Assembly (NCBI GenBank): GCA_017303935.1
Contig: JAFLBD010000001.1
Span: 868,001 to 932,000, forward strand
Length of the DNA: 64,000 nt
Direction of reading: 5' to 3'
DNA from: Armatimonadota bacterium
Lineage (GTDB): Bacteria > Armatimonadota > Fimbriimonadia > Fimbriimonadales > Fimbriimonadaceae
Part shown: one piece after another, positions 1 to 64,000 of the stretch
Layout: each line of letters starts with the position of its first letter
Position numbering within the stretch: the first letter of the stretch is position 1
The notes under the pieces: generated by a model
The model's input: only the letters and a program-made list of their open reading frames with translations
Told to the model about the DNA's origin: nothing
The model's database searches: none
Position numbers and translations under genes: made by a program

Positions 1-97
1 ACTTCTTCGCCACCACATCACCCCAAAGCTTCGTTCCGGCTTTGAGCTCCAGAAAAGCCTTCTCCAGCTTCTTGTTGGCAAACCGGATCGTAATCAA
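1..97 (-). CDS. HigB/RelE-like toxin, N-terminal part, runs off the window
   Basis: Thirty-two codons are visible before the left edge. The peptide begins (TTG start at 97) with ITIRFANKKLEKAF and continues LELKAGTKLWGDVVAKK. An opening of the type 'IRFANKKLEKA' followed by a short helix is typical of the HigB/RelE-superfamily toxins, ribosome-dependent mRNA interferases normally co-transcribed with a HigA-type HTH antitoxin. The antitoxin would lie beyond the left edge. TTG is chosen because the only upstream ATG is followed at once by a stop and because a promoter-like TATAAT sits 12 nt upstream. The catalytic C-terminal half is not visible, so the family call rests on the N-terminus only. 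Confidence 0.55.
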   Translation of the reverse strand, partial: MITIRFANKKLEKAFLELKAGTKLWGDVVAKK

Positions 98-108
98 GAG
101 GTCATCCC

Positions 109-137
109 ATTATACACCTTCACCCTAAGGGTGAAAA
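109..137 (-). promoter_or_regulatory. Promoter and palindromic operator candidate for the toxin gene
   Basis: On the minus strand a TTTTCA box (132-137), a 17-nt spacer and a perfect TATAAT (109-114) precede the toxin start. The spacer holds the palindrome TTCACCCTAAGGGTGAA (119-135). A palindrome between -35 and -10 suits autorepression by the antitoxin, as is common for higBA-type operons. Regulation is inferred. Confidence 0.55.
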
Positions 138-200
138 GGCTATCGCGTGCCAGTTCGGTGCGGCAGCTAACCGTCCGCGGCTTTGGAGGCGGGTTAGAGT

Positions 201-227
201 TCTGCTTCGCAGACCCACTCAGTGGGT
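201..227. repeat. Two adjacent short hairpins between the small proline-rich genes and the toxin gene
   Basis: TCTGCTTCGCAGA (201-213) and ACCCACTCAGTGGGT (213-227) are abutting inverted repeats in the gap after the last gene of the hsd-associated run. They could end that transcript (minus strand) but no T-tract follows, so a terminator is not certain. Nothing else recognisable lies between 140 and 298. Confidence 0.35.
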
Positions 228-298
228 AATTTGGTGGCTCGTGCCTCCTATGCTTTCGCCTAAAACGCCGGATATGATTTCATACTCTTTGTGGTTGC

Positions 299-433
299 TT
301 ATTTCTTTCTCTCGGGAGGGGGCGGCGGATGTGGAGGAGGCGGAGTAACCGGGCGTGAGGGCGCGGGGCCTGTAGATTCGCGGTTTGGGCCGGGGCTTTG
401 ACCAGTCCGAACGTTCGGCTTATCCTTGCTCAT
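299..433 (-). CDS. Small proline-rich protein, 44 aa, RPVTPPPP tail
   Basis: A 44-codon gene. The product starts MSKDKPNVRT and ends with SRPVTPPPP, H, a run of five prolines and ERKK. Its ATG overlaps the stop of the upstream 52-aa gene (ATGA), so translation is probably coupled. It looks like a tandem copy of that neighbour: both begin MSK followed by charged residues, have a short Gly/Ser/Pro linker and end with RPVTPPPP plus a basic tail. There is no signal peptide or membrane segment. Function unknown. The tail also matches the C-terminus of the 3-TM protein two genes upstream, suggesting a common binding partner (inference). Proline-rich ORFs can be spurious, but the coupling and repeated motif argue for a real gene. 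Confidence 0.5.
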   Translation of the reverse strand: MSKDKPNVRTGQSPGPNRESTGPAPSRPVTPPPPHPPPPPERKK

Positions 434-588
434 TTCTTGCTGCCTCTATTGTTGCCGCTGTTGGGAGGAGGTGGAGGAGGAGTCACCGGACGGCTCGGAG
501 CTGAGTTCGTTGCTCCCGGTTGACCGGCGCCGGAGGGCGTTATAGGCCTTGATTGGGCTCCAGCTAAGTCCTGATCACTTTTGCTCAT
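430..588 (-). CDS. Small proline-rich protein, 52 aa, RPVTPPPPPP tail
   Basis: The product begins MSKSDQDLAGAQ, carries SRPITP early and SRPVTPPPPPP near the end, and finishes NSGNNRGSKK. The start at 588 is chosen because AAGGAG lies 8 nt upstream; a longer open frame (to 711) has no such site and an unrelated arginine-rich extension. The gene is 153 bp below the 3-TM gene and overlaps the next small gene by 4 nt. It is hydrophilic and probably disordered. No known family is recognised. Sharing of the RPVTPPP element with both neighbours is the main evidence that it is translated. Confidence 0.55.
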   Translation of the reverse strand: MSKSDQDLAGAQSRPITPSGAGQPGATNSAPSRPVTPPPPPPNSGNNRGSKK

Positions 589-741
589 TGCTGTTCGCTC
601 CTTGACCGTCAGTCCTCTGGATAGTTGAAGTTGCCTGGGCCGCGTCGCTTGGCGGCGTGACTGGACGGTCAGACGCCCCAATGTTTCTTGTGATCTCCGG
701 CAAATTAACATGTTTAGCGGGCTTGTCGTCGCTTGTCGCCA

Positions 742-1494
742 TTACTGCTTCTTGTCTCCCGAGTTGTCTTGCGTAGACGAGTTTCCGCTTGCGGGTTGTG
801 AAGGCGGTGGGGTCACCGGACGGTTGCTTGAGCCAAAGCTTCTAGTGGTATCCGGGGTTCCCGAGGTCGTGTTTGTCGTTGGTTGGTCGTCGCTCACATT
901 TGCTCCTTTAGTGGGGTTAGTGGCAGTAGGGATAAGTTGCATCAAGGCAACCCCGAGGGTCAATACCCCTAGCAAAATAAGGACGATGCTTGCGGGGTTT
1001 AGGAATCGATCAAGCCACAAGTTGTATTTATTGCCACGATCATTGAGTCTCCTTGCTTCCCACATGTTGCGTCGGTCATCGTCTAGCAAGTTGGTAGCTC
1101 TCTGAAATGAGAGGTTTGCAACGTAAACGGCGGTCAACGAAAAGATCAGCGCGAAGGTCAAAAGACTCCAAGACACAAACACCCAGAATAGGGCCTCTTT
1201 CGTGGCGCGGGGGAGCAATTCTTTCAAGAGAGTCGCGGAGACAGCAATCGCGCCACCCGCAATGTACGTTCGCGACTTGTCAAAGAGGTCGCCAAGCTCG
1301 TTTCGTCGCTTGACAAGGGCGGAACGCTCTTCAATGTAGATTTTCTCGTCGGCGAGGGCGTTTGCGTCAGGAACGTGCGAAGTGGGATGTTCTACCCCGG
1401 CTTCTGAATGCTCAGGGGGTGCTGCTACAACCTTGGCTGCAGCCGCCTCTACACCTTGAGGTTTGGCTTCTTCAGCTTTCGTCTTTCTACGCAT
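742..1494 (-). CDS. Membrane protein with three TM segments and RPVTPPP tail, downstream of hsdS
   Basis: 250 aa. A charged, alanine-rich N-terminus (about 1-65) precedes three hydrophobic stretches: around YIAGGAIAVSATLL (~80), ALFWVFVSWSLLTFALIF (~105-125) and ASIVLILLGVLTLGVALMQL (~170-190). The C-terminus is a Ser/Thr/Asn/Pro-rich tail with NRPVTPPP and ends SGDKKQ. The ATG at 1494 overlaps the hsdS stop by 8 nt, so it is coupled to hsdS; the longer frame upstream would lie entirely inside hsdS. The element 'ELGDLFDKSRTYIAGGAI' resembles, from memory, a family of small TM proteins with an FDK-x-LTLSGGA motif seen near restriction genes; this was not checked. It may anchor or act as a membrane effector for the locus, but no activity can be assigned. 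Confidence 0.7.
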   Translation of the reverse strand: MRRKTKAEEAKPQGVEAAAAKVVAAPPEHSEAGVEHPTSHVPDANALADEKIYIEERSALVKRRNELGDLFDKSRTYIAGGAIAVSATLLKELLPRATKEALFWVFVSWSLLTFALIFSLTAVYVANLSFQRATNLLDDDRRNMWEARRLNDRGNKYNLWLDRFLNPASIVLILLGVLTLGVALMQLIPTATNPTKGANVSDDQPTTNTTSGTPDTTRSFGSSNRPVTPPPSQPASGNSSTQDNSGDKKQ

Positions 1495-2686
1495 TTTCGG
1501 CCCCTGCGCATAGCGATCCTGACAGAAGACGCGGTAGCAAGTAGTCTCTTGTCTCTGCCAAAGTGCTAGATTCCCGTTCATTGGCGGCGATTTGAAGGTC
1601 AATAGCCCCCACGAGGTGGTTGAAAGCAAGAGCAACTTCGAGCGAAGGAGTAACGAATGGAAGCCCGACGAACCCTTGCTTCGTTATCGAACCGAACACC
1701 GTTCCAGACTCTTCGAATACCTTGAACTGGTCTGAAAGCTCACCCATGGCATAGTAGGTCAGCGACATTGAGCCACTAAGATGTCGAATCGCGGCTAGTC
1801 CTCGACCGATGCAACATCGTTCGTTGGCGACGTTGAGAGCTCCGACGGGAGCCCTCACGCTTACCAGGGTGTCACCCTCTTCGGCAAAGCGAGTTGGAGC
1901 GGTGCAGGATAGCCGCCGCTCGGGGAATCTCCATCCGTAGTCAGTCTTTCCTTGATAGAACGGGATTCCCTCGCCTGAGGAGTTGTAGCTCTCCCCAGGA
2001 GGGGATTGCCCCATGGTCAGCCTAAACTCTTTACCCACCGTCGAAGCCTTCCAACCCTGCGGGATTTGGCCGAGTTCGGAGTCTTGGAAGGAGTCGGGGA
2101 ACAGGGCGGCGATTTCGGGGGAGAGGCCGAGTTCGGCGGTGGGGTCGCCGCCGCGAGCTTTGATGCGGACCGGGTCGAAGTCGACAAACCACGACCGGAA
2201 AATCGCCCGCGCCATCGCCTCCAACGTCTCATTCATCCGCCGATTCAGCTCAATCTTGTCGTCGAGCGACCCAAGGACATTGGCTATGCTGTCTTGAACA
2301 TCCGCCGAAGGCACTAGCAACGGGACGTCTCGGACGGCAGCCCTGGTTGTCGAGGGAATCGGTGATCCATCGTCGATTTCGCCGAGTTTGCTCGCAATGG
2401 CCGCATAGTACAGCCATCGAAAGTTTAGACTGGACTTCGGCTCAAGGTAGTAAGCCGTATCAATAACCCAGAATGGCTCTTTTGAGAAATGGACTCCCCG
2501 ATACGCTCCTTTTCGTCCAAGGATTACGCCAGGACCTTCCGTTAAGCTGTCGCCTGTCCAGCCGACAGGTCCATTCGTACCGAAAACTCGATAGGGGCCG
2601 GAATCAGTGTCGTACCCTCGAATCGCCTTTCCATACTTGAGTTCAACTTCTTCACCCCAAGTCGAGACACGAAACTTCACCTTCAA
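1487..2686 (-). CDS. hsdS: Type I restriction-modification specificity subunit HsdS
   Basis: 399 aa with the classical two-repeat layout. The first target-recognition domain spans about 1-130 and ends in a conserved helix containing SIANVLGSLDDKIELNRRMN. A spacer with AIFRSWFVDFDPVR follows, then a second recognition domain (about 210-340) introduced by LGQIPQGW, and a last helix with DLQIAANERESSTLAETRD. HsdS supplies DNA target recognition to the HsdM2S methyltransferase. The start is TTG (2686), overlapping the stop of the upstream 53-aa gene as TTGA; an internal GTG two codons on is the alternative. hsdM lies 3.8 kb upstream on the same strand with four genes inserted between, and no hsdR is found nearby. 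Family call is firm; recognition sequence cannot be read. Confidence 0.93.
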   Translation of the reverse strand: MKVKFRVSTWGEEVELKYGKAIRGYDTDSGPYRVFGTNGPVGWTGDSLTEGPGVILGRKGAYRGVHFSKEPFWVIDTAYYLEPKSSLNFRWLYYAAIASKLGEIDDGSPIPSTTRAAVRDVPLLVPSADVQDSIANVLGSLDDKIELNRRMNETLEAMARAIFRSWFVDFDPVRIKARGGDPTAELGLSPEIAALFPDSFQDSELGQIPQGWKASTVGKEFRLTMGQSPPGESYNSSGEGIPFYQGKTDYGWRFPERRLSCTAPTRFAEEGDTLVSVRAPVGALNVANERCCIGRGLAAIRHLSGSMSLTYYAMGELSDQFKVFEESGTVFGSITKQGFVGLPFVTPSLEVALAFNHLVGAIDLQIAANERESSTLAETRDYLLPRLLSGSLCAGAENA

Positions 2687-2844
2687 GACTTGCCTCCAGC
2701 CAATAGACCACCTGGGTTCCAGACCATCCCGGCAAGGCTTCGGTGAAGCTCGTACCGTTCGTCAAGATCGGCCTTGACGAATTGCTCGTTCGCGTTGATT
2801 GGAAGCGGGCTTTCGCTCCGAGATTCCAAGGAAGGCGTTTTCAC
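2683..2844 (-). CDS. 53-aa copy of the C-terminal tail of the DUF262 nuclease
   Basis: This short frame starts at a GTG overlapping the previous stop (GTGA) and stops overlapping the hsdS TTG start (TTGA). Residues 10-46 read SESPLPINANEQFVKADLDER, YELHRSLAGMVWNP and so on, clearly related to the end of the neighbouring DUF262 protein (SESGLPFHANEQFGKTDLDE, RYELYRSLAEMVWNP). DNA similarity is also plain between 2700-2825 and 3675-3810. It is either the remnant of a second nuclease gene deleted except for its tail, or a deliberate small protein that imitates the tail. Retention of the frame and of coupling on both sides favours translation. Confidence 0.6.
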   Translation of the reverse strand: MKTPSLESRSESPLPINANEQFVKADLDERYELHRSLAGMVWNPGGLLAGGKS

Positions 2845-3662
2845 GAACCGCTCTCCTCTCGGTCACCTTGAACTCTAAACTCTCTTGTCCTTTTGATGGC
2901 CTCACCGGTAGAAAGATCATCCGTCGCCCCGTCTGGTTGGCCCATTAGATCATTTACTGTAGGCTGATCCTCCCCAGATCCGAGGTCTGCTTCGACCACG
3001 GCCCTTAGTTTTGCCATCTGGGTCGAAAAAAGCAGGCTCTCGTACGGAGATGCTGGCACCCTTCGAAGCAGCTTGTTTTGCTTCATTCTTAGCCAATTGT
3101 GAAATCTGGTCCGAGTAGAGAGAGAATGGTAGCGATTCATTTCTGTTAGGTCATTGATTCCAAGGGTATTCCTGATCTCTTTTGCCAGCATATCTAGGGG
3201 TTGGTTCGCTTGGTGCATTACGGTTTGCCAAGCAACATCTGGGCCGACGGTGTCTATAAGGTTCATCGCCATTACTGGTAGTGCGGCCATGGCAAGCTGA
3301 TATTCTGCGGCCGCCTTTATGACGGCATCTGGAGCCACGAGCGAGAACATGAACTCTTGAACCGGTGCAATGTACTCAGGGACCAGAAAAGACTGAAACA
3401 GCTCTTGTCGTAATGCTTCTCTCTCGTGTGTTTCGGCTTCCTTGATTTCGGCATATAGATAAATCACTTTATAGAGATGATCATTGAAGCCTCTCGTACT
3501 AAGGACAATATCCTTGAAGCGTGAATTCAATTCTTGTAGCTGCAATTCGTTAAGCTGTTGCTGGAAAGGGAGCCGCCTGTTGAGCAGCAGCGTCGCAAGG
3601 CCCGTTGCCGCTCCAACCAATGCAGGAAGCCCCCAAGCCTTGAAGATTTCTTCCCAATTCAA
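2841..3662 (-). CDS. Membrane-anchored protein of unknown function in the hsd/DUF262 locus
   Basis: 273 aa. One hydrophobic segment lies at the N-terminus (ALVGAATGLATLLLN, about 14-28), then a mostly helical, charged domain with many Glu/Gln/Leu residues (QQQLNELQLQELNSRFKD) and a polar C-terminus with NDLMGQPDGATDD. The predicted topology is a single N-terminal anchor with a cytosolic helical body. ATG at 3662 overlaps the stop of the DUF262 gene (ATGA), so the two are probably made in a fixed ratio. No known domain is recognised. Its position suggests a partner or regulator of the nuclease (inference). Confidence 0.65.
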   Translation of the reverse strand: MNWEEIFKAWGLPALVGAATGLATLLLNRRLPFQQQLNELQLQELNSRFKDIVLSTRGFNDHLYKVIYLYAEIKEAETHEREALRQELFQSFLVPEYIAPVQEFMFSLVAPDAVIKAAAEYQLAMAALPVMAMNLIDTVGPDVAWQTVMHQANQPLDMLAKEIRNTLGINDLTEMNRYHSLSTRTRFHNWLRMKQNKLLRRVPASPYESLLFSTQMAKLRAVVEADLGSGEDQPTVNDLMGQPDGATDDLSTGEAIKRTREFRVQGDREESGS

Positions 3663-5548
3663 AGCAGCTCACCTTCTCGTAGGAGTGAAGCGGGATTCCA
3701 GACCATCTCGGCGAGGCTTCGGTAAAGCTCGTACCGCTCGTCAAGGTCGGTTTTGCCGAATTGTTCGTTGGCATGAAACGGTAGCCCGCTCTCAGAGATG
3801 AACCGCAAGAACCCGGGGTTGTTTTGGTAGGCGAGGGGAGCCATTGATCCCGCGAGCAGGTTTTGGCCGAAATAGTGATCCCGCTTTTGCTCGAACGGGA
3901 GGGCTCCATAGCTCGCGTTGAAGCTCTTCGGGAGGAGGAGCAGGCCGCCAAACCGGTTTCGATGCCGTCGGAACTCATCTGGATTCGGGAACTCATCGGC
4001 GTGTCGCTCCGGCTTGTTCGCCCAGATGTGCTCGACCTCGTACCGCTTCTTGGAATCCTCCGACATGTACTCCTCGTAGCGAGAGGGCATGCCGCTTTGG
4101 AGCTCGATGTATTCCGTTATCCGGGCGAGGAGGCAGTGGAGCTGCTTGCGGTTTCCCTGGTGGACGGCCAAGCCGATACCGGCCTCGTGCATGTAGCTGA
4201 CGTTGAGGAAGTTCTCGGGTTCTTGTTGGAGCTTGTCAAAGAGAACCTGAGCGAGGGGCCCAGGATCGAGACCCCGGATGTCCTTTACAAGATTGAACAT
4301 CGCATAGAGCATCGGTGAGTACTCGGTTGCCCGGTAATTCCAGATGCGCCACGCGAGAAGGATGTTGATGAACTGACTCACGAGCCGGAACTTGCGGAGA
4401 ACGACCTCCTCCGAGTCGGTCGACCTGAGAGGAGCCAAAAGGACCAGCGTCTGGAGGGTGAAGCGGTGATGGGCGTTGTAGCGGATGTGCTCCAAGCCCT
4501 CCGTCCTGGTTCGGGAGGCCAAGACGATGCGCTGGTATTGGCGGGCGAAGAAGTCGAAGTCCCGGTTGATGAACTGGAAGTAGTCGTCCGAAGCCTTTAG
4601 CCCCACGTGGTCGGCTTCGTCGCGGAGCCATCGGTGAAACTCTGTTCCGATGCGGTCGAAGTCCTCGTTCTTGGCCCCTTTCCTTCGCTCGCGAATCTTG
4701 GTCGAGTACTGACTCCGGAGCCACGATTTGAAGAAGTCGGCTTCGAGCTTGTTCGAGAAATCGGTATCGGCGTTGCGGTCGAGCTCTTGGATTTCGCGGA
4801 CGCGGAGCTTCCACCGGTCAGAGGCGGCCTCCCGCTTCTGGGAATCCTGGATGTTGGCAAGGAGGTAGCCCTTTAGCATGTCGGACGGCGTGAGGGAGAG
4901 CCCCCTGTCGTTCATGGTCTCGAAGATGGTGTAGGCGTCGTCGTCCGAGTAGGCGGTGATCTCGACGAGGTGGACGTTATCCGCGACCCAGTCGATGAAG
5001 AGAGGCAGGGAGTCACCCTTCAGCTCGCCGGGAAAATACTCCTCGATGTCGGCGTAGCGTTGGACAATGTTCCGTACCGATTCCGAGCGGTCAGTCGCGT
5101 CGAACGGCTCGCCTTTGTAGAGGGCCTCGAAAGCGGGAACTCGCTCGCTGTCCTTCCCTCCGTCGAGGTTAAAGGCGATGTCGCCGTACTGCTCACTGAC
5201 TATGAGATCCTGAATCTTCGCCTTCTTCTCGTGGTCCACCTGAAGGTTGTTGAGATAGATCAGGAGGATCGTGAGACTCGTTATTCGCTGTTGACCATCG
5301 ACAATGAACTTGAGCCCGCCTTTGTCGCTGATGATCACCGAGCCGAGGAAGTAGTGGCCGTAATCGCGAACCTTACTCCAAGGGTCGCCCGCGCGGTGGT
5401 CGTCAAGGAAACGATCCGAGAGGTCGTCTATGAGCTCCTGAATCTGCTTCTCTTGCCACTTGTACTCCCGCTGGTAGTAGTCGATGGAGTAGCGTTTGTC
5501 CTTGAGGAGCTCACGGACGGTTTGGGCTTTGCCGAGGATTTCTTTCAT
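3659..5548 (-). CDS. DUF262/DUF1524 (GmrSD-like) nuclease
   Basis: 629 aa. The N-terminal DUF262 domain (ParB-like fold) has IDYYQREYKW at about 20 and the hallmark IVDGQQRITSLTIL at about 82, used for NTP binding or hydrolysis in the GmrS half of GmrSD and in related systems. The C-terminal DUF1524 HNH domain shows YEVEHIWANK (about 504) followed by RHRNRFGGLLLLPKSFNASY, i.e. the conserved His and Asn of an HNH nuclease. Known relatives cut modified phage DNA. ATG at 5548 is chosen because the family opening (KEILGKAQTVRELL) begins there; extension to 5656 would overlap the previous gene. It sits inside a type I modification operon that lacks hsdR, so it could provide the cleavage function (inference). 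Confidence 0.88.
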   Translation of the reverse strand: MKEILGKAQTVRELLKDKRYSIDYYQREYKWQEKQIQELIDDLSDRFLDDHRAGDPWSKVRDYGHYFLGSVIISDKGGLKFIVDGQQRITSLTILLIYLNNLQVDHEKKAKIQDLIVSEQYGDIAFNLDGGKDSERVPAFEALYKGEPFDATDRSESVRNIVQRYADIEEYFPGELKGDSLPLFIDWVADNVHLVEITAYSDDDAYTIFETMNDRGLSLTPSDMLKGYLLANIQDSQKREAASDRWKLRVREIQELDRNADTDFSNKLEADFFKSWLRSQYSTKIRERRKGAKNEDFDRIGTEFHRWLRDEADHVGLKASDDYFQFINRDFDFFARQYQRIVLASRTRTEGLEHIRYNAHHRFTLQTLVLLAPLRSTDSEEVVLRKFRLVSQFINILLAWRIWNYRATEYSPMLYAMFNLVKDIRGLDPGPLAQVLFDKLQQEPENFLNVSYMHEAGIGLAVHQGNRKQLHCLLARITEYIELQSGMPSRYEEYMSEDSKKRYEVEHIWANKPERHADEFPNPDEFRRHRNRFGGLLLLPKSFNASYGALPFEQKRDHYFGQNLLAGSMAPLAYQNNPGFLRFISESGLPFHANEQFGKTDLDERYELYRSLAEMVWNPASLLREGELL

Positions 5549-5585
5549 CAGTGTTTGAGTCTCCACATAGCTGACGCCATTGAAT

Positions 5586-6485
5586 TCAATTCTGCCCGTT
5601 GAACACTGCTGACTGGTTCTCAGTCTTAGAGGCAGATATCCGCTCCAATTCTTCATCGCGTTCTACCCTCCACGAGCTAACAACTATGAAGTTACTAATT
5701 AGAACCATCGATGTAAGCAAATTCAGGAGCCAGGTTGCGAAATTTGTCTTGAGGGCAAGAACGAGAATAATTATTAGAGCAAGCTGTTGAACTGCGATTC
5801 GAGGAAGATGTGGCCGCTCTAAGTAAAAATTCCAGATTGGCTTTCGGCGTTCAATGCAGTACTTTGATTCAGGATCTGAAACATCTGGCACAAAGACAGG
5901 GTCTTTGAGAAGTTGTCCAACATTCGCAATCGTCAGGGTGTTTCCAACAAAATCCTGTACGTTGATGAAGATGCAAATAGTCAAGTAAAGCCAAAGTAAT
6001 CCTGAACTTGCAGCTAGCACAGCGAATCCGAAATACAGGGCGAATGCAGTTAGGACAATTGTTTTCCCTCCGATGACCGCATTGAGTCTAGTCGGAAAAT
6101 TGACATGTGAGAAGCAGCTTACGATAAGCTCTTTTTCTCGCGCTGCAGACGAGCTGTATCTGTGGTACCAAAGACCGGAAACGAAGGCGAGAAGGAGCCC
6201 CGACCATTGCTCCGCGAAAACTTTTGACAGCCATTGATAGAACACTGGGTCTGCAAGCAAGGCGGTTCCCTTGGAGTTGACCCTCCTACCAGCGAGTTCA
6301 CTTAAATAGCCCAGCATGTTGAGGCTTGGAAAACTAATTCCAACAAGTCCTAGAAAAGTCATAAATCGCTGCGGTGCTTTCAGGCTAAATTCCAGGAGAT
6401 CCTGGATGTTGGAGAACCCCTTGCTTTGAAGATTGAGCCATTCTTTCTTTCCCAGCTTCAGACATCTGCTTACAAGTTTTTTCAT
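5586..6485 (-). CDS. Polytopic membrane protein of the hsd locus
   Basis: 299 aa from the ATG at 6485, which has GGAGGAA 5 nt upstream; a longer frame begins at 6518 inside hsdM. Hydrophobic stretches occur around FMTFLGLVGISFPSLNMLGYL, IVLTAFALYFGFAVLAAS, LLWLYLTICIFINV, LALIIILVLALKT and LLNLLTSMVLISNFIVV, giving four to five TM helices. The amphipathic N-terminus is lysine-rich (MKKLVSRCLKLGKKEW) and the C-terminus has a charged helix (WRVERDEELERI). Unrecognised family. It lies 23 nt after hsdM and 37 nt before the nuclease gene. Membrane proteins between hsdM and hsdS are not part of standard type I systems, which makes this locus atypical. Confidence 0.65.
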   Translation of the reverse strand: MKKLVSRCLKLGKKEWLNLQSKGFSNIQDLLEFSLKAPQRFMTFLGLVGISFPSLNMLGYLSELAGRRVNSKGTALLADPVFYQWLSKVFAEQWSGLLLAFVSGLWYHRYSSSAAREKELIVSCFSHVNFPTRLNAVIGGKTIVLTAFALYFGFAVLAASSGLLWLYLTICIFINVQDFVGNTLTIANVGQLLKDPVFVPDVSDPESKYCIERRKPIWNFYLERPHLPRIAVQQLALIIILVLALKTNFATWLLNLLTSMVLISNFIVVSSWRVERDEELERISASKTENQSAVFNGQN

Positions 6486-6508
6486 GAGTTCCTCCCACCT
6501 GAATCCAT

Positions 6509-8095
6509 TTACTGGCATGAAAAGTCTAAGCTTTGTCTTATCTGCTCTTGGAGCTTTGTTGACTCATTGAACTGCTCTTCGAGCGTCTCCCGAAGCCTCG
6601 CGAACTTGACGGCGAATTCTTCCCCGTCGTCCTCGACGGCTTCGGAGCCGCAATAACGACCAGGAGTGAGCACGAAGTCGCTTTTGGCTATCTCCTCGCG
6701 AGTGGCGGACTTGCAGAAGCCGGGCACGTCCTCATAGGCTCCGTCCAGGGTTCCTCGCCATCGGTGGTAGGTGTCGGTGATCCGGGCAATCTCCTCATCC
6801 TCGAACATCCGGTGAGTTCGGTCTTCTAGGTAGCCAAGCTTTCCGGCGTTGATGAAGAGAGTCTCGCCCTTGCGATTCCGGAATCCCTTCCCCGCTTTGT
6901 TCTTGGCGAGGAACCAGAGGCAGACGGGGATACCGGTCGAGTAGAAGAGTTGACCGGGAAGAGCGACGATACAGTCGACCAGGTCCTCCTCCACCATCCT
7001 CCGCCGAATGTCTCCCTCTCCCGACTGTTGGGAGCTGAGGGAGCCGTTGGCCATAACGAAGCCCGCGAAGCCGTCCTCGTTGAGGTGGTAGAGGAAGTGT
7101 TGAATCCAGGCGTAGTTCGCGTTCCCGGCGGGAGGAACCCCTAGCCTCCATCGGGGATCATCGCGGAGGAGCTGACCGCTCCAGTCGGAGTCGTTGAAGG
7201 GCGGGTTGGCGATGACGAAGTCAGCCCGGAGGTCGGGGTGAGCATCCCGGAGGAAGGAACCCTCGGGGTTCCACTTGATGTCCCCGTCGATCCCATGGAC
7301 GGCAAGGTTCATCTGGCAGAGCCGCCAGGTGGTCTCGTTGCTCTCCTGCCCGTATACGCTTATGCCCTTGGGGTTGAACATGCCCGGCTGTTTGCGGGTG
7401 TGCTCGCGGATGAACTTCTTACTTTGGACGAACATGCCGCCGCTTCCGCAACAAGGGTCGAAGACCCGACCCTCGAACGGCTCCAGCATCTCGGTAAGGA
7501 TTCGGACCACGACCGGGGGAGTGTAGAACTGCCCGCCTCGTTTGCCTTCTAGGGAAGCAAAGCTCTTGAGGCAGTATTCGTAGACCCTTCCAACGACATC
7601 CTGCTCTGACTCGCTGTCGTCGTGTCGACCGGCCATGAAGTCGATATCGGAGAAGAGGTTGATAAGCTCAGTGAGGGTTCGGTCTTCGAGGGAGGGGCGG
7701 GCGTAGTTTCGATTGAAGACCGCTCTGAGGCTCGGATTTTCTTGTTCGAGCTGGTAGAGGGCGTCGTCGATGCGCTGACCGATCATTGGCTGAGTGGCGG
7801 TTGCCTGGAGGGTCTCCCACCGACTTTGAACCGGGACCCAGAAGACGCCTTCTCCGGCGTACTCATCCCGGTCCTCAAGGGTTCGCTGAATCGCGTCTTC
7901 ATCAAATCCGGTTTCAGGGGCTCGGAGCTCAGCTTCGAGGGCAGTTCGGCGGTGTTGGAAGGCGTCCGAGACGTATTTGAGAAAGATCAAGCCGAGAACG
8001 ACGTGCTTGTACTCCGCCGCGTCCATGTTTTTTCGCAGCTTGTCGGCAGCTTTGAAGAGCTTTTCCTCGAATCCTAAATTGGCTTGGTTTCTCAT
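6509..8095 (-). CDS. hsdM: Type I restriction-modification DNA methyltransferase HsdM
   Basis: 528 aa, the usual HsdM length. The N-terminal helical HsdM_N domain (1-~130) begins with NLGFEEKLFKAADKLRKNMD and AEYKHVVLGLIFLKYVSDAF. The N6-adenine methyltransferase domain has the AdoMet loop FDPCCGSGGMF (about 216-226) and catalytic motif IV IANPPFNDSDW (about 295-305). GKRGGQFYTPPVVVRILTEM is also typical. With HsdS it forms the M2S methyltransferase. It is the first hsd gene of the run and starts 19 bp below the end of the large glycosyltransferase gene, leaving no room for a clear promoter. Ribosome-binding signal before the ATG is weak. Both catalytic motifs are intact, so methylation should be functional. 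Confidence 0.95.
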   Translation of the reverse strand: MRNQANLGFEEKLFKAADKLRKNMDAAEYKHVVLGLIFLKYVSDAFQHRRTALEAELRAPETGFDEDAIQRTLEDRDEYAGEGVFWVPVQSRWETLQATATQPMIGQRIDDALYQLEQENPSLRAVFNRNYARPSLEDRTLTELINLFSDIDFMAGRHDDSESEQDVVGRVYEYCLKSFASLEGKRGGQFYTPPVVVRILTEMLEPFEGRVFDPCCGSGGMFVQSKKFIREHTRKQPGMFNPKGISVYGQESNETTWRLCQMNLAVHGIDGDIKWNPEGSFLRDAHPDLRADFVIANPPFNDSDWSGQLLRDDPRWRLGVPPAGNANYAWIQHFLYHLNEDGFAGFVMANGSLSSQQSGEGDIRRRMVEEDLVDCIVALPGQLFYSTGIPVCLWFLAKNKAGKGFRNRKGETLFINAGKLGYLEDRTHRMFEDEEIARITDTYHRWRGTLDGAYEDVPGFCKSATREEIAKSDFVLTPGRYCGSEAVEDDGEEFAVKFARLRETLEEQFNESTKLQEQIRQSLDFSCQ

Positions 8096-8114
8096 TTGTT
8101 ATGCAAGATTGATT

Positions 8115-10961
8115 TTATCGCGCAAATCTAGTCTCGTGGTATTGCTGCTCCATTTTCACAAAGTTGCTCGAAATCCCTTCAATCCTCTGAACATTGCTGA
8201 GGCACTCCTCCGCGGTGCCCCAGTCTCGTTCAGATAGTGACAATCGGAAGAGATCGAATGTGCTGTGCAAGAATCTCGGGTTGGATTGCATTGCTGCCAA
8301 GAAGTTCTGCTTTGCACGCACCGGATCGTTCAATTGGCTGTAGACATTGCCGAGGTTGTGGAGAGTCTTAAATCCGAATATCAAGGTGTCAGAGCTGCTG
8401 AAAAACGAGCTTCTATCCGTCATGAGAACCTTTTCATAGGCGACAGCAGCATCCTCGAGCCTGCCCAAATTGGTGCAAAGCAGACCCAAATGGAAAAGTA
8501 GTTCCGGATCATCTCCTACTTCGGCTAACCCCTTTTCCACAATTTGCAGCGCAGTTTGGTTATCTCCAAGTTCTCGAACTGAAACGGCCCAAAGTGCATA
8601 GGCTTTTCGAACATGGGATTCTCCACTCTTAGCGAAAGATACGGACTTTTCTAGCCACTTTATGGCGTCTTCGTGTTCGCCGTTGTAGTGAGCTGTCATA
8701 CCCAAGTTGAACAGAACGAACGGATGGTCGGGCCTATCCTCCAAGTCAAGCTTAAGAAGCTTTTCGTCCCTCTGTCGCTTTCGAGCCTGGCCTTCTTCGC
8801 TAACATCGTAACCTGTGTGTAGAACCTCTGCTTGAATACGAGTGACGTCAAAACCTTTGCCTCGAAGCGATGGAAGAATCTGTTCATGAATTCGGCCCTC
8901 AAACTGGAAACCTTGGTTGTTTCGAAAGACCTTTACGTGGTCCACAGATGAGCCGAATTCCGGATCATCGTTCACAAATCTGACAGGTAACACTAGGCCT
9001 CCTATCTGGGCTGGAGCCCAAAGTACAGCTCCAACAATGTTCTCTCCAGAGGAAAAGGGGAGAGTGTCATCCGCGTCAAGCCAGCAAATCCAGTCTCCAG
9101 TTGCGTGTGATAGCGACTCATTGCGTGCGCTTGCAAAGCTATCGGGCCAAGGAATTTCATAGACTTCGGCTCCAAATGACTTAGCAATCTCGACAGTCGC
9201 GTCGTTGCTCCCTGTGTCAACCACAACAATCTGGTTGAAGAATGGCTTGGCAGAACTCAAGCAGTCAGCCAAGACTCGCTCTTCATTCTTCACGATCATG
9301 CAAAGCGAAATATTTGCTTCCTTCACACGGGTTTTCAGATTCGCGATCAACTTCTCCGGTCGCCGACTCTCGTCAAATCGAATTGAGTCAGGACCTCTCC
9401 CAGAAAGATGCGAAGCAAACCCTGTTTCAATGTCTCGTTGCCATTTCTTGTGGAAAAGATCCGCATTCTTCAGGAACAGTTCTTGAGTAGGCTCATGGTG
9501 TCTGTCCAGGCTCGCGCCGCCTTTGTGATGGACAAATGCGCTAGGATTTACAAGCAGTCGGTAGCCAGCTCGGCGAAGCTTGTAGCAAAGATCGTTATCT
9601 TCGAACAATCCGACCGCAAATCGCTCATCGAAGCCACCGACTTCGTCCCAAGCGGTGCGGCGTACGGCCAAACAGAATCCGACCAGCATATCAGCCTCAA
9701 AGTCATCGAGACCAGAAAGGGCAAGATCCTCAGCAAATGGGTCGATGTGCTCGATCGATGTATAAGTAACAGGTATCCGCTGGAAGTGTCCAACTGCATT
9801 GCTGCTCGGGCCGACAGCGGCAATCGATCCCGACTTCATCAACGACCTGATTTGCCTCAAAAATCCAACTCTGGGAACCATCGTGTCCGAATTCAGGAAC
9901 AGAATAACTTCGCCGGTGCTCTGGCTTGCCCCATAGTTGCAGGTCTTCGCGAACCCAGCATTGACTTCATTCCGAAGCAGCTTAACGAAGTCGAACGACT
10001 CGGCAACTGCAGCGGCCTCATCAGGAGAACGGTCGTCTACCACGATCACTTCGTGCACTACATCTCGAATCTTTGAAAGGCTATCAAGGCATAATCTGAT
10101 GTCTTCCCCGCCGCCATATAAAGGGATGACGATCGAGACCTTTGGCCAAGGTTGACCCGTATCAATCTCATCGCTTTCCGAATGTAGTGGATCCTGTCCG
10201 CCATGCGCTTCCAGATACTCGGCCCAAGCATGCTCCAATTCGGTCGGTACTTTTATGCGCTCAGCAAAGCCGTACTTCTCGGGCCTTGTGGGATGCAAAT
10301 GCTGTTTCGTTCTGTCTGAGTCCCATTTGGTCCATACATCGCCAAGCCAGTTAGGCACAACTTCGTCCTTGTGGCTCCATGAACTCACCTTTCTCCGTAC
10401 GCGGCTGTCGGGGCCAGAATAGCTCAGGTGTTGCAAGACACCATGTTCATGTGTGATCGCAAGCGGGCGAGAACCGATAAATTCCCGAATAAATTCGTAC
10501 CGGATTTCCGCTGGCTTCAGCATGATGACCGGCATCAGCCTTTCGCGAGGACGGATAACATACTCTGGACTCTTCCAATAAGTGTTCATCGAGCAATACA
10601 CAACATCCGCCAAATCTATAGCTGCGATTTTCTTCAACGACAGAAGCAATTCCGCGCTCAGGATTTCATCCGAGTCTGGAACAATCAGGAACTGGATGCG
10701 TTCGGCCTTAGCCCACTCTAGAACTGCTTTTCGCTGGGATTCTTCATCGGACCAAACGCCGGTGATGACCGAAGCACCGGCTTTGGCGGCGACTTCGACG
10801 GTGTGCTGCCAGTTGCCCGCGGGAGCAGAGCCCCACGACGACTCGCTCACGAACACAGTGACGGGCACCTCGCCCAGTGCTCCGATCACGGAACTCAAGT
10901 AGTGCGCGTCATCGTGACAAACAATAGCAGCTTGAATTAGGCTCATTTCTTCGGTCTTCAC
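8115..10961 (-). CDS. Multidomain glycosyltransferase (family 2 type) with C-terminal TPR repeats
   Basis: 948 aa, probably a sugar transferase acting on cell-surface glycans or proteins. Three GT-A-like units can be seen: a divergent N-terminal one (AIVCHDDAHYLSSVIGAL, later VPDSDEIL); a typical GT2 domain at about 270-520 (VSIVIPLYGGGEDIRLCLDS, VDDRSP, FLNSDTMVP, GLFEDNDLCYKL); and another at about 560-760 (ISLCMIVKNEERVLADCL, VDTGSNDAT, WLDADDTLP). The last 180 residues are TPR-like helices (HPFVLFNLGMTAHYNGEHED, LLFHLGLLCTNLGRLEDA). Start is GTG at 10961 with GAGG 7 nt upstream; ATG at 10946 is the alternative. It ends 19 bp before hsdM, on the same strand. Substrate cannot be told from sequence. 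Confidence 0.87.
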   Translation of the reverse strand: MKTEEMSLIQAAIVCHDDAHYLSSVIGALGEVPVTVFVSESSWGSAPAGNWQHTVEVAAKAGASVITGVWSDEESQRKAVLEWAKAERIQFLIVPDSDEILSAELLLSLKKIAAIDLADVVYCSMNTYWKSPEYVIRPRERLMPVIMLKPAEIRYEFIREFIGSRPLAITHEHGVLQHLSYSGPDSRVRRKVSSWSHKDEVVPNWLGDVWTKWDSDRTKQHLHPTRPEKYGFAERIKVPTELEHAWAEYLEAHGGQDPLHSESDEIDTGQPWPKVSIVIPLYGGGEDIRLCLDSLSKIRDVVHEVIVVDDRSPDEAAAVAESFDFVKLLRNEVNAGFAKTCNYGASQSTGEVILFLNSDTMVPRVGFLRQIRSLMKSGSIAAVGPSSNAVGHFQRIPVTYTSIEHIDPFAEDLALSGLDDFEADMLVGFCLAVRRTAWDEVGGFDERFAVGLFEDNDLCYKLRRAGYRLLVNPSAFVHHKGGASLDRHHEPTQELFLKNADLFHKKWQRDIETGFASHLSGRGPDSIRFDESRRPEKLIANLKTRVKEANISLCMIVKNEERVLADCLSSAKPFFNQIVVVDTGSNDATVEIAKSFGAEVYEIPWPDSFASARNESLSHATGDWICWLDADDTLPFSSGENIVGAVLWAPAQIGGLVLPVRFVNDDPEFGSSVDHVKVFRNNQGFQFEGRIHEQILPSLRGKGFDVTRIQAEVLHTGYDVSEEGQARKRQRDEKLLKLDLEDRPDHPFVLFNLGMTAHYNGEHEDAIKWLEKSVSFAKSGESHVRKAYALWAVSVRELGDNQTALQIVEKGLAEVGDDPELLFHLGLLCTNLGRLEDAAVAYEKVLMTDRSSFFSSSDTLIFGFKTLHNLGNVYSQLNDPVRAKQNFLAAMQSNPRFLHSTFDLFRLSLSERDWGTAEECLSNVQRIEGISSNFVKMEQQYHETRFAR

Positions 10962-11806
10962 TTGCTGCCTCAGAGTTTACACTTGCGAGCCTGGTTCAAT
11001 CTAGAATCGATCATCAAACATAATCCTCTGAATCATTGAGCACGCTTGCTACGGATTGGATCACGTTAAGAATTCGCATAAAGTTGCGATTGTTCAATTG
11101 TGAGAGGCTCGTAGTATGGCGAAAAAGACCAAAACGGACGGAAGGACTTCTTAGCTCAAGATCGAAACTGGTCCGCACACCCACTAGATACGAGGACCCT
11201 GGCACTCATGCTCTCAAGGACTTTTTATATAAAGCGTCGTCGGTGAATTCAGCGTCGGTTGCTTGGCTGCCCTTGAAGACCAAATTCACGAGTATGTTCT
11301 CCTTTTTCCAAGTGTACGCGGACTCTATGCCATCCGCGTTGAGCCAAATCATGTTTCCGCTTGCGTTGTAAGTCGAAGACTCTGAGCTAGTGTTAGTCGT
11401 TCGGTCAAATCCTCAAATTGCCTACTCGTAAGACCTATCTGAAAGACTGTCATTGCGCTCAATTATAGCTGGAAAAAAACAATTGCGAAATATCCTTATG
11501 TAATTAAAGTGCAACGTTGATATCGCTTACAATATTCCGTCAGTGAATTAAGCATAAGAGACGATTGGCACGCCGAACTAAAAAGGCTCATAATAATCAG
11601 AATACAATAGATGAAATATTTAATTCAACGTTGCTGATTGGCGCACCAGTTGGTACTAAAAACTCTTTGAAGTGATGATACGTCCAATCACTACATTATC
11701 TCCACAATTCGGCAATAGAATCTAGCGTTTGCTAAATTTTTAGCTTGGAACAAGGAACTCGTCTGATACATCTAACAGGCAGAACTGATCGAAAAATGAA
11801 TCGATC
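10962..11806. other. AT-rich gap holding an RHS remnant
   Basis: No convincing gene. The right-hand part (11420-11800) is AT-rich with no coding signal; the middle (11228-11417) holds a decayed RHS fragment annotated separately. A 63-codon minus-strand frame at 11014-11205 has no ribosome site or recognisable motif. Confidence 0.5.
11228..11417 (-). pseudogene. Decayed RHS core fragment
   Basis: The minus strand reads SGNMIWLNADGIESAYTWKK followed by ENILVNLVFKGSQATDAEFT, matching the full-length RHS core (NGNMVWLVADGKESAYTWNK, then ENMLVNVVYKGTPETDAEFT). Upstream the DNA still matches the core through the GTTCGGTCAA stretch (about 11399-11408) and then diverges. It lacks a start, the rest of the core and a toxin tip. 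It is the leftmost and most eroded member of the displaced-cassette series, of the same core lineage (type A) as the full-length gene. Confidence 0.8.
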
Positions 11807-12643
11807 TTACACGGGTCGAGTACTATCAGGCATCGAGCCGTGCACAGTCCAATCCGAAACACAATATGTAAGCGACAATTCGACGTTAGGCCACTGCGTC
11901 GCTAAAAATTGAAGCAGCTCCAATGATAATTTGCACTTATAGAATCTAATTGATCGTAATGCAGAACAATTGCTCAATATGCAATCGTACTGAATTTGCT
12001 CTTCAAAATGGTTGACGAAAGATACTTCTCGCCATCGCAACTTCGAAGCTTGCTTGATGTTATCTTCGAGGAAGGAGGAACACCCATTGAAAGTAACACT
12101 GCCAGTTATTGATTTCGTTAGGTCCAAAAGCTTGGCATCCACAACCCTATCAAGAAAAATTACTGAACCGAAGGCACTCAGAAATTGTCCCAATAGGTGT
12201 TTGTTGAAGGAGTCAATACTAATATCCTGCGGTAGGATGATCTGATCTCCATAGATTGTTTTCCCTAAAGCGCAATGAAGCGAATGCTGATCCACCATTA
12301 TGCACTTCACTGACTTTGGGAACTCAAAGGTGCACATGTTTGACCTCAGAATAACAACTGAGGTTGCACTAAGCATGACCTCATTCTTGGATTTGCAACA
12401 TACGAAAGCAATTCCCCACTTTGGATGAAACAATTTTAGCGCTAGCTTCAGGCTCTCTTCGGACAGCCCTACTAAAACCAAAACGTCCGGTACGTGATCG
12501 AAGGAATCCCAATCAGATACCTCAGATTCGAACAGTACTACTTCAACCACATTCGTACAGTTTTCAATATTTTGGCTGCCAGGCATGTATCTGTAAAGGA
12601 TTGAGTAATCCGTATCGAATAGGCACCAAATAGAACAATTCAT
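11807..12643 (-). CDS. Immunity candidate for displaced RHS tip 3, leucine-rich
   Basis: 278 aa, starting 5 nt after the RHS tip 3 stop, with AGGA just upstream of the ATG. No signal peptide or TM segment, so cytosolic. The C-terminal half has irregular leucine-rich strands (NCSALRSIRFYKCKLSLELL, then QFLATQWPNVELSLTYC). The same closing pattern, a helix ending in W-x-N-(V/I) then (E/N)LS-(L/M), is seen in the protein at 15845-16633, which follows a related toxin tip. Gene position after a toxin tip and this pairwise similarity support an immunity role. No named family recognised. Base composition is markedly AT-rich compared with the backbone. Confidence 0.6.
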   Translation of the reverse strand: MNCSIWCLFDTDYSILYRYMPGSQNIENCTNVVEVVLFESEVSDWDSFDHVPDVLVLVGLSEESLKLALKLFHPKWGIAFVCCKSKNEVMLSATSVVILRSNMCTFEFPKSVKCIMVDQHSLHCALGKTIYGDQIILPQDISIDSFNKHLLGQFLSAFGSVIFLDRVVDAKLLDLTKSITGSVTFNGCSSFLEDNIKQASKLRWREVSFVNHFEEQIQYDCILSNCSALRSIRFYKCKLSLELLQFLATQWPNVELSLTYCVSDWTVHGSMPDSTRPV

Positions 12644-12648
12644 AAATC

Positions 12649-13563
12649 CTAATCCCTCGGTCTATGGTATCTATATGAGCAGTGCTGATTCGCCATTCCT
12701 TTACAAGGGCAACACGTTATCGATAATGCAAAAAGTCTACCTTGACATGAATATTTATACGTTATGTGAGTGCCTTCCGGGATACCGGTGGTTGCGCAAC
12801 GACATGAAGTTGCTGCCTGCAATTCTCCTATTTTAGACCGCTTACAAGGTCCATATTCCTTGTTCAAAGCATATAGACCTTGTTTAAGTGCTTTAGCAGC
12901 GCTGCGGCTATCAGGGGGGCAATCCATGCTGCAAATGCATCTATTAACACAGAATCCGACATATAAAAATTCGGTGTAACAATTCACGTAATTGCAATCT
13001 CTACTACTACAGTCTCTTTTACAGGCTCTTATTCCCGAAGCTGGGCAAGGACTAGTACCATAAGGGTCAACCCGCATTACCGGATTCCCATTCACGTACC
13101 CGTAAGCATGCTCATTTGGCCAGAATGGATCGCGGGTGGTCCAGATGTTCGTGGTCGTCGAGTAGTGTCTCGCACGGTTGTATTGCTCAGAATACAGCAT
13201 GCCCGTGTGCATCGAACCGGTGTTGCCAGTCCATGCAAAGTTTAGAGCTTTCACGGGATCGCCGGACAGGACTTCGCCAAAAGGCTTATACCTTCGGTCA
13301 GAGCCTAGGAGGCCACCGTTCTTGTCAGTGGATCCTGTCACCGAACCCAAGAAGTCGACCATGTAGTCAACCCTGGATTTGGAATCCGTGGGATCGAGCT
13401 CTCCGAGCATCGTGCCGCCATCGCCGATAAATATCTTGACCGCATTCTCCGGATCATTCGCCGCATCTGCAAATCCGTAGTAGTCATCCCCATCCCAGGT
13501 GAACAGAGTATCCGAATCTGGGTTGGTTTCACGCTTCTTTTGTCCAAAAGCGTTGTAGACCAT
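12649..13563 (-). CDS. Displaced RHS tip cassette 3 (type B core, Cys-rich toxin tip)
   Basis: 304 codons from the first in-frame ATG. Residues 1-~165 are the last piece of an RHS core (MVYNAFGQKKRETNP, FTWDGDDYYGFADAAND, VDFLGSVTG, MLYSEQYNRARHYSTTT, AYGYVNGNPVMRVDPYG). The remaining ~135 residues are a cysteine-rich tip with CKRDCSSRDC near its start and EGTHITYKYSCQG, LFALSITCCPCKGMANQHC at the end. Core homology extends upstream to 13612, where it stops abruptly at AAT TAT before a TGA; so the cassette was pasted here without the N-terminal RHS body and may be silent. The tip resembles that of cassette 1, suggesting a shared toxin family of unknown activity. Confidence 0.75.
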   Translation of the reverse strand: MVYNAFGQKKRETNPDSDTLFTWDGDDYYGFADAANDPENAVKIFIGDGGTMLGELDPTDSKSRVDYMVDFLGSVTGSTDKNGGLLGSDRRYKPFGEVLSGDPVKALNFAWTGNTGSMHTGMLYSEQYNRARHYSTTTNIWTTRDPFWPNEHAYGYVNGNPVMRVDPYGTSPCPASGIRACKRDCSSRDCNYVNCYTEFLYVGFCVNRCICSMDCPPDSRSAAKALKQGLYALNKEYGPCKRSKIGELQAATSCRCATTGIPEGTHITYKYSCQGRLFALSITCCPCKGMANQHCSYRYHRPRD

Positions 13564-13652
13564 AGTCGTTTCTACGCCAGGATTGCTCTCAGAACTGTAG
13601 AAAATCAGGCGATAATTCTTTCATTCAATGCAAAACGGCTTAGCAGATTTCA

Positions 13653-14057
13653 CTACTCCTTCATATATTGAACGTAAATCACTTTTCCGTGGATTTCCGT
13701 CACATTGAGCTTAACATACTCTGTTTCGCTCGAAAGGTTATAAATGACGAGCATATTATTATCCCAACGAAGCTTAGTTTCACCTGATACAAAGCACCCA
13801 TCGCATTGAAACACTAACCTTCGGCTTCCGGTATCAAGCCGCTTCAAGTTTACTGAATAAGTGTAATTTGTTGTCGCGCCCATGCTCGACTCTTCAAGCG
13901 TCGCAACCAGCTGCCGGTCAAACGGAGCAGGCTCCTCAATAAGTACGCTTGTTACAAGCCTAAAGCTAAACCAAAGTAGCACAAAAACTAAGAGTACTGC
14001 TATGATGGACGCAGCGGTAAACGCCGTCAGAAATTTCGCGAATTTAGAAACTTTCAT
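13653..14057 (-). CDS. Immunity candidate for displaced RHS tip 2, single-TM protein
   Basis: 134 aa. N-terminal membrane segment AASIIAVLLVFVLLWFSF (about 15-32) followed by an extracytoplasmic-looking domain rich in beta-branched residues, with FQCDGCFVSG (about 84) and a final VNVTE/HGKVIYVQYMKE-like strand. It is the first gene below cassette 2 but 520 bp away, so pairing is by position only. A membrane-anchored immunity protein would fit a toxin acting at the membrane or in the periplasm. Unrecognised family; AT-rich. Confidence that it is a gene is moderate, lower for function. Confidence 0.5.
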   Translation of the reverse strand: MKVSKFAKFLTAFTAASIIAVLLVFVLLWFSFRLVTSVLIEEPAPFDRQLVATLEESSMGATTNYTYSVNLKRLDTGSRRLVFQCDGCFVSGETKLRWDNNMLVIYNLSSETEYVKLNVTEIHGKVIYVQYMKE

Positions 14058-14579
14058 TAATGATACACTTCGGCAAACACAAACTATGAGAATCTCTCGC
14101 CACTCCTTGCAACTGATTGTCTTTCACCACATTCAGCCAAATATCGCGGCGCTGAGTAGAACTTTTCCAAAAGCGCACATAAAACAAAGTAACTCACCGT
14201 ACTATGTCACCAAAATCCTAAGATCGAATCCTAGTTGTCGTCGTACCCAGACGTCGCAAAACTGCCAAGTACTTATCACTTTGAAAGATTGGAAGCATAG
14301 TGAGGATCTGCCTCTCTATAATCTGGTGCCATCGGATTACTAGCACCGTACGCCCTGCTATTTTTCGTAAACGCAAGATTAGTTCACCTGCCGCTTCGCT
14401 ATTCTTCTTTCGATGCGCATCTCAAAAAAGTGGCCTCCATAAGCAAGGCAAAATGCTCTTGAGCAAGCCCCAGGCAGGCTAAATACATAACGCCAGAAGT
14501 GCAATTCTATTTGATGCATGATAGCTTATCACTCATAATAACAACTAATTTGTGAATTGGTTCCTAAAAAAATTTCGCA
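14058..14579. other. AT-rich gap between cassette 2 and its candidate immunity gene
   Basis: Short frames on both strands lack ribosome sites and recognisable content. The stretch may contain the eroded remains of an earlier immunity gene. No promoter or terminator stands out. Confidence 0.4.
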
Positions 14580-15824
14580 CTAGTAATAAATGGGGCTCGT
14601 CGGTGTCCGCCACCAATCGCCGGGCATACCGTTTGGGTTTGGCAACGGTCGAACAGGCTGGTTGGATGGCGGATTGTGTGGTCCAAATGTTCGATCTCCA
14701 CAGGTTTTACATCTTTCAATCGTGTTCCGCAGTTTCCATTTGGCAAACAAATATCCTAGCAAGATTTGGATTGTATCCTCTTTAGGATCCCACATGCCGG
14801 GAAAACCTCGCCACTTGGGCTTGATGCCCTTCATTTTATCAGACACATATTGGGCAATCGATGCACCAAGCAGAGCCGTTTCGATAGTCATCCCCATGCA
14901 TGCGGCCATTGCGCCGTAATGCCAGTTGCCAAAGTCTTCTAAAGGGTTCACCTGGCTTCCCCGATCATCAATCCTGATTTCTTTCGTCCGATCCTTATAA
15001 TCCCAAGGATGTCCCGTCAGAACCATTGAAATCCACCACCAAAAGTCAGCGCTCTGGTGACTCGCGGCAATACAGCAATTTTCCTCGATATCCACGTCAT
15101 TAGGCCAGTATTTTGGAACAATTGGGCTGCCAATTGGAGATTTGGTATACGGCGATGGTGGCCCAAAGATAGGTTGCATTCCAACGGCGTCTATCCAATT
15201 TGCCGGATTCCCAATCACGTATCCGTAAGCCAATTCATTCGGCCACAGGATATCTCTGCTAGTCCACTGTTTCGTTCGGCTCGAATAGTGCCTGTTCCAA
15301 TTGTACTGCTCGGCATAAGGAACGCCGGTATGCCGCGAGCCAGAATTGCCTGTCCAGCCCCATTCGAACTGGTTGCAAAAAAGCAAAGTCCCGTAAGGCG
15401 AGTACCGTGCATCGCGCTTCACGGAGCCCGAAGCATTGGTGACGCCAGTTACTGAACCCAACGCATCGACCAAATAGTCAACGCGGATGTCGCTATCAAC
15501 GAGTTCAGCAATCGCGACACCATCCACATTTAGGCGAGCAGTTTTGAGGTCCGTTCCAACCGGTGTAGACCCCAAGTATTGGCCGCCATCCCATCCGAGA
15601 ACAAGATCCTCCGGAGCAGAACTGACGCTCTCCAGAACCTTCTGGTTGAAAGCGTTGTAGGTGAATTCGGCGTCGGTTTCTGGGCTGCCTTTGTAGACCA
15701 CATTCACGAGCATGTTCTCCTTGTTCCAAGAATACGCCGATTCTTTGCCATCGGCGACCCGCCAAATCATGTTTCCGTTTGCGTCGTAAGCGTAAGACTC
15801 CGATGCAGAACTTGCTTTCAACAC
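14580..15824 (-). CDS. Displaced RHS tip cassette 2 (type A core)
   Basis: 414 codons from a GTG. Residues 8-~210 reproduce the end of the full-length RHS core almost exactly (YAYDANGNMIWRVADGKE, DLVLGWDGGQYLGSTPVG, RVDYLVDALGSVTGVTNASG, AYGYVIGNPANWIDAVG). The tip of about 200 residues is different: it has ENCCIAASHQSADFWWW, a hydrophobic helix (MAACMGMTIETALLGASIA), ERCKTCGDRTFGPHNPPSN and a proline-rich end with MPGDWWRTPTSPIYY. The core match begins at SESYAYD (15805), after which the upstream DNA is unrelated. It lacks the N-terminal YD-repeat body, so it is an orphan tip that could become active by recombination into the full-length gene, with which it shares long near-identical DNA. 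Confidence 0.78.
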   Translation of the reverse strand: MLKASSASESYAYDANGNMIWRVADGKESAYSWNKENMLVNVVYKGSPETDAEFTYNAFNQKVLESVSSAPEDLVLGWDGGQYLGSTPVGTDLKTARLNVDGVAIAELVDSDIRVDYLVDALGSVTGVTNASGSVKRDARYSPYGTLLFCNQFEWGWTGNSGSRHTGVPYAEQYNWNRHYSSRTKQWTSRDILWPNELAYGYVIGNPANWIDAVGMQPIFGPPSPYTKSPIGSPIVPKYWPNDVDIEENCCIAASHQSADFWWWISMVLTGHPWDYKDRTKEIRIDDRGSQVNPLEDFGNWHYGAMAACMGMTIETALLGASIAQYVSDKMKGIKPKWRGFPGMWDPKEDTIQILLGYLFAKWKLRNTIERCKTCGDRTFGPHNPPSNQPVRPLPNPNGMPGDWWRTPTSPIYY

Positions 15825-15844
15825 TAAAGCAACTCACGCGGAGG

Positions 15845-16633
15845 TCAACCTTGCTCAACGCGACAGAACTGCATCGACAAATTTATGTTGTTCCAATCAA
15901 CAATTTGGTTCAGGGTATCAATATCTATCCGAACATCGCACAGCTCCATTGATTTGATTGCCGGGTACCGACTCAAGCAAAGCACATCATTGGTTACACG
16001 CAGTGCGGAGAGGGACAAATGCTCTAAATTCTCGAGAGTTAGCTCTAGAGCCTCTTTGGCACGTTGCTCGGAAGTAAAGACATTTAGCTCCTTCACGCTC
16101 TGATGATCTATTGAACGGATCAGAGATTTAGACGACGTAGTCCAAAATCGCACTGAGCGGGCATGAACTCTCTTCTCAGTACACGAAATACTAGTGCCCA
16201 TAAGTAAGGCCAGCGACTTAAACTCCAGGCAATTGCCGTATAGTGCAGTCTTGCATTTCTTAAGGGTCAGATGGAGCAGTTTCCTTGCTTCTATATGCAG
16301 ATCCAATTTGACCGAAGTATCAGCAAAGATACCGAGAATGTCAATTCTATCTGCCTTAATCTTCAAATCGAGGTTGGGCCTGCGTTCAATAGTAACATTG
16401 AGGAACCTAACACTTGACATGCCTACGTCAATGTTGATCGGACTCTCTGCAGAACCTGAAATCACGACTTCCAATTCATAAATCCGTGATACCATCGAGC
16501 TAATGGAATCGCAAAAGGCCTTCAGCAAATGAAGATGTGCCGCCTCGATAGAAACGGATAACTTCTCATTAGACTTCAATTGAAGAGCGAGTGAATTCGA
16601 ATCGCTAGAAGGATGCACTTTGAGTTGGATCAT
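15845..16633 (-). CDS. Immunity candidate for displaced RHS tip 1, leucine-rich
   Basis: 262 aa. The ATG at 16633 overlaps the stop of the RHS tip 1 gene (ATGA), strong evidence of a toxin-immunity pair. The product has regular alternating hydrophobic strands as in leucine-rich or beta-solenoid proteins (VSRIYELEVVISGSAE, RFLNVTIERRPNLDLKIKAD, LLHLTLKKCKTALYGNC, LEHLSLSALRVTNDVL) and ends with IVDWNNINLSMQFCRVEQG. The end matches that of the protein at 11807-12643. No signal peptide or TM. A longer frame starting at 16663 lies within the toxin gene. A protective role is inferred from position. Confidence 0.68.
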   Translation of the reverse strand: MIQLKVHPSSDSNSLALQLKSNEKLSVSIEAAHLHLLKAFCDSISSMVSRIYELEVVISGSAESPINIDVGMSSVRFLNVTIERRPNLDLKIKADRIDILGIFADTSVKLDLHIEARKLLHLTLKKCKTALYGNCLEFKSLALLMGTSISCTEKRVHARSVRFWTTSSKSLIRSIDHQSVKELNVFTSEQRAKEALELTLENLEHLSLSALRVTNDVLCLSRYPAIKSMELCDVRIDIDTLNQIVDWNNINLSMQFCRVEQG

Positions 16634-17790
16634 TTCTGTTTCCAGCGGCCCTTGGAACCGCAATTGCAGTTCATCTTGACTTTACCGGTTTTCAGGTCAG
16701 TGCAGTAGCAACAAGTGATAGTATAGTACATACCATTTGAGATAAATTTGTAATGGGTTCCTTTGCATCTATCCGCTGGTACTCCATTTGACTTTCTAGG
16801 CTTGCGTCCTCTGAGGTCCGGCCAACATTTGAGCAATGCTCGATAAGGGTCACCTTCCCGATTTTCTGGACACGGATTACAGGCACAGCAAGCGCCGACT
16901 TCCGAGGGAGAAGGTGGAGAACATGGCTTAACGGTATAACACCTGTTGTGAGGTTGTCCAAATGCTATTTGGCAAAACGTCTTACAACCTAGTATCATCG
17001 CTTCATTGCAGATGCCTCTAGTTTTACTCGGATCAATACAATCCGGGTGCAGTCCATCTGATGGAACCACTACCTGAAGTCCACTAGGATCAAGCCTAGT
17101 CACCGGATTTCCACTTACATACCCATACGGATGCTCACTCGGCCAGAGTGGATCGCGGGTGGTCCAGATATTTGTGGTCGTCGAGTAGTGTCTCGCACGG
17201 TTATACTGCTCGGAATACAGCAGGCCCGTGTGCATGGAACCAGTGTTGCCAGTCCATGCAAAGTCAAGAGGCTTCACAGAATCCCCTGAAAGCAGTTCAC
17301 CAAACGGCTTGAACCTCCGCTCGGAGCCGAGGTCCCCCTTCTTATTAGTTTGGCCAGTCACCGAACCCAAGAAGTCCACCACGTAGTCCATCCTCGACTG
17401 AGAATCGGCCGGATTGAACTCTCCCAGCATCGTGCCGCGATCCCCAATGAAGATCTTTACGGCATTCTCAGGATCATTCGCCGCATCCGCAAATCCGTAG
17501 TAGTCATCCCCATCCCAGGTGAACAGAGTATCTGAACCTGGGTTGGTTTCACGCTTCTTTTGTCCAAAAGCGTTGTAGACCATAGTCGTTTCTACGCCAG
17601 GATTGCTCTCAGAACTGTAGAAAATCAGGCGATTTTCTGTATCGTATACAAATTCCGACTTGACATCGTCTACCGCGGTGAGGTTGCCATTCGCATCGAA
17701 CGTGTAGGTGCTACCGTCGGAAGAAGACACCATCCGACTCGCCGCGTCATAAACCCGCGTCACGACACTTCCTGTTTCCGAGCTGCTCAA
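16630..17790 (-). CDS. Displaced RHS tip cassette 1 (type B core, Cys-rich toxin tip)
   Basis: 386 codons from a TTG; the RHS reading frame is open to about 17828 (YRGFFDSRDNILSSSETG). Core part: YDAASRMVSSSDGSTYTFDA, FTWDGDDYYGFADAAND, GSVTGQTNKKG, HPYGYVSGNPVTRLDPSG. This is the type B core also seen in cassette 3 (110 of 112 bases identical over 17521-17632 versus 13501-13612) and different from the full-length gene's type A. The tip (about 235-386) is rich in Cys pairs: CSPPSPSEVGACCACNPCP, DRCKGTHYKFISNGMYYTI, TCCYCTDLKTGKVKMNCNC. GTHY...G...ITCC.C is shared with cassette 3. Activity unknown; metal binding is plausible from the cysteines. Confidence 0.78.
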   Translation of the reverse strand: MSSSETGSVVTRVYDAASRMVSSSDGSTYTFDANGNLTAVDDVKSEFVYDTENRLIFYSSESNPGVETTMVYNAFGQKKRETNPGSDTLFTWDGDDYYGFADAANDPENAVKIFIGDRGTMLGEFNPADSQSRMDYVVDFLGSVTGQTNKKGDLGSERRFKPFGELLSGDSVKPLDFAWTGNTGSMHTGLLYSEQYNRARHYSTTTNIWTTRDPLWPSEHPYGYVSGNPVTRLDPSGLQVVVPSDGLHPDCIDPSKTRGICNEAMILGCKTFCQIAFGQPHNRCYTVKPCSPPSPSEVGACCACNPCPENREGDPYRALLKCWPDLRGRKPRKSNGVPADRCKGTHYKFISNGMYYTITCCYCTDLKTGKVKMNCNCGSKGRWKQK

Positions 17791-17833
17791 GATGTTGTCC
17801 CGACTGTCGAAAAAACCGCGATACGTCTTCGTA

Positions 17834-18301
17834 CTAAGACTTTAGGAATCTCTCTACTTCGGATACTAATTTATCGAGTTGCGCTTCTGAGAAGTAAAGT
17901 TTGAGTTCATCGACATGAGCGGACAAGGCACTGTTGCATGCCGCGATGAACTGCTGTTTAGTTGGTATGCGCCCTCCATGATGCAATGCAACGTACGTCC
18001 CATTTAATACGGCCATCTCGTCTCCGCTAAATAATTCGAAATTACCTAACTCTTGTTCAAATGAAATCCAAGTATTTCCACGAGATATATATAATATATA
18101 TAGGGTTTCACTGAAGTTGAATGGCCAGCTCATTAAGGAAGTCATGTAATCAAGTTGTGCATGTCTGTACCGCACAAGATCAATCATGGCGAAAATTCTT
18201 TCCCTTACATCTATTTTCGAATCAATAGTGAAAGCAAAAAGCTTCTCGGTCCCTTCTGGAGACCGATCGCTTTTAAGCTGTTGAACTCGCTCAAAATTCA
18301 T
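17834..18301 (-). CDS. Immunity candidate for the full-length RHS toxin
   Basis: 155 aa, ATG 14 nt below the RHS stop. A soluble, helical protein: FAFTIDSKIDVRERIFAMID, LMSWPFNFSETLYILYISRG, FEQELGNFELFSGDEMAVLN and a C-terminal helix QLDKLVSEVERFLKS. No signal peptide or TM segment. Position directly after the toxin tip is the only functional evidence. The sequence does not look like a family I can name. Immediately below its stop the DNA switches to the RHS core of cassette 1, marking the junction at which that cassette was inserted. Confidence 0.65.
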   Translation of the reverse strand: MNFERVQQLKSDRSPEGTEKLFAFTIDSKIDVRERIFAMIDLVRYRHAQLDYMTSLMSWPFNFSETLYILYISRGNTWISFEQELGNFELFSGDEMAVLNGTYVALHHGGRIPTKQQFIAACNSALSAHVDELKLYFSEAQLDKLVSEVERFLKS

Positions 18302-18315
18302 TACATTGCATGCGA

Positions 18316-21300
18316 TCAGAAGCCGCTACACCACCAATCGTATTGCGCCATGCACAGTTTACAGTGATGCTCTCCAGAATCAATACATATCTCAGCACAT
18401 CTTTTAAATAGTTCGTCACAACCCTTAGTTGTTAAGATTCGGCAAGCGTCTCTGCAATAGGGTCTCGCCCAAGTCTTTAGTCCCGGGGGATACTTTTTCA
18501 CACACTCACCATAACAGAGTTTTTGTCCATTAGGACCATCAAGCCGACCAGCAGGAAAGTCAGTTTGCAAGATTGGAGGGAACCACCCAGGCAACTGACA
18601 TTCTTCTTGACCAAATACAGGCGAATCGCAATCAACATTGCTATTAGAAGCTTTCTTACAGTACAAGCAAGCTTCTTTAGGAGATATATCCAGTCGTGCT
18701 CTTATTTTCTGGTAGCACCACCAGAATTTGGGTGCACGCGCCGTGCCACCTGGAGGTTTCGGCCAGCTCGGAGGTGATGGTGGCTCCGGTTGATGTGTCG
18801 GCAAAGAAGGCAACGGAGCAGTTGGTGCTGGCGGGGGTACGGGAGGTAAAGGTATAGGAATCATGATTTGCCCCGGCGCAGCCACGATCCCTCCTAGATA
18901 CGGATTCCAAGTCCAGCCTGTGAACCGTATCCGACCATTGGCGTCTACCCAATTCGCCGGATTCCCGATCACATACCCATAAGCATTCTCGCTAGGCCAA
19001 AGTCCATCCCTGCTAATCCACTGCTTTGTGCGGCTCGAGTAGTGCCGATTCCAATTGTACTGCTCGGCATACGGAACGCCGGAATGGCGCGAGCCAGTGT
19101 TTCCGGTCCAGCCCCATTCGAACTGGTTGCCAGAAAGCAAGGTGCCATATGGCGAGTACCGTGCATCGCGCTTCACGGAGCCCGAAGCATTGGTTACGCC
19201 AGTCACTGAACCCAGCGCATCGACCAAGTAATCAACGCGGCCTTCGCCATCAACGAGTTCAGCAATCGCGACACCATCCACGTTTAAGCGAGCGGTCTTG
19301 AGATCCGTCCCGACCGGAGTTGATCCTAAGTATTGGCCTCCGTCCCACGCGAGAACAAGATCCTCCGGAGCAGAACTCACGCTCTCCAGAACCTTCTGGT
19401 TGAAAGCGTTATAGGTGAATTCGGCGTCGGTTTCTGGGGTGCCTTTGTAGACCACATTCACGAGCATATTCTCCTTGTTCCAAGTGTACGCAGATTCCTT
19501 GCCGTCGGCGACGAGCCAGACCATGTTTCCGTTGGCGTCGTAAGTGTAGGACTCTGTACCCGAGCCAGTCGTTCGGTCAATCAATCGACTAGCGGCGTCG
19601 TAAGTTTGAACCACTACCTCGCCCTCTTCGCTTGATGTCAGAATATTGTCTCTCGAGTCGTACGTGTAGGTGAAATTGTGTTCCAGGGTACCGCTGGTTT
19701 CATCTTGGATCAGGCGATCTTTAGCGTCGTAGGTGTAAGTTGTGATGTTGTCGAAGTTATCACTCCAATCCAGAACCGTCTTTCGATTGCCATTTGGATC
19801 GTACGTATAGGTGAATATTTGAATTGAACTGCCAAGCTTCGAATCGGTGAGCGCAAGCACTCTGCCATCGGAATCATAGGAAACGGATTGCACTCTTTGG
19901 CTTGGGAGTTGCGTCGCAGTCTTAAGCCCGCGGTTGTCATAAACCATCGTAGTTCTGAGACTAGAATTGTCGATGACGCAAGAAGTTCTACCATCGCTGT
20001 CGTAGGTGTAACTAATGATTCTTCCTGCGACATCCGTCTTCGCAAGAACTTCGTTCGCGCTGTTAAATGCGGTTGCGACCGACTGCCCCATGAAGCCTTC
20101 ACGATAAGTCTCTCGACTCAACGCGTCAAAGGACATTAATGTAGTTCCGCTGGAATCAGTTAGGGTTGTGAGATTTCCTCGCGTGTCGTACTGCATGGTG
20201 ACGCGCGATGAGTCGGCATACAGTGTCGCAATTGCCTGCCCAACATTGTCATACGAGTACGTGGTGACATCTCCGTTGGCGAAGCGGCGCGTGGTGGTCT
20301 GCCCAGAGCCGTCATAGGTGTATGTCGTTCGCTGATTCAGTTGATTGGCGATGGCGGTCATCGCGCTCCTGGCGTCGTATGCCATCGTGATGCGGCCGCC
20401 AGCAGGATCGAGAATTTCTACCTGCCGACCGTCAGCATCATACGAGTAGGTGGTTCGGAATCCGAGAGCATCCACGCCCGCAATGGTCTGCCCAGCGGCA
20501 TCATAGACCGTGGTGCTCACGAATCCGCGTGGATTCTTGGTCTCGATAGGCCTGCCCGCGCCATCGTACGATATCGTGGTCCTGAATCCGAGAGGCGTGA
20601 CGCTCGCGATCTGTTGTCCAGCGGCATCGTACTCGGTGCTCCATGTGAAGCTCCCGCTGTCAATCATTGCAACCGCTTGACCAGCGGCATCATAAATCGT
20701 GGTGGTGCGGCGTCCGGACGGGAGCACTCCTGCGATGACTCGGCTGGCTGCATCGTAAACCGTGGACGACGTTCTGCCGAGAGGATCAGTTGTGGCCACC
20801 TGGCGGCTCATGCCATCGTAGGTCAAGGTCGTGACGGCTCCGATTGCATTCTTGACCGCCCAGGTTCGCCCGGCAGAATCATAAATAGTGGTCGTGAAGT
20901 TCCCGGCTGGGTCCTGCACCGAAACTTGTTGACCTGCGACGTTGTAGGTGTAAGTCGTTCGGCGGCTGAGCGCGTCTAATTGAGCAATAGCGCGGTTGCT
21001 ATTGCTTGAATATACAGTGGTAGAGCGGTGGCCTAGGGCATCCTGGACGTCGATGACGTTGCCAGCGGGGTCGTACGAATAAGTCGTTCGGAACCCGAGT
21101 TGGTCGATGCTTGCAAGCGTTCTTCCGGCGGCATCAAATACCGTCGTAGCGCGGAATCCCATCGGCGAAACGGTCGCAATTTGTCTTCCCGCGGCATCAA
21201 AGACGTAGGTCGTGACGCGGCCGAGAGGATCTTGAGACGCAATTGGGCCACGAGCATCGTAAATTGTGGTTGATCTTTGACCAAGTGCATTGACCTGCGC

Positions 21301-23028
21301 AACGGTTCGCCCGCCGGCGTCATAAACGGTTGTGGTCCGATTGCCGTTAGGATTGATCGTCGCGGTTTGTCGCCCCATCGAGTCGTAAACCATGGTGGTG
21401 ACGAACCCGAGCGGATTCTTCATCTCGGTGAGATTGCCCATCGAGTCATAGGTGTACGTCGTGGTATTTCCGAGTTGGTTCTTCGACGTTGCTGGCTTGC
21501 CGAACCGGCTATAGGTCATCGTCGTGCGATTTCCGAGCGGATCAACTTGAGCCTGGAGCAAGCAACCGGAGTAAATTTGCCGCGACATCTCGCCTGCCGC
21601 ATTAGTCATTGAAATGATGTGGTTTGCGGCGTCGTAAGCTGTGGTGGAAGTGCGCCCGAGCGGATCACTGGCACTCACACGGCGGTTCAGATTGTCGTAG
21701 GTGTAGCTAGCAATGCCTCCATCGCTGTAGATAGTGGAGCAAAGGTTGCCTTTGGCGTCGTAGCTGTGCGTCGTTTTGAGGTTCCTCGGGTCAGTGACAG
21801 ATTTCAGTGTTCCGTCAGAATTCCAGGAGTAAGTCGTGATCCTACCGAGAGGATCCATCCGACTTGTCATTCGGCGGTTTGCATCGTAGGTCATCGTGAC
21901 CTTGTTGCCGAGCGGGTCCTCTACTTGGACTAGGTTGTTCGACGCATCGTAGGACATTTGCGTCGTGTTGCCTAGCGCATCTTTGCTCGTAAGTGGCTGG
22001 TTGAAGCTGTTGAGTGTAAGGCTTACAATGTCGCCGTACGGCATGGTCTCGCGCACTTTTCGAGATTCGGCGTCGTAACCGATCGTGACACGGCATCCGT
22101 CTGGGAGCACGGTGGTTCCGGGCCTACCTTGTGCATCCTGCATGTAGGTCGTGATGGCTCCATTAGGCGCAGTGACACTAGTTGAAGTTGCCCCCTCGAA
22201 AGTTAGATCATAGGCGTAATTCCAGGTCGCTCCACCCATTGTAGCGGAGAGCATTTTGCCACCGGAATCAAAAGCGTATGTGACAGCGAAACCGTTCGGA
22301 TCCTGAATGCGCGAGAGCATCCCGCCGGTGTACTCGTACTCGGTCGTACATCCACTCGGAATTTGCTCACTGATGAGCTGACCATCGACGTCGTACGTCA
22401 TGGTCCAACGGCGATCCGCCCAGTCTTGAATGTAGGACACCATCCCATTCGCGTCGTAGCCGAACGTCACACGGTCCCCACCAGGCACGACAATGCTGCT
22501 TAGTACTTGGGAATCGTACGTGTAGGTGTGGATGTTGCCCGATGGGTCCTCGATCTTAAGGATGTTGTAGCGACCCGTGCTCGCTAGATCTGGACCATAA
22601 GTGATTTTCTTTCCGTCCGCGAACGTTTCAATGAAGTTCGTACCGTCCCAGGTCAACAGCGTTCCACTGTATTGAGCCGCGTCCGATGTGTATGTGGAAA
22701 TCGTGCCAGAAGTGTGAGTACCCGTGAATTTATAGGAGGTGAGGTCTCCCCGGAGGATAGTGACGCTCCCAGTATCCGGAATGAGTTGGGCCTGTACATT
22801 ACAACTGCGTTTTAATCCCCAAGGGTATGCAACTGCCCTCGATGATGCCGAGTTGTAATAGGTGCTGATCTGAACTTCAAAGCCTTTTGCCTGGAGCCGA
22901 ATCTCAGGGTCGATCTTTAGCTCGCCCGAAAATGGGTCCGCCAGAGGATTCGGGAGAAGCTCTCTTTCGGTTGGTTGAAGCGTGCCCAGACGCTCAGCTG
23001 TTGGTTGTTCCCAGGGAAAAAATCGCAT
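18316..23028 (-). CDS. Full-length RHS/YD-repeat polymorphic toxin
   Basis: 1570 aa from the ATG at 23028. The body (about 100-1300) is an array of YD repeats (e.g. TTYSYDPAGNVIDVQDALGH, RTTYTYNVAGQQVSVQDPAG) that in this family form a hollow beta-shell around the toxin. The RHS hyperconserved region closes at about 1340-1370 with RHYSSRTKQWISRDGLWPSE and AYGYVIGNPANWVDANG. The ~205-residue tip has a Pro-rich linker, then a Cys-rich domain (EACLYCKKASNSNVDC, YCRDACRILTTKGCDELF, KRCAEICIDSGEHHCKLC). No Sec signal, so export would need a dedicated route not visible here. It is translationally coupled to the upstream 83-aa gene (TAATG). Toxin activity is not recognised. A longer start at 23067 would overlap that gene. 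Confidence 0.92.
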   Translation of the reverse strand: MRFFPWEQPTAERLGTLQPTERELLPNPLADPFSGELKIDPEIRLQAKGFEVQISTYYNSASSRAVAYPWGLKRSCNVQAQLIPDTGSVTILRGDLTSYKFTGTHTSGTISTYTSDAAQYSGTLLTWDGTNFIETFADGKKITYGPDLASTGRYNILKIEDPSGNIHTYTYDSQVLSSIVVPGGDRVTFGYDANGMVSYIQDWADRRWTMTYDVDGQLISEQIPSGCTTEYEYTGGMLSRIQDPNGFAVTYAFDSGGKMLSATMGGATWNYAYDLTFEGATSTSVTAPNGAITTYMQDAQGRPGTTVLPDGCRVTIGYDAESRKVRETMPYGDIVSLTLNSFNQPLTSKDALGNTTQMSYDASNNLVQVEDPLGNKVTMTYDANRRMTSRMDPLGRITTYSWNSDGTLKSVTDPRNLKTTHSYDAKGNLCSTIYSDGGIASYTYDNLNRRVSASDPLGRTSTTAYDAANHIISMTNAAGEMSRQIYSGCLLQAQVDPLGNRTTMTYSRFGKPATSKNQLGNTTTYTYDSMGNLTEMKNPLGFVTTMVYDSMGRQTATINPNGNRTTTVYDAGGRTVAQVNALGQRSTTIYDARGPIASQDPLGRVTTYVFDAAGRQIATVSPMGFRATTVFDAAGRTLASIDQLGFRTTYSYDPAGNVIDVQDALGHRSTTVYSSNSNRAIAQLDALSRRTTYTYNVAGQQVSVQDPAGNFTTTIYDSAGRTWAVKNAIGAVTTLTYDGMSRQVATTDPLGRTSSTVYDAASRVIAGVLPSGRRTTTIYDAAGQAVAMIDSGSFTWSTEYDAAGQQIASVTPLGFRTTISYDGAGRPIETKNPRGFVSTTVYDAAGQTIAGVDALGFRTTYSYDADGRQVEILDPAGGRITMAYDARSAMTAIANQLNQRTTYTYDGSGQTTTRRFANGDVTTYSYDNVGQAIATLYADSSRVTMQYDTRGNLTTLTDSSGTTLMSFDALSRETYREGFMGQSVATAFNSANEVLAKTDVAGRIISYTYDSDGRTSCVIDNSSLRTTMVYDNRGLKTATQLPSQRVQSVSYDSDGRVLALTDSKLGSSIQIFTYTYDPNGNRKTVLDWSDNFDNITTYTYDAKDRLIQDETSGTLEHNFTYTYDSRDNILTSSEEGEVVVQTYDAASRLIDRTTGSGTESYTYDANGNMVWLVADGKESAYTWNKENMLVNVVYKGTPETDAEFTYNAFNQKVLESVSSAPEDLVLAWDGGQYLGSTPVGTDLKTARLNVDGVAIAELVDGEGRVDYLVDALGSVTGVTNASGSVKRDARYSPYGTLLSGNQFEWGWTGNTGSRHSGVPYAEQYNWNRHYSSRTKQWISRDGLWPSENAYGYVIGNPANWVDANGRIRFTGWTWNPYLGGIVAAPGQIMIPIPLPPVPPPAPTAPLPSLPTHQPEPPSPPSWPKPPGGTARAPKFWWCYQKIRARLDISPKEACLYCKKASNSNVDCDSPVFGQEECQLPGWFPPILQTDFPAGRLDGPNGQKLCYGECVKKYPPGLKTWARPYCRDACRILTTKGCDELFKRCAEICIDSGEHHCKLCMAQYDWWCSGF

Positions 23029-23279
23029 TAGTTTAACTTTGCCTGCGCGAACGAGATGTCGATACATGGGCCGGAGCCGTCATTCATGATTCCTGGCGCG
23101 TAACTGGATGGCGAACTTGGCGAATGGCCGGGATAAAGGCCCGGAGGAATTGGAGAGTTGCCACCCGACTTTGTGGTGCATCGAGAGGCATTCTGACCTC
23201 CAGGGCCTCCTTCGTTTGAACACGAACAAGGATTGCTGGCGGGGCAAAACCCAGTTGGTCCTGTTCCAGGGACGTCCAT
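23028..23279 (-). CDS. Small Gly/Pro/Cys protein coupled to the RHS gene
   Basis: 83 aa. GGAGG lies 9 nt before the ATG and the stop codon overlaps the RHS start as TAATG. The product has six cysteines in its first half and end (FCPASNPCSCSNEGGPGG, SRCTTKSGG, GPCIDISFAQAKLN) and long Gly/Pro/Ser-rich linkers (PIPPGLYPGHSPSSPSSYAP). No signal peptide or TM. The strong ribosome site and the coupling argue that it is real. It might be an adaptor or loading partner for the RHS protein (inference); no family recognised. Confidence 0.6.
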   Translation of the reverse strand: MDVPGTGPTGFCPASNPCSCSNEGGPGGQNASRCTTKSGGNSPIPPGLYPGHSPSSPSSYAPGIMNDGSGPCIDISFAQAKLN

Positions 23280-23346
23280 CAGTACAATCCTCCGTTTTCA
23301 ATCGAACTCTCTGATCTCATTGCTGTTTCCGATTCCTTCCGTATAG

Positions 23347-23697
23347 TTACTTCGCGAGTGCGGCCCGAATGGCGTCAACCACTCTTTGCGGACAATCTTC
23401 TTTGCCTTCAGGGATCTCCCCGAGCAAAACCGCGATGTCATGCTCGTTTACACTTAGTGCAACCTGAACAGACTTCCCTGCCAACAAACTTGCTACGACG
23501 CTCGACGAAGCAATCGAGGTTGGGCAACCATTTGTCTTGTACCGACATTCCATAATGCTGCTGTCCGCCACGCGAAACCAGAGCTCGACATACGGACCTT
23601 CACCTGGTACTCCAGAGACACCGTAGTGCGTGGAGCCCTCCATCGGTCCAATGTTTCGCCTCGTATTTATGTGGTCAAGTGCCAGAGCCGAGAACAT
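23347..23697 (-). CDS. IscU/NifU-N-like Fe-S scaffold homologue, first ligand Cys absent
   Basis: 116 aa. The start at 23697 (MFSALALDHINTRRNIGPME) matches the opening of IscU-type scaffolds; a 57-residue upstream extension does not fit the family. Two of three ligand regions are visible: TNGCPTSIASSSVVASLLAG and KEDCPQRVVDAIRAALAK. The first, usually around A-C-G-D, here reads GVPGEGPYVELWF without cysteine or aspartate. So either it is a divergent subfamily or it does not assemble clusters in the standard way. No cysteine desulfurase is nearby. A TATACT box lies just upstream of the start. It is alone, between the RHS operon and a divergently transcribed gene. Confidence 0.75.
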   Translation of the reverse strand: MFSALALDHINTRRNIGPMEGSTHYGVSGVPGEGPYVELWFRVADSSIMECRYKTNGCPTSIASSSVVASLLAGKSVQVALSVNEHDIAVLLGEIPEGKEDCPQRVVDAIRAALAK

Positions 23698-23842
23698 CAG
23701 TTGTGTGTAGTATAAGTGATCCGTGAAAAAATGTGTTGAAGAAAATGATAAATTTTCAAAATCGCACAGTCGTCTTAACATTGGGCCTAGAAACAAGCTC
23801 AACCTCGCTGTCTCGAATCTGCCAAAGTGAGATCCAATTGCG

Positions 23843-24538
23843 ATGAAAAGCCTTACGATCGAGACCAAGGTATGGAACGGTGATTGGCAAGTGGTCTTGA
23901 ACCCTGAACGCCTGCGCCTGACTTTTGAGCTGAATCCGGGTAATTACCACCGCCGCGTTTTAATCAACAATGTGGATGACCTTCCGAAAGTTAAGGAGCA
24001 TGCCGACCGCCTCGTAAGAATCGGACTCGTGCACGAGATTGTAGTCGTCGCTGAGCACATTGAGCCCGCGCTGAACCATTTCAATATCTCGAAAGAATCC
24101 CTGGGAAAGGGTTTTGTCTACTCTAGCGCAGAGCTTGTCGGACTGTACACTTGCACGACAGAGTTCTTGTGCCACTACGCGAGCGACTGCTGGAATTTGC
24201 ACATCTCAGATTGGTGCAGTCGTGGAATGGACCTCCTCAATTCTGATCCAGAAATCTCTGTCGTAAATCCGCTCTGGAACGGTGAATACAATATGGCTCT
24301 CCTCGAGACGATCAGCAGGCGGGGAGTCTATGGGATCGGATATGGATTCTCGGATCAATGCTATTTGGTCAGGACTAAAGAGATATTAGGAGCCGACCTT
24401 AATCTTCGGCACTTTGCTTCCTCTAGGTACCCAGATTACGGTGGCGAGCTTTTTGAAAAGCGAATCGACTCGTGGATGAGGACTCACGGAAGATTTCGAG
24501 CCAACGATTTGTCGGCCACATACTTTCATAAGGCCTAA
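23843..24538 (+). CDS. Protein of unknown function, glycosyltransferase-like features
   Basis: 231 aa, divergent from the IscU-like gene. Opening MKSLTIETKVWNGDWQVVLN and VLINNVDDLPKVKEHADRL alternate strands and helices; later LISDWCSRG-like, ISVVNPLWN, YGFSDQCYLVR and LFEKRIDSWMR motifs appear. From memory such proteins (opening with T-K-V-W-x-G-D-W and containing I-N-N-V) occur in glycan gene clusters and may have a GT-A-like fold, but no catalytic DxD is evident, so I do not assign activity. No membrane segment. Length and codon pattern look like a genuine gene. Confidence 0.65.
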   Translation: MKSLTIETKVWNGDWQVVLNPERLRLTFELNPGNYHRRVLINNVDDLPKVKEHADRLVRIGLVHEIVVVAEHIEPALNHFNISKESLGKGFVYSSAELVGLYTCTTEFLCHYASDCWNLHISDWCSRGMDLLNSDPEISVVNPLWNGEYNMALLETISRRGVYGIGYGFSDQCYLVRTKEILGADLNLRHFASSRYPDYGGELFEKRIDSWMRTHGRFRANDLSATYFHKA

Positions 24539-24826
24539 CATCAGTGCGTTCTGTTGGACCGCCAGGAAAGGGTTGACCGCCTCGAAGCAAGCTAAATGTT
24601 GAAGTCCAGATCACGTAAGTGCGAAGGTCGCTCCCATTTCCATACTCGCCCGAAGGTTTTGCTAGGTACTCCGGTTCCGCGTATTGTTTGGTGCCAGATA
24701 TTCAAACGCGTGTCAGCCCGAGCCAATAGTCTCGACTCCACCTGGATAACTGTGACTCAAGGTTCCGATGCGTTGCACCGACTAATCCCTCAAAGTCCCC
24801 ACTTCATTAATGGGGTGCTCATCGCA
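24539..24826. other. Gap without recognisable gene
   Basis: No supported gene. A weak inverted repeat, CCCCA-nine bases-TGGGG, at about 24799-24817 lies just below the end of the excisionase-like gene and might stop its transcript, though no T-tract follows. This gap is a candidate place for the left limit of the small integrative module, but no attachment repeat is seen. Confidence 0.35.
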
Positions 24827-25054
24827 TCAACTCTCTGACAAGTATCCGAGCTTCTGCTGAATCCATCGATCGAGTTCGGAGCGTGAGATTCTTCGAAGGC
24901 GGCCTATTTTCAAGGTCCTCCATTCCCCCTCTTTAACGAGCGTGTAGGCGGTCGTTCGGCCTATTCCTAGCAGATGGGCTGCTTCTTCGATGGTGAGGAG
25001 CAGTTTTTCGTGATTTTCAATGATAGTTGGCAAGAAATTGGTTTTTGTTTGCAC
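24827..25054 (-). CDS. Excisionase-type (HTH_17/MerR-like) DNA-binding protein
   Basis: 75 aa from a GTG. The core LLTIEEAAHLLGIGRTTAYT followed by LVKEGEWRTLKIGRLRRISR and SELDRWIQQKL is the winged helix of the excisionase/HTH_17 family, which bends DNA at attachment sites or controls the promoters of integrative elements. It is divergent from another HTH gene across a 263-bp region with repeated CGGTCGTTTA motifs, a likely operator array. The integrase is 2.7 kb to the right. Confidence 0.85.
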   Translation of the reverse strand: MQTKTNFLPTIIENHEKLLLTIEEAAHLLGIGRTTAYTLVKEGEWRTLKIGRLRRISRSELDRWIQQKLGYLSES

Positions 25055-25317
25055 GGATCGTAAACGACCGCCGCAATATGAGGTCCAAATTTTCCATCAG
25101 GTGTTTTCAAATCTAAATCGACTTCGGTCGTTTATATAGGTCAAAAATATTCGTCGACGAACCACGTTGAACCTGAAGGGATGACTTTGGACACTGATCG
25201 CAATGAAAACTGCGTGAGATAATGGGCCATTTTGAGGCCTTGAAAACGGGGGTTTACCCCTTCATCCCGCTTGAAATAGGCACCTTGATCGAAAAGTAGT
25301 GTGGTCGTTTATTTAGC
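25055..25317. promoter_or_regulatory. Divergent control region with three CGGTCGTTTA-type repeats
   Basis: The 10-mer CGGTCGTTTA occurs inverted at 25061-25070, direct at 25125-25134 and, with one change (TGGTCGTTTA), at 25302-25311, just before the ATG at 25318. The first and last abut the two divergent HTH genes. The arrangement suits operators for one of those proteins; short direct repeats next to a RepA-like gene can also be replication iterons. Which of the two is not decided by sequence. No Shine-Dalgarno precedes the ATG at 25318. Confidence 0.5.
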
Positions 25318-25560
25318 ATGAGACAATTAAATAAATCTCTACGAACGACTTCGGACACTGGCAATCGAATCTCGTTGACACCAAAGGAGTTTGCGGAGCT
25401 AGCATGTCGACACATCGGTGAAGTTTATCGACTGATTGCTTCAAAGTCTGTTCTCACGGTTAAAGTTGGAGCAATCCACTTAATACCGATCAGCGAGATA
25501 GATCGAATCTTCTCGTCCCCAGCTTCGGGTTCCGACAATCAAGTGGAGGTTGGGCTATGA
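25318..25560 (+). CDS. Small HTH DNA-binding protein of the integrative module
   Basis: 80 aa. ISLTPKEFAELACRHIGEVY, RLIASKSVLTVKVGAIHLIP and ISEIDRIFSS follow the excisionase-like winged-helix plan (recognition helix, wing, closing helix). Its stop overlaps the ATG of the RepA-like gene (ATGA), so it is coupled to it. A small DNA-binding protein in front of a RepA-type ATPase is a common order in integrative elements and plasmids. No ribosome site is visible; the start lies 7 nt after a TCGTTTA repeat. Confidence 0.7.
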   Translation: MRQLNKSLRTTSDTGNRISLTPKEFAELACRHIGEVYRLIASKSVLTVKVGAIHLIPISEIDRIFSSPASGSDNQVEVGL

Positions 25561-26975
25561 GCGAGCACGAGGATTTCAACTCCGACCCACGAGATAAGGA
25601 ATGCATTCCACCAGAAGTGCCGGAAATCGCATATAGCGACCCCGGTTCAGATAACGACGTTGGCGACATTGCAGATCAACACTTGCAAGCTGTCGGACCA
25701 GAGTCACCAACGAAACCACATGGCGAAGGGACCATGGATGAGCGCGGTGGATATGAATACCTTAGAGATGTTGATGCCATTGTCGACCGCATGCTTGACG
25801 AGGGCCTGCAAGAGATGGAGCGCTATGCACAGCGCGACCTTCTGCCAGCGGCTGGGCTGCCACCATCGACGACGGTATGGCTCTGGGAAGGGTACATCAT
25901 GCGTGGCAAAGTGACAAACGTTGAAGCTAAGGGTGGGTCGGGTAAATCCCGGCTCATCCTGGGCATCGCTGCTGGGCTATCGCTAGGCGTGTGGCCGTTT
26001 ACTTCGGACTCGGCAACCTCAGTCACGTGCAAGCCTGGGAAAACCCTGATCCTCACATCAGAAGATACCCCTGAGGAAATCACCGACACGTTTAAGTAGG
26101 CTGGGGGCGATGTAAGCAAGTTGTTCTTCTACAATCCGAGAATTCCTGGAGCACTCGTGCTGGATGAGATGGGAATCGACCGGCTCCAGGAGTTGGTGGC
26201 GATGAACAACATCGACATGGTGGTTCTGGATCCCGTGCTCGAGTTCGTGCCCAAGACGCTGACCAGCCAGAACGACAACACGGCGATCACCAAGTTTCTC
26301 GCATCGTTGCGGAATGTGGCCGCATCGACCGGATGCGCCATTGTCTGCGTGAGGCACTTCTCCAAAGGCATGGCTGGCAAAGAAGTCCATGAGATGGCGG
26401 CCGGCGGCGAAGCGTGGCGCAATGGTGCCCGTGGCCAGTTCGTCCTCTTCGCACATCCCGAATGCCGCGCTGGATGGACGCAGGTCATGGCAGTGCCAGC
26501 AAGAAACACGATGCGGGCCCAGTATGGCAAGCCGTTCGGTATCGAGATCACAGAAGGGCGGCAAACCTTTGTTGCTCCACATGTGCTCAATGTCGAAGCG
26601 TATTGCGAGGCGTACGAGGCCCTAGCAAAGCATCTTGGGAAGGTCCATCTCGAAATACATGTCAAAGCACGTGGGCGCAGGCCAGCTCGCCAATTTGAGT
26701 GTGCGAAAGCAATAGCCGAGATATTGGAGAAGTGCCCTGGACGCAATATGAGCCAACTCAACATGCGCCAGATGTTAATCCACCAAGGATTCCAGCAATC
26801 GCTGATTTACCGTACTCGCAATTCAATGATCGTTGCTGGCATTCTAAAAGATACTGGCGTGGACTGGGCACTGACCGATAACTACGACCCGTTCGCCGAC
26901 GACGTGATTCCAGAAAATCCCCCGGGAATTGGCACTCAGTCGACGTTTACACATTACTGGCAGGACCAGGATTAA
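25557..26975 (+). pseudogene. RepA/AAA_25-type replication ATPase interrupted by one in-frame TAG
   Basis: One reading frame of 472 codons split by an amber codon at 26097-26099. Before it: an acidic N-terminal region and the P-loop VTNVEAKGGSGKSRLILGIA (about 120-135), then LILTSEDTPEEITDTFK. After it, in the same frame: AGGDVSKLFFYNPRIPG, a Walker-B-like strand IDMVVLDPVLEFVP, CAIVCVRHFSKGM and a C-terminal winged-helix-like part. In the family this join normally reads 'SEDTP...R...AAG.D', so only one residue is lost to the stop. All else is open, which means a very recent nonsense mutation, a base error, or read-through. The protein would be a hexameric helicase-type ATPase for element replication. 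Confidence 0.82.
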
Positions 26976-27313
26976 TGATTCAGATCTCACTATGGACTAT
27001 TTTGAATTTTAGGAATGACGCTAAGCCTGACCACGATTTTGAACCTAACCAGAGTACCGATTGAACCTATTCCTATAATTACTTAATTTTAGGAATTTAT
27101 AGGAAAACTTGAGAAACCTTGAGAATGGCCTTCTCTATACTCCCTGGATGGGGGGTAGGGGGGGGGCCTACCTTAACCTTGTCCAGGTTAGCGGCCCTGG
27201 ACCTGGCTACATGACCAAAAGTCCGCGCAATTGCAGAAATGAACTACTACTAATCGAACATGAGGAATCTCGCAGGCAATAGGGACGCAAGTCTGGTCAT
27301 CCGCACTTACAGA

Positions 27314-27430
27314 TCGGAGTCATGTGCTCACATGAAGTTGACCTATCAAACCCAGCTACGGCTCGGAGTCATGTGCTCTCATAGGCAGGGTACAGATACG
27401 CAGTTCTACGGATTGGTTCCTTGTGCTCTC
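27314..27430 (+). repeat. Imperfect 49-50-bp tandem repeat, about three copies
   Basis: TCGGAGTCATGTGCTC occurs exactly at 27314-27329 and 27363-27378, each preceded by a similar TAC(A)G-type stretch; a weaker third copy (GGTTCCTTGTGCTCTCTTT) follows about 50 bp later. The copies lie in a region with no supported gene. Confidence 0.55.
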
Positions 27431-27468
27431 TTTGGTCCGTCCAATCGCACTTGTTTTGGATTTGATAG

Positions 27469-27759
27469 ATGACCCTCCGAGACAAAGTTGCCACTGTTGA
27501 TATGGTCGACCAGGATAGTGTGTTCAATTGCTACGTCCAGCTCAAGAAGCCACTTGCAGTCAAGAACGCAAGACTTGCGCTAATCAGCCAAGCATGGAGT
27601 CGTTTGATGGCCGCATCTATTAGGCAATCCGAATCGATAAAAGCGCTCCATTATAGCGGATCTTTCGGGGCAATATCGCCATCTTGCAGGTTTACGATTA
27701 ACGCTCGTCGAACTGAGCTCGCAATGAAAACCGTAGTTCGTTTAGTGACTGAGTACTGA
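27469..27759 (+). CDS. Possible small protein, 96 aa
   Basis: A frame starting MTLRDKVATVDMVDQDSVFN with GGA 8 nt upstream. The peptide is moderately hydrophilic with a plausible helix (KNARLALISQAWSRLMAASI) but matches no family I know and runs toward the integrase end (convergent). It may be an accessory gene or a chance frame. Confidence 0.3.
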   Translation: MTLRDKVATVDMVDQDSVFNCYVQLKKPLAVKNARLALISQAWSRLMAASIRQSESIKALHYSGSFGAISPSCRFTINARRTELAMKTVVRLVTEY

Positions 27760-27777
27760 CAAGGTAGCGCCGAGGCA

Positions 27778-28938
27778 CTAATCTAAGGAACCTGAATCGA
27801 GGACCCGCTCTAGCACCGATGTTGCTTTACGCTGTGCCTCCGAAACTCCGTGAGCGTAAAGGTTAGCGGTCAAGCTAATCTGACTGTGCCCAAGTTGTTT
27901 CATCACTTGATGAAGCTCCACCCCTCCAGCGACCATGAGCGTTGCCGCAGTATGTCTTAGCTTATGGAAACTCATCGGAGGTAATCCTGCCGATTTTAGG
28001 ACGGATTTTAGGTGGACTTCAACGTTTTTGGGATCCAATGGTCTTCCTTTAGAATTGAGGAATATGTAGCCTTCTTCTGGGGCCCAACCGTTCAGTAATT
28101 GCTCGGCTTTCACGCTCTGAAGCGCTCTCTCACCGATTTCACCTAACGAGATTTCACGTCGGCTAGATTCGCTCTTAAGAGACTTTAGTATCAACTTTCC
28201 ATCAATTCGTTGTAGTTGGTTCCTAACCCGCACAGTTTTCGTGTTGAAGTCGATGTCGTCCCAAGTCAAGCCTGTCACCTCGCCGATTCGCAAACCAGTC
28301 ACAAGCGTAAACTCAAAGAGCGGACCAAGCCGATTCTGTTTTGCTGCGACTAGGAATTTCTTAGCAGCGCTCGGCCCAAGAAACCTTGTTTCAGACCTCT
28401 CGACCTTGGGGGTGCTCACCCTAGATGCAGGGTTTTGCTCAATCAGGCCCGTTTTCCAAGCCTGGGCAAGTGCTGCTCGGAGGGTCGCCCGCAGCCCTCG
28501 AATGAAATAAGCCGAAAGCCCCTCGGCCAGCTTCTCGTTCAAGAGCTTTTGAATCTGGTTGGGTGTTAGCTTGCGCACTGGGACTTTGCCGAGTGCAGGA
28601 ACAAGATGGAGCCTGCAGTACGCTTCGTAGTATCGATACGTTTTGGGCTCTCGGTGTGGAAGTACGTACTGGGAGAGCCAAACCTCAAGCCACTGCCCTA
28701 GAAGCATCTCCTTTGAGCTAGCGGAGATCCGCCCTGTATCGACCTTTGACTTGTAATCCTGGACCAGTGCAAGGACAGCCGCCCTCGAAACTCCGTAGAA
28801 GCTCTTTCTGATCGGGTTGCCAGAGTCGTTGTAGCCAATGACGATCCGACTTTCCCACCTGCCGTCCGCTCTCTTTGCGATAGAGTATCCATCGGGTCGT
28901 CGGACACGCTTTCCATTCTGCTTCGTACCGTCACTCAC
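27778..28938 (-). CDS. int: Tyrosine site-specific integrase
   Basis: 386 aa, normal for phage/ICE-type integrases. N-terminal arm-binding domain (RRPDGYSIAKRADGRWESRI, about 12-50), core-binding SAM-like domain (EMLLGQWLEVWLSQY and on, about 78-170) and catalytic domain. Catalytic residues visible: Arg in TGLRIGEVTGLTW (about 216), His-x-x-Arg in SFHKLRHTAATLMV (about 322-327), His in LGHSQISLTANLYAHG (about 350) and the Tyr nucleophile 9-10 residues on. All are intact, so it should be active. It is transcribed away from a tRNA-Thr 3' fragment located 170 bp upstream of its start, the typical integrase-next-to-att layout. Confidence 0.95.
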   Translation of the reverse strand: MSDGTKQNGKRVRRPDGYSIAKRADGRWESRIVIGYNDSGNPIRKSFYGVSRAAVLALVQDYKSKVDTGRISASSKEMLLGQWLEVWLSQYVLPHREPKTYRYYEAYCRLHLVPALGKVPVRKLTPNQIQKLLNEKLAEGLSAYFIRGLRATLRAALAQAWKTGLIEQNPASRVSTPKVERSETRFLGPSAAKKFLVAAKQNRLGPLFEFTLVTGLRIGEVTGLTWDDIDFNTKTVRVRNQLQRIDGKLILKSLKSESSRREISLGEIGERALQSVKAEQLLNGWAPEEGYIFLNSKGRPLDPKNVEVHLKSVLKSAGLPPMSFHKLRHTAATLMVAGGVELHQVMKQLGHSQISLTANLYAHGVSEAQRKATSVLERVLDSGSLD

Positions 28939-29110
28939 AGTTCAATAGTACACTAAAATCCTGACGGCAGAGATGCAGAATTTGACGGCAGAGATGACGG
29001 CAGAGCGTGCGAACTTTGGCGTACAAATCCGGACATGCATGTATGCTTTGAACTCAAATCGGCCTTCATATCGAGACGATTCCTAGGTTCAAAACAAGAA
29101 CATCGTCTAA

Positions 29111-29155
29111 TTTGTAAACAGCGGGTCGCGGGTTCGAATCCTGTTTCCGGCTCCA
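29111..29155 (+). tRNA. 3' fragment of tRNA-Thr(UGU), attachment site of the island
   Basis: Reading TTTGTAA (anticodon loop with UGU), ACAGC (3' anticodon stem), variable loop, T-arm GCGGG-TTCGAAT-CCTGT, acceptor strand TTCCGGC, discriminator T and encoded CCA (29153-29155). The 5' half is missing: no GCCGGAA acceptor strand, D-arm or 5' anticodon strand occurs in the preceding 40 nt. Such a half-gene beside an integrase is the duplicate att site left when an element inserts into the 3' half of a tRNA gene. The complete tRNA should lie at the other end, not in this window. Confidence 0.75.
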
Positions 29156-29186
29156 TTCCCTTTCGAGACCTCTCAAGGTTCTCAAA

Positions 29187-30467
29187 TCAGCCTTTGGCTT
29201 CGATCAACTTCTCGCTGACTGCAGAGTCCACTCCGCTCAGTCTGTGGCGCTGATTCCACACGATCAATGCGCCAATCAACACGATAAGGCCACCCAGCCG
29301 CATCGCCGTCGCCACCCCATATTGCTGCGCAACATATCCAAATAGCGGCAGGGCGATCGGACCGGCTCCACTCAGCGCCCAAATATGCATTGTTAGAACT
29401 CTTCCCCTCAGCCGATCTGGCGAGAGAATCTGAAATAGCGTATTCGTCGTGTTGAACTGCATGATCGCCGACATCCCACATAAGCCAAGCGAGATGAGAG
29501 CGACCGTGTAGTTGTGTACGGTGCTTGCGGAGATCAACGCGATACCAAAGGTCAGCATCGCCGCTTTGACGACAAATCCTTTGATCGGTCGGTTGGAAAA
29601 CGTGATCAATGTCGTCAATCCAATCATCGCTCCGATTCCGATTGCCGTGTAGAGGTTGCCTAGACCGGATTCTTTGAGCCGGAGAACGTCTTTTGCAAAC
29701 GCGGGGAGCAGTGGCAAATAGGCCAATCCGAAAACGGACAACGTGCACTCCATCAGCCAAAGTGTTCGCAATTGAGTGTTCTTCCATGTGTACCGAAACC
29801 CCTCAATGAACAGGTCGATCACGGGCTCGGTTCGCGGTTTAAAGCTGCTCAGGTTTGCCTTGATAGCGATGACGGCGAAAACAAGCGCCATGTACGAAAG
29901 TCCATTGACCACATAACACGCTTGGGCACCGATCCGCTGGAGCAATATTCCGCCAATCGCCGGGCCGATGATTCGAGCCATGTTAAAGGTCATGGCCTGC
30001 ATCGGCACTGCCGCGGAAAGGTGTTCGCTCGGGACAATATTGGAAACCAACGACTGACGGCACGGCATCTCGAAAGTGCTCGCGATGCCGTTGACTGTGG
30101 CGATGACCAGGATGTGCCAATACTGGATGAAACCGAAATAAACCGCGCTGGCAATAAACAGTGCGTTGAATCCAAATATCAGTTGGGAGATGATCAGGAC
30201 TTTGCGCCGGTCCAGGTTATCGGTCAATGAACCGGCAAACGGTCCAAGAATCGAGACTGGCAACATCGAACAGAAGCTCACCATAGCGAGCTTGGCGCGG
30301 TCGTGTGTGAGCTCGTAGACGAAATAGCCTTGGGCGACGGTTTGGACCCAAGTGCCGACAAAAGAAAAAAATGCGCCGATCCAAAACAATCGGAAATCGG
30401 CAATTCGGAAGGGGGCGAGTTGCTGGGAAGATTTTATTCGCTCAAATCTTCCCGCAACGTGTCGCAT
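29187..30467 (-). CDS. MFS transporter (MFS_3/EntS-like)
   Basis: 426 aa with about 12 hydrophobic helices. The loop after helix 2 carries the MFS motif A (GSLTDNLDRRKVLI, about 80-93), and MTFNMARIIGPAIGGILLQR (about 160) is the motif seen in the MFS_3 exporters such as EntS. It opens with FRIADFRLFWIGAFFSFVGT, typical of this group. Transport by proton antiport is expected; the substrate cannot be told. First gene of the backbone to the right of the island boundary, ending 31 bp from the tRNA fragment; divergent from the WaaA-like gene. Confidence 0.9.
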   Translation of the reverse strand: MRHVAGRFERIKSSQQLAPFRIADFRLFWIGAFFSFVGTWVQTVAQGYFVYELTHDRAKLAMVSFCSMLPVSILGPFAGSLTDNLDRRKVLIISQLIFGFNALFIASAVYFGFIQYWHILVIATVNGIASTFEMPCRQSLVSNIVPSEHLSAAVPMQAMTFNMARIIGPAIGGILLQRIGAQACYVVNGLSYMALVFAVIAIKANLSSFKPRTEPVIDLFIEGFRYTWKNTQLRTLWLMECTLSVFGLAYLPLLPAFAKDVLRLKESGLGNLYTAIGIGAMIGLTTLITFSNRPIKGFVVKAAMLTFGIALISASTVHNYTVALISLGLCGMSAIMQFNTTNTLFQILSPDRLRGRVLTMHIWALSGAGPIALPLFGYVAQQYGVATAMRLGGLIVLIGALIVWNQRHRLSGVDSAVSEKLIEAKG

Positions 30468-30558
30468 ATACTAAAGACTACTGAATTTTGACGGAGTTTG
30501 TTTGCGCGGATAAGTCCAATGCACCAATCTTCAGCGTCATAATTGTCGGCAGAAACTC

Positions 30559-31944
30559 GTGAAAGAGTATCGAAACCGCTTTTTTGTTGGCACCCAAACA
30601 GCGTCTATCCAGCAGGTCGGATCAGTCGCAAATTTGCGGTCTGTCCCAAAGCCAACCCTTGGCCTAGTTCTTTACTGGCTGGGCGGGTATCTGATCTATT
30701 CCCTCTTTCACATCGTTGCTTTCCCGCTGGTTTTGGTTCGATTTTTGGGTCGGATTCGGCATGGGAGGTATCGCGGCGTCATCTTTCGAAGGCTTCTTGG
30801 CGGAACAAAACCCCCGCGGGAGGGCGACTGGTCTTTGATCATCGCAACCAGCATGGGCGAGACTCGAACTGCGGTTCAAGCAGCCGATGAGATTTCAAGA
30901 GAGTGCTCGCCGGACGTTGCCGTCCTGACTCAGCTCCCCCGATTGCCGAACGCATTGCGAGCTAATGATTCGATCTATCCCATCGGTTATGCCCCGTTTA
31001 ACAGTCCATTCGCTGCGTTGTTGGCGTTGTGGCAATGGCGACCGAAGCAGATCCTGTTCGTGGAATTCAGTGGGAACTATCACCTAGCTTTCGCCGCGAA
31101 GATCTTGCGAATTCCAACCGCTCTGATCAACGTCAACCTGCCAGAAGATCGCAAAGTCCGGCTCTTGCGAAAGCCTCTGGGCAAGTGGCAGTTCAGCTTT
31201 GTCGATACATTCTTTGTTCAGGCGAGTTGCCACGCCAGGCGTCTTGAGCAACTGGATGTTCATCCAGACAGAATCTATGTTTCTGGAATTTCGCTTGGTG
31301 CATTCGAGAGCCCGGTTGCAGGCAGTTCGGCGGCCAAGAGTAAATGGCAGTCGCTGCTACAGATTCCCGATGGAACGCACGTCGTTCTCGCCGGATCGAC
31401 TTACCACGACGAGGAACTGGAACTCATCGCGGCGATGAAAATCTTGTGGGAGCACCATCCCGACGCAGTTTTGATTCTAGCTCCAAGGCAATTGGGCCGT
31501 CGCGGTGGGGCCGATTCAGCACTTCTTGAAGCCAAGATCGACTTTGATCGAAGGTCGCAGTTAGACCGATTTGAACGTGCTGCGCCTGTTATTTTGCTGG
31601 ATACGGTCGGTGAGTTGCGCGAGTTGTATAGCATCGCCACGGTAGCGCACATAGGCGGAACATTGGTGGACGGCGTCGGCGGGCACACTCCGCTGGAAGC
31701 ACTCAGTAGCTTAGTTCCAATGACTCTTGGCCCCTATTTCAGGCAGCAAGAAGCCGCTGTTCAGTTGGTAAGCGACTCAGGAGTTGCGGAAATCTGCGCG
31801 AACGCATCCCAACTGGCAGCAGTCTGGAATTACGCCATCGAGCATCCTGAATTGAAGTCAACCATTCTTGAATTGGCGCAACGGGCGGCGCAATCAAGAA
31901 ATGCTGTTTTTGCAGACCTTTACCGGTTGCTTACTTCGGCTTGA
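30559..31944 (+). CDS. waaA: WaaA/KdtA-like 3-deoxy-manno-octulosonic acid transferase (GT30)
   Basis: 461 aa. N-terminal membrane-associated helix (VLYWLGGYLIYSLFHIVAF), then GT-B halves. ATSMGETRTAVQAA corresponds to the family's S-x-GE acceptor-domain motif with the catalytic Glu. In the second half, LAGSTYHDEELELIAAMKIL matches the GST-H-x-GEE element (here H-D-E-E), and LLDTVGELRELYSIATVAHI, GGTLVDGVGGHTPLEAL is the highly conserved donor-binding region. KdtA adds Kdo to lipid A precursors, so this suggests an LPS-like outer membrane. The HDEE variant and low overall conservation leave room for a related sugar transferase. Start is GTG without clear ribosome site; a later start is possible. 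Its last 14 nt overlap the convergent gene. Confidence 0.8.
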   Translation: MKEYRNRFFVGTQTASIQQVGSVANLRSVPKPTLGLVLYWLGGYLIYSLFHIVAFPLVLVRFLGRIRHGRYRGVIFRRLLGGTKPPREGDWSLIIATSMGETRTAVQAADEISRECSPDVAVLTQLPRLPNALRANDSIYPIGYAPFNSPFAALLALWQWRPKQILFVEFSGNYHLAFAAKILRIPTALINVNLPEDRKVRLLRKPLGKWQFSFVDTFFVQASCHARRLEQLDVHPDRIYVSGISLGAFESPVAGSSAAKSKWQSLLQIPDGTHVVLAGSTYHDEELELIAAMKILWEHHPDAVLILAPRQLGRRGGADSALLEAKIDFDRRSQLDRFERAAPVILLDTVGELRELYSIATVAHIGGTLVDGVGGHTPLEALSSLVPMTLGPYFRQQEAAVQLVSDSGVAEICANASQLAAVWNYAIEHPELKSTILELAQRAAQSRNAVFADLYRLLTSA

Positions 31945-32635
31945 AAGGCTTGCCAAGCAAACTGTCCCAAACCTGCTGTTGACCAGGCGTCATGACCTTG
32001 ACGATCGCGTTACGCGCATCGGTCTCCACCTTGTCGATTTGAGGTTGTACGCGCTTCATTTCGGCTCGGAGTTTTGCTTCAATCTCCTTTGCGAGTTTCT
32101 GCTTTTCGGCATCGGTCTTCGGCTTTTTGTCCTTGTATTGAGCTTCGATGCGCTCGACAGCTTTTCGCCGGATGTCAACCGACTTTTGCAGCGCCGATTG
32201 AAGCAGATTTCGAATTTTTGAAACTTGCGAGCTACTGAGGCCAACTCGCTTTGCGACGCGGTCATCGGCGAGCGATTGAAGGCCGTTAACTTGTAAGGTG
32301 ATCTCTCTAAGTCGCAGAATTTGACTTGCGGACAGCGCATTCAAAACGCCATTGCGCATCTTCTCGATTTCCGAATCAAGTTGCTTCTGCTCGGATTCGG
32401 ACGCCTTTTGACCTTTGCGCGCCTTTTCTTCAATCCTGGCGGCAATTGCGTTGTAATTCTTGGCTGCAGCGTTCATTTTATCGCGTTGGGCCTGGGTGAC
32501 TTTCAGCTCAGCCTTGACTTCGTTGGTCATCAATAGCCGAACATCCGCGACATATCGGTCGAATGTCTCTTCGGCATGTGCAGAAGCGCACACGAGCGTC
32601 AGCAGCGCGATGTTCCAAGCTTGAAAAGTCTTCAT
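31931..32635 (-). CDS. Exported coiled-coil protein, Spy/CpxP-like
   Basis: 234 aa with a signal peptide (NIALLTLVCASAHA, cleavage after about 21). The mature part is nearly all charged helix with LKVTQAQRDKMNAAAKNY, IEKMRNGVLNALSASQ, VGLSSSQVSKIRNLLQ and VMTPGQQQVWDSLLGK, i.e. repeated L-x-x-x-Q elements like the LTxxQ motifs of Spy/CpxP periplasmic chaperones. It lies 15 nt below dnaE on the same strand and overlaps waaA's end by 14 nt tail-to-tail. Likely a periplasmic helper; exact role unknown. Confidence 0.7.
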   Translation of the reverse strand: MKTFQAWNIALLTLVCASAHAEETFDRYVADVRLLMTNEVKAELKVTQAQRDKMNAAAKNYNAIAARIEEKARKGQKASESEQKQLDSEIEKMRNGVLNALSASQILRLREITLQVNGLQSLADDRVAKRVGLSSSQVSKIRNLLQSALQKSVDIRRKAVERIEAQYKDKKPKTDAEKQKLAKEIEAKLRAEMKRVQPQIDKVETDARNAIVKVMTPGQQQVWDSLLGKPFKPK

Positions 32636-32650
32636 AAAAGTTACTGAAAA

Positions 32651-35600
32651 TTATGACGCTTCAGAAAGCTCAGCGGAACGGCCAACTAAGGTTGCAGGCG
32701 TCTGGCGGGAGTTCAAAACGTAGTCGACGACAGATTGCGAAATGCTCTTTTCGATCAATTTCTTAAAGTCGTCGGTGTAGTCCACTCGGTGTAAAAGTTC
32801 GAGCGGCGGCAGACTATCGTTCCCAGCAACTTCGATCATCAACCGATTGTTACCGGGATGCTTCGAAATGATCGTCTTCAACTTCTCCAGGTCAGCGCGG
32901 ATGGCGTTTCGTAACCGAATGGTGACCGTACCCTCGGAATCGTCATCGCCCAATTCTTCGATTCCTGCCGGCGCATCAAACGCCAGAACTTCCTCGACGC
33001 GCACTTCCTGTTGGCTGTCCCCGCCGTTCCTGCCCTGCCGGGAAGTCACTACACCGCGAATCGTCACAACTGAGTCCTTCTTGACTAACTCGGTGTATTT
33101 GGCATAGGTCGCCGCGAACACAGTGCAAGAAGCCTGACCCGAAAAATCTTCCAAAGTAACAGAGGCCATTTTTTCGCCCCGGGCTTTGGTGATGATGACC
33201 CTCATGCCCGAGATAACCCCAGTGAGGCGAACTTGTTGACCATCTTCGAGTTCGGTGACCGAGGCACAAGTGTGGCTGGACGACTGACGAATAGCTCTTT
33301 CGAGTCCTCGAAGCGGATGGTCACTGACATAGATGCCCATCACTTCTTTTTCCCAAGTCAGGATTTCGGTTCGGCTCGGCGGATCAATCTCTGGAACGGT
33401 GGGCAAACTCAGCTCATCCGAATCAGATGCTTCGCCAAACAGAGATTCTTGGCCCGCTTCTCTCTGCTTGATGACGTTGTCAGCAAAAAGTAGTGCGCCT
33501 TCGGCAACTTCCAGCATAGATCGCCGATTTCGACCGAATTCGTCCAGCGCCCCTGCTTTGATCAGTGCTTCCAGCGAAGCGCGGTTGAGCCCACCTTGCT
33601 TCACTCGAACGCAGAATTCGTACAGGTGAGTGAAGGGCCCACCAGATTCCCGCTCTTCGATGATGTGGTCTACCAGCTTTTCCCCGACACCTTTGATCGC
33701 GGCAAGGCCAAATCTGATGGCACCCGTCCATCCCTTTGGTTTCTTTTCATCGATCCAGAAGTTCTGGAAGGACCGATTGACGTCGGGTGGCATCACCAGA
33801 ATCTTGCTTCGGCGGCACTCTTCGATAAACGTTGTGACGCGGTCTTCCTTATCGCGATAGACCTCCAACAGTGCGGCCATGTACTCGACCGGGAAATTGG
33901 CCTTTAGGTAGGCGGTTTGGTACGCGATCAAGGCATAGCATACGGCGTGAGCTTTGTTGAACGCATATCCAGCGAACGGAAGCAACAACTCCCAAACCTT
34001 TTCGGCCTTGTTCTTTGCGATGCCTTTGGCTTCGCATCCCTCATAGAATTCGACCATGAGTTCGTCCATGGCCGCCTTGTCCTTTTTGCCCATCGCGCGG
34101 CGCAGAAGGTCGGCCTTGCCGAGCGAAAACCCTGCCAGCGACTGCACCATCTTCAAGACTTGGTCTTGATAAACGATAACACCGTAGGTTTCTTCTAGAA
34201 TCGGCCGAACGCACTCATCGACGTATTCAATCTTCTTTCGGCCGAATTTGCAGTCAACAAATGTTGGGATGTGCTCCATCGGACCGGGCCGATAGAGCGC
34301 GACCATCGCGGCAAGCTCCCGAACGTTTTCTGGCTTGAGGCTAATGATGTTGCGGCGCATTCCGCCCGATTCGAGCTGGAAGACGCCAATCGTGTCCCCT
34401 CGCCCGAGCATCTCATAGGTCTTCTTGTCGTCCAGCGGAAAGTCGCGCCAGTCAAGGAGAGTGTCCGACTTCTGAGTGCGAGCAATGTTCGCCACTGCAC
34501 GGCTGAGCACAGTCAAGTTGGAAAGGCCCAGAAAGTCCATCTTGAGCAGGCCGATCTTCTCAAGAATGCCCATTTCAAAAGCGGTCACGGTTTGACCGTC
34601 AGTGCCTTTGTAAAGCGGAATGTAGTCGTTCAGCGGTCCGCGCGAGATCACAACTCCGGCGGCATGAACTCCCGCGTGACGGGAAATGCCTTCGACGTCT
34701 TCAGCCGCTTCGACCAGACGCTTGTATTTCGCATCCGATTCCACGAGCTGTCGGAACTCCGCATTGCCTTCGAGGGCTTTCTGTAGCGTCATGCCGGGGA
34801 TGTTTGGGATGGTTTTGCACAGCCGGTCAGTTTCGGCGGGCAGGTAACCCATCACGCGACCAGCATCTTTGATTGCCGCCTTCGCCCCCAACGTTCCGAA
34901 CGTGATGATCTGAGCGACTTGCTCTTTGCCGAATCGATCTCCGACGTACTTGATCACTTCATCGCGCCGCGCATCTTCAAAATCCATGTCGATATCGGGC
35001 ATGGAGACGCGTTCTGGATTCAAAAATCGCTCAAAAGTAAGGTCGTATTCGAGTGGATCGACGTCGGTAATTCCGATAACATATGACACCAAGGAACCTG
35101 CCGCAGATCCTCGGACACCATAGGCGATGTTCTGGCTACGAGCGTATCCTGCAAACTCGCGGACCAACAAGAAATAGTCTTCAAACTTGGTTTTCTCAAT
35201 GACTTCAAGTTCGTACTTGAGTCGGTCCCATGCCTCCTCGCCAGGATTCGGGATTCGCTCTCGGAGGCCATCTTCGGCGAGTTTCTTCAAGTAATCGCGG
35301 CAAGAAACGCCCTCGGGAAGATCGGGCTCTGGCATCGGAGCGCGGTTTTTGCCAAGCTCAAGGTTGCACATCTCGGCAATGAGGTTTGTATTCTCAACCG
35401 CCTCCGGAGTGTCCTTGAACAGCTCAGCCATTTCCTGCGGACTCTTCAGATAAAACTCGTCGGTTTCGAATCGAAGGCGCTTTTCGTCCGAGACCAGTGC
35501 GCCCGTGCCTATGCAGAGCAAAACGTCGTGCGTGACCGAACTCTCGCGGCACAAATAGTGCGCATCGTTGGTGGCGACGAGCGGTAGCTTGACCTCTTTG

Positions 35601-36184
35601 GCGATTTTGAGCAGCGCGTCCTTGATCATCGCTTGCTCTTTGAGGCGGTGATCTTGGAGTTCGATAAAGAACGATCCTTCCTCAAAAATCTCTTTGTACA
35701 TCCCGGCGATGCGTTGTGCATTTTGATAGTCGCCAGCCATCAATTCTTGGCAAATTTCGCTCCCCAAGCAAGCGCTTGTGCCGATGAGACCTTTGCTATG
35801 ATTTCGAAGCAGTTCGTGATCAATTCGAGGCTTGTAATAGAAGCCGTCGAGCGCAGCAACTGTGTGCAGCTTGCAGAGGTTTCGATACCCTTCGTCATTC
35901 TTCGCAAGGAGCAGCAGATGGTAGGTCTGGTTCTCTTCCCTTCCCGCCTTGTTCAGGTGGCCGTTCGGAGCCATATAGGCTTCCATCCCGATGATCGGCT
36001 TGACCCCTTTTTTGATGCACTCGAAGTAAAACTCCATCACGCCGAACATCACGCCGTGATCGGTGATTGCCATGGCTGGCATGCCAAGTTCTTTGGCCTT
36101 CGCGACGAGTTCCGGGATGCGATTTGCGCCGTCCAGCAAGCTGTACTCAGTGTGGTTGTGGACGTGGACAAACGATTTGCACAT
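32651..36184 (-). CDS. dnaE: DNA polymerase III alpha subunit DnaE
   Basis: 1177 aa, full length. The PHP domain at the N-terminus keeps metal ligands (FVHVHNHTEYSLLDGANRI, ITDHGVMFGVMEFY), so it may have proofreading activity as in other DnaE with an intact PHP. The polymerase palm carries the catalytic Asp pair SMPDIDMDFEDARRDE (about 392-407), followed by VGDRFGKEQVAQIITFGTL. Also visible are GVFQLESGGMRRNI, YRPGPMEHIPTFVDCKFG, the fingers (LADLLRRAMGKKDKA-like), a helix-hairpin-helix (IKGVGEKLVDHI) and the OB-fold (VRLTGVISGMRVIITKARG, about 985). It is the replicative polymerase core. Upstream lies the debranching enzyme gene, 49 nt away on the same strand. Confidence 0.97.
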   Translation of the reverse strand: MCKSFVHVHNHTEYSLLDGANRIPELVAKAKELGMPAMAITDHGVMFGVMEFYFECIKKGVKPIIGMEAYMAPNGHLNKAGREENQTYHLLLLAKNDEGYRNLCKLHTVAALDGFYYKPRIDHELLRNHSKGLIGTSACLGSEICQELMAGDYQNAQRIAGMYKEIFEEGSFFIELQDHRLKEQAMIKDALLKIAKEVKLPLVATNDAHYLCRESSVTHDVLLCIGTGALVSDEKRLRFETDEFYLKSPQEMAELFKDTPEAVENTNLIAEMCNLELGKNRAPMPEPDLPEGVSCRDYLKKLAEDGLRERIPNPGEEAWDRLKYELEVIEKTKFEDYFLLVREFAGYARSQNIAYGVRGSAAGSLVSYVIGITDVDPLEYDLTFERFLNPERVSMPDIDMDFEDARRDEVIKYVGDRFGKEQVAQIITFGTLGAKAAIKDAGRVMGYLPAETDRLCKTIPNIPGMTLQKALEGNAEFRQLVESDAKYKRLVEAAEDVEGISRHAGVHAAGVVISRGPLNDYIPLYKGTDGQTVTAFEMGILEKIGLLKMDFLGLSNLTVLSRAVANIARTQKSDTLLDWRDFPLDDKKTYEMLGRGDTIGVFQLESGGMRRNIISLKPENVRELAAMVALYRPGPMEHIPTFVDCKFGRKKIEYVDECVRPILEETYGVIVYQDQVLKMVQSLAGFSLGKADLLRRAMGKKDKAAMDELMVEFYEGCEAKGIAKNKAEKVWELLLPFAGYAFNKAHAVCYALIAYQTAYLKANFPVEYMAALLEVYRDKEDRVTTFIEECRRSKILVMPPDVNRSFQNFWIDEKKPKGWTGAIRFGLAAIKGVGEKLVDHIIEERESGGPFTHLYEFCVRVKQGGLNRASLEALIKAGALDEFGRNRRSMLEVAEGALLFADNVIKQREAGQESLFGEASDSDELSLPTVPEIDPPSRTEILTWEKEVMGIYVSDHPLRGLERAIRQSSSHTCASVTELEDGQQVRLTGVISGMRVIITKARGEKMASVTLEDFSGQASCTVFAATYAKYTELVKKDSVVTIRGVVTSRQGRNGGDSQQEVRVEEVLAFDAPAGIEELGDDDSEGTVTIRLRNAIRADLEKLKTIISKHPGNNRLMIEVAGNDSLPPLELLHRVDYTDDFKKLIEKSISQSVVDYVLNSRQTPATLVGRSAELSEAS

Positions 36185-36233
36185 AGTGGGAGTTCCGGCC
36201 CTTTTTCAGACGAAAAATCGGGCCGCTTTGATG

Positions 36234-38129
36234 CTATTTTCCTTGCGCGTCTTCGATCCAAGCGCGGAGCCATTCTGCAGCGCTCCAGGCTTGCCAAGGG
36301 CACCCGCCAGGAGTTCTGGGCTCGTCGCCATCGTACACCTCGGCAACCCCGCCGATTCCGTATTCGTTGAGCAACTCCTTGCCATTTTTCAGGATTCTTT
36401 TGGCACCGATTCGATCCCCGGTGAGCTTGACCATAGCGGTGATGTAAGGCCCCATCAACCAGGGCCAAACAGTGCCTTGATGGTAGGCCGCATCTAGTTC
36501 GCTCATCGGTCCTTTGAACTGCGGCTTGTACTGGCTGGAACTCGGGGCGAGGGTGCGAATGCCGACTGGGGTCAACAGTTCGCGCGAAACTTCAGCAAAG
36601 GCTCTTACGGCGTTCTTTCCGTTCGCAGGCGCAAACGGGACCGCCATAGCGATCAGTTGGTTGGGGCGAAGACTGGCGTCGTCTGGATCGACTGTGTCCA
36701 TGTAGTACCCGAGCGACTCTTTCCAGAATTTCTTTTCAAAATTCGACTCTGCCAGTTCTGCGCTGGCCTTGAATGCCGAGCCATCAATTTTCAATTCATC
36801 CGCCAACCATTCAAGAATTCTAAGTGCGCTGATCCAAAGGCCATTGATCTCGACTGGTTTGCCATGGCGCGGGGTCACCACCCAGTCGCCGAGCTTGGCG
36901 TCCATCCAGGTTAGCTGAACACCTTCTTGTCCTTGCGTCAACAGTCCATCTTTGGGGTCAACATGGATACCGTAGTGCGTGCCTTTCATGTGCCACTCGT
37001 AAATGCTCTTGAGGTATCCCATGCACTCTTTGGCAAACTTGGCATCCCACTCGGTTTGCAACGTGCGATAAATCGCCTGAGCGAACCATAGCGTTGCATC
37101 AACCGTGTTGTACTCGGGCTCATCTCCACAGTCGACAAATCGATTCGGAATCAGCCCCTGATTCATCTGAGAAGCGTAGTCCCGAAGAATCTTCTTCGCG
37201 AGTTCGATTTGACCGTTATGAAGGCAGATTCCAGGGATGCTGATCATCGTATCGCGTCCCCAATCGGTGAACCACGGATATCCCGCGATTATCGAGGAGC
37301 GCTCCGGAGTCTCGACAATGAATCTGTCGCAGGCTTGCCGCAGAACTTCGGCCATACCGGACGCCTTCCCGGGCATCTTGGTGATTTCTTGTGGCGGAGA
37401 TTCATCACCTAGCGATGCGACAACGACCGCTTCCTCGCCTGGTAGAAGCTCGTACTTCAGTTCGCACGGACAAAATTGATCGTCGCGAGCATCGAGACCT
37501 CGCTCGATCTCACGTTGATGCTCGAATCGGAAGTACCAGCCGACCGTCGGCAACCTAACCGCGCCGGGATGAAAAAGGATCAGGGATTGTCCTTGGTGCT
37601 CGATGATCGTCCGGTCTCTCGGAAAAACCTGGGTATGAGGGTAATCATCCGACTGGCGAAAATTCTCGTGATAGAACTTGTGCTGGACCAATGGCCGGAG
37701 ACTTAGCCCAATCCCCTTGGTGCCGATGTTCTTGTACCGAATGGTCACGGCGTTCTCGCCTTTGTGGATTAGAACTGTCTTTTCGATCGCTACGCCAAGA
37801 GCCTTGAAGGTCCATTGAACAAACTCGGATGTCGCAATGAACTTGTCGATGTACTGGTGCCCTTCGGGGTTGATCGCGCCTTGATACTGATTACATGAGA
37901 GGCCGATCGGATTGCCATCTGCCTGAACGAAAGCCTCAATGTTCCCGAGCAGCACCATTCGGTGAGCAGGTGCAGGTTCGGCGGCGACCAAGAGACCATG
38001 ATAGCGTCGCTGATTTGAGCCTGAAACGGTGCCCATCGCAAATCCACCGATGCCGTTGGTCAGGATCCATTCACGCCGAGAACTCAAATCAAAGTTCCGA
38101 CATTGAGCGGCATCCAAGGTAGTAATCAT
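36234..38129 (-). CDS. Glycogen debranching enzyme (amylo-alpha-1,6-glucosidase)
   Basis: 631 aa. The N-terminal domain (REWILTNGIGGFAMGTVSGS, NQRRYHGLLVAA) and the GH133 catalytic (alpha/alpha)6 domain with IAGYPWFTDWGRDTMISIPG (about 290), NTVDATLWFAQAIY and AYHQGTVWPWLMGPYITAMV are characteristic. The enzyme removes alpha-1,6 branches from glycogen. ATG at 38129 is chosen because GGGGGT precedes it by 4 nt; an ATG at 38141 in the same frame is the alternative. Ends GGCPWQAWSAAEWLRAWIED, the usual C-terminal motif. Transcribed in the same direction as dnaE. Confidence 0.93.
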   Translation of the reverse strand: MITTLDAAQCRNFDLSSRREWILTNGIGGFAMGTVSGSNQRRYHGLLVAAEPAPAHRMVLLGNIEAFVQADGNPIGLSCNQYQGAINPEGHQYIDKFIATSEFVQWTFKALGVAIEKTVLIHKGENAVTIRYKNIGTKGIGLSLRPLVQHKFYHENFRQSDDYPHTQVFPRDRTIIEHQGQSLILFHPGAVRLPTVGWYFRFEHQREIERGLDARDDQFCPCELKYELLPGEEAVVVASLGDESPPQEITKMPGKASGMAEVLRQACDRFIVETPERSSIIAGYPWFTDWGRDTMISIPGICLHNGQIELAKKILRDYASQMNQGLIPNRFVDCGDEPEYNTVDATLWFAQAIYRTLQTEWDAKFAKECMGYLKSIYEWHMKGTHYGIHVDPKDGLLTQGQEGVQLTWMDAKLGDWVVTPRHGKPVEINGLWISALRILEWLADELKIDGSAFKASAELAESNFEKKFWKESLGYYMDTVDPDDASLRPNQLIAMAVPFAPANGKNAVRAFAEVSRELLTPVGIRTLAPSSSQYKPQFKGPMSELDAAYHQGTVWPWLMGPYITAMVKLTGDRIGAKRILKNGKELLNEYGIGGVAEVYDGDEPRTPGGCPWQAWSAAEWLRAWIEDAQGK

Positions 38130-38287
38130 GGCGACCCCCATAGTGTACTAGGATTGGTTCTCGCGGAAATACCTGAATGTACGGATCGACATTGATTCCT
38201 TGCACCTGTACTAGGATAACAGTGGTTCTAATCGCGGCATTTAGTCATCGAGCAGCACCGAAAAGGCGAGCTCACTTTTGGAGAACC

Positions 38288-38497
38288 ATGTTAATTTCCG
38301 ACGCGAAGAAATATATCGGCAAGATCGTTGACCTAGAGTATGTGGATCGAGCAGGGGCAACTCACGTTGACCGCACTGAGGTCTTTGATGTCACGTTCAT
38401 CGCGCTGTATGGTCCGTGTATGATCACGGACTTGGGAGACATTCGACTCGACCGAGTTTCGAACGTCACTCTTGTTACGGAACAGCTTTCTGCGTAG
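38288..38497 (+). CDS. Small protein of unknown function, 69 aa
   Basis: Starts at an ATG with TTGGAG 5 nt upstream. The product (MLISDAKKYIGKIVDLEYVD, then VFDVTFIALYGPCMITDLGD and IRLDRVSNVTLV) looks like a compact five-strand beta-barrel of the Sm/SH3-like kind: 'G-K-x-V-D-L-E-Y' and a final 'I-x-L-D-R-V' strand. No family recognised. It sits alone between the divergent debranching enzyme gene and the convergent LptD-like gene. An upstream 36-codon extension has no matching features. Confidence 0.65.
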   Translation: MLISDAKKYIGKIVDLEYVDRAGATHVDRTEVFDVTFIALYGPCMITDLGDIRLDRVSNVTLVTEQLSA

Positions 38498-38515
38498 CAC
38501 GCTACGCGTCAAAGC

Positions 38516-40084
38516 TCATGGCTTAGCGGAATCGCTCCCGGTCTTCGGATTTGGGGGCGATTCTCGTTCTACTTTCCTTTTGCTCAGCCGGTCAAAGAAG
38601 TCGTTCATGCGCAATCGTATGCCGAATTGAACCTCGCGCGGGACTTGGCGATAAGTGAAAAATGGTTCGAACGAGCCGGCAACAAATGCCACCGAGTACT
38701 CCACGTCGTACCAGGCCTTTCGGTCCAAGTCGTATTTGATCAGCCCGCTTGCAAAAATAGAACCGAAGTCAAAATCGCTGCGCAAATTCACCGAATTGCG
38801 ACTGTAAAGGTGATCGAACCCAAACGTTGGTGTTCCAGTCTCAAACGTTCGCGAATATCCGATACCGAAGGTGCCGAGGTTGCCAATATTCGAGGTTGCA
38901 ACCGCGCTCGCCCGAAGCCAAGAGTACTGATTATCCTTTTCAATGGCCGAGTTGCCATCTAGGCGGATATAGGCGCCTAACCCGTTACCGAAGTCAAAAT
39001 TGCTCGAATGGGCGATCAGCTGAATCAGCGCGCGGTCAACGTAAGAATCGGACACCTGGCCACGAATTCGCTGGAGTCGCAATTGTCCGAGCAATCCGCC
39101 ATCGCCGATTGGCCCGCTCATTTCGTAGGCGATGTCGAACGGCTTACTCAGTTCCTCCACATCGGATTCTCGCCCACGGGTTGAGAGGTTCCAATACGAA
39201 CCCGCTGAAAATGTCTTCCGAGGCGCCCTAAAGCTGCGAGCTTCACGCTCCTTGTTTGGAACCAAAATGGAATCGATCCAACTGTCAAAAAGTCGATCGC
39301 CACTATCTGGTCGTGTGGTGAGCCTACCAATCTGGTTTTCGGCAGCAATCGGACTGCTGGCGATTTCGATGGAACTGGATGGAAGCGCCTTTGGCAACGT
39401 GGCGATCTTGCCAGTGATGCTGGTTTGAGAACCGAGCATGAACGCGCTATTCCACCCGACTCCGAGTCCGAGTCCACGCTTATAGTTGATCGCCGGAAGC
39501 CTGAATCCGATCACCCTCGTATCGAGCGAGAAGTTGTAGTAAGGCACTGTGCCGAGCGATGTGCCAAAAAGCTTGAATGTTGGCTTGATTGCCCTTCCAG
39601 ATTTGCCTGGAGTGAGCGTCAACCGCTTGGCACCAAGTTCAAATTCTGGGGGGTGGGTCTTGGACGGCGTCCCATTCACGTCGTACAGAATCCAGTTGTT
39701 GGGCGCGATCTCGATCTTGGACATGCGGAGCTTCATTCCGGCGACGTTCGCATTCACATTGCTCGCGACACCAGTTCGCTTTTCCCAGTTGAATTCTAGG
39801 TTTTCGCCTTCAAGCGTTCCGTCGGGGTCGATGAGCCTGACCTTCCCGACCGCCTTCCCGGACTTGTTCGCGTAATCCAAGAAAAGCTCTTCACACTTCA
39901 GGACTGTTTGCCCGTAAGTGGCGGTAACTCCGCCCCAAAACCGGACCGTCTTCCCTTCGTTTTGGATTTCTTGGAACCTGAACTGAACTTGAATCCCGTC
40001 ATTGGAGACCTCTTGAACAGAGACTGCCGGAACCTTAAAAAGATCTGGAGTCACGTATTTGGGGATGGCCGCTAGTTCAAGCAT
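38516..40084 (-). CDS. LptD/OstA-like outer-membrane protein
   Basis: 522 aa. Residues 30-150 form an OstA/LptA-like beta-jellyroll (TVRFWGGVTATYGQTVLKCE, ELFLDYANKSGKAVGKVRLI, DPDGTLEGENLEFNWEKRTG). The remainder alternates short amphipathic strands ending with FGIRLRMNDFFDRL, as in a beta-barrel. This arrangement is that of LptD, which inserts LPS in the outer membrane, but the protein is shorter than proteobacterial LptD (about 780 aa) and shows no clear signal peptide or plug cysteines; the start may be further upstream or the protein atypical. Together with the WaaA-like gene it argues for an LPS-type outer membrane. Confidence 0.7.
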   Translation of the reverse strand: MLELAAIPKYVTPDLFKVPAVSVQEVSNDGIQVQFRFQEIQNEGKTVRFWGGVTATYGQTVLKCEELFLDYANKSGKAVGKVRLIDPDGTLEGENLEFNWEKRTGVASNVNANVAGMKLRMSKIEIAPNNWILYDVNGTPSKTHPPEFELGAKRLTLTPGKSGRAIKPTFKLFGTSLGTVPYYNFSLDTRVIGFRLPAINYKRGLGLGVGWNSAFMLGSQTSITGKIATLPKALPSSSIEIASSPIAAENQIGRLTTRPDSGDRLFDSWIDSILVPNKEREARSFRAPRKTFSAGSYWNLSTRGRESDVEELSKPFDIAYEMSGPIGDGGLLGQLRLQRIRGQVSDSYVDRALIQLIAHSSNFDFGNGLGAYIRLDGNSAIEKDNQYSWLRASAVATSNIGNLGTFGIGYSRTFETGTPTFGFDHLYSRNSVNLRSDFDFGSIFASGLIKYDLDRKAWYDVEYSVAFVAGSFEPFFTYRQVPREVQFGIRLRMNDFFDRLSKRKVERESPPNPKTGSDSAKP

Positions 40085-40147
40085 GGCGAATGACGGAGTG
40101 TACCGCTGAACATTTTTTCAAAAAATTGTAGAAATCCGAACACTCAG

Positions 40148-40159
40148 AGTCCTAGGACT
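40148..40159. promoter_or_regulatory. Perfect 12-bp palindrome upstream of the ECF sigma gene
   Basis: AGTCCTAGGACT lies 25 nt before the sigma factor ATG, followed by TAGAAT (40165-40170), which could be a -10 box. The palindrome would then occupy the promoter spacer, a usual operator place. It is in the 99-bp divergent region shared with the LptD-like gene. Confidence 0.35.
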
Positions 40160-40183
40160 TGTCGTAGAATGTGAGGCATACAG

Positions 40184-40747
40184 ATGTTTAACGCTGGGTT
40201 TGCACAATCGTTATCTATTAGAGCTCTAGAAGACGCAAGATTCTTGGAGCGGTGCCGTCGTGGCGATGAAGTCGCTCTCGCGGCGCTTGTAGATCGACAC
40301 CGAAATCGGTTGATTCGAGTGGCATCCAACATCTTGCGCGATGTCAATGAAGCAGAGGACGTCGCACAAGAAGCATTCCTCAAAGCGTTTCGGGAGCTAG
40401 GCAATCTTCGGGATGACCGCGCCTTTGCTGGATACATCTATCGAATCTGCGTGCGGCTGTGCATGGACAAACTCCGACAGCGACGCGCAGAGCCTGCCGA
40501 GTTTGATTTCGTCGACAATGCCAATGGGTCTTTAGTCGAAAATAAGATCGTTGTCGAAAAGCTTCTGAACCAACTCACTGAGGACTTACGTACTACTCTT
40601 GTCCTTCGCGAGATGGAGCAGTTGAGCTACGAAGAAATTGCCGAATATATGGGTGTGCCTGTTGGAACAGTTCGAAGTCGACTTCACGTCGCTCGCGAGA
40701 GGTTCCGCAAGCTGTGGCTGATTGCAAATAAGGAAACACCGCTATGA
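40184..40747 (+). CDS. ECF-type RNA polymerase sigma factor
   Basis: 187 aa. Region 2 includes LVDRHRNRLIRVASNILRDV and NEAEDVAQEAFLKAFRELGN, the core-binding and -10 recognition helices; region 4 has TLVLREMEQLSYEEIAEYMG and VPVGTVRSRLHVARERFRKL, the -35 recognition HTH. Length and absence of region 3 indicate the extracytoplasmic-function group. It begins a run of overlapping genes; its stop overlaps the next start as ATGA, the usual sigma/anti-sigma linkage. The stimulus is unknown. Confidence 0.93.
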   Translation: MFNAGFAQSLSIRALEDARFLERCRRGDEVALAALVDRHRNRLIRVASNILRDVNEAEDVAQEAFLKAFRELGNLRDDRAFAGYIYRICVRLCMDKLRQRRAEPAEFDFVDNANGSLVENKIVVEKLLNQLTEDLRTTLVLREMEQLSYEEIAEYMGVPVGTVRSRLHVARERFRKLWLIANKETPL

Positions 40748-41106
40748 ATTGGTTGAGATTGAACTGGAAGAGTAAGAAATGCAAAGACTCAGGCGAAAGT
40801 TTTGAGTTCTCGCAAGTCTTGCTTGAATCTGCAATCCAGCCGGAAGTCGATGCGGAGCGATTTGATCGCAAACTGTTTCGCTTGCACCACGTTTCATCGG
40901 TGAAGCGAACGGCAACCTACTGGTCTCCAGCAATTTTCGGAGCTGGCGTCGCTGCTGTGGCGCTGCTTGCCGTGCTTCAGTTGATTTCTCAGTCCAGTAC
41001 GATCAAGCCGATCAAGACTTTCTCGAGCGAATCTGCTATGTCACGGTCTGGCGGACCAATCGTCTTGCCAATCTCGGAGAATCCTAACAGTTCTTATATC
41101 CGATGA
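40744..41106 (+). CDS. Probable anti-sigma factor, single TM
   Basis: 120 aa. A cytosolic N-terminus of about 60 residues, one TM helix (YWSPAIFGAGVAAVALLAVL, about 59-78) and a short outer tail. The N-terminal part (SGESFEFSQVLLESAIQPEV) does not show the zinc H-x3-C-x2-C motif of ZAS-type anti-sigma factors, so it is either a non-zinc type or another membrane partner. ATGA overlap with the sigma gene before it and with the next gene after it support joint regulation. Role assigned from position and topology. Confidence 0.65.
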   Translation: MNWLRLNWKSKKCKDSGESFEFSQVLLESAIQPEVDAERFDRKLFRLHHVSSVKRTATYWSPAIFGAGVAAVALLAVLQLISQSSTIKPIKTFSSESAMSRSGGPIVLPISENPNSSYIR

Positions 41107-42644
41107 GTACGCCGTCTAGGCTGTTTCTGGGGCTCCTTTTGGGGGCCCTTTTTGTGTTATTGGTGCACCCAATGACGCGGCCTTTGTACGCGATCGGATT
41201 CTGGATGCAAGGCGAATCGCCTGTCGCCACCACGTCACCTTACTTTCTAAACAATGTTAGCCAGGCGCCAACAACTTCGAGGCCAGAAGAGCTCGCGTAC
41301 TTGCTTCTCATCGCGTCGAGCCAAAGACCAAAAGTTTCGAATTCGCTGGAAAAGTCTTACCGCTATCTAGCAAATTGCGCGGTCGGCTTTGGTGAAGCTG
41401 AATACGGCAACGCCTACTGGTTCCAGATCGCTGCGCTGATGTACGACCGCGCTGGGGACACAAGTTCTGCACGATCGAGTTGGCTGAAGGCGTCTACCTT
41501 GGATCGTTGGGACGATTTACAAACGCTCCGCCTTCAAACGCTCGCGCAACAATTCCAAATTGAGAATGGACGCACGATGGCATGGCCCGACCCGCTACTC
41601 ATTCTGGAACGAAACACGGCGCAGGTCCTGGAATTGCGCAGGTATGCCACCAAGATCGTGAATCAATACCCAAGCGACTATCAGCTTCGGTTTGCGACGC
41701 ATCGAAATGGAGTTTTGATTCGTGAAGGCGCCCGCTCCATTCGGACAGGGATTTATGGTGTCCAAGTGATGCAGGCCGCGACGAGCCCAACAGAATTCAA
41801 TATGGCGACAACCTACGGCACTAGGCTCAAAGCCCGGCAGAAGTTTGTCGATGAACTGCGCGGCGCCGGATTCCAATCCGAAGCAACACTTGTTGAGCGA
41901 GATTCGAGAGTTGCGGACGCATGGCAAAACGTGGTGGAGTCGGACGAAAACGCTGAAAGACGAACTTTGCTAACTTGGGCCTCCCTCATGAGTAGCGCAC
42001 TGCCGGGAGGGTTCCTCATCATGTCCATTTGGGGTGTGGTCGTTTGGTTCGTTGGGATTCTAATGTTCCGGTTTGGGCCGCTTAAGCCTAGTCCAGACTA
42101 TGTCCGCGCGCCACTATTGGGGATGGTTTTCGGATACCTGGTCTACTCGGCGACCGGGCTGGTTTGGCCTTCGATGTGGGCGGTTCTCTCTATCGCGTTC
42201 TTTGTTTTTCGTGCAGAGAACTTGAAGTCATCTTTGCCAGATTCCCTTCCCTCGCCCCAGAGGGTTACATTGAACCTAGTAACCCTATTCGTTGCGCTTC
42301 CGATGCTGGCATTTTTGCTAGGGGTAAATCGCGCTGGTCGTGAGCTCCTACCGATCTTAGAAATCCCAGCAGAATATCGAGCGGGATCGACTGTGCTGAT
42401 CGGGCTTTCCATCATCTTCTTCAGCATTGCAATGTTTAGCTCTGCGATTTGGGCGATCTTAGAAAAGCGAGCACATGTTCCCTACTTGGGGCTCGTCTTC
42501 CAGAAGATCGGCAGGAACTTTGCCGTGTTGTTTTCTTTGGCAAGCGTGGTCTTTGCTCCAATCTGCCTCATTGCGGATCACCAGATTCACTCACATTTGG
42601 AAAAGATCATGATCAACGAGCCAAACTACACGATGAGCCGATGA
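41103..42644 (+). CDS. Large membrane protein with TPR-like periplasmic domain
   Basis: 513 aa. An N-terminal TM (LFLGLLLGALFVLLVHPM) leads to a ~270-residue helical domain with TPR-like pairs (AEYGNAYWFQIAALMYDRAG, TSSARSSWLKASTLDRWDDL), then six or so C-terminal TM helices (LPGGFLIMSIWGVVVWFVGI, LVTLFVALPMLAFLLGV, TVLIGLSIIFFSIAMFSSAI and others). No family recognised. It is the third gene in the sigma operon and its stop overlaps glnD's start, so it may be the sensed or regulated membrane component (inference). Confidence 0.65.
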   Translation: MSTPSRLFLGLLLGALFVLLVHPMTRPLYAIGFWMQGESPVATTSPYFLNNVSQAPTTSRPEELAYLLLIASSQRPKVSNSLEKSYRYLANCAVGFGEAEYGNAYWFQIAALMYDRAGDTSSARSSWLKASTLDRWDDLQTLRLQTLAQQFQIENGRTMAWPDPLLILERNTAQVLELRRYATKIVNQYPSDYQLRFATHRNGVLIREGARSIRTGIYGVQVMQAATSPTEFNMATTYGTRLKARQKFVDELRGAGFQSEATLVERDSRVADAWQNVVESDENAERRTLLTWASLMSSALPGGFLIMSIWGVVVWFVGILMFRFGPLKPSPDYVRAPLLGMVFGYLVYSATGLVWPSMWAVLSIAFFVFRAENLKSSLPDSLPSPQRVTLNLVTLFVALPMLAFLLGVNRAGRELLPILEIPAEYRAGSTVLIGLSIIFFSIAMFSSAIWAILEKRAHVPYLGLVFQKIGRNFAVLFSLASVVFAPICLIADHQIHSHLEKIMINEPNYTMSR

Positions 42645-45007
42645 TGGACAGTTTCGAATCCCTCTTTGAATCCAAAAACAAGTTGATTGCCGATTTGGAA
42701 GCGAGTCCATCGGGTGCGGAGTGGTGTCAGCGATACACCGAACTTGTCGACCGAGCAATCAAGGTTGTCTTCGATAGTTCAGTTCAAAAAGTCGGGAATG
42801 TGCCGGTGGCTGTTGTCGCTTGTGGTGGTTATGGCCGCAGCGAGATGGCCCCAAATTCTGACGCAGATATCTGCCTGATTCCGCTCAATGAGACCGACCC
42901 AAACCTCGATGACTTCATCAAGTCCTTGGCGTCTGGTTTTCGCCAACTCACTTCATCTAGCTTGAATCTCGAAATCGATCGGGGCTACAAGCTGATTTCC
43001 GATGCCCCGACTCTCGATCCGGTATCTCGATCAAGCTTGCTCGATGCTCGGCTTGTTGCCGGTTCAAAAGCAGCGTTTGATCAGTTCTTTGATTCCTATT
43101 GGGAGTCGTTTGGGGTAGGCGAATTCATCCACCAAAAGCTAAAAGAGCGGCAGGCGGTTTATGCCAAATCGAACGCTTCACATCTTGTTGTCTGCCCAGA
43201 TTTGCGCGATGGGGCTGGTGGACTACGCGATCTCCACACGGCAAATGCAATCCGAATGGCAATCGGAATGCGGTCACTTCCGCAATCGTCTGCATCGAAC
43301 ACAGTTCTTATGGCGAGGAACCTACTTCATCTTGTCAAGGGTGAAAAGCGTGATGTACTAACGCACTCTGCCCAGCCTGAACTTGCCAAGATGCTCGGTT
43401 TGACGCCGCCCGAACTCATGAACTCGCTGATGCGTGCATTGCTAGCGATCCACGAAGAATTTGAGGCTGCCAGAGACCTCATTCACACCGCGAAGTTTAA
43501 ATTAAGTGAAGGCGTGGTTGCCATCAGCGGCGAGGCTCGAGTTTTGCCAACGGCGAGCCAGAGTGACGCGGCGGTCGGATTGATGCTCGCGCACAAACTC
43601 GGACTGAAGATTTCTAGGATTGAGGTCAAAACAACGCCAGAAATCAACGGCAATCAAGCGATGAACGCAGTCCTAGAAGGTGAAGTCGTTCTACGCCGCT
43701 TGGACCAATGTGGCCTTCTTGGTCAGATGTTTCCAGAGCTTGAAGCATGCCGCACCTTAGTTCCCGACGACATCAGCCATCGGTTTTCGGTGTTTGAGCA
43801 CTCGATGCAAACGGTCGCTCAACTGGACCAGCTTCGAAATAATCCGGACTTCGCTTTTGTGTGGCATGAACTAGACGACGTCGGAATCTTGTTCCTCGCG
43901 GCGTTGCTCCATGACATCGGCAAGGCGGATAAATCGGGGCCGCACAGTGACACTGGAGCGAAGCAAGTCGCCTTGATCGCCAACAGATGGGGACTAGACG
44001 AAAACCGGGCGGCACTTTTGAGATGGCTGGTGCAAAACCATCTTTTGATGTCCCACACAATCCGCGTCAAGGACGTTCTTCATCCGACTACTGCAACTGA
44101 ATTTGCACAGCAAGTCGGGTCCAGAGAGCAACTCGCCGCCCTGACTTTGCTCACTCAGGCAGACGCTTCTGCGGTCGGGCCGGACGTCTGGACACCAGCG
44201 CAGCAGACCTTTTTGTTAGAACTGTTTCGCAGGTCGCTCAACCACTTCCGAGAAGAAGGCGCGGCTAGATTTGATGCGGAGGAATATCGCCGCCAAGCCA
44301 AAGCCAGTCTCAAGCGAGCCCAATATTCTGAGGAAGAGATCACCGCCTTCACCGATCTACTGCCGGCGCATTATCTCGTATCTACGCCACCGGATCTTCT
44401 GGCACTACACCGGGAGTTTGTGCACCGAGCATCCCAAGGCGAGCTTGTCATTTCCTTTGAGCACAAGGTCGAACACGGATTCACGGAGCTCACCGTCGCG
44501 AGAAGTGACTCTCAGGGCTTGCTCAGCCTCATATTGGGGGTTCTATATGCGTTCGACGTAAATCTAATCAGCGTCAGGGCGATGACCACTCAGGGCGACT
44601 CTCCGATTGCACTGGACACCTTCGTGATCTCGTATCTCAACAAGCCTGTTCCGAACAATACGGCAGATACGATTCAAAAGAGTCTTCGAAGCGTGTTGAA
44701 CAATCCCGCCGAGCTTCAGACGCTGCTGGCCTCGAAAGAAAAGACATCTGACCTCAGCGCGGGGAGTCCCGAAATCCACTGGCACCCGGGCGATCCTGGG
44801 ATTCTGGAGGTGCGAGCCAAACGCGGGCAAGGGCTGGCGTACCGCATCAGCCGCCGAATATCGGAATGCCAATGGAACATACAAAGTGCTCGCGTCGGTC
44901 AGTGGGCCGGCAAATCCACGGCGTCGTTTAGCCTCACTCAACCTTCTGGCAAGCCGATATCTGAGGCCGATTTGCAGGAACGCTTTTGGCCAAAGGTATC
45001 ATCTTAG
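42641..45007 (+). CDS. glnD: GlnD-type nucleotidyltransferase ([protein-PII] uridylyltransferase family)
   Basis: 788 aa. Order of domains is that of GlnD: nucleotidyltransferase with VACGGYGRSEMAPNSDADIC (about 62-80; the G-x-G-R/S and D-x-D are present), a helical GlnE-like part (HLVVCPDLRDGAGGLRDLHT), an HD domain with FLAALLHDIGKADKSGPHSD (about 420), and two C-terminal ACT domains (about 600-690 and 715-785). GlnD uridylylates and de-uridylylates PII in response to glutamine. ATG at 42641 is chosen (ATGA overlap with the previous gene); a longer frame starting at 42449 would run within that gene. It lies in an operon with an ECF sigma and two TrkA proteins, an unusual setting. Confidence 0.9.
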   Translation: MMDSFESLFESKNKLIADLEASPSGAEWCQRYTELVDRAIKVVFDSSVQKVGNVPVAVVACGGYGRSEMAPNSDADICLIPLNETDPNLDDFIKSLASGFRQLTSSSLNLEIDRGYKLISDAPTLDPVSRSSLLDARLVAGSKAAFDQFFDSYWESFGVGEFIHQKLKERQAVYAKSNASHLVVCPDLRDGAGGLRDLHTANAIRMAIGMRSLPQSSASNTVLMARNLLHLVKGEKRDVLTHSAQPELAKMLGLTPPELMNSLMRALLAIHEEFEAARDLIHTAKFKLSEGVVAISGEARVLPTASQSDAAVGLMLAHKLGLKISRIEVKTTPEINGNQAMNAVLEGEVVLRRLDQCGLLGQMFPELEACRTLVPDDISHRFSVFEHSMQTVAQLDQLRNNPDFAFVWHELDDVGILFLAALLHDIGKADKSGPHSDTGAKQVALIANRWGLDENRAALLRWLVQNHLLMSHTIRVKDVLHPTTATEFAQQVGSREQLAALTLLTQADASAVGPDVWTPAQQTFLLELFRRSLNHFREEGAARFDAEEYRRQAKASLKRAQYSEEEITAFTDLLPAHYLVSTPPDLLALHREFVHRASQGELVISFEHKVEHGFTELTVARSDSQGLLSLILGVLYAFDVNLISVRAMTTQGDSPIALDTFVISYLNKPVPNNTADTIQKSLRSVLNNPAELQTLLASKEKTSDLSAGSPEIHWHPGDPGILEVRAKRGQGLAYRISRRISECQWNIQSARVGQWAGKSTASFSLTQPSGKPISEADLQERFWPKVSS

Positions 45008-45015
45008 GTCAACCT

Positions 45016-45468
45016 ATGAATGTTATCGTCTTCGGATGCGGTCGGACGGGTGCAGCGCTTGCGTTGCAACTGGCACACCAACACCAAGTCACCATTATCG
45101 AACAAAATCCGGACGCCCTTCGGCGGCTCGGGCAACGACACAATTGCAAGATTGTGATTGGGAGTGGCATCGACGAAGATGTACTCGTTCGCGCGGGAGT
45201 CGAGAATTGCGATGCATTTTTTGCGGTCACGCGGGGCGACAATACCAATTTGATGGCCGCGCAGGTCGCCAACATCAACTACAAAGTTGAAAAGATCTGC
45301 ATCCGTGTAGCCGATCCTAACCGGGCAGAGGCTTATCGAAGGCTCGGGTTCTACTGCCTTACACCGAGCTTGATCATGGCTGGAATGATGCGCGACTGGA
45401 TTCTGGGTGAGCCGATCCAAGTTGCTGACACCTACAACACCCTGATCAAAGAACTGGAGGTGATGTAA
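45016..45468 (+). CDS. TrkA-N potassium-channel/transport regulatory protein
   Basis: 150 aa. Rossmann fold with VIVFGCGRTGAALALQLAHQ (glycine-rich NAD loop), ILV/IIEQNP acidic residue after strand 2, and later FAVTRGDNTNLMAAQVANIN, CIRVADPNRAEAYRRLG. These RCK/KTN-type proteins bind NAD(H) and gate K+ uptake systems. It has no TrkA-C domain, in contrast to its neighbour. ATG at 45016 with AGGT upstream; the extension to 44986 would overlap glnD. Located 3 nt before the second trkA gene; the two probably form a heteromeric regulator. Confidence 0.9.
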   Translation: MNVIVFGCGRTGAALALQLAHQHQVTIIEQNPDALRRLGQRHNCKIVIGSGIDEDVLVRAGVENCDAFFAVTRGDNTNLMAAQVANINYKVEKICIRVADPNRAEAYRRLGFYCLTPSLIMAGMMRDWILGEPIQVADTYNTLIKELEVM

Positions 45469-45471
45469 CAG

Positions 45472-46137
45472 ATGTACATGATTCTAGTCGGCGGCGGTAA
45501 CGTCGGACTCCAACTCGCCAAACGACTTCAAAACCAGGAGCACGAAGTGCTCTTGATGGAAAAGGATTCGCGGCAAGCCCAGCGGCTCGCATCGGTCATT
45601 GGCGAAGATTCAGTTTTCCTGGGCGATGGCTGTGAAGTTGCCACACAGAAAGCAGCGGGGTTCAACCGTGCAGACGTCGTTGTTGCGGTCACCGGTGAAG
45701 ATGAAGACAACTTGGTCATTTGTCAGATGGCGAAAGCGGTTTGGAAAGTGGACCGAGTTTTGGCCCGCGTCAACGACCCATCACACGAAGAGATTTTCCG
45801 TAAAATCGGCGTGAACGATACGGTCAGCGCGACTGCGATTATCTTCTCGCTCTTGGATCAGCAAATCTCGATGGATGACCTGATTCCGGTTGGCGCCTTG
45901 GCTAAAGGCAACATTGAGGTTGTGGAAGCCGTTCTTTCGTTGCGAAGTCCGCTTCTTGGCAAAAGTGTTCGATCAGTTCAGCTGCCGCCTCAAACAAATA
46001 TCGTGGCAATGCTCCGCAACGACCAAGCGATTCTGGTTTCTGGCGATACGATCTTCGAGACCGGCGATACGCTGGTGGCAGTTTTGCCACGCGAACGAGC
46101 TTCAGAACTTCGCGAATTGCTCTCGCCAGTCCACTAA
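45472..46137 (+). CDS. trkA: TrkA potassium uptake regulator (TrkA-N and TrkA-C)
   Basis: 221 aa. RCK_N domain (MYMILVGGGNVGLQLAKRLQ; VAVTGEDEDNLVICQMAKAV; VLARVNDPSHEEIFRKIGVN) and RCK_C domain in the last 80 residues (SLRSPLLGKSVRSVQLPPQT, AILVSGDTIFETGDTLVAVL). It would regulate a Trk/Ktr K+ channel by nucleotide binding; no TrkH/KtrB gene is in the window. Last gene of the operon; an intrinsic terminator follows 16 nt on. Confidence 0.93.
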   Translation: MYMILVGGGNVGLQLAKRLQNQEHEVLLMEKDSRQAQRLASVIGEDSVFLGDGCEVATQKAAGFNRADVVVAVTGEDEDNLVICQMAKAVWKVDRVLARVNDPSHEEIFRKIGVNDTVSATAIIFSLLDQQISMDDLIPVGALAKGNIEVVEAVLSLRSPLLGKSVRSVQLPPQTNIVAMLRNDQAILVSGDTIFETGDTLVAVLPRERASELRELLSPVH

Positions 46138-46152
46138 AAATAATGAGACAAC

Positions 46153-46187
46153 AAAAAAGCTCCCCACTGATTCGGTGGAGAGCTTTT
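46153..46187. terminator. Bidirectional intrinsic terminator between trkA and the acyltransferase gene
   Basis: AAAAAAGCTCCCCAC-TGATTCG-GTGGAGAGCTTTT: a GC-rich stem with one mismatch flanked by A and T runs, working for both converging genes. Confidence 0.88.
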
Positions 46188-46204
46188 CTAATATCAAGAG
46201 CAAT

Positions 46205-47410
46205 TTACGAAAGCAATCGGCTCGGATTTTCGAGGTAATCGCGTACGACGTTCATGAACTTCGCACCGATCGCGCCATCAATCACTCGGTGATCAAACGA
46301 CCCGGTGATGTTCATGCGCATGCGGACTTCGATCTCGTCATCTGCGTTAACCACAGCAACCTTCTTCGCCGTGCCGATAGCCACGATCGCCGCGTTCGGT
46401 TCATTGATAATCGCAGTGAAGCTATCGACGTTCAGCATTCCCATGTTGCTGATGCTGAAGGTGCTGCCAGACATCTCGTCAGGATGGAGCTTGCCATCGC
46501 GGGCTTTCTTGACGAGTGACTTTGCCGCTTCGCTAATCTGGCGAAGACTCAGGCTTTCGGTGTTCTTGATCACAGGAACCAGAAGGCCGTCGTCCACCGC
46601 CGCAGCGACGCCAACATGAACGCTGCCGTAGCGCAGGATATGGTCGCCCTGATAGGTAGCGTTGACTTCTGGCATGTCTTGCAAAGCCAGAGCGCAAGCC
46701 TTTACCACGAAATCGTTGACGCTAACCTTGCCACTTTCTTCCTCTTCAAAGATCTCGCGGAACGCCATGATCCGCTCCAGATCGACTTCGAGCGTCACAT
46801 AGAAGTGAGGCACGGTAGATTTGGAATGCCCTGTTCTTTCAGCGATGATCTGTCGGAGCCGATTGAGCGGCACCTTGGTATCGGCAGCAGAACTCGCGAC
46901 TGGGGCAACGCTTGGTGCCGACTTCGCGGCACTCGCTGGTTTGGCATCGCGCACGTCCTTTTCGACGATTCGCCCGCCGGGGCCCGATCCAGAAATAGTG
47001 CCCAGATCAACGCCGAGTTCCTCAGCAATCTTTTTTGCAAGCGGGCTGGCCTTGATTCGCTCGCCATTTGAAGCGGCCACTTTAGTTTCAGCAGCGATCG
47101 GCTTCGATTCAGCCGCGGGCTTTGCCGTTTCTTTGGCGGCTGGCTCTGCCGGAGCGTCGGCTGAGAAAGTTTCGCCGTCTTTCAGCAATACGGCGATGCG
47201 CTTGCCCACGGGCACGGTTTCACCTGGCTTGAGGGTTACAGCGGTGAGTGTTCCGCTTCCTGGGCTTTCAAGCTCCAAGGTGGCCTTATCGGTCTGAATG
47301 GTGCCGATAACTTCGCCCGTTCTGACTTTTTCGCCTTCCTTTTTCAGCCACTCAAGAAGGGTTCCTTCTTCCATTCCGTCGCCCATTTTGGGCATGATCA
47401 CTTCGGTCAT
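46205..47410 (-). CDS. Dihydrolipoamide acyltransferase (E2) of a 2-oxoacid dehydrogenase complex
   Basis: 401 aa. One lipoyl domain with GTIQTDKATLELESPGSG (lipoyl-Lys about 43), an Ala/Pro-rich linker, an E3-binding domain IKASPLAKKIAEELGVDLGT (about 117-150) and the catalytic acyltransferase domain with FYVTLEVDLERIMAF, FSISNMGMLNVDSFTAII and the active-site SFDHRVIDGAIGAKFM (His/Asp). The MPKMGDGMEEGTLLEWLKKE start is typical of the PDH E2. E1 and E3 genes are not adjacent. Whether it serves pyruvate or branched-chain acids cannot be told. Confidence 0.93.
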   Translation of the reverse strand: MTEVIMPKMGDGMEEGTLLEWLKKEGEKVRTGEVIGTIQTDKATLELESPGSGTLTAVTLKPGETVPVGKRIAVLLKDGETFSADAPAEPAAKETAKPAAESKPIAAETKVAASNGERIKASPLAKKIAEELGVDLGTISGSGPGGRIVEKDVRDAKPASAAKSAPSVAPVASSAADTKVPLNRLRQIIAERTGHSKSTVPHFYVTLEVDLERIMAFREIFEEEESGKVSVNDFVVKACALALQDMPEVNATYQGDHILRYGSVHVGVAAAVDDGLLVPVIKNTESLSLRQISEAAKSLVKKARDGKLHPDEMSGSTFSISNMGMLNVDSFTAIINEPNAAIVAIGTAKKVAVVNADDEIEVRMRMNITGSFDHRVIDGAIGAKFMNVVRDYLENPSRLLS

Positions 47411-47488
47411 TTGGTCTAAATTTTCCTAGTTTTCAGTCCGGGCGCCCCGTTGCGCGCGCTGAATGCGTTCCCAAACAGGATACCAGCG

Positions 47489-48511
47489 TTATGCTCCAAT
47501 GTTTTGAAAAGCGAGCGCTGCTGCTCCTTTGATTCCGGCATCGTCGAGCAACTCTGCAGTGACGATTTCGCAATCATGAAATAGGGACGGGATGGCAACG
47601 TTTCTCGCCGCAGATTTGATTGCATCCATGAAGGTGTCGCCTGCCTTGGCAATCTGCCCACCGATCGCGACGATATCTGGCGCAAAAATATTGATGAACG
47701 AACCGACCCCAACCCCCATGTAGGTGCCAACCTCGGTGAACACCTCGACTCCAACTTCATCGTTTTGCCGTGCAGCTTCCGCGATGATTTGCGGTGTAAT
47801 TCGGCCTAAGTTTCCTTCTACAAGGTCCCAAATCTTGCTACTTCTCCCACGCTGAAGGCGGTACTGAGCCCGCTTGACGATTGCGTCGCGCTGACAATAC
47901 GCTTCCAGTGAGCCATATGAGCCAGCAGTTGCATCGAGTCCGCCGTGTTGGACGATCATATGCCCAAGTTCTGCGCCGCCAGCATTTCCGCCTATCAGGA
48001 GGAGCGGCCCAGCCGCTTGCCCCATCACAGACTTCGGTGCCATCACCACACCTCCGCCGATTCCCGTACCGACAGTGATCAAAACCAAGCAGGAAGCGCT
48101 ATTGCGCCCAGTTCCATACCGATATTCACCGATGGCGGCCATGTTGGCGTCGTTGCCCATGTAAACCGGCAAGTCCAATTTGTCTTGCAGCATCTTCTTG
48201 AGCGGAACATCCCGCCAAGACAAGAAAACACCGTCGACTTCCCGCCCAAAGTTTGGTGCCCAGCGAACAAGTCCTTCCGCATCATCGATATGCCCAGGAA
48301 CCGCCAATCCAATCGCCTTAACTTCACCTTTGGCTTCCTGGATCGCCTCTCGAACCGTGTTCGTCACGGCATCGACGATGGCATCAGTCCCCTGTTGGGC
48401 AAGCGATGGGTTCTTTCGATAATCCCCTGCCACATCGCCATTGGCATAGATCGCTTGGGCGCGAACATTGGTTCCGCCGAGGTCAACTCCGATTACACAC
48501 GCTTCAGACAC
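47489..48511 (-). CDS. ROK-family sugar kinase (glucokinase-like)
   Basis: 340 aa from a GTG. ATP-binding phosphate-1 motif VIGVDLGGTNVRAQAIY at the start, sugar-binding YMGNDANMAAIGEYRYGTGR (Asp about 113), and ITVGTGIGGGVVM. The normal ROK zinc motif C-x-C-G-x-x-G-C-x-E is replaced by LDATAGSYGSLEAYCQ, which keeps only the G-S-L-E-A-Y framework. Such zinc-less forms are known among glucokinases in this superfamily. No HTH domain, so a kinase rather than a repressor. The longer frame to 48739 overlaps the divergent MoxR gene and is rejected. Confidence 0.88.
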   Translation of the reverse strand: MSEACVIGVDLGGTNVRAQAIYANGDVAGDYRKNPSLAQQGTDAIVDAVTNTVREAIQEAKGEVKAIGLAVPGHIDDAEGLVRWAPNFGREVDGVFLSWRDVPLKKMLQDKLDLPVYMGNDANMAAIGEYRYGTGRNSASCLVLITVGTGIGGGVVMAPKSVMGQAAGPLLLIGGNAGGAELGHMIVQHGGLDATAGSYGSLEAYCQRDAIVKRAQYRLQRGRSSKIWDLVEGNLGRITPQIIAEAARQNDEVGVEVFTEVGTYMGVGVGSFINIFAPDIVAIGGQIAKAGDTFMDAIKSAARNVAIPSLFHDCEIVTAELLDDAGIKGAAALAFQNIGA

Positions 48512-48572
48512 AAATTTATTATGATGCGAACCAACTTTTGTTACCGTTCTCGTCGTATTCTCAGAGAGCACT

Positions 48573-49523
48573 ATGACGCCCGCTGAAGTTTCCAGAATTG
48601 CCAAGCAGATGATTTCTGCCCTCGACACCGTGATCGTGGGGAAATCGGCCCAAAACAAACAGGCGGTACTGGTGCTGTTCTGCGGGAGCCATTTGCTGAT
48701 CGAAGACGTTCCCGGAGTTGGGAAGACAACACTCGCCAAGGCACTAGCGAAGGTCTCAGGTGGGCAATTCAGCCGTATTCAGTTCACACCAGACCTGCTC
48801 CCTTCCGATGTGACCGGTACATCGATCTACAACCAGAATTCGCGGGAGTTTGAATTCCATAAGGGGCCGTTGTTTGCGAACGTGGTTCTTGCGGACGAAA
48901 TCAACCGAGCTTCACCCAAGACTCAATCCGCGTTGCTAGAAGCGATGGAAGAGCGAACTGTGACGGTAGACGGCGTGGAAAGATCGGTTCCATTGCCGTT
49001 CATGGTGATCGCGACCCAAAACAACGTCGAAATGGCTGGAACGTTTCCGTTGCCAGAAGCGCAGATGGACCGATTCTTTGGTCGAATCAGCCTCGGTTAC
49101 CCGAATCGTGAAGTCGAACGCGAGATGTTGGCCGCCCAGCGAGAAGCTCATCCCCTCGAAGAGTTACGGCCCGCGGTTTCCTCTGAAGAACTGTTACAAA
49201 TCCAGCGCGCGATCCGGCAGATCACCATTGATCCGTCAGTTCAAAACTACGTGGTTGAGGTGGTGCGAGCAACGCGTGAACACAGCCACATCTATTTGGG
49301 TGCTTCGCCCCGAGCCGCGCTACATCTACAACTAGCGGCTCAAGCCAGCGCCTGTCTCGAAGATCGCACCTTTGTGACTCCTGATGACGTTAAGGCCTGC
49401 GCGGTCCTCGTGCTTGCACACCGAATTTTGGTGCGCGGAGAATCGCGAACTCAGTTGGGCGGCAGCGAATCTGTCATTCACTCGATTCTGAAAACAGTTC
49501 CTGCACCAGTTCCGGTCCGCTAA
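48573..49523 (+). CDS. MoxR-family AAA+ ATPase
   Basis: 316 aa. Walker A LIEDVPGVGKTTLAKALAKV (about 42-60), MoxR sensor region RIQFTPDLLPSDVTGTSIYN, Walker B VVLADEINRASPKTQSALLE and VIATQNNVEMAGTFPLPEAQ (sensor 1 and beyond), the full MoxR signature. These ATPases act as chaperones with DUF58 and transglutaminase partners, which follow directly here with contact or 4-nt overlaps. Divergent from the ROK kinase gene. Confidence 0.95.
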   Translation: MTPAEVSRIAKQMISALDTVIVGKSAQNKQAVLVLFCGSHLLIEDVPGVGKTTLAKALAKVSGGQFSRIQFTPDLLPSDVTGTSIYNQNSREFEFHKGPLFANVVLADEINRASPKTQSALLEAMEERTVTVDGVERSVPLPFMVIATQNNVEMAGTFPLPEAQMDRFFGRISLGYPNREVEREMLAAQREAHPLEELRPAVSSEELLQIQRAIRQITIDPSVQNYVVEVVRATREHSHIYLGASPRAALHLQLAAQASACLEDRTFVTPDDVKACAVLVLAHRILVRGESRTQLGGSESVIHSILKTVPAPVPVR

Positions 49524-50666
49524 ATGAAAAACGCTGCCACCCTGACGCTCACCGTCGCCAGCGCATTCCTTGCTGTGGTGGCTCTTATGGTGAATTCCCC
49601 AGCCCTGTTTTACATGGGGCTGGCTCTGATCGTGACGATTTTGGCGGCGAAATTTCAGGCCAGATACGCAGTCCGAGATTTGCAAATCAGCCGTATGGCA
49701 CCCAGCACCGCGCAGATCGGCGAACCCGTCACCGTAATGTTGGGCATCAGAAGCTTGAGGAAGCTTACGCGCCCCCTATTGCTCGTGCAAGATCAAGTGC
49801 CGAAGCGATTGAAGCGCGATTGGTTGTTCCATCCGATCCCTGTTGCGCCGAGCTATCAACAGGAAGTCGTGGTCAAGTATCAGTTCGTGCCGAAACGTCG
49901 CGGGCAGTTTGCTTGGGACGAAGTGACCATCGTGGGAAGCGACGCTCTCGGCTTGGCGACCAGTACCTTCACATACCAGGCAGATGCCGCGAATCTTAAG
50001 GTTTTCCCTGCCCCCTTACCGTTTGATTTGGATTTGAATCTGAGCGGCGGTTTTGGTTCGGATGAATCTACAGCCCAGCGCAGCGCGGCCAACTCATTGG
50101 ACACCCGTGGAGTTCGAGAATATGTCCGAGGTGATCCTAGAAAGCTGATTCACTGGCGCAGCACGGCGAAAACTGGCGAGCTCAAAGTCAAGGAGTTCGA
50201 TGCTAGAACCAACACTCAAGCCACGATCTTCATCCAAAAGTCTCTTGGCACGGAGGTGATGTTCCAAAACGAGTCATCGCTCGATTTGCTTTGCGGGCAT
50301 GCCGCGTTTTTGATCAGCAAGCTTCTGCCATTAACGAATCAAATCGTTCTCGGCGGCTTTCGCGAGTCGTTGGGCAAGAACTTGAGCACGTACCTAGACG
50401 CCTTATCTGGGATCGCCGCCACCGATACCGAGCCTCTTTCCGAGACGATCAAATCCTCGGGGGCAGGCGGAGAAATCTACATCTTTCTGAGCGTGACGGA
50501 CACAGGATTGCCGCAAGCAATTCGGGCGTTATCGGGTGCCAACTGCACCGTTTTCGTTCTCCCGACTAAGCAATCGGATTCGGCCTATCAGAATCCTGGA
50601 TTCATGGACGAAGTTCAACGCGCAGGCGCTAGGGTGAGGCTACTCCCCGTTCCGGAGGTCAAATGA
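49524..50666 (+). CDS. DUF58 protein (VWA-like partner of MoxR)
   Basis: 380 aa starting on the base after the MoxR stop. Two N-terminal TM segments (ASAFLAVVALMVNSPALFYM, GLALIVTILAA), then the DUF58 domain with the diagnostic GVREYVRGDPRKLIHWRSTA, KTGELKVKEFD (about 190-220) and a vWA-like C-terminal fold. Membrane-bound partner of the MoxR ATPase. Its stop overlaps the transglutaminase start (ATGA). Confidence 0.93.
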   Translation: MKNAATLTLTVASAFLAVVALMVNSPALFYMGLALIVTILAAKFQARYAVRDLQISRMAPSTAQIGEPVTVMLGIRSLRKLTRPLLLVQDQVPKRLKRDWLFHPIPVAPSYQQEVVVKYQFVPKRRGQFAWDEVTIVGSDALGLATSTFTYQADAANLKVFPAPLPFDLDLNLSGGFGSDESTAQRSAANSLDTRGVREYVRGDPRKLIHWRSTAKTGELKVKEFDARTNTQATIFIQKSLGTEVMFQNESSLDLLCGHAAFLISKLLPLTNQIVLGGFRESLGKNLSTYLDALSGIAATDTEPLSETIKSSGAGGEIYIFLSVTDTGLPQAIRALSGANCTVFVLPTKQSDSAYQNPGFMDEVQRAGARVRLLPVPEVK

Positions 50667-52720
50667 AGCGGAATCCATACGCCATTTCGACGCTCGACTA
50701 CATTTTGAGCGCGGTCAGTACGAGTTGCGCTCTCATCGTCGGCGGGCACTCGATTCGAAATCCGCTTGCAGGATATGTCCTCGTCGTTATGAACGTGATC
50801 GGGCACTTCTTGGCACCGAAAATTCGGCAACCGTCCAAGCAGCTCTTCACTTTCAATGCTGATGCTGTTTGGCTAGGCGTGACGAGTTTGTTTTGCGTTT
50901 TCTTAGCGGTTCCGATGAACCGATTGTTGCCAAACGACGGCTATCCCGAGCAACTACTCCAAACCGGAATTCTCTCTTGGGTGATTGCGCTTGGCGCATT
51001 GTTCGCTTGGCGAGATTCGACCCTGTTATTCCTCGCCGTACCAGGAATTGCGCTGTTTGGACTTGTAGGTGCCTATGATACGTTTCAAGCCACTCCGTTG
51101 CTATTCTTCGTGTTTCTAGCTTCGGCTGGCACGCTATTCTCGCGCTCCAACATTCGGCATATGTTGACTCTCGCGGAGCGTGCTGGCGAGCCGGATGTCA
51201 ACAAGCTTCGTGCCTACGCCTGGAAATCTGTCGCGGGCCCGGAGTGGGCATTTGGTTCGGCGGTGATCGTGATTATTCTGAGCGCGCTTGGCGCCCCGAT
51301 TATTCAAACGACGATGCAAGATGTGACCTCGCCGTTTCGAATCAGCATGCGCAATGCAGTCGCCGGAACCCCGACGAGCTCAAATTCTGACCTCAGCGGT
51401 GCGGGATATCGCGTGGGACAGGGCCCAATGGGTAAACCGAGCGATCGCCCGGTGCTTTTGCTGACCGCGAAGAATGTCGAATACTTGCGTTCTGACGCGC
51501 TGTACACCTTCCGTGGGCAGCGGTGGCGCAATCCCAATTTCCAATTCAGCGCGGTACCACAAGCGCGCAATGGCAGCTTCGTCACCAAGAATCTGATCCC
51601 TGAATTGGCGGAGATGAACAAAGCCAAGAGCATTCCATTCATCTTAGAGCCGATCGATGGTGGTGCGAATTCACTGATTTTCCCCGGAGTACCCGAAGAG
51701 TTTAAGTCTGGAGTATTCCGGGCAAACTTACGTTCGGACGGGATGGTGCAAGTCGGATTCGGATTGAACTCTCCAGGCATCACGGCAGGGTTCGTGCGCG
51801 TTCCAGACCTCACCAAAAAGCCAGTACGGTCAGTTCGCCCGGCGCTGTGGTCGGACACGTTTGACGAGTTTAGGATTTCAAGCAGAAGCGTCGAATTCCT
51901 CAAGAACGCCATCGCGGGCAAGATGACCGATTACGAGAAGGCAGAGGCGATTACAGAAGCGGTGGGCAAGCAAATCACTTATAACTTGCAAGCCGGTGCG
52001 GTTGCCGAGAACACGGATCTGGTTGATTCCGTCCTGTTCGACAAGAAGGAAGGCTACTGCGACCTTTTCGCGACCTGTACCGCCTTGCTCGCACGTGCGG
52101 CTGGACTGCATTCCCGGGTTGCGATGGGGTATTTGATTGACCCTCAAAGCATGGATGATGAAGACAAATACATCATCCGCGACCGCCATGCTCACATGTG
52201 GACTGAAATCTATTTTGAAGATTTCGGCTGGGTTCCCTTTGATGCGACTAGCTTCTCATCGGAAGTGCCAGGTAATGGCGTTGGTGAAAGCTGGCGCGAA
52301 GTCGAGCCGCTGTTCAGCCAAGAACGGATCGAGAAAATTGCGAACATCCTTTTGGGGCTAGCTGGAGTGGTGTTGGTGGGTGCCCTGCTCAAAGACACTT
52401 TGGCCAGGAAAATTTGGAAGAAAGTTCGCGTTGAAGGCACCGAAATCTTGGCGCGGCCGTACGTAGATAACGTCCTGTTCGCCATTGCGCAAATCGAGCG
52501 TGCGAGCGATACCCGGCGCAACTTCCCTGAAACGCCACGCGAATATCTCCTCCGTTTGGGCACCGCCTTCCCTACGGTCAAAATTCCTCCGGATTACATC
52601 GATTCGATCGAAGGATTACTGTTCGCTCCGCCGGATGCAGACAGTGCGGATTGGCTAAAATCGTTAGACCAAACGAGATCGATTGTGGAGCAACTTCGCA
52701 TCGCTCTCAAAAACTCATGA
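50663..52720 (+). CDS. Transglutaminase-like membrane protein (TgpA-type)
   Basis: 685 aa. Five to six N-terminal TM helices, a central extracytoplasmic domain, then the transglutaminase core with KKEGYCDLFATCTALLARAA (catalytic Cys about 460), DRHAHMWTEIYFEDFGWVPF (His about 500) and DATSFS (Asp about 520), followed by a last TM (ILLGLAGVVLVGALL) and a C-terminal DUF4129-like cytosolic part. With MoxR and DUF58 it forms the common three-gene module. Its stop overlaps holA's start (ATGA). Confidence 0.92.
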   Translation: MKRNPYAISTLDYILSAVSTSCALIVGGHSIRNPLAGYVLVVMNVIGHFLAPKIRQPSKQLFTFNADAVWLGVTSLFCVFLAVPMNRLLPNDGYPEQLLQTGILSWVIALGALFAWRDSTLLFLAVPGIALFGLVGAYDTFQATPLLFFVFLASAGTLFSRSNIRHMLTLAERAGEPDVNKLRAYAWKSVAGPEWAFGSAVIVIILSALGAPIIQTTMQDVTSPFRISMRNAVAGTPTSSNSDLSGAGYRVGQGPMGKPSDRPVLLLTAKNVEYLRSDALYTFRGQRWRNPNFQFSAVPQARNGSFVTKNLIPELAEMNKAKSIPFILEPIDGGANSLIFPGVPEEFKSGVFRANLRSDGMVQVGFGLNSPGITAGFVRVPDLTKKPVRSVRPALWSDTFDEFRISSRSVEFLKNAIAGKMTDYEKAEAITEAVGKQITYNLQAGAVAENTDLVDSVLFDKKEGYCDLFATCTALLARAAGLHSRVAMGYLIDPQSMDDEDKYIIRDRHAHMWTEIYFEDFGWVPFDATSFSSEVPGNGVGESWREVEPLFSQERIEKIANILLGLAGVVLVGALLKDTLARKIWKKVRVEGTEILARPYVDNVLFAIAQIERASDTRRNFPETPREYLLRLGTAFPTVKIPPDYIDSIEGLLFAPPDADSADWLKSLDQTRSIVEQLRIALKNS

Positions 52721-53787
52721 GTTTTGATCTTCAAAAGGCGATTTCGGCTCCGGTCGTTCTAATTTACGGTTCAGAGGACTACCTCCGGCGCGAGGCTTTG
52801 GCACTAATATCAGAAGCTGCCGAACTCGGCCCAGACGACTTCGACTGTGAAGTCGTCACAGGCGCACAGATGCCCGTCCAAGAATGGCTGGGATTGGCTT
52901 CGACGGTCCCGTTCCTGGCGACGAAGCGCACCGTGATCGTCAAGGACGCGCTTTCAGCGGACCTGTCTTCATTCTCAAAAGACAAGAATCCGCTCACGGG
53001 AATCTCGGAATTCAGCCGAATCATTCTCGTCGCTCAAGAGGACGCAGGATCAACGGGAAGTGACCGCGGGCGAAAGGCTAAATCGAACCTGACTCTGTGG
53101 CAAAACTGGGTCAAGCAAGCTAAGGGCATCCTGATACCCTGCGAGGTTGACGAAAAGGACCTGATCAAGCTCATCCGGTCTCAGGCGAATCAACGCGGAT
53201 TCAGCATGAGCATTTCGGCATCAGAGATGCTCATCGAAATGTGTGGTTCGAACTACAGTAAGGCGTTGAGCGAACTTGATAAGCTAGTGTTCTACTGCAC
53301 CGAGAGTAAGGAGATTCGCGAATCCGATGTTCAATTGGTTGTCTCAGCCAGCCGCGAATGGAATATCTGGACGCTGATGAACGCGATCCGTGACAAGAAG
53401 ATATCCGAAGCACTCAAGCAACTGCGAATCTTGATTGGTAGCAACAAGAAGCTCGAAGACACTGCAATTTCCCAACTCCTGCCCGCGTTCAGCAGGCACT
53501 TTCGACTGCTCTACCAAGCTCGGTATTGCCTTGATCACCACATCGACCCGATGCGAGTACCGGATAATGTGAGCGCTTTGATGCCCGAAAAGAACAGCTT
53601 GGCCGATCAAAAAGAGATGGTAGCGAAGCGCATTGTCGCCCAAGCGCGAACATTGCGAATGGACCAGATTACGAATTGTTTGGAAGAAGTCGCGCGCGCC
53701 GATGCACGCCTAAAAGGATGCGAACCAAGCGCGTCTAGCCTAGATACTCTAGAACAGCTGCTCTTTCGAATCTCGGTTCGAATCTGA
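52717..53787 (+). CDS. holA: DNA polymerase III delta subunit HolA
   Basis: 356 aa from the ATG at 52717 (ATGA overlap; the frame extends upstream to 52651 but within the previous gene). Typical features: VVLIYGSEDYLRREALALIS at the start, VQEWLGLASTVPFLATKRTV, KNPLTGIS..., and the C-terminal domain with VSASREWNIWTLMNAIRDKK, SQLLPAFSRHFRLLYQARYC and LEEVARADARLKG near the end. HolA opens the beta clamp in the clamp loader. A terminator follows immediately. Confidence 0.92.
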   Translation: MSFDLQKAISAPVVLIYGSEDYLRREALALISEAAELGPDDFDCEVVTGAQMPVQEWLGLASTVPFLATKRTVIVKDALSADLSSFSKDKNPLTGISEFSRIILVAQEDAGSTGSDRGRKAKSNLTLWQNWVKQAKGILIPCEVDEKDLIKLIRSQANQRGFSMSISASEMLIEMCGSNYSKALSELDKLVFYCTESKEIRESDVQLVVSASREWNIWTLMNAIRDKKISEALKQLRILIGSNKKLEDTAISQLLPAFSRHFRLLYQARYCLDHHIDPMRVPDNVSALMPEKNSLADQKEMVAKRIVAQARTLRMDQITNCLEEVARADARLKGCEPSASSLDTLEQLLFRISVRI

Positions 53788-53792
53788 GATAC

Positions 53793-53824
53793 AAAAAGCC
53801 CTTGATGAATCACCAAGGGCTTTC
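53793..53824. terminator. Bidirectional intrinsic terminator between holA and rplI
   Basis: AAAAAGCCCTTG-ATGAATCAC-CAAGGGCTTT: perfect stem flanked by A and T runs in the 54-bp convergent gap. Confidence 0.9.
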
Positions 53825-53841
53825 AAATTGACTAACAGGAA

Positions 53842-54381
53842 TTAGGCTTCGACAGCTTCTGCTTCTGGTTCGCTGGCTTCAGGAGCCTCTTCTGCGACCG
53901 GAGCGGCAGCTTCAACATCCAATTCAGGGTGAGCAGGGTCGAACACTTGAACGGTGATGTGAGCGTCCACGTCTCGGTGAAGATCAACCATAACAGCGTG
54001 CTTGCCGATTCGCTTGATTGGCTCGATGAGGCAGACATCCTTCTTTTCGACATCGACGCCAAGTTCCTTCTTGATGGCATCAGCGACATCTTGCGAGGTG
54101 ATCGCACCAAACAGCTTGCCGAGATCTCGACCAACCTTTCCTTCGATCTTGATCAATTGACCATCGATCTTGGCCTTGGTTGCTTCGGCAGAAGCCTTGG
54201 TTTCGGCGAGCTTAGCTGCCATTCGCTCATTCTTTCGATCCAAGGTCTTAAGTTGACCGCGATCAGCAAAAATGGCCAGTCCCTTTGGGAACAGATAATT
54301 TCGGGCATAGCCGTCTTTGACGGTAACCACCTGACCGGTCTTGCCGAGCTTTGGCACGGTTTGGTTCAGAATGACTTTCAT
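53842..54381 (-). CDS. rplI: 50S ribosomal protein L9 with acidic C-terminal extension
   Basis: 179 aa from the ATG at 54381, which gives the canonical opening MKVILNQTVPKLGKTGQVVT and VKDGYARNYLFPKGLA. The long central helix (KNERMAAKLAETKASAEATK) and the C-domain (KLFGAITSQDVADAIKKELG, VDLHRDVDAHITVQV) are complete. About 30 residues beyond the usual end are Ala/Glu/Pro-rich (VAEEAPEASEPEAEAVEA), a low-complexity extension. Not beside rpsF/rpsR/ssb, where it is usually found; here it follows the MlaD gene by 19 bp. Confidence 0.96.
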   Translation of the reverse strand: MKVILNQTVPKLGKTGQVVTVKDGYARNYLFPKGLAIFADRGQLKTLDRKNERMAAKLAETKASAEATKAKIDGQLIKIEGKVGRDLGKLFGAITSQDVADAIKKELGVDVEKKDVCLIEPIKRIGKHAVMVDLHRDVDAHITVQVFDPAHPELDVEAAAPVAEEAPEASEPEAEAVEA

Positions 54382-54400
54382 GGTGTTGTAAATTCCTTTT

Positions 54401-55813
54401 TCAGCGCCGGATACCGATTCCGATAGATGGCGCAGCTCGATTAAATATCCTTTCGACACCGATCCAACCAGTCATATCTTTATTGAGGCTGAAACTTGCC
54501 CTCAAATCCAATCTCGGTTTATTGACATCAAAAAGGTCGCCCCGAATAATCGAACCGGGCGCGAGTGAATACTTTACCCCAAGTCCAGGCTTAGATGCAT
54601 ACACTCCATACCGGATTTCTGTACGACTATTGGATGGGCGTCCAACTTGCGCAATCAACTTGTTACCTTCAAAGGCGTCGTAAATTCCCAAATAGAGGTT
54701 TTCGCCCTTCATTGGCAGGTTAGCTTCAAAGTCAGTGCGGAACCGACCGGGAGAGGTTTCACGAGTGACCGTGGTCTCGTACCCCATTCCCTTGCCTAGC
54801 CCGCTGCTTTGCCCGATGCCTGCGACCGAACCCAACGTCTTGTCAAATTTTTGAAGGACGCCACTGAGTTCATCGGCCAGCTTGCTCGCCTTCTCTGCGA
54901 TTTCGATCGCCTTTTCGCTCAAAGTGATGCCGTTCTTGGTCATCACTTCGGCATTGTTCGCGATTCTAGTCCCGGTTTCGGTCATCGTCGCCGTATTTGC
55001 GAGAATGTCCTTCATCGGCTTTTGAAGCTCAGGATCATTCACGGTCTTCTTGAGATCGTTGATCAGTGCAGTCGAGGCCATCATGGTCGAGTTCATCTCA
55101 TCCATGATCCGATTGATTTTGCCTTCCATTTCTCCGCTACTCGCGACCTTGGCGATCACAGCAGTTGCTTGAGAAAGGTCGGCCATCATCATGTTTGCCT
55201 TCAGCAACGTGCTTCGGAGTGATGCCTGGTTTTGGGTCACAACACTGCTGAGATTTGCGGCGAGGGCACCGAACTCCGCGGCGGTTTTGTTGCTGGTTAC
55301 CAGGAGGTTCTGTACATCGCTCTTGAGCTTTTGGTCTTCCAGAAGAGCTTGGGTGGCCTTCAAGGTGGCCGTCAGCGCTTTGATCGTTTCGCCGCTCTCT
55401 GGTGCCATCGATTCCAGCGGGCTGGTCATCTTTCCGGGAAGAACGGAGCCAACTTCGAGCGGCTGTGCTGAAGTCGTCACTGGAGGCTTGAGCAAAATCG
55501 GTCGATCACCGATACCGATTAAGCTATTAGGAATCTCTGCGATCGTGCCTTTGGGTAGCTCGATCCCTTTTTTGATCTCGAATGAAACTACGGCCTCACT
55601 CGCTCCAGCGAGTTGCACTTTGACAACCTGCCCGACGTTAACGCCCGAAAGCATCACAGGTGCGCCAGAGACCACCCCACCCGCATCGACAAACTTCGCC
55701 GAGTAGCCATCTTTGGACTCAGCAAAAATAGATCTGCCCAGCACGGCGTAGGCTCCGAGAACACACCCGGTGAAGCCAACAACCAACGCTCCTACTTTCC
55801 ACGCGCTTTGCAT
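54401..55813 (-). CDS. MlaD/Mce-family lipid transport protein
   Basis: 470 aa. N-terminal TM (VGALVVGFTGCVLGAYAVLG) and one MlaD domain (YSAKFVDAGGVVSGAPVMLS, GVNVGQVVKVQL, PNSLIGIGDRPILLKPP, about 38-120), then a long predicted helical/coiled region (150-340) and a C-terminal beta-rich part with GMGYETTVTRETSPGRFRTD and YGVYASKPGLGVKYSLAPGS like an outer-membrane barrel. This resembles the MCE proteins that span the envelope to shuttle phospholipids. No mlaE/mlaF partners are adjacent in the window. Confidence 0.85.
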   Translation of the reverse strand: MQSAWKVGALVVGFTGCVLGAYAVLGRSIFAESKDGYSAKFVDAGGVVSGAPVMLSGVNVGQVVKVQLAGASEAVVSFEIKKGIELPKGTIAEIPNSLIGIGDRPILLKPPVTTSAQPLEVGSVLPGKMTSPLESMAPESGETIKALTATLKATQALLEDQKLKSDVQNLLVTSNKTAAEFGALAANLSSVVTQNQASLRSTLLKANMMMADLSQATAVIAKVASSGEMEGKINRIMDEMNSTMMASTALINDLKKTVNDPELQKPMKDILANTATMTETGTRIANNAEVMTKNGITLSEKAIEIAEKASKLADELSGVLQKFDKTLGSVAGIGQSSGLGKGMGYETTVTRETSPGRFRTDFEANLPMKGENLYLGIYDAFEGNKLIAQVGRPSNSRTEIRYGVYASKPGLGVKYSLAPGSIIRGDLFDVNKPRLDLRASFSLNKDMTGWIGVERIFNRAAPSIGIGIRR

Positions 55814-56063
55814 CTTGTCGTTTCAGACGATCCGGCAAGAGATTTCGTACGACGCAACCGCATTAAAAGGTCAAGAACGTGCTGGAAAAGACCGATAGTC
55901 CCGGTAACGGCATCAAAAAAATCCGAATGGTAGACTTCAACTGGTAGATTCGCTGGGAGTTTTGAAATCGGCAATAGTCCTATTTCGTAGAACACTCCAT
56001 GAACTCTCAGTGGTCTATATGGATGGGAACCCCTTTGGGGCAGCAGGAGGCTGAATAAACTAT

Positions 56064-58589
<2,526 letters not shown>

Positions 58590-58610
58590 CTCTTCCCTTC
58601 TGTGAATCGA

Positions 58611-58648
58611 AAGAAGAGTCTGGGGCAAGTCCCAGACTCTTCTTTTTT
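58611..58648 (+). terminator. Intrinsic terminator after clpC
   Basis: AAGAAGAGTCTGGG-GCAAG-TCCCAGACTCTTCTTTTTT: an 11-bp or longer perfect stem followed by a T-run, 22 nt after the stop. Confidence 0.92.
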
Positions 58649-58675
58649 GCCCTAAATGGCATAATGCACCATAGG

Positions 58676-59857
58676 ATGAGCCTGAAAATCGCCATATTCC
58701 AACCAGAGCCCGATGGGCATCACTTGGTCTATGTGCGGTACATCCTCGGCCCACTGCTTGCGGCTGGCCACACGGTTACTTTGGTCACCACCGATCGAGT
58801 GATTGAGAGCGTGGCCTTCGAAATGATAAAAGAAAGATTCGAAGGTCAGTTCTCCATCGTGAAAATGGAGGATGTCCCGACACCTGAATCTGCGGGCATT
58901 CGCGAAAAGCTCAGGGGCCAGTTTGGTCGCTGGAAGGCTTATAACAAGGCTTATCTTTCGTTACCGAAGCAAGATGCAATCTTCATGGTCAACTTGGACC
59001 GTGCAGATCACGCGATGGCGGTCAAGGGCTCACCATTTGGTCCCTCTCCCTACACTGGTTTCTTGTTTGGGCGGCACTTTCACCTTGCGGGAGGCGCACG
59101 CAACGCAATTGAGAAGATCTCGTTCCAGAGGCTCTTAAAGATTCCTAGCCTCAAATCGATCTTGGTCGTCGATCCTGAGTTCGCAGAATCACAGAAAGGG
59201 TCAATCGTCAGGTTCATCCCAGACGCGGCTTATATCGAGTTCGTAGATACCGAGCGATCACTACGGCGAGAGCTTGGAATTCAGCCTGAACAGCGTGTTT
59301 GCCTGATGTTCGGATCATTGACTCCACGAAAGGGAGTTGCAGAATTTCTGTCCGCGTTGGATTCGCCCGAGTGCCACCAAGATGTCGTTGGGTTGCTCGT
59401 CGGCAAGCAAGACGATGACGTTCAAAAATTGCTGCGCGAGAATCGGGCAACGCGACTAATCGAATCCGACCGGCTTTTCGTCTTGCCTGGATTTGCAGAC
59501 AATGAAGTCCAATCGATGGCATTTACAGAATGCGATTGCGTCTGGGCGGGGTACATCGACTGGTTGGGTGGCAGCGGAGTCCTGGTCCAGGCAGCTGCGT
59601 CAGGAAAGCCCATTCTCGCGAACAAAGACGGTCATGTCGGGAAGGAAGTCCTCCAAAACGGTCTTGGCTTGGCAGTGGATATCCTCAATCCTGAAATGAC
59701 CTCGCAAGCGTTGAACCAGTTGACCTCGCAAGCGTTGAACCAGTTGACATCGAAGGCGGAACAATACAAGGATGCTGGTTTGGCTTATGCGAAGGATCGT
59801 ACGATTGAAACCTTTGCCAAAAGCGTCGTAGAATCCATTGAAGGGTGCGCCCAATGA
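58676..59857 (+). CDS. Glycosyltransferase (GT-B, family 4-like), coupled to hrcA
   Basis: 393 aa. N-terminal Rossmann part (LKIAIFQPEPDGHHLVYVRY, ILGPLLAAGHTVTLVTTDR) and C-terminal donor domain (CLMFGSLTPRKGVAEFLSAL, RLFVLPGFADNEVQSMAFTE, CDCVWAGYIDWLGGSGVLVQ, AAASGKPILANKDG), the GT4 pattern with G-S-G-V-L-V-Q-A-A-A-S-G-K-P. Start 58676 (ATG); an ATG at 58664 is possible. Near the C-terminus there is an exact 24-bp tandem duplication encoding TSQALNQL twice. Its stop overlaps hrcA's start (ATGA). Why a glycosyltransferase is coupled to the heat-shock repressor is unclear. Confidence 0.85.
   Translation: MSLKIAIFQPEPDGHHLVYVRYILGPLLAAGHTVTLVTTDRVIESVAFEMIKERFEGQFSIVKMEDVPTPESAGIREKLRGQFGRWKAYNKAYLSLPKQDAIFMVNLDRADHAMAVKGSPFGPSPYTGFLFGRHFHLAGGARNAIEKISFQRLLKIPSLKSILVVDPEFAESQKGSIVRFIPDAAYIEFVDTERSLRRELGIQPEQRVCLMFGSLTPRKGVAEFLSALDSPECHQDVVGLLVGKQDDDVQKLLRENRATRLIESDRLFVLPGFADNEVQSMAFTECDCVWAGYIDWLGGSGVLVQAAASGKPILANKDGHVGKEVLQNGLGLAVDILNPEMTSQALNQLTSQALNQLTSKAEQYKDAGLAYAKDRTIETFAKSVVESIEGCAQ
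59697..59744 (+). repeat. Exact 24-bp tandem duplication within the glycosyltransferase gene
   Basis: TGACCTCGCAAGCGTTGAACCAGT-type unit at 59697-59720 and again at 59721-59744, followed by a partial third copy (TGACATCGAAGGCG). The frame is kept (8 residues each), near the C-terminus. Confidence 0.9.
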
Positions 59858-60885
59858 GTGAACTGGATCCAAGAAAGAGAATTATCTTGAAGGCGGTGAT
59901 TGTCGAGTACGTCGCCGAGGGAGAGCCAGTAGGCTCCGAACTGATTGCGACCAAATACGATCTTGGCGTGCGTGGCGCGACCGTTCGAAACGAGCTCGCC
60001 GAAATGAGTGAGATGGGATTGCTGGAGCAGCCTCACACGAGTGCCGGACGAATCCCAAGCGATTCTGGATACCGCTACTTTGTTGACCATATGGTTAACC
60101 CTGGCGCACCTGAAGAGGGCGAGCAATCTAGGATCGATCAGACCACACAGAAGGCTGAAATTCTCCGCGATCTCCTGCAAGACACCACTAAGCTACTGAG
60201 CCGGATGACGCACCAGCTCAGCGCAGCAAAACTCAGTACCGTCAGCAAGCAAGTCATCCGCAATGCCGTGGTGACCGCTCTTGGCGAACGAAGCGCGCTC
60301 TTGGTTGTTGTTCTCGGTAATGGCGATGTAGCAAACCGTCCACTCGAGATTCCAAAAGAAGTGACTCTGGCCGACTTTGGTGAACTCAACGATTGGCTGA
60401 CCCGAGTCGTTGTGAATCAAACTCTGGGTGAGGTGAATAAGCTCAAATCGAGCTCTATAGGCAGGCCAGGAGCGATTGAAGAGCTTGCCGCGAATACCAT
60501 CGCAGGGCTGAAGGCAATCAACAAGGATCGCTCTAGCGGTCAGCTATTCGTGGAAGGCGAAGAGTATGTGCTCGCGGCGCCCGAAGTTCAGCGCGACGCA
60601 ATGAATCTTTCCAATGTCTTGCAGAGCATTGAAGACGACACACTCCTGGCACAAGCGATAGACAACCAAAGCAGCGAGCCGTTGTACATCACGATTGGCA
60701 AAGAGAATTTGACTCCTGGGCTTCACTCGCTTAGCATCTTACGCCACAGCTTTACGATCGGCGATGAGCACGCAGGAACCATCGCATTGGTGGGGCCGAC
60801 ACGCACCGAGTACGAAAAGAATATCGCCCTGCTCAAATTCACGAGCAAGGCGATTAGTGATTCGATTGAGAAGTTGTTGCGTTAG
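59854..60885 (+). CDS. hrcA: Heat-inducible transcription repressor HrcA
   Basis: 343 aa from the ATG at 59854 (overlaps the previous stop as ATGA). N-terminal winged helix: RKRIILKAVIVEYVAEGEPV, GSELIATKYDLGVRGATVRN, ELAEMSEMGLLEQPHTSAGR, IPSDSGYRYFVD, the canonical HrcA opening. C-terminal GAF-like domain includes NVLQSIEDDTLLAQAID, TIGKENLTPGLHSLSILRHS and GTIALVGPTRTEYEKNIALL. HrcA represses groE/dnaK-type operons through CIRCE. The usual grpE-dnaK-dnaJ partners do not follow. Confidence 0.95.
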   Translation: MSELDPRKRIILKAVIVEYVAEGEPVGSELIATKYDLGVRGATVRNELAEMSEMGLLEQPHTSAGRIPSDSGYRYFVDHMVNPGAPEEGEQSRIDQTTQKAEILRDLLQDTTKLLSRMTHQLSAAKLSTVSKQVIRNAVVTALGERSALLVVVLGNGDVANRPLEIPKEVTLADFGELNDWLTRVVVNQTLGEVNKLKSSSIGRPGAIEELAANTIAGLKAINKDRSSGQLFVEGEEYVLAAPEVQRDAMNLSNVLQSIEDDTLLAQAIDNQSSEPLYITIGKENLTPGLHSLSILRHSFTIGDEHAGTIALVGPTRTEYEKNIALLKFTSKAISDSIEKLLR

Positions 60886-61610
60886 TTCACTTTGAACAGG
60901 TCGTCGGCGACGCCCGCATTGATCTTCACGTTCTCATAGCTGACGGTTCCGGCCCGCTTGTTGTCGGCGTTGTTCACGCTGACCTGAGTCGCGAGAGTGG
61001 CTCCATTTTGGGTGACAGGCTTCTCGTAGAAGATCGTCGCCATGAGACGGCCTCCTTGCCTTCCCTTTTGGGCGTACCATTCCTTCTTCGTGATTCGCTT
61101 CTGCTCTGGATCGATCCAGATGCGATATCGGGATGTGTCCTTCAGCGACGCATAGTAAGTGAGATCAAAGACGGCGTCACCAGTCGCGCGGTCCATACGT
61201 ACAAAGTCCGCTTGGAACAAGGTCGTGAGCATCGCTGGAGTTAACAATCCGAAGTCGAATCCGGTCTGGCGCATTCCAGGCTTTTTGGAAACGTCCATCT
61301 TGACGTTGAGGTTTGAGCGTGGCACGCGCGTCCATTTGATCCCGCCGTTGACGATGAACGTGACGGCTTCACCTTGGATCGTGGAAACCATGCGGAGTTT
61401 GAACGGTTCTTTCAACCAAACTTGGGACGAACTGACACGATAGGAATTCGTGAAGTCCTTGTTGATCTTGCTGAGCTCCGAGATGCTGTGGGCTCCGGTC
61501 TTGACGGTGAATTGTGCATCCCGAAAGCCTGATTGAACGTAGTTCTTTATATCTTGCGATTGTGGCGTGAGGATCAAGCTCGTGGCCGCCAACGTGGTTA
61601 AAATACTCAT
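60882..61610 (-). CDS. Exported LolA-like outer-membrane lipoprotein carrier
   Basis: 242 aa with a short signal peptide (ILTTLAATSLILTP). The mature part is beta-rich with the LolA-family rhythm: TVKTGAHSISELSKINKDF, SSSQVWLKEPFKLRMVSTIQ, VNGGIKWTRVPRSNLNVKMD, YYASLKDTSRYRIWIDPEQK and a last VSYENVKINAGVADDLFKV (the usual '...V..N..V.DS.F' ending). LolA carries lipoproteins across the periplasm. Overlaps the end of hrcA tail-to-tail by 4 nt. Divergent from the membrane protein gene to the right. Confidence 0.75.
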   Translation of the reverse strand: MSILTTLAATSLILTPQSQDIKNYVQSGFRDAQFTVKTGAHSISELSKINKDFTNSYRVSSSQVWLKEPFKLRMVSTIQGEAVTFIVNGGIKWTRVPRSNLNVKMDVSKKPGMRQTGFDFGLLTPAMLTTLFQADFVRMDRATGDAVFDLTYYASLKDTSRYRIWIDPEQKRITKKEWYAQKGRQGGRLMATIFYEKPVTQNGATLATQVSVNNADNKRAGTVSYENVKINAGVADDLFKVN

Positions 61611-61667
61611 GACTCGTACAAGTAGATACGAATTAGAGACCCAAGGATTTCTGTCAATCCGATAAAC

Positions 61668-62690
61668 ATGCTCAAAAACAGCGTCGAAGAGCGGAATGAG
61701 CCGCTAGAAACCTATCAGCACGAGCGATATGATCGCTTGCAGTCGATGCTGAGTGCGAGCACGTTTGAGTCAACCACCACAATCTTCAGAAAGCTCGCCG
61801 GCAAGATATACGGCAAGACCTTATTGCCGTCCGCGCTGATTTACAGTGTCATCGTTTTGAACTTCCAGGTGTTGATTCCGAGGCTGTTTTTGACTTCTCG
61901 CCCAAACGACACGAGGTTCCAAATTCTGGAAGCGGGCATCGTTCTTTTGCTTATGGTGATGACGAGCGTTCCGGTGCTGATCATCGGGCTTTCGTCGATC
62001 CTCAACACCGTGACGCACCACGTCGTGGCACATTTCAACCAGCGGTCCGCTGCGCCGCAAGAGATCGAGAATCGATGTGATCAGACCGGATATGAGATGT
62101 TCAAACTCTGCAGCCGGATCCTCTTTCGAATATCGATTTGGCCAGTTTCGACTGCGATCTTCTTTGGAGCGTCATCGGCTTTTGTGAGCAGTAACTCCGA
62201 TGCTTCGATGATCATTTACCTTCCGCTGTTTGTACTCGTCATTTTGTCGCTCGTCATGCCGCTGGTGTACTTTTTGCGCGATCTGCTGGCGCCTACGGCT
62301 TTGATTGCGGAAAAGATCAGCCCCAAAGATGCGCTCGCGCGCAGCAAGCAGATGTCAAAAGCGCATCGAGGTGTGGCGGCGGGCTCCGATATGACCCTGG
62401 GTATGACCATCGTCATCGGAATTTTGGGCCTAATCTTCTCCGGAAGTCTGGCAATACTCTATCAAATGCTGCCGATCTACGCCATTCTCGAACGGCTCAT
62501 GGGAGATTCGCCTCTTGCGGAAGTCTGGCGTAATTTCATCGGTGGGATTCCATTTTTTGCAGTTTTTGCCTTTCTTTTTCCCATGTGGTGCGTGAGTAGC
62601 TCGGTCAGTTACTTCGAGCGCCGCATCCGGGCTGAGGGCTACGACATCCATTTGATGAACAATGAACTTCCTTCAAAAAATCGCCGCTAG
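61668..62690 (+). CDS. Membrane protein, first gene of a DUF4129/DUF4350 operon
   Basis: 340 aa with about six TM helices (SALIYSVIVLNFQVLIPRL, AGIVLLLMVMTSVPVLIIGL, ISIWPVSTAIFFGASSAFV, IIYLPLFVLVILSLVMPLVY, TIVIGILGLIFSGSLAILYQ, GGIPFFAVFAFLFPMWCVS). The motif 'EKISPKDALARSKQMSKAHR' in the loop after TM4 is like that of the glycerophosphoryl-diester-phosphodiesterase-type membrane proteins that often precede DUF4129 genes. Overlaps the next gene by 29 nt. Role unknown, probably linked with the MoxR-type module. Confidence 0.7.
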   Translation: MLKNSVEERNEPLETYQHERYDRLQSMLSASTFESTTTIFRKLAGKIYGKTLLPSALIYSVIVLNFQVLIPRLFLTSRPNDTRFQILEAGIVLLLMVMTSVPVLIIGLSSILNTVTHHVVAHFNQRSAAPQEIENRCDQTGYEMFKLCSRILFRISIWPVSTAIFFGASSAFVSSNSDASMIIYLPLFVLVILSLVMPLVYFLRDLLAPTALIAEKISPKDALARSKQMSKAHRGVAAGSDMTLGMTIVIGILGLIFSGSLAILYQMLPIYAILERLMGDSPLAEVWRNFIGGIPFFAVFAFLFPMWCVSSSVSYFERRIRAEGYDIHLMNNELPSKNRR

Positions 62691-63591
62691 TTCATTGGTT
62701 TTGCTGCTGCATTGCACGGCACTGGCCGTGGATTGGGCAGGACTCGACAAAGAGCTCTCCACAGCCACTGAAGAGGGAGTTCGGTTTGAAATCGCTAAGA
62801 AATATGGCGCATTCAACGATCCTGAGTTCAAGAAGTTGTGGGACGCCGACCACGCGACGGAAAGCTATGGGATCTACAATTACGAAGGATATGTCCGCTC
62901 AAAGGTGATCTTTGGAGACAGCACGACGGCTGCAGGAGAATCCTCGGTTTCCGGGCTCAAGGAGATCTCAGAGGCCAAGAAGGATCCAATCTATCACGAT
63001 CAGGGCGGGCTTACAGAAAGTAGTTGGATGGCCGATTCTGCAAAAAAAATGCAGGAATGGTTCGATTCGCTTGATTTCAGGGTCGAGACCCCGGCTGGCG
63101 CAGCTCCAAATTTCCCCAGCATTTCGCCACAGTTTATCGAATCTGCAATTTACATTGCACTCGCAGCCTGCGCCTTGATGCTCATCAAAGTTTTTGCCCC
63201 GTTTTTCAAGAGGAATATCAAAGTCGCCAAATCTCGTAGTGGCTTGATCACCGAGGAAGAAGCCGGGCTTTCGATTGATGAATGGCTAGCCCGTGCGGAC
63301 GGGTTCATTGCGGCTGGTCGACACCGAGAGGCGGTTCGATGCCTCTATATTGCGTGCCTGATCCGGTTGGACGAATCCAAGAAGCTAGATCTCAAGTCCT
63401 TTGAAACGAATTGGGAGCACTATCGCCGATTTTCGCGGAACAAGTTTTCGCAGCAGTTCGATCTGAAGGCCCCGACCGAAGGATTCGACCAGTTTTGGTA
63501 TGGAAACAAGGACTGCACGGAAAGCGACGCCCTGCAATTCCGCTCCTACTACGAGTCGGTCACTGAAACCCTGAAGGTGGCTGGCAAATGA
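62662..63591 (+). CDS. DUF4129 domain membrane protein
   Basis: 309 aa. Signal-like N-terminus (AASSLVLLLHCTALA), a ~130-residue extracytoplasmic domain, one TM (SAIYIALAACALMLIKVFAP) and a cytosolic C-terminal DUF4129 domain (LSIDEWLARADGFIAAGRHR, EAVRCLYIACLIRLDESKKL, then NWEHYRRFSRNKFSQQFD and a last YYESVTETLKVAGK). DUF4129 proteins are found with transglutaminase, DUF4350 and MoxR genes. Start ATG lies inside the previous gene; stop overlaps the DUF4350 start (ATGA). Confidence 0.8.
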   Translation: MNFLQKIAASSLVLLLHCTALAVDWAGLDKELSTATEEGVRFEIAKKYGAFNDPEFKKLWDADHATESYGIYNYEGYVRSKVIFGDSTTAAGESSVSGLKEISEAKKDPIYHDQGGLTESSWMADSAKKMQEWFDSLDFRVETPAGAAPNFPSISPQFIESAIYIALAACALMLIKVFAPFFKRNIKVAKSRSGLITEEEAGLSIDEWLARADGFIAAGRHREAVRCLYIACLIRLDESKKLDLKSFETNWEHYRRFSRNKFSQQFDLKAPTEGFDQFWYGNKDCTESDALQFRSYYESVTETLKVAGK

Positions 63592-64000
63592 GGTTCAGAT
63601 CTCTCCAGAAATTTGCCCTTTGGTCGACCACAGTGCTCTTCGGTGCGACGGTTTTCCTGCTCATAGGACAACAATCCAGGACAGCATTTCCTAGTTTGGC
63701 TAGCAGCGCACCCAGTGGGATGAAGCTCTTCGGCGAGTTGTTGGAGCGCAATGGTATGAAGATCGATGCCAACCGGTCAGAATTTCCAACTGCCGAAGAA
63801 GGGACCGTGAGCGTTGCCTTCGTTACTAAAGACATCTCATCTGCCCTTTACTATCTGTCCGACGAAGAAGATTCTAGTTCGGAAAGTTTGATGCCCTCGC
63901 TATCAAACCTTTTGAAGAATTCGAAACCCGGCAGTAAGCTCATCTTGGTACGTATGGATCCAGAGTTCGACTCTCAATCGGTTTCGGCAGGTCCAGCAAC
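63588..64000 (+). CDS. DUF4350 domain protein, N-terminal part, runs off the window
   Basis: 137 codons visible. N-terminal TM (FALWSTTVLFGATVFLLIG), then TAFPSLASSAPSGMKLFGEL, LERNGMKIDANRSEF and a strand-helix pattern (VSVAFVTKDISSALYYLSDE, GSKLILVRMD). The 'S-x-x-P-x-G-x-x-x-x-x-x-L-L-x-x-x-G' segment is the DUF4350 signature, usual next to DUF4129. Continues beyond the right edge. Confidence 0.75.
   Translation, partial: MRFRSLQKFALWSTTVLFGATVFLLIGQQSRTAFPSLASSAPSGMKLFGELLERNGMKIDANRSEFPTAEEGTVSVAFVTKDISSALYYLSDEEDSSSESLMPSLSNLLKNSKPGSKLILVRMDPEFDSQSVSAGPA

Follow-up and report, generated by a model that had tools for sequence, protein, structure and literature searches.

Evidence for a 35,017-bp integrative genomic island with restriction and Rhs-toxin genes in a tRNA-Thr(UGU) gene

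Half a tRNA gene lying beside a tyrosine integrase gene raises the question of whether the two mark one end of an integrated element and, if so, where the other end lies and which genes belong to it. We addressed this question for a locus in the window, the 64,000-nucleotide stretch C1:868001-932000 of a 2.56-Mb genome of 4 contigs (G000; positions given without a contig are those of the window). The comparison set comprised 61 genomes, this one and 60 relatives, among them 36 family relatives that include four congeners (G001-G004). The evidence points, almost with certainty, to a 35,017-bp integrative genomic island that carries restriction and Rhs-toxin genes and is inserted in the gene for tRNA-Thr(UGU).

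An earlier note had described a 45-nt tRNA half, running from the anticodon loop to CCA about 170 bp from an intact integrase, and had found neither a second copy nor a complete tRNA-Thr to its left in the window. Both observations are confirmed: the half tRNA lies at 29111-29155, 172 bp from the start of the integrase ORF, a 25-mer taken from it has a single site in the window at up to three mismatches (0 in 100 shuffles), and ARAGORN calls no tRNA-Thr there. The sole ARAGORN call in the window, a tRNA-Leu(CAG) at 26153-26246, falls within the AAA_25 gene discussed below and was taken as a false positive, and no Rfam family reaches its gathering score in the window. Across the whole genome a 36-mer of the half has exactly two sites at up to three mismatches (C1:862103-862138 and C1:897120-897155), both on the + strand and both perfect, with 0 control matches. 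The left site is held by a complete tRNA-Thr(UGU) at C1:862064-862138 (ARAGORN), which is the tRNA-Thr(TGT) with the same 45-base end that the earlier note had suggested looking for to the left of the window. Counting the T that follows the half, the identity covers 46 bp that start in the anticodon loop and stop one base after CCA, and the copies diverge immediately beyond both edges. The copy at 29111-29156 (+ strand) is thus supported as the duplicate att that had been proposed, namely the displaced 3′ part of tRNA-Thr(UGU) (attR), identical to its partner at C1:862094-862139, which lies beyond the window as the 3′ portion of the intact tRNA. Since there are two identical 46-bp copies, one of them within an intact tRNA, the island is placed at C1:862094-897110 (35,017 bp counting one repeat copy); its left end lies 5.9 kb to the left of the window, and its portion within the window, delimited by the repeat copies and the genome search, spans 1-29110 (no strand assigned). 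An element of more than 29 kb that includes the Rhs and hsd loci, one of two possibilities left by the earlier note, is what the 35,017 bp between the copies bear out.

The tRNA-gene islands catalogued in Islander (PMC4383910) share this arrangement: a rebuilt tRNA at one end, a 3′ fragment in the same orientation downstream, a tyrosine integrase inside and an att in the anticodon loop. Among the features of the Islander definition we found the intact tDNA at one end, the integrase gene within the interval and the 3′ fragment in the same (+) orientation 35,017 bp downstream of the tDNA. Islander counts 3919 islands, of which 3760 have a 3′ fragment and 2083 have anticodon-centred sites (PMC4383910). 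Unlike the Islander-type layout given there, the integrase gene lies here at the fragment end, its start towards the fragment, and not beside the rebuilt tRNA. The island is an ordinary and cleanly mapped one, with every defining feature of tRNA-targeting islands that was open to testing; the more notable points are the integrase at the fragment end, a relic that is probably a sibling, and the variety of tRNA genes targeted by the integrase lineage.

The site was compared with the same region in relatives. The right flank of the island is a host gene for an MFS transporter (29187-30467, - strand), and in all of G001-G004 the match to this protein comes within 1-2 bp of where the matched tRNA-Thr(UGU) half ends; each of the four matches crosses one stop codon, which puts the true gene end slightly earlier. 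The MFS gene adjoins tRNA-Thr in 12 of the 36 family relatives, the four congeners included, and by coordinates the tRNA half and the MFS match lie at most 81 bp apart also in G005, G007, G011, G014, G019, G020, G028 and G036. To the left of tRNA-Thr a 133-aa gene is conserved in G001, G002 and G004; G003 is without it, and there the next gene out, a peroxiredoxin by eye, precedes the tRNA. Two further genes to the left (peroxiredoxin and CBS-domain by eye) are present in G001, G003 and G004. Judged by gene order, the site is uninterrupted (empty) in 4 of 4 congeners searched, whose divergence (MFS 53-57% identity) prevents a view of the empty site base by base outside the tRNA. The comparison with island-free relatives that had been suggested thus finds tRNA-Thr and the MFS gene side by side in four congeners, and this gene order, together with the intact tRNA-Thr that lies 35,017 bp further left and shares the 46 bp, refutes the second possibility of the earlier note, that the left end had been lost. 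An intact tRNA-Thr unrelated to this region, with the hsd and Rhs loci syntenic in relatives lacking the integrase, would have spoken against an island and was not what we found.

The integrase (27778-28938, - strand; 386 aa) matches Phage_int_SAM_3 and Phage_integrase (E 2.3e-29) and contains the motifs TGLRIGE, HKLRHT, LGHS and LYAHG, which we take to hold the catalytic R, H-x-x-R, H and Y. Among solved structures it matches 2kkp, 3nkh and 6emy/6en0 best, of which 6emy is presumably Tn1549 Int. In sequence similarity to these structures and in its two domains it resembles the Tn916/Tn1549-type Int and the SAM_3-type phage integrases; it differs from them in that its island showed no conjugation family among the ORFs scanned, targets a tRNA gene and has a repeat sequence of its own. 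For Tn916 Int, binding to direct repeats close to either end has been described. Between the integrase gene and attR lie three exact copies of TGACGGCAGAG (28962, 28983 and 28995, spanning 28962-29005; + strand), and two more exact copies lie within the left end (C1:862196 and C1:862208). From this layout, two on the left and three on the right, the repeats are probably integrase arm sites. At one mismatch TGACGGCAGAG has 4 sites in the window against 1.45 expected, a number reached by 6 of 100 shuffles, and 4 sites in the left stretch against 0.41 expected, reached by 0 of 200 shuffles; since the window count is within reach of shuffling, we count the exactness and the placing of the repeats, and not their number in the window, as evidence. 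TTGACGGCAGAG has five exact sites in the genome, three at the island ends, one at C3:309890 behind tRNA-Thr(CGU) and one elsewhere, with 0 control matches.

We considered TAGGTTCAAAA, present at 29084-29094 (+ strand) and at C1:862144-862154 just within the left end, as a second arm-site motif but did not adopt it: it adjoins both island cores but is common in the genome. The pattern TAGRTTCAAAA is enriched (19 genome sites versus 1 for the reversed control; contexts were read for 12 of the 19, across 10 stretches), and TAGGTTCAAAA follows 24 tRNA-like 3′ ends in 18 of the 61 genomes with 0 control matches. In the same search, TAGGTTCAAA is the motif behind the tRNA-like ends of these 18 genomes. 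An 11th stretch read, at C2:863 kb, holds one of these tRNA-like ends instead of one of the 19 sites. At C3:332300-332800 TAGGTTCAAAA occurs twice, 206 bp apart, and each copy has two TATTTGATGG-like repeats on either side; the segment resembles att arms without a tRNA.

Within the island, a terminator-like hairpin (C1:862151-862176) starts 12 bp behind the rebuilt tRNA. A terminator scan over 600 bp gave 2 sites versus a mean of 0.8 in shuffles, the second site lying within the tRNA. The hairpins of the island's left end and of a relic on contig 3 reach -13.5 and -15.6 kcal/mol; for comparison, the 45 bases behind the tRNA in the four congeners give -6.7 to -11.4 kcal/mol and those to the right of attR here -10.3 kcal/mol.

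This relic (C3:309100-310032) lies behind tRNA-Thr(CGU). At C3:309.9 kb it is 86.8% identical over 136 bp to the left end of the island, about half of this being tRNA, and the hairpin and TTGACGGCAGAG stand at the same distance from the tRNA as in the island. The relic hairpin is that of the island with a G-U pair as G-C. After it the relic has 247 bp that match the Rhs gene of the island at 88% identity. In G001, G003 and G004 another gene, lipoprotein-like by eye, lies directly behind tRNA-Thr(CGU). A degenerate pattern allowing 2 mismatches, one of which is already spent on this tRNA, revealed no second 3′ half of tRNA-Thr(CGU). The contig-3 sequence is probably the decayed left arm of a sibling element.

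What the island carries falls into a restriction part, an Rhs part and a right-end group of genes. The type I restriction system comprises HsdR (C1:862423-865575, left of the window), HsdS (1487-2686, - strand) and HsdM (6509-8095, - strand), with a GmrSD-type protein between HsdS and HsdM (3659-5656, - strand), and is followed by a cargo gene for a family 2 glycosyltransferase with TPR repeats (8115-10961, - strand). To the left of the window the island also holds an AlbA_2 protein, a 101-aa ORF without family match (HigB-like by eye) and an HTH/M78-peptidase protein (L003:14726-15802) that matches PD-Lambda-2_B, a component of the PD-Lambda-2 defence system, at 3e-41; its neighbours at L003:13572-14810 and 15792-16097 matched no PADLOC model. 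The Rhs part contains a gene for a 1583-aa Rhs protein (18316-23067, - strand), an ORF with an Rhs repeat and an Rhs-associated core domain (an orphan tip; 16630-17790, - strand) and a protein with a C-terminal Ntox44 toxin domain, the first part of whose gene is similar in DNA to the Rhs gene (an orphan Rhs tip; 14580-15824, - strand). DNA similarity to the Rhs gene marks three stretches (11204-11408, 15186-15800 and 17100-17256), which together form an orphan Rhs tip array; ORFs with different C-termini contain two of them, and the third falls outside any recognised gene. Orphan Rhs tip arrays have a known general layout, and the island is like them in having a full Rhs gene, then two ORFs with Rhs-like DNA, one of them ending in Ntox44, and a third Rhs-like stretch; the likeness is one of general layout. 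A protein with a NifU-like Fe-S scaffold N-terminal domain (23347-23868, - strand) lies beyond the Rhs gene.

Towards the right end, a 75-aa HTH_17 protein (24827-25054, - strand) resembles excisionases and other phage HTH proteins and is a possible Xis. An 80-aa ORF without family match (25318-25560, + strand) directly precedes the AAA_25 gene (25557-26975, + strand), which would encode a replication-type ATPase and contains an in-frame TAG (26097-26099), with AAA_25 domain matches on both sides of it. Searching the 61 genomes with the second half of this gene gave 2 weak matches besides its own, both in open frames (637 and 581 aa) with room for both halves, the alignments starting behind the stop. 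Compared with a satellite-type (P4/PICI-like) module, the right end offers candidates for the integrase, the regulator and the replication gene; its AAA_25 gene, however, is broken by the stop, and nothing helper-related was recognised. By base composition the island hardly differs from its surroundings (GC 0.550 in its left 6 kb and 0.511 in the remainder; flanks 0.518 and 0.529).

Taken together, these features suggest how the insertion may have arisen. A circular form of the element would bear an attP with a copy of the tRNA 3′ half, and the tyrosine integrase would recombine it with the host tRNA, with the crossover presumably within the anticodon loop; anticodon-loop integration sites were reportedly treated by Williams in 2002. 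At the left end (attL), tRNA-Thr would then be rebuilt with the element's 3′ half, and the original host half would come to lie 35 kb to the right as attR, the half-tRNA fragment. The terminator-like hairpin directly behind the rebuilt tRNA is carried by the element. The 75-aa HTH_17 protein may act as the excisionase. Excision of the island may still be possible, but with an in-frame stop in the AAA_25 gene it is doubtful that the island can replicate or transfer by itself, and its present mobility is likewise doubtful. We saw neither a circular junction nor a genome from which the island had been excised.

Three other accounts of the locus have to be weighed. The strongest, though an unlikely one, is that two islands, a defence half and an Rhs half, entered the same tRNA in succession and that the att between them was lost. 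The GC of the hsd part (0.54-0.56 in the left 14 kb) versus that of the Rhs-tip part (0.45-0.49 at 10-20 kb of the window) is consistent with such a composite, as is the Rhs piece close behind the relic's left arm at tRNA-Thr(CGU); however, GC variation by itself is weak, the genome has no third copy of the 3′ half at up to three mismatches, and the 27 island ORFs scanned include a single integrase. Far less probable is a prophage or an integrative conjugative element in place of a plain genomic island. The integrase, the excisionase-like HTH protein and the AAA_25 gene are of kinds shared with phages, satellites and mobilizable elements, but none of the 27 island ORFs scanned (Pfam, E 0.001) matched a phage structural, packaging, relaxase or secretion-system family. 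In PHROGs, 10 island ORFs matched only integrase, excisionase/HTH DNA-binding, primase-type, NifU-like and unknown families.

The least credible of the three holds that the half tRNA is the leftover of a lost element and that the integrase has nothing to do with the hsd and Rhs genes. An arm relic without a partner does exist at tRNA-Thr(CGU) in the same genome, yet here the interval is bounded by an intact tRNA with the identical 46 bp, is missing between the same genes in four congeners and has matching repeats at both ends. A single island with both ends in place remains the preferred reading.

At E 1e-20 or better, homologues of its integrase number 25 places, spread over 17 of the 61 genomes, this one included; three or more of these places are pieces at contig ends in G052. 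At 10 of the 25 a tRNA 3′ half starting at the anticodon loop is present, with 142-213 bp between its T-loop motif and the integrase's aligned 5′ end, so that the right-end layout seen here is shared by 9 further loci in 6 relatives. The targets, with anticodons read by eye, are Thr(UGU) here, Lys(CUU) twice, Asn(GUU) five times, and Arg(UCU) and Thr(CGU) once each. Seven other places have an intact tRNA on the opposite side of the integrase (His, Lys five times, Arg), and the remaining 8 have neither a tRNA half nor an intact tRNA in the stretches read. A three-copy repeat separates integrase and tRNA in 7 of the 10 loci with a half (reached by 0-5 of 100 shuffles); at L103, L110 and L113 the repeat stays at chance level (46-79 of 100 shuffles reach it), which counts against the arm-site reading. 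The repeat sequence varies among members, that of G023 (TGACAGCAGA) resembling the island's. The homologues in G001 (38%) and G003 (30%) are distant and lie on other stretches, not at tRNA-Thr(UGU). A search of genome contigs gave 46 stretches and 28 relatives, all distant (24-31% identity) and mostly Bacillota judged by record title, and a search of viral contigs gave only distant ones in 12 of 12 stretches (25-33%).

The same tRNA gene is occupied in one relative and probably in a second. In G015 the 3′ part of tRNA-Thr(UGU) occurs twice, 39,250 bp apart, as an exact 50-bp repeat, with a different integrase beside the rebuilt tRNA; close to the right end of this element of about 39 kb (G015:C1:59728-99027) there is what by eye looks like a type I restriction locus. 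G030, with an intact tRNA-Thr(UGU) and an integrase on one contig and the fragment on another, probably also has an island in this gene, one that is not proven because its two ends are on different contigs. The integrases of G015 and G030 differ from that of the island (24% identity over 202 aa and 27% over 340 aa). G012, considered as a further carrier of the fragment, was rejected: it has two complete tRNA-Thr copies and no fragment.

What had been a half-seen boundary is now an island mapped exactly at both ends; gene order in congeners shows the empty site, the genome also holds what is probably a decayed sibling, and the restriction and Rhs-toxin genes are tied to one mobile unit. More tentatively, in a model that we hold to be possible rather than probable, one integrase lineage in this bacterial order may move among Thr(UGU), Thr(CGU), Lys, Asn and Arg tRNA genes by matching their anticodon loops, most members having an arm repeat of their own; the left end would give the rebuilt tRNA a new terminator and on decay leave an arm 'scar', as at tRNA-Thr(CGU). 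The loci assembled here form a compact set for the study of how integrases switch tRNA targets and arm sites.
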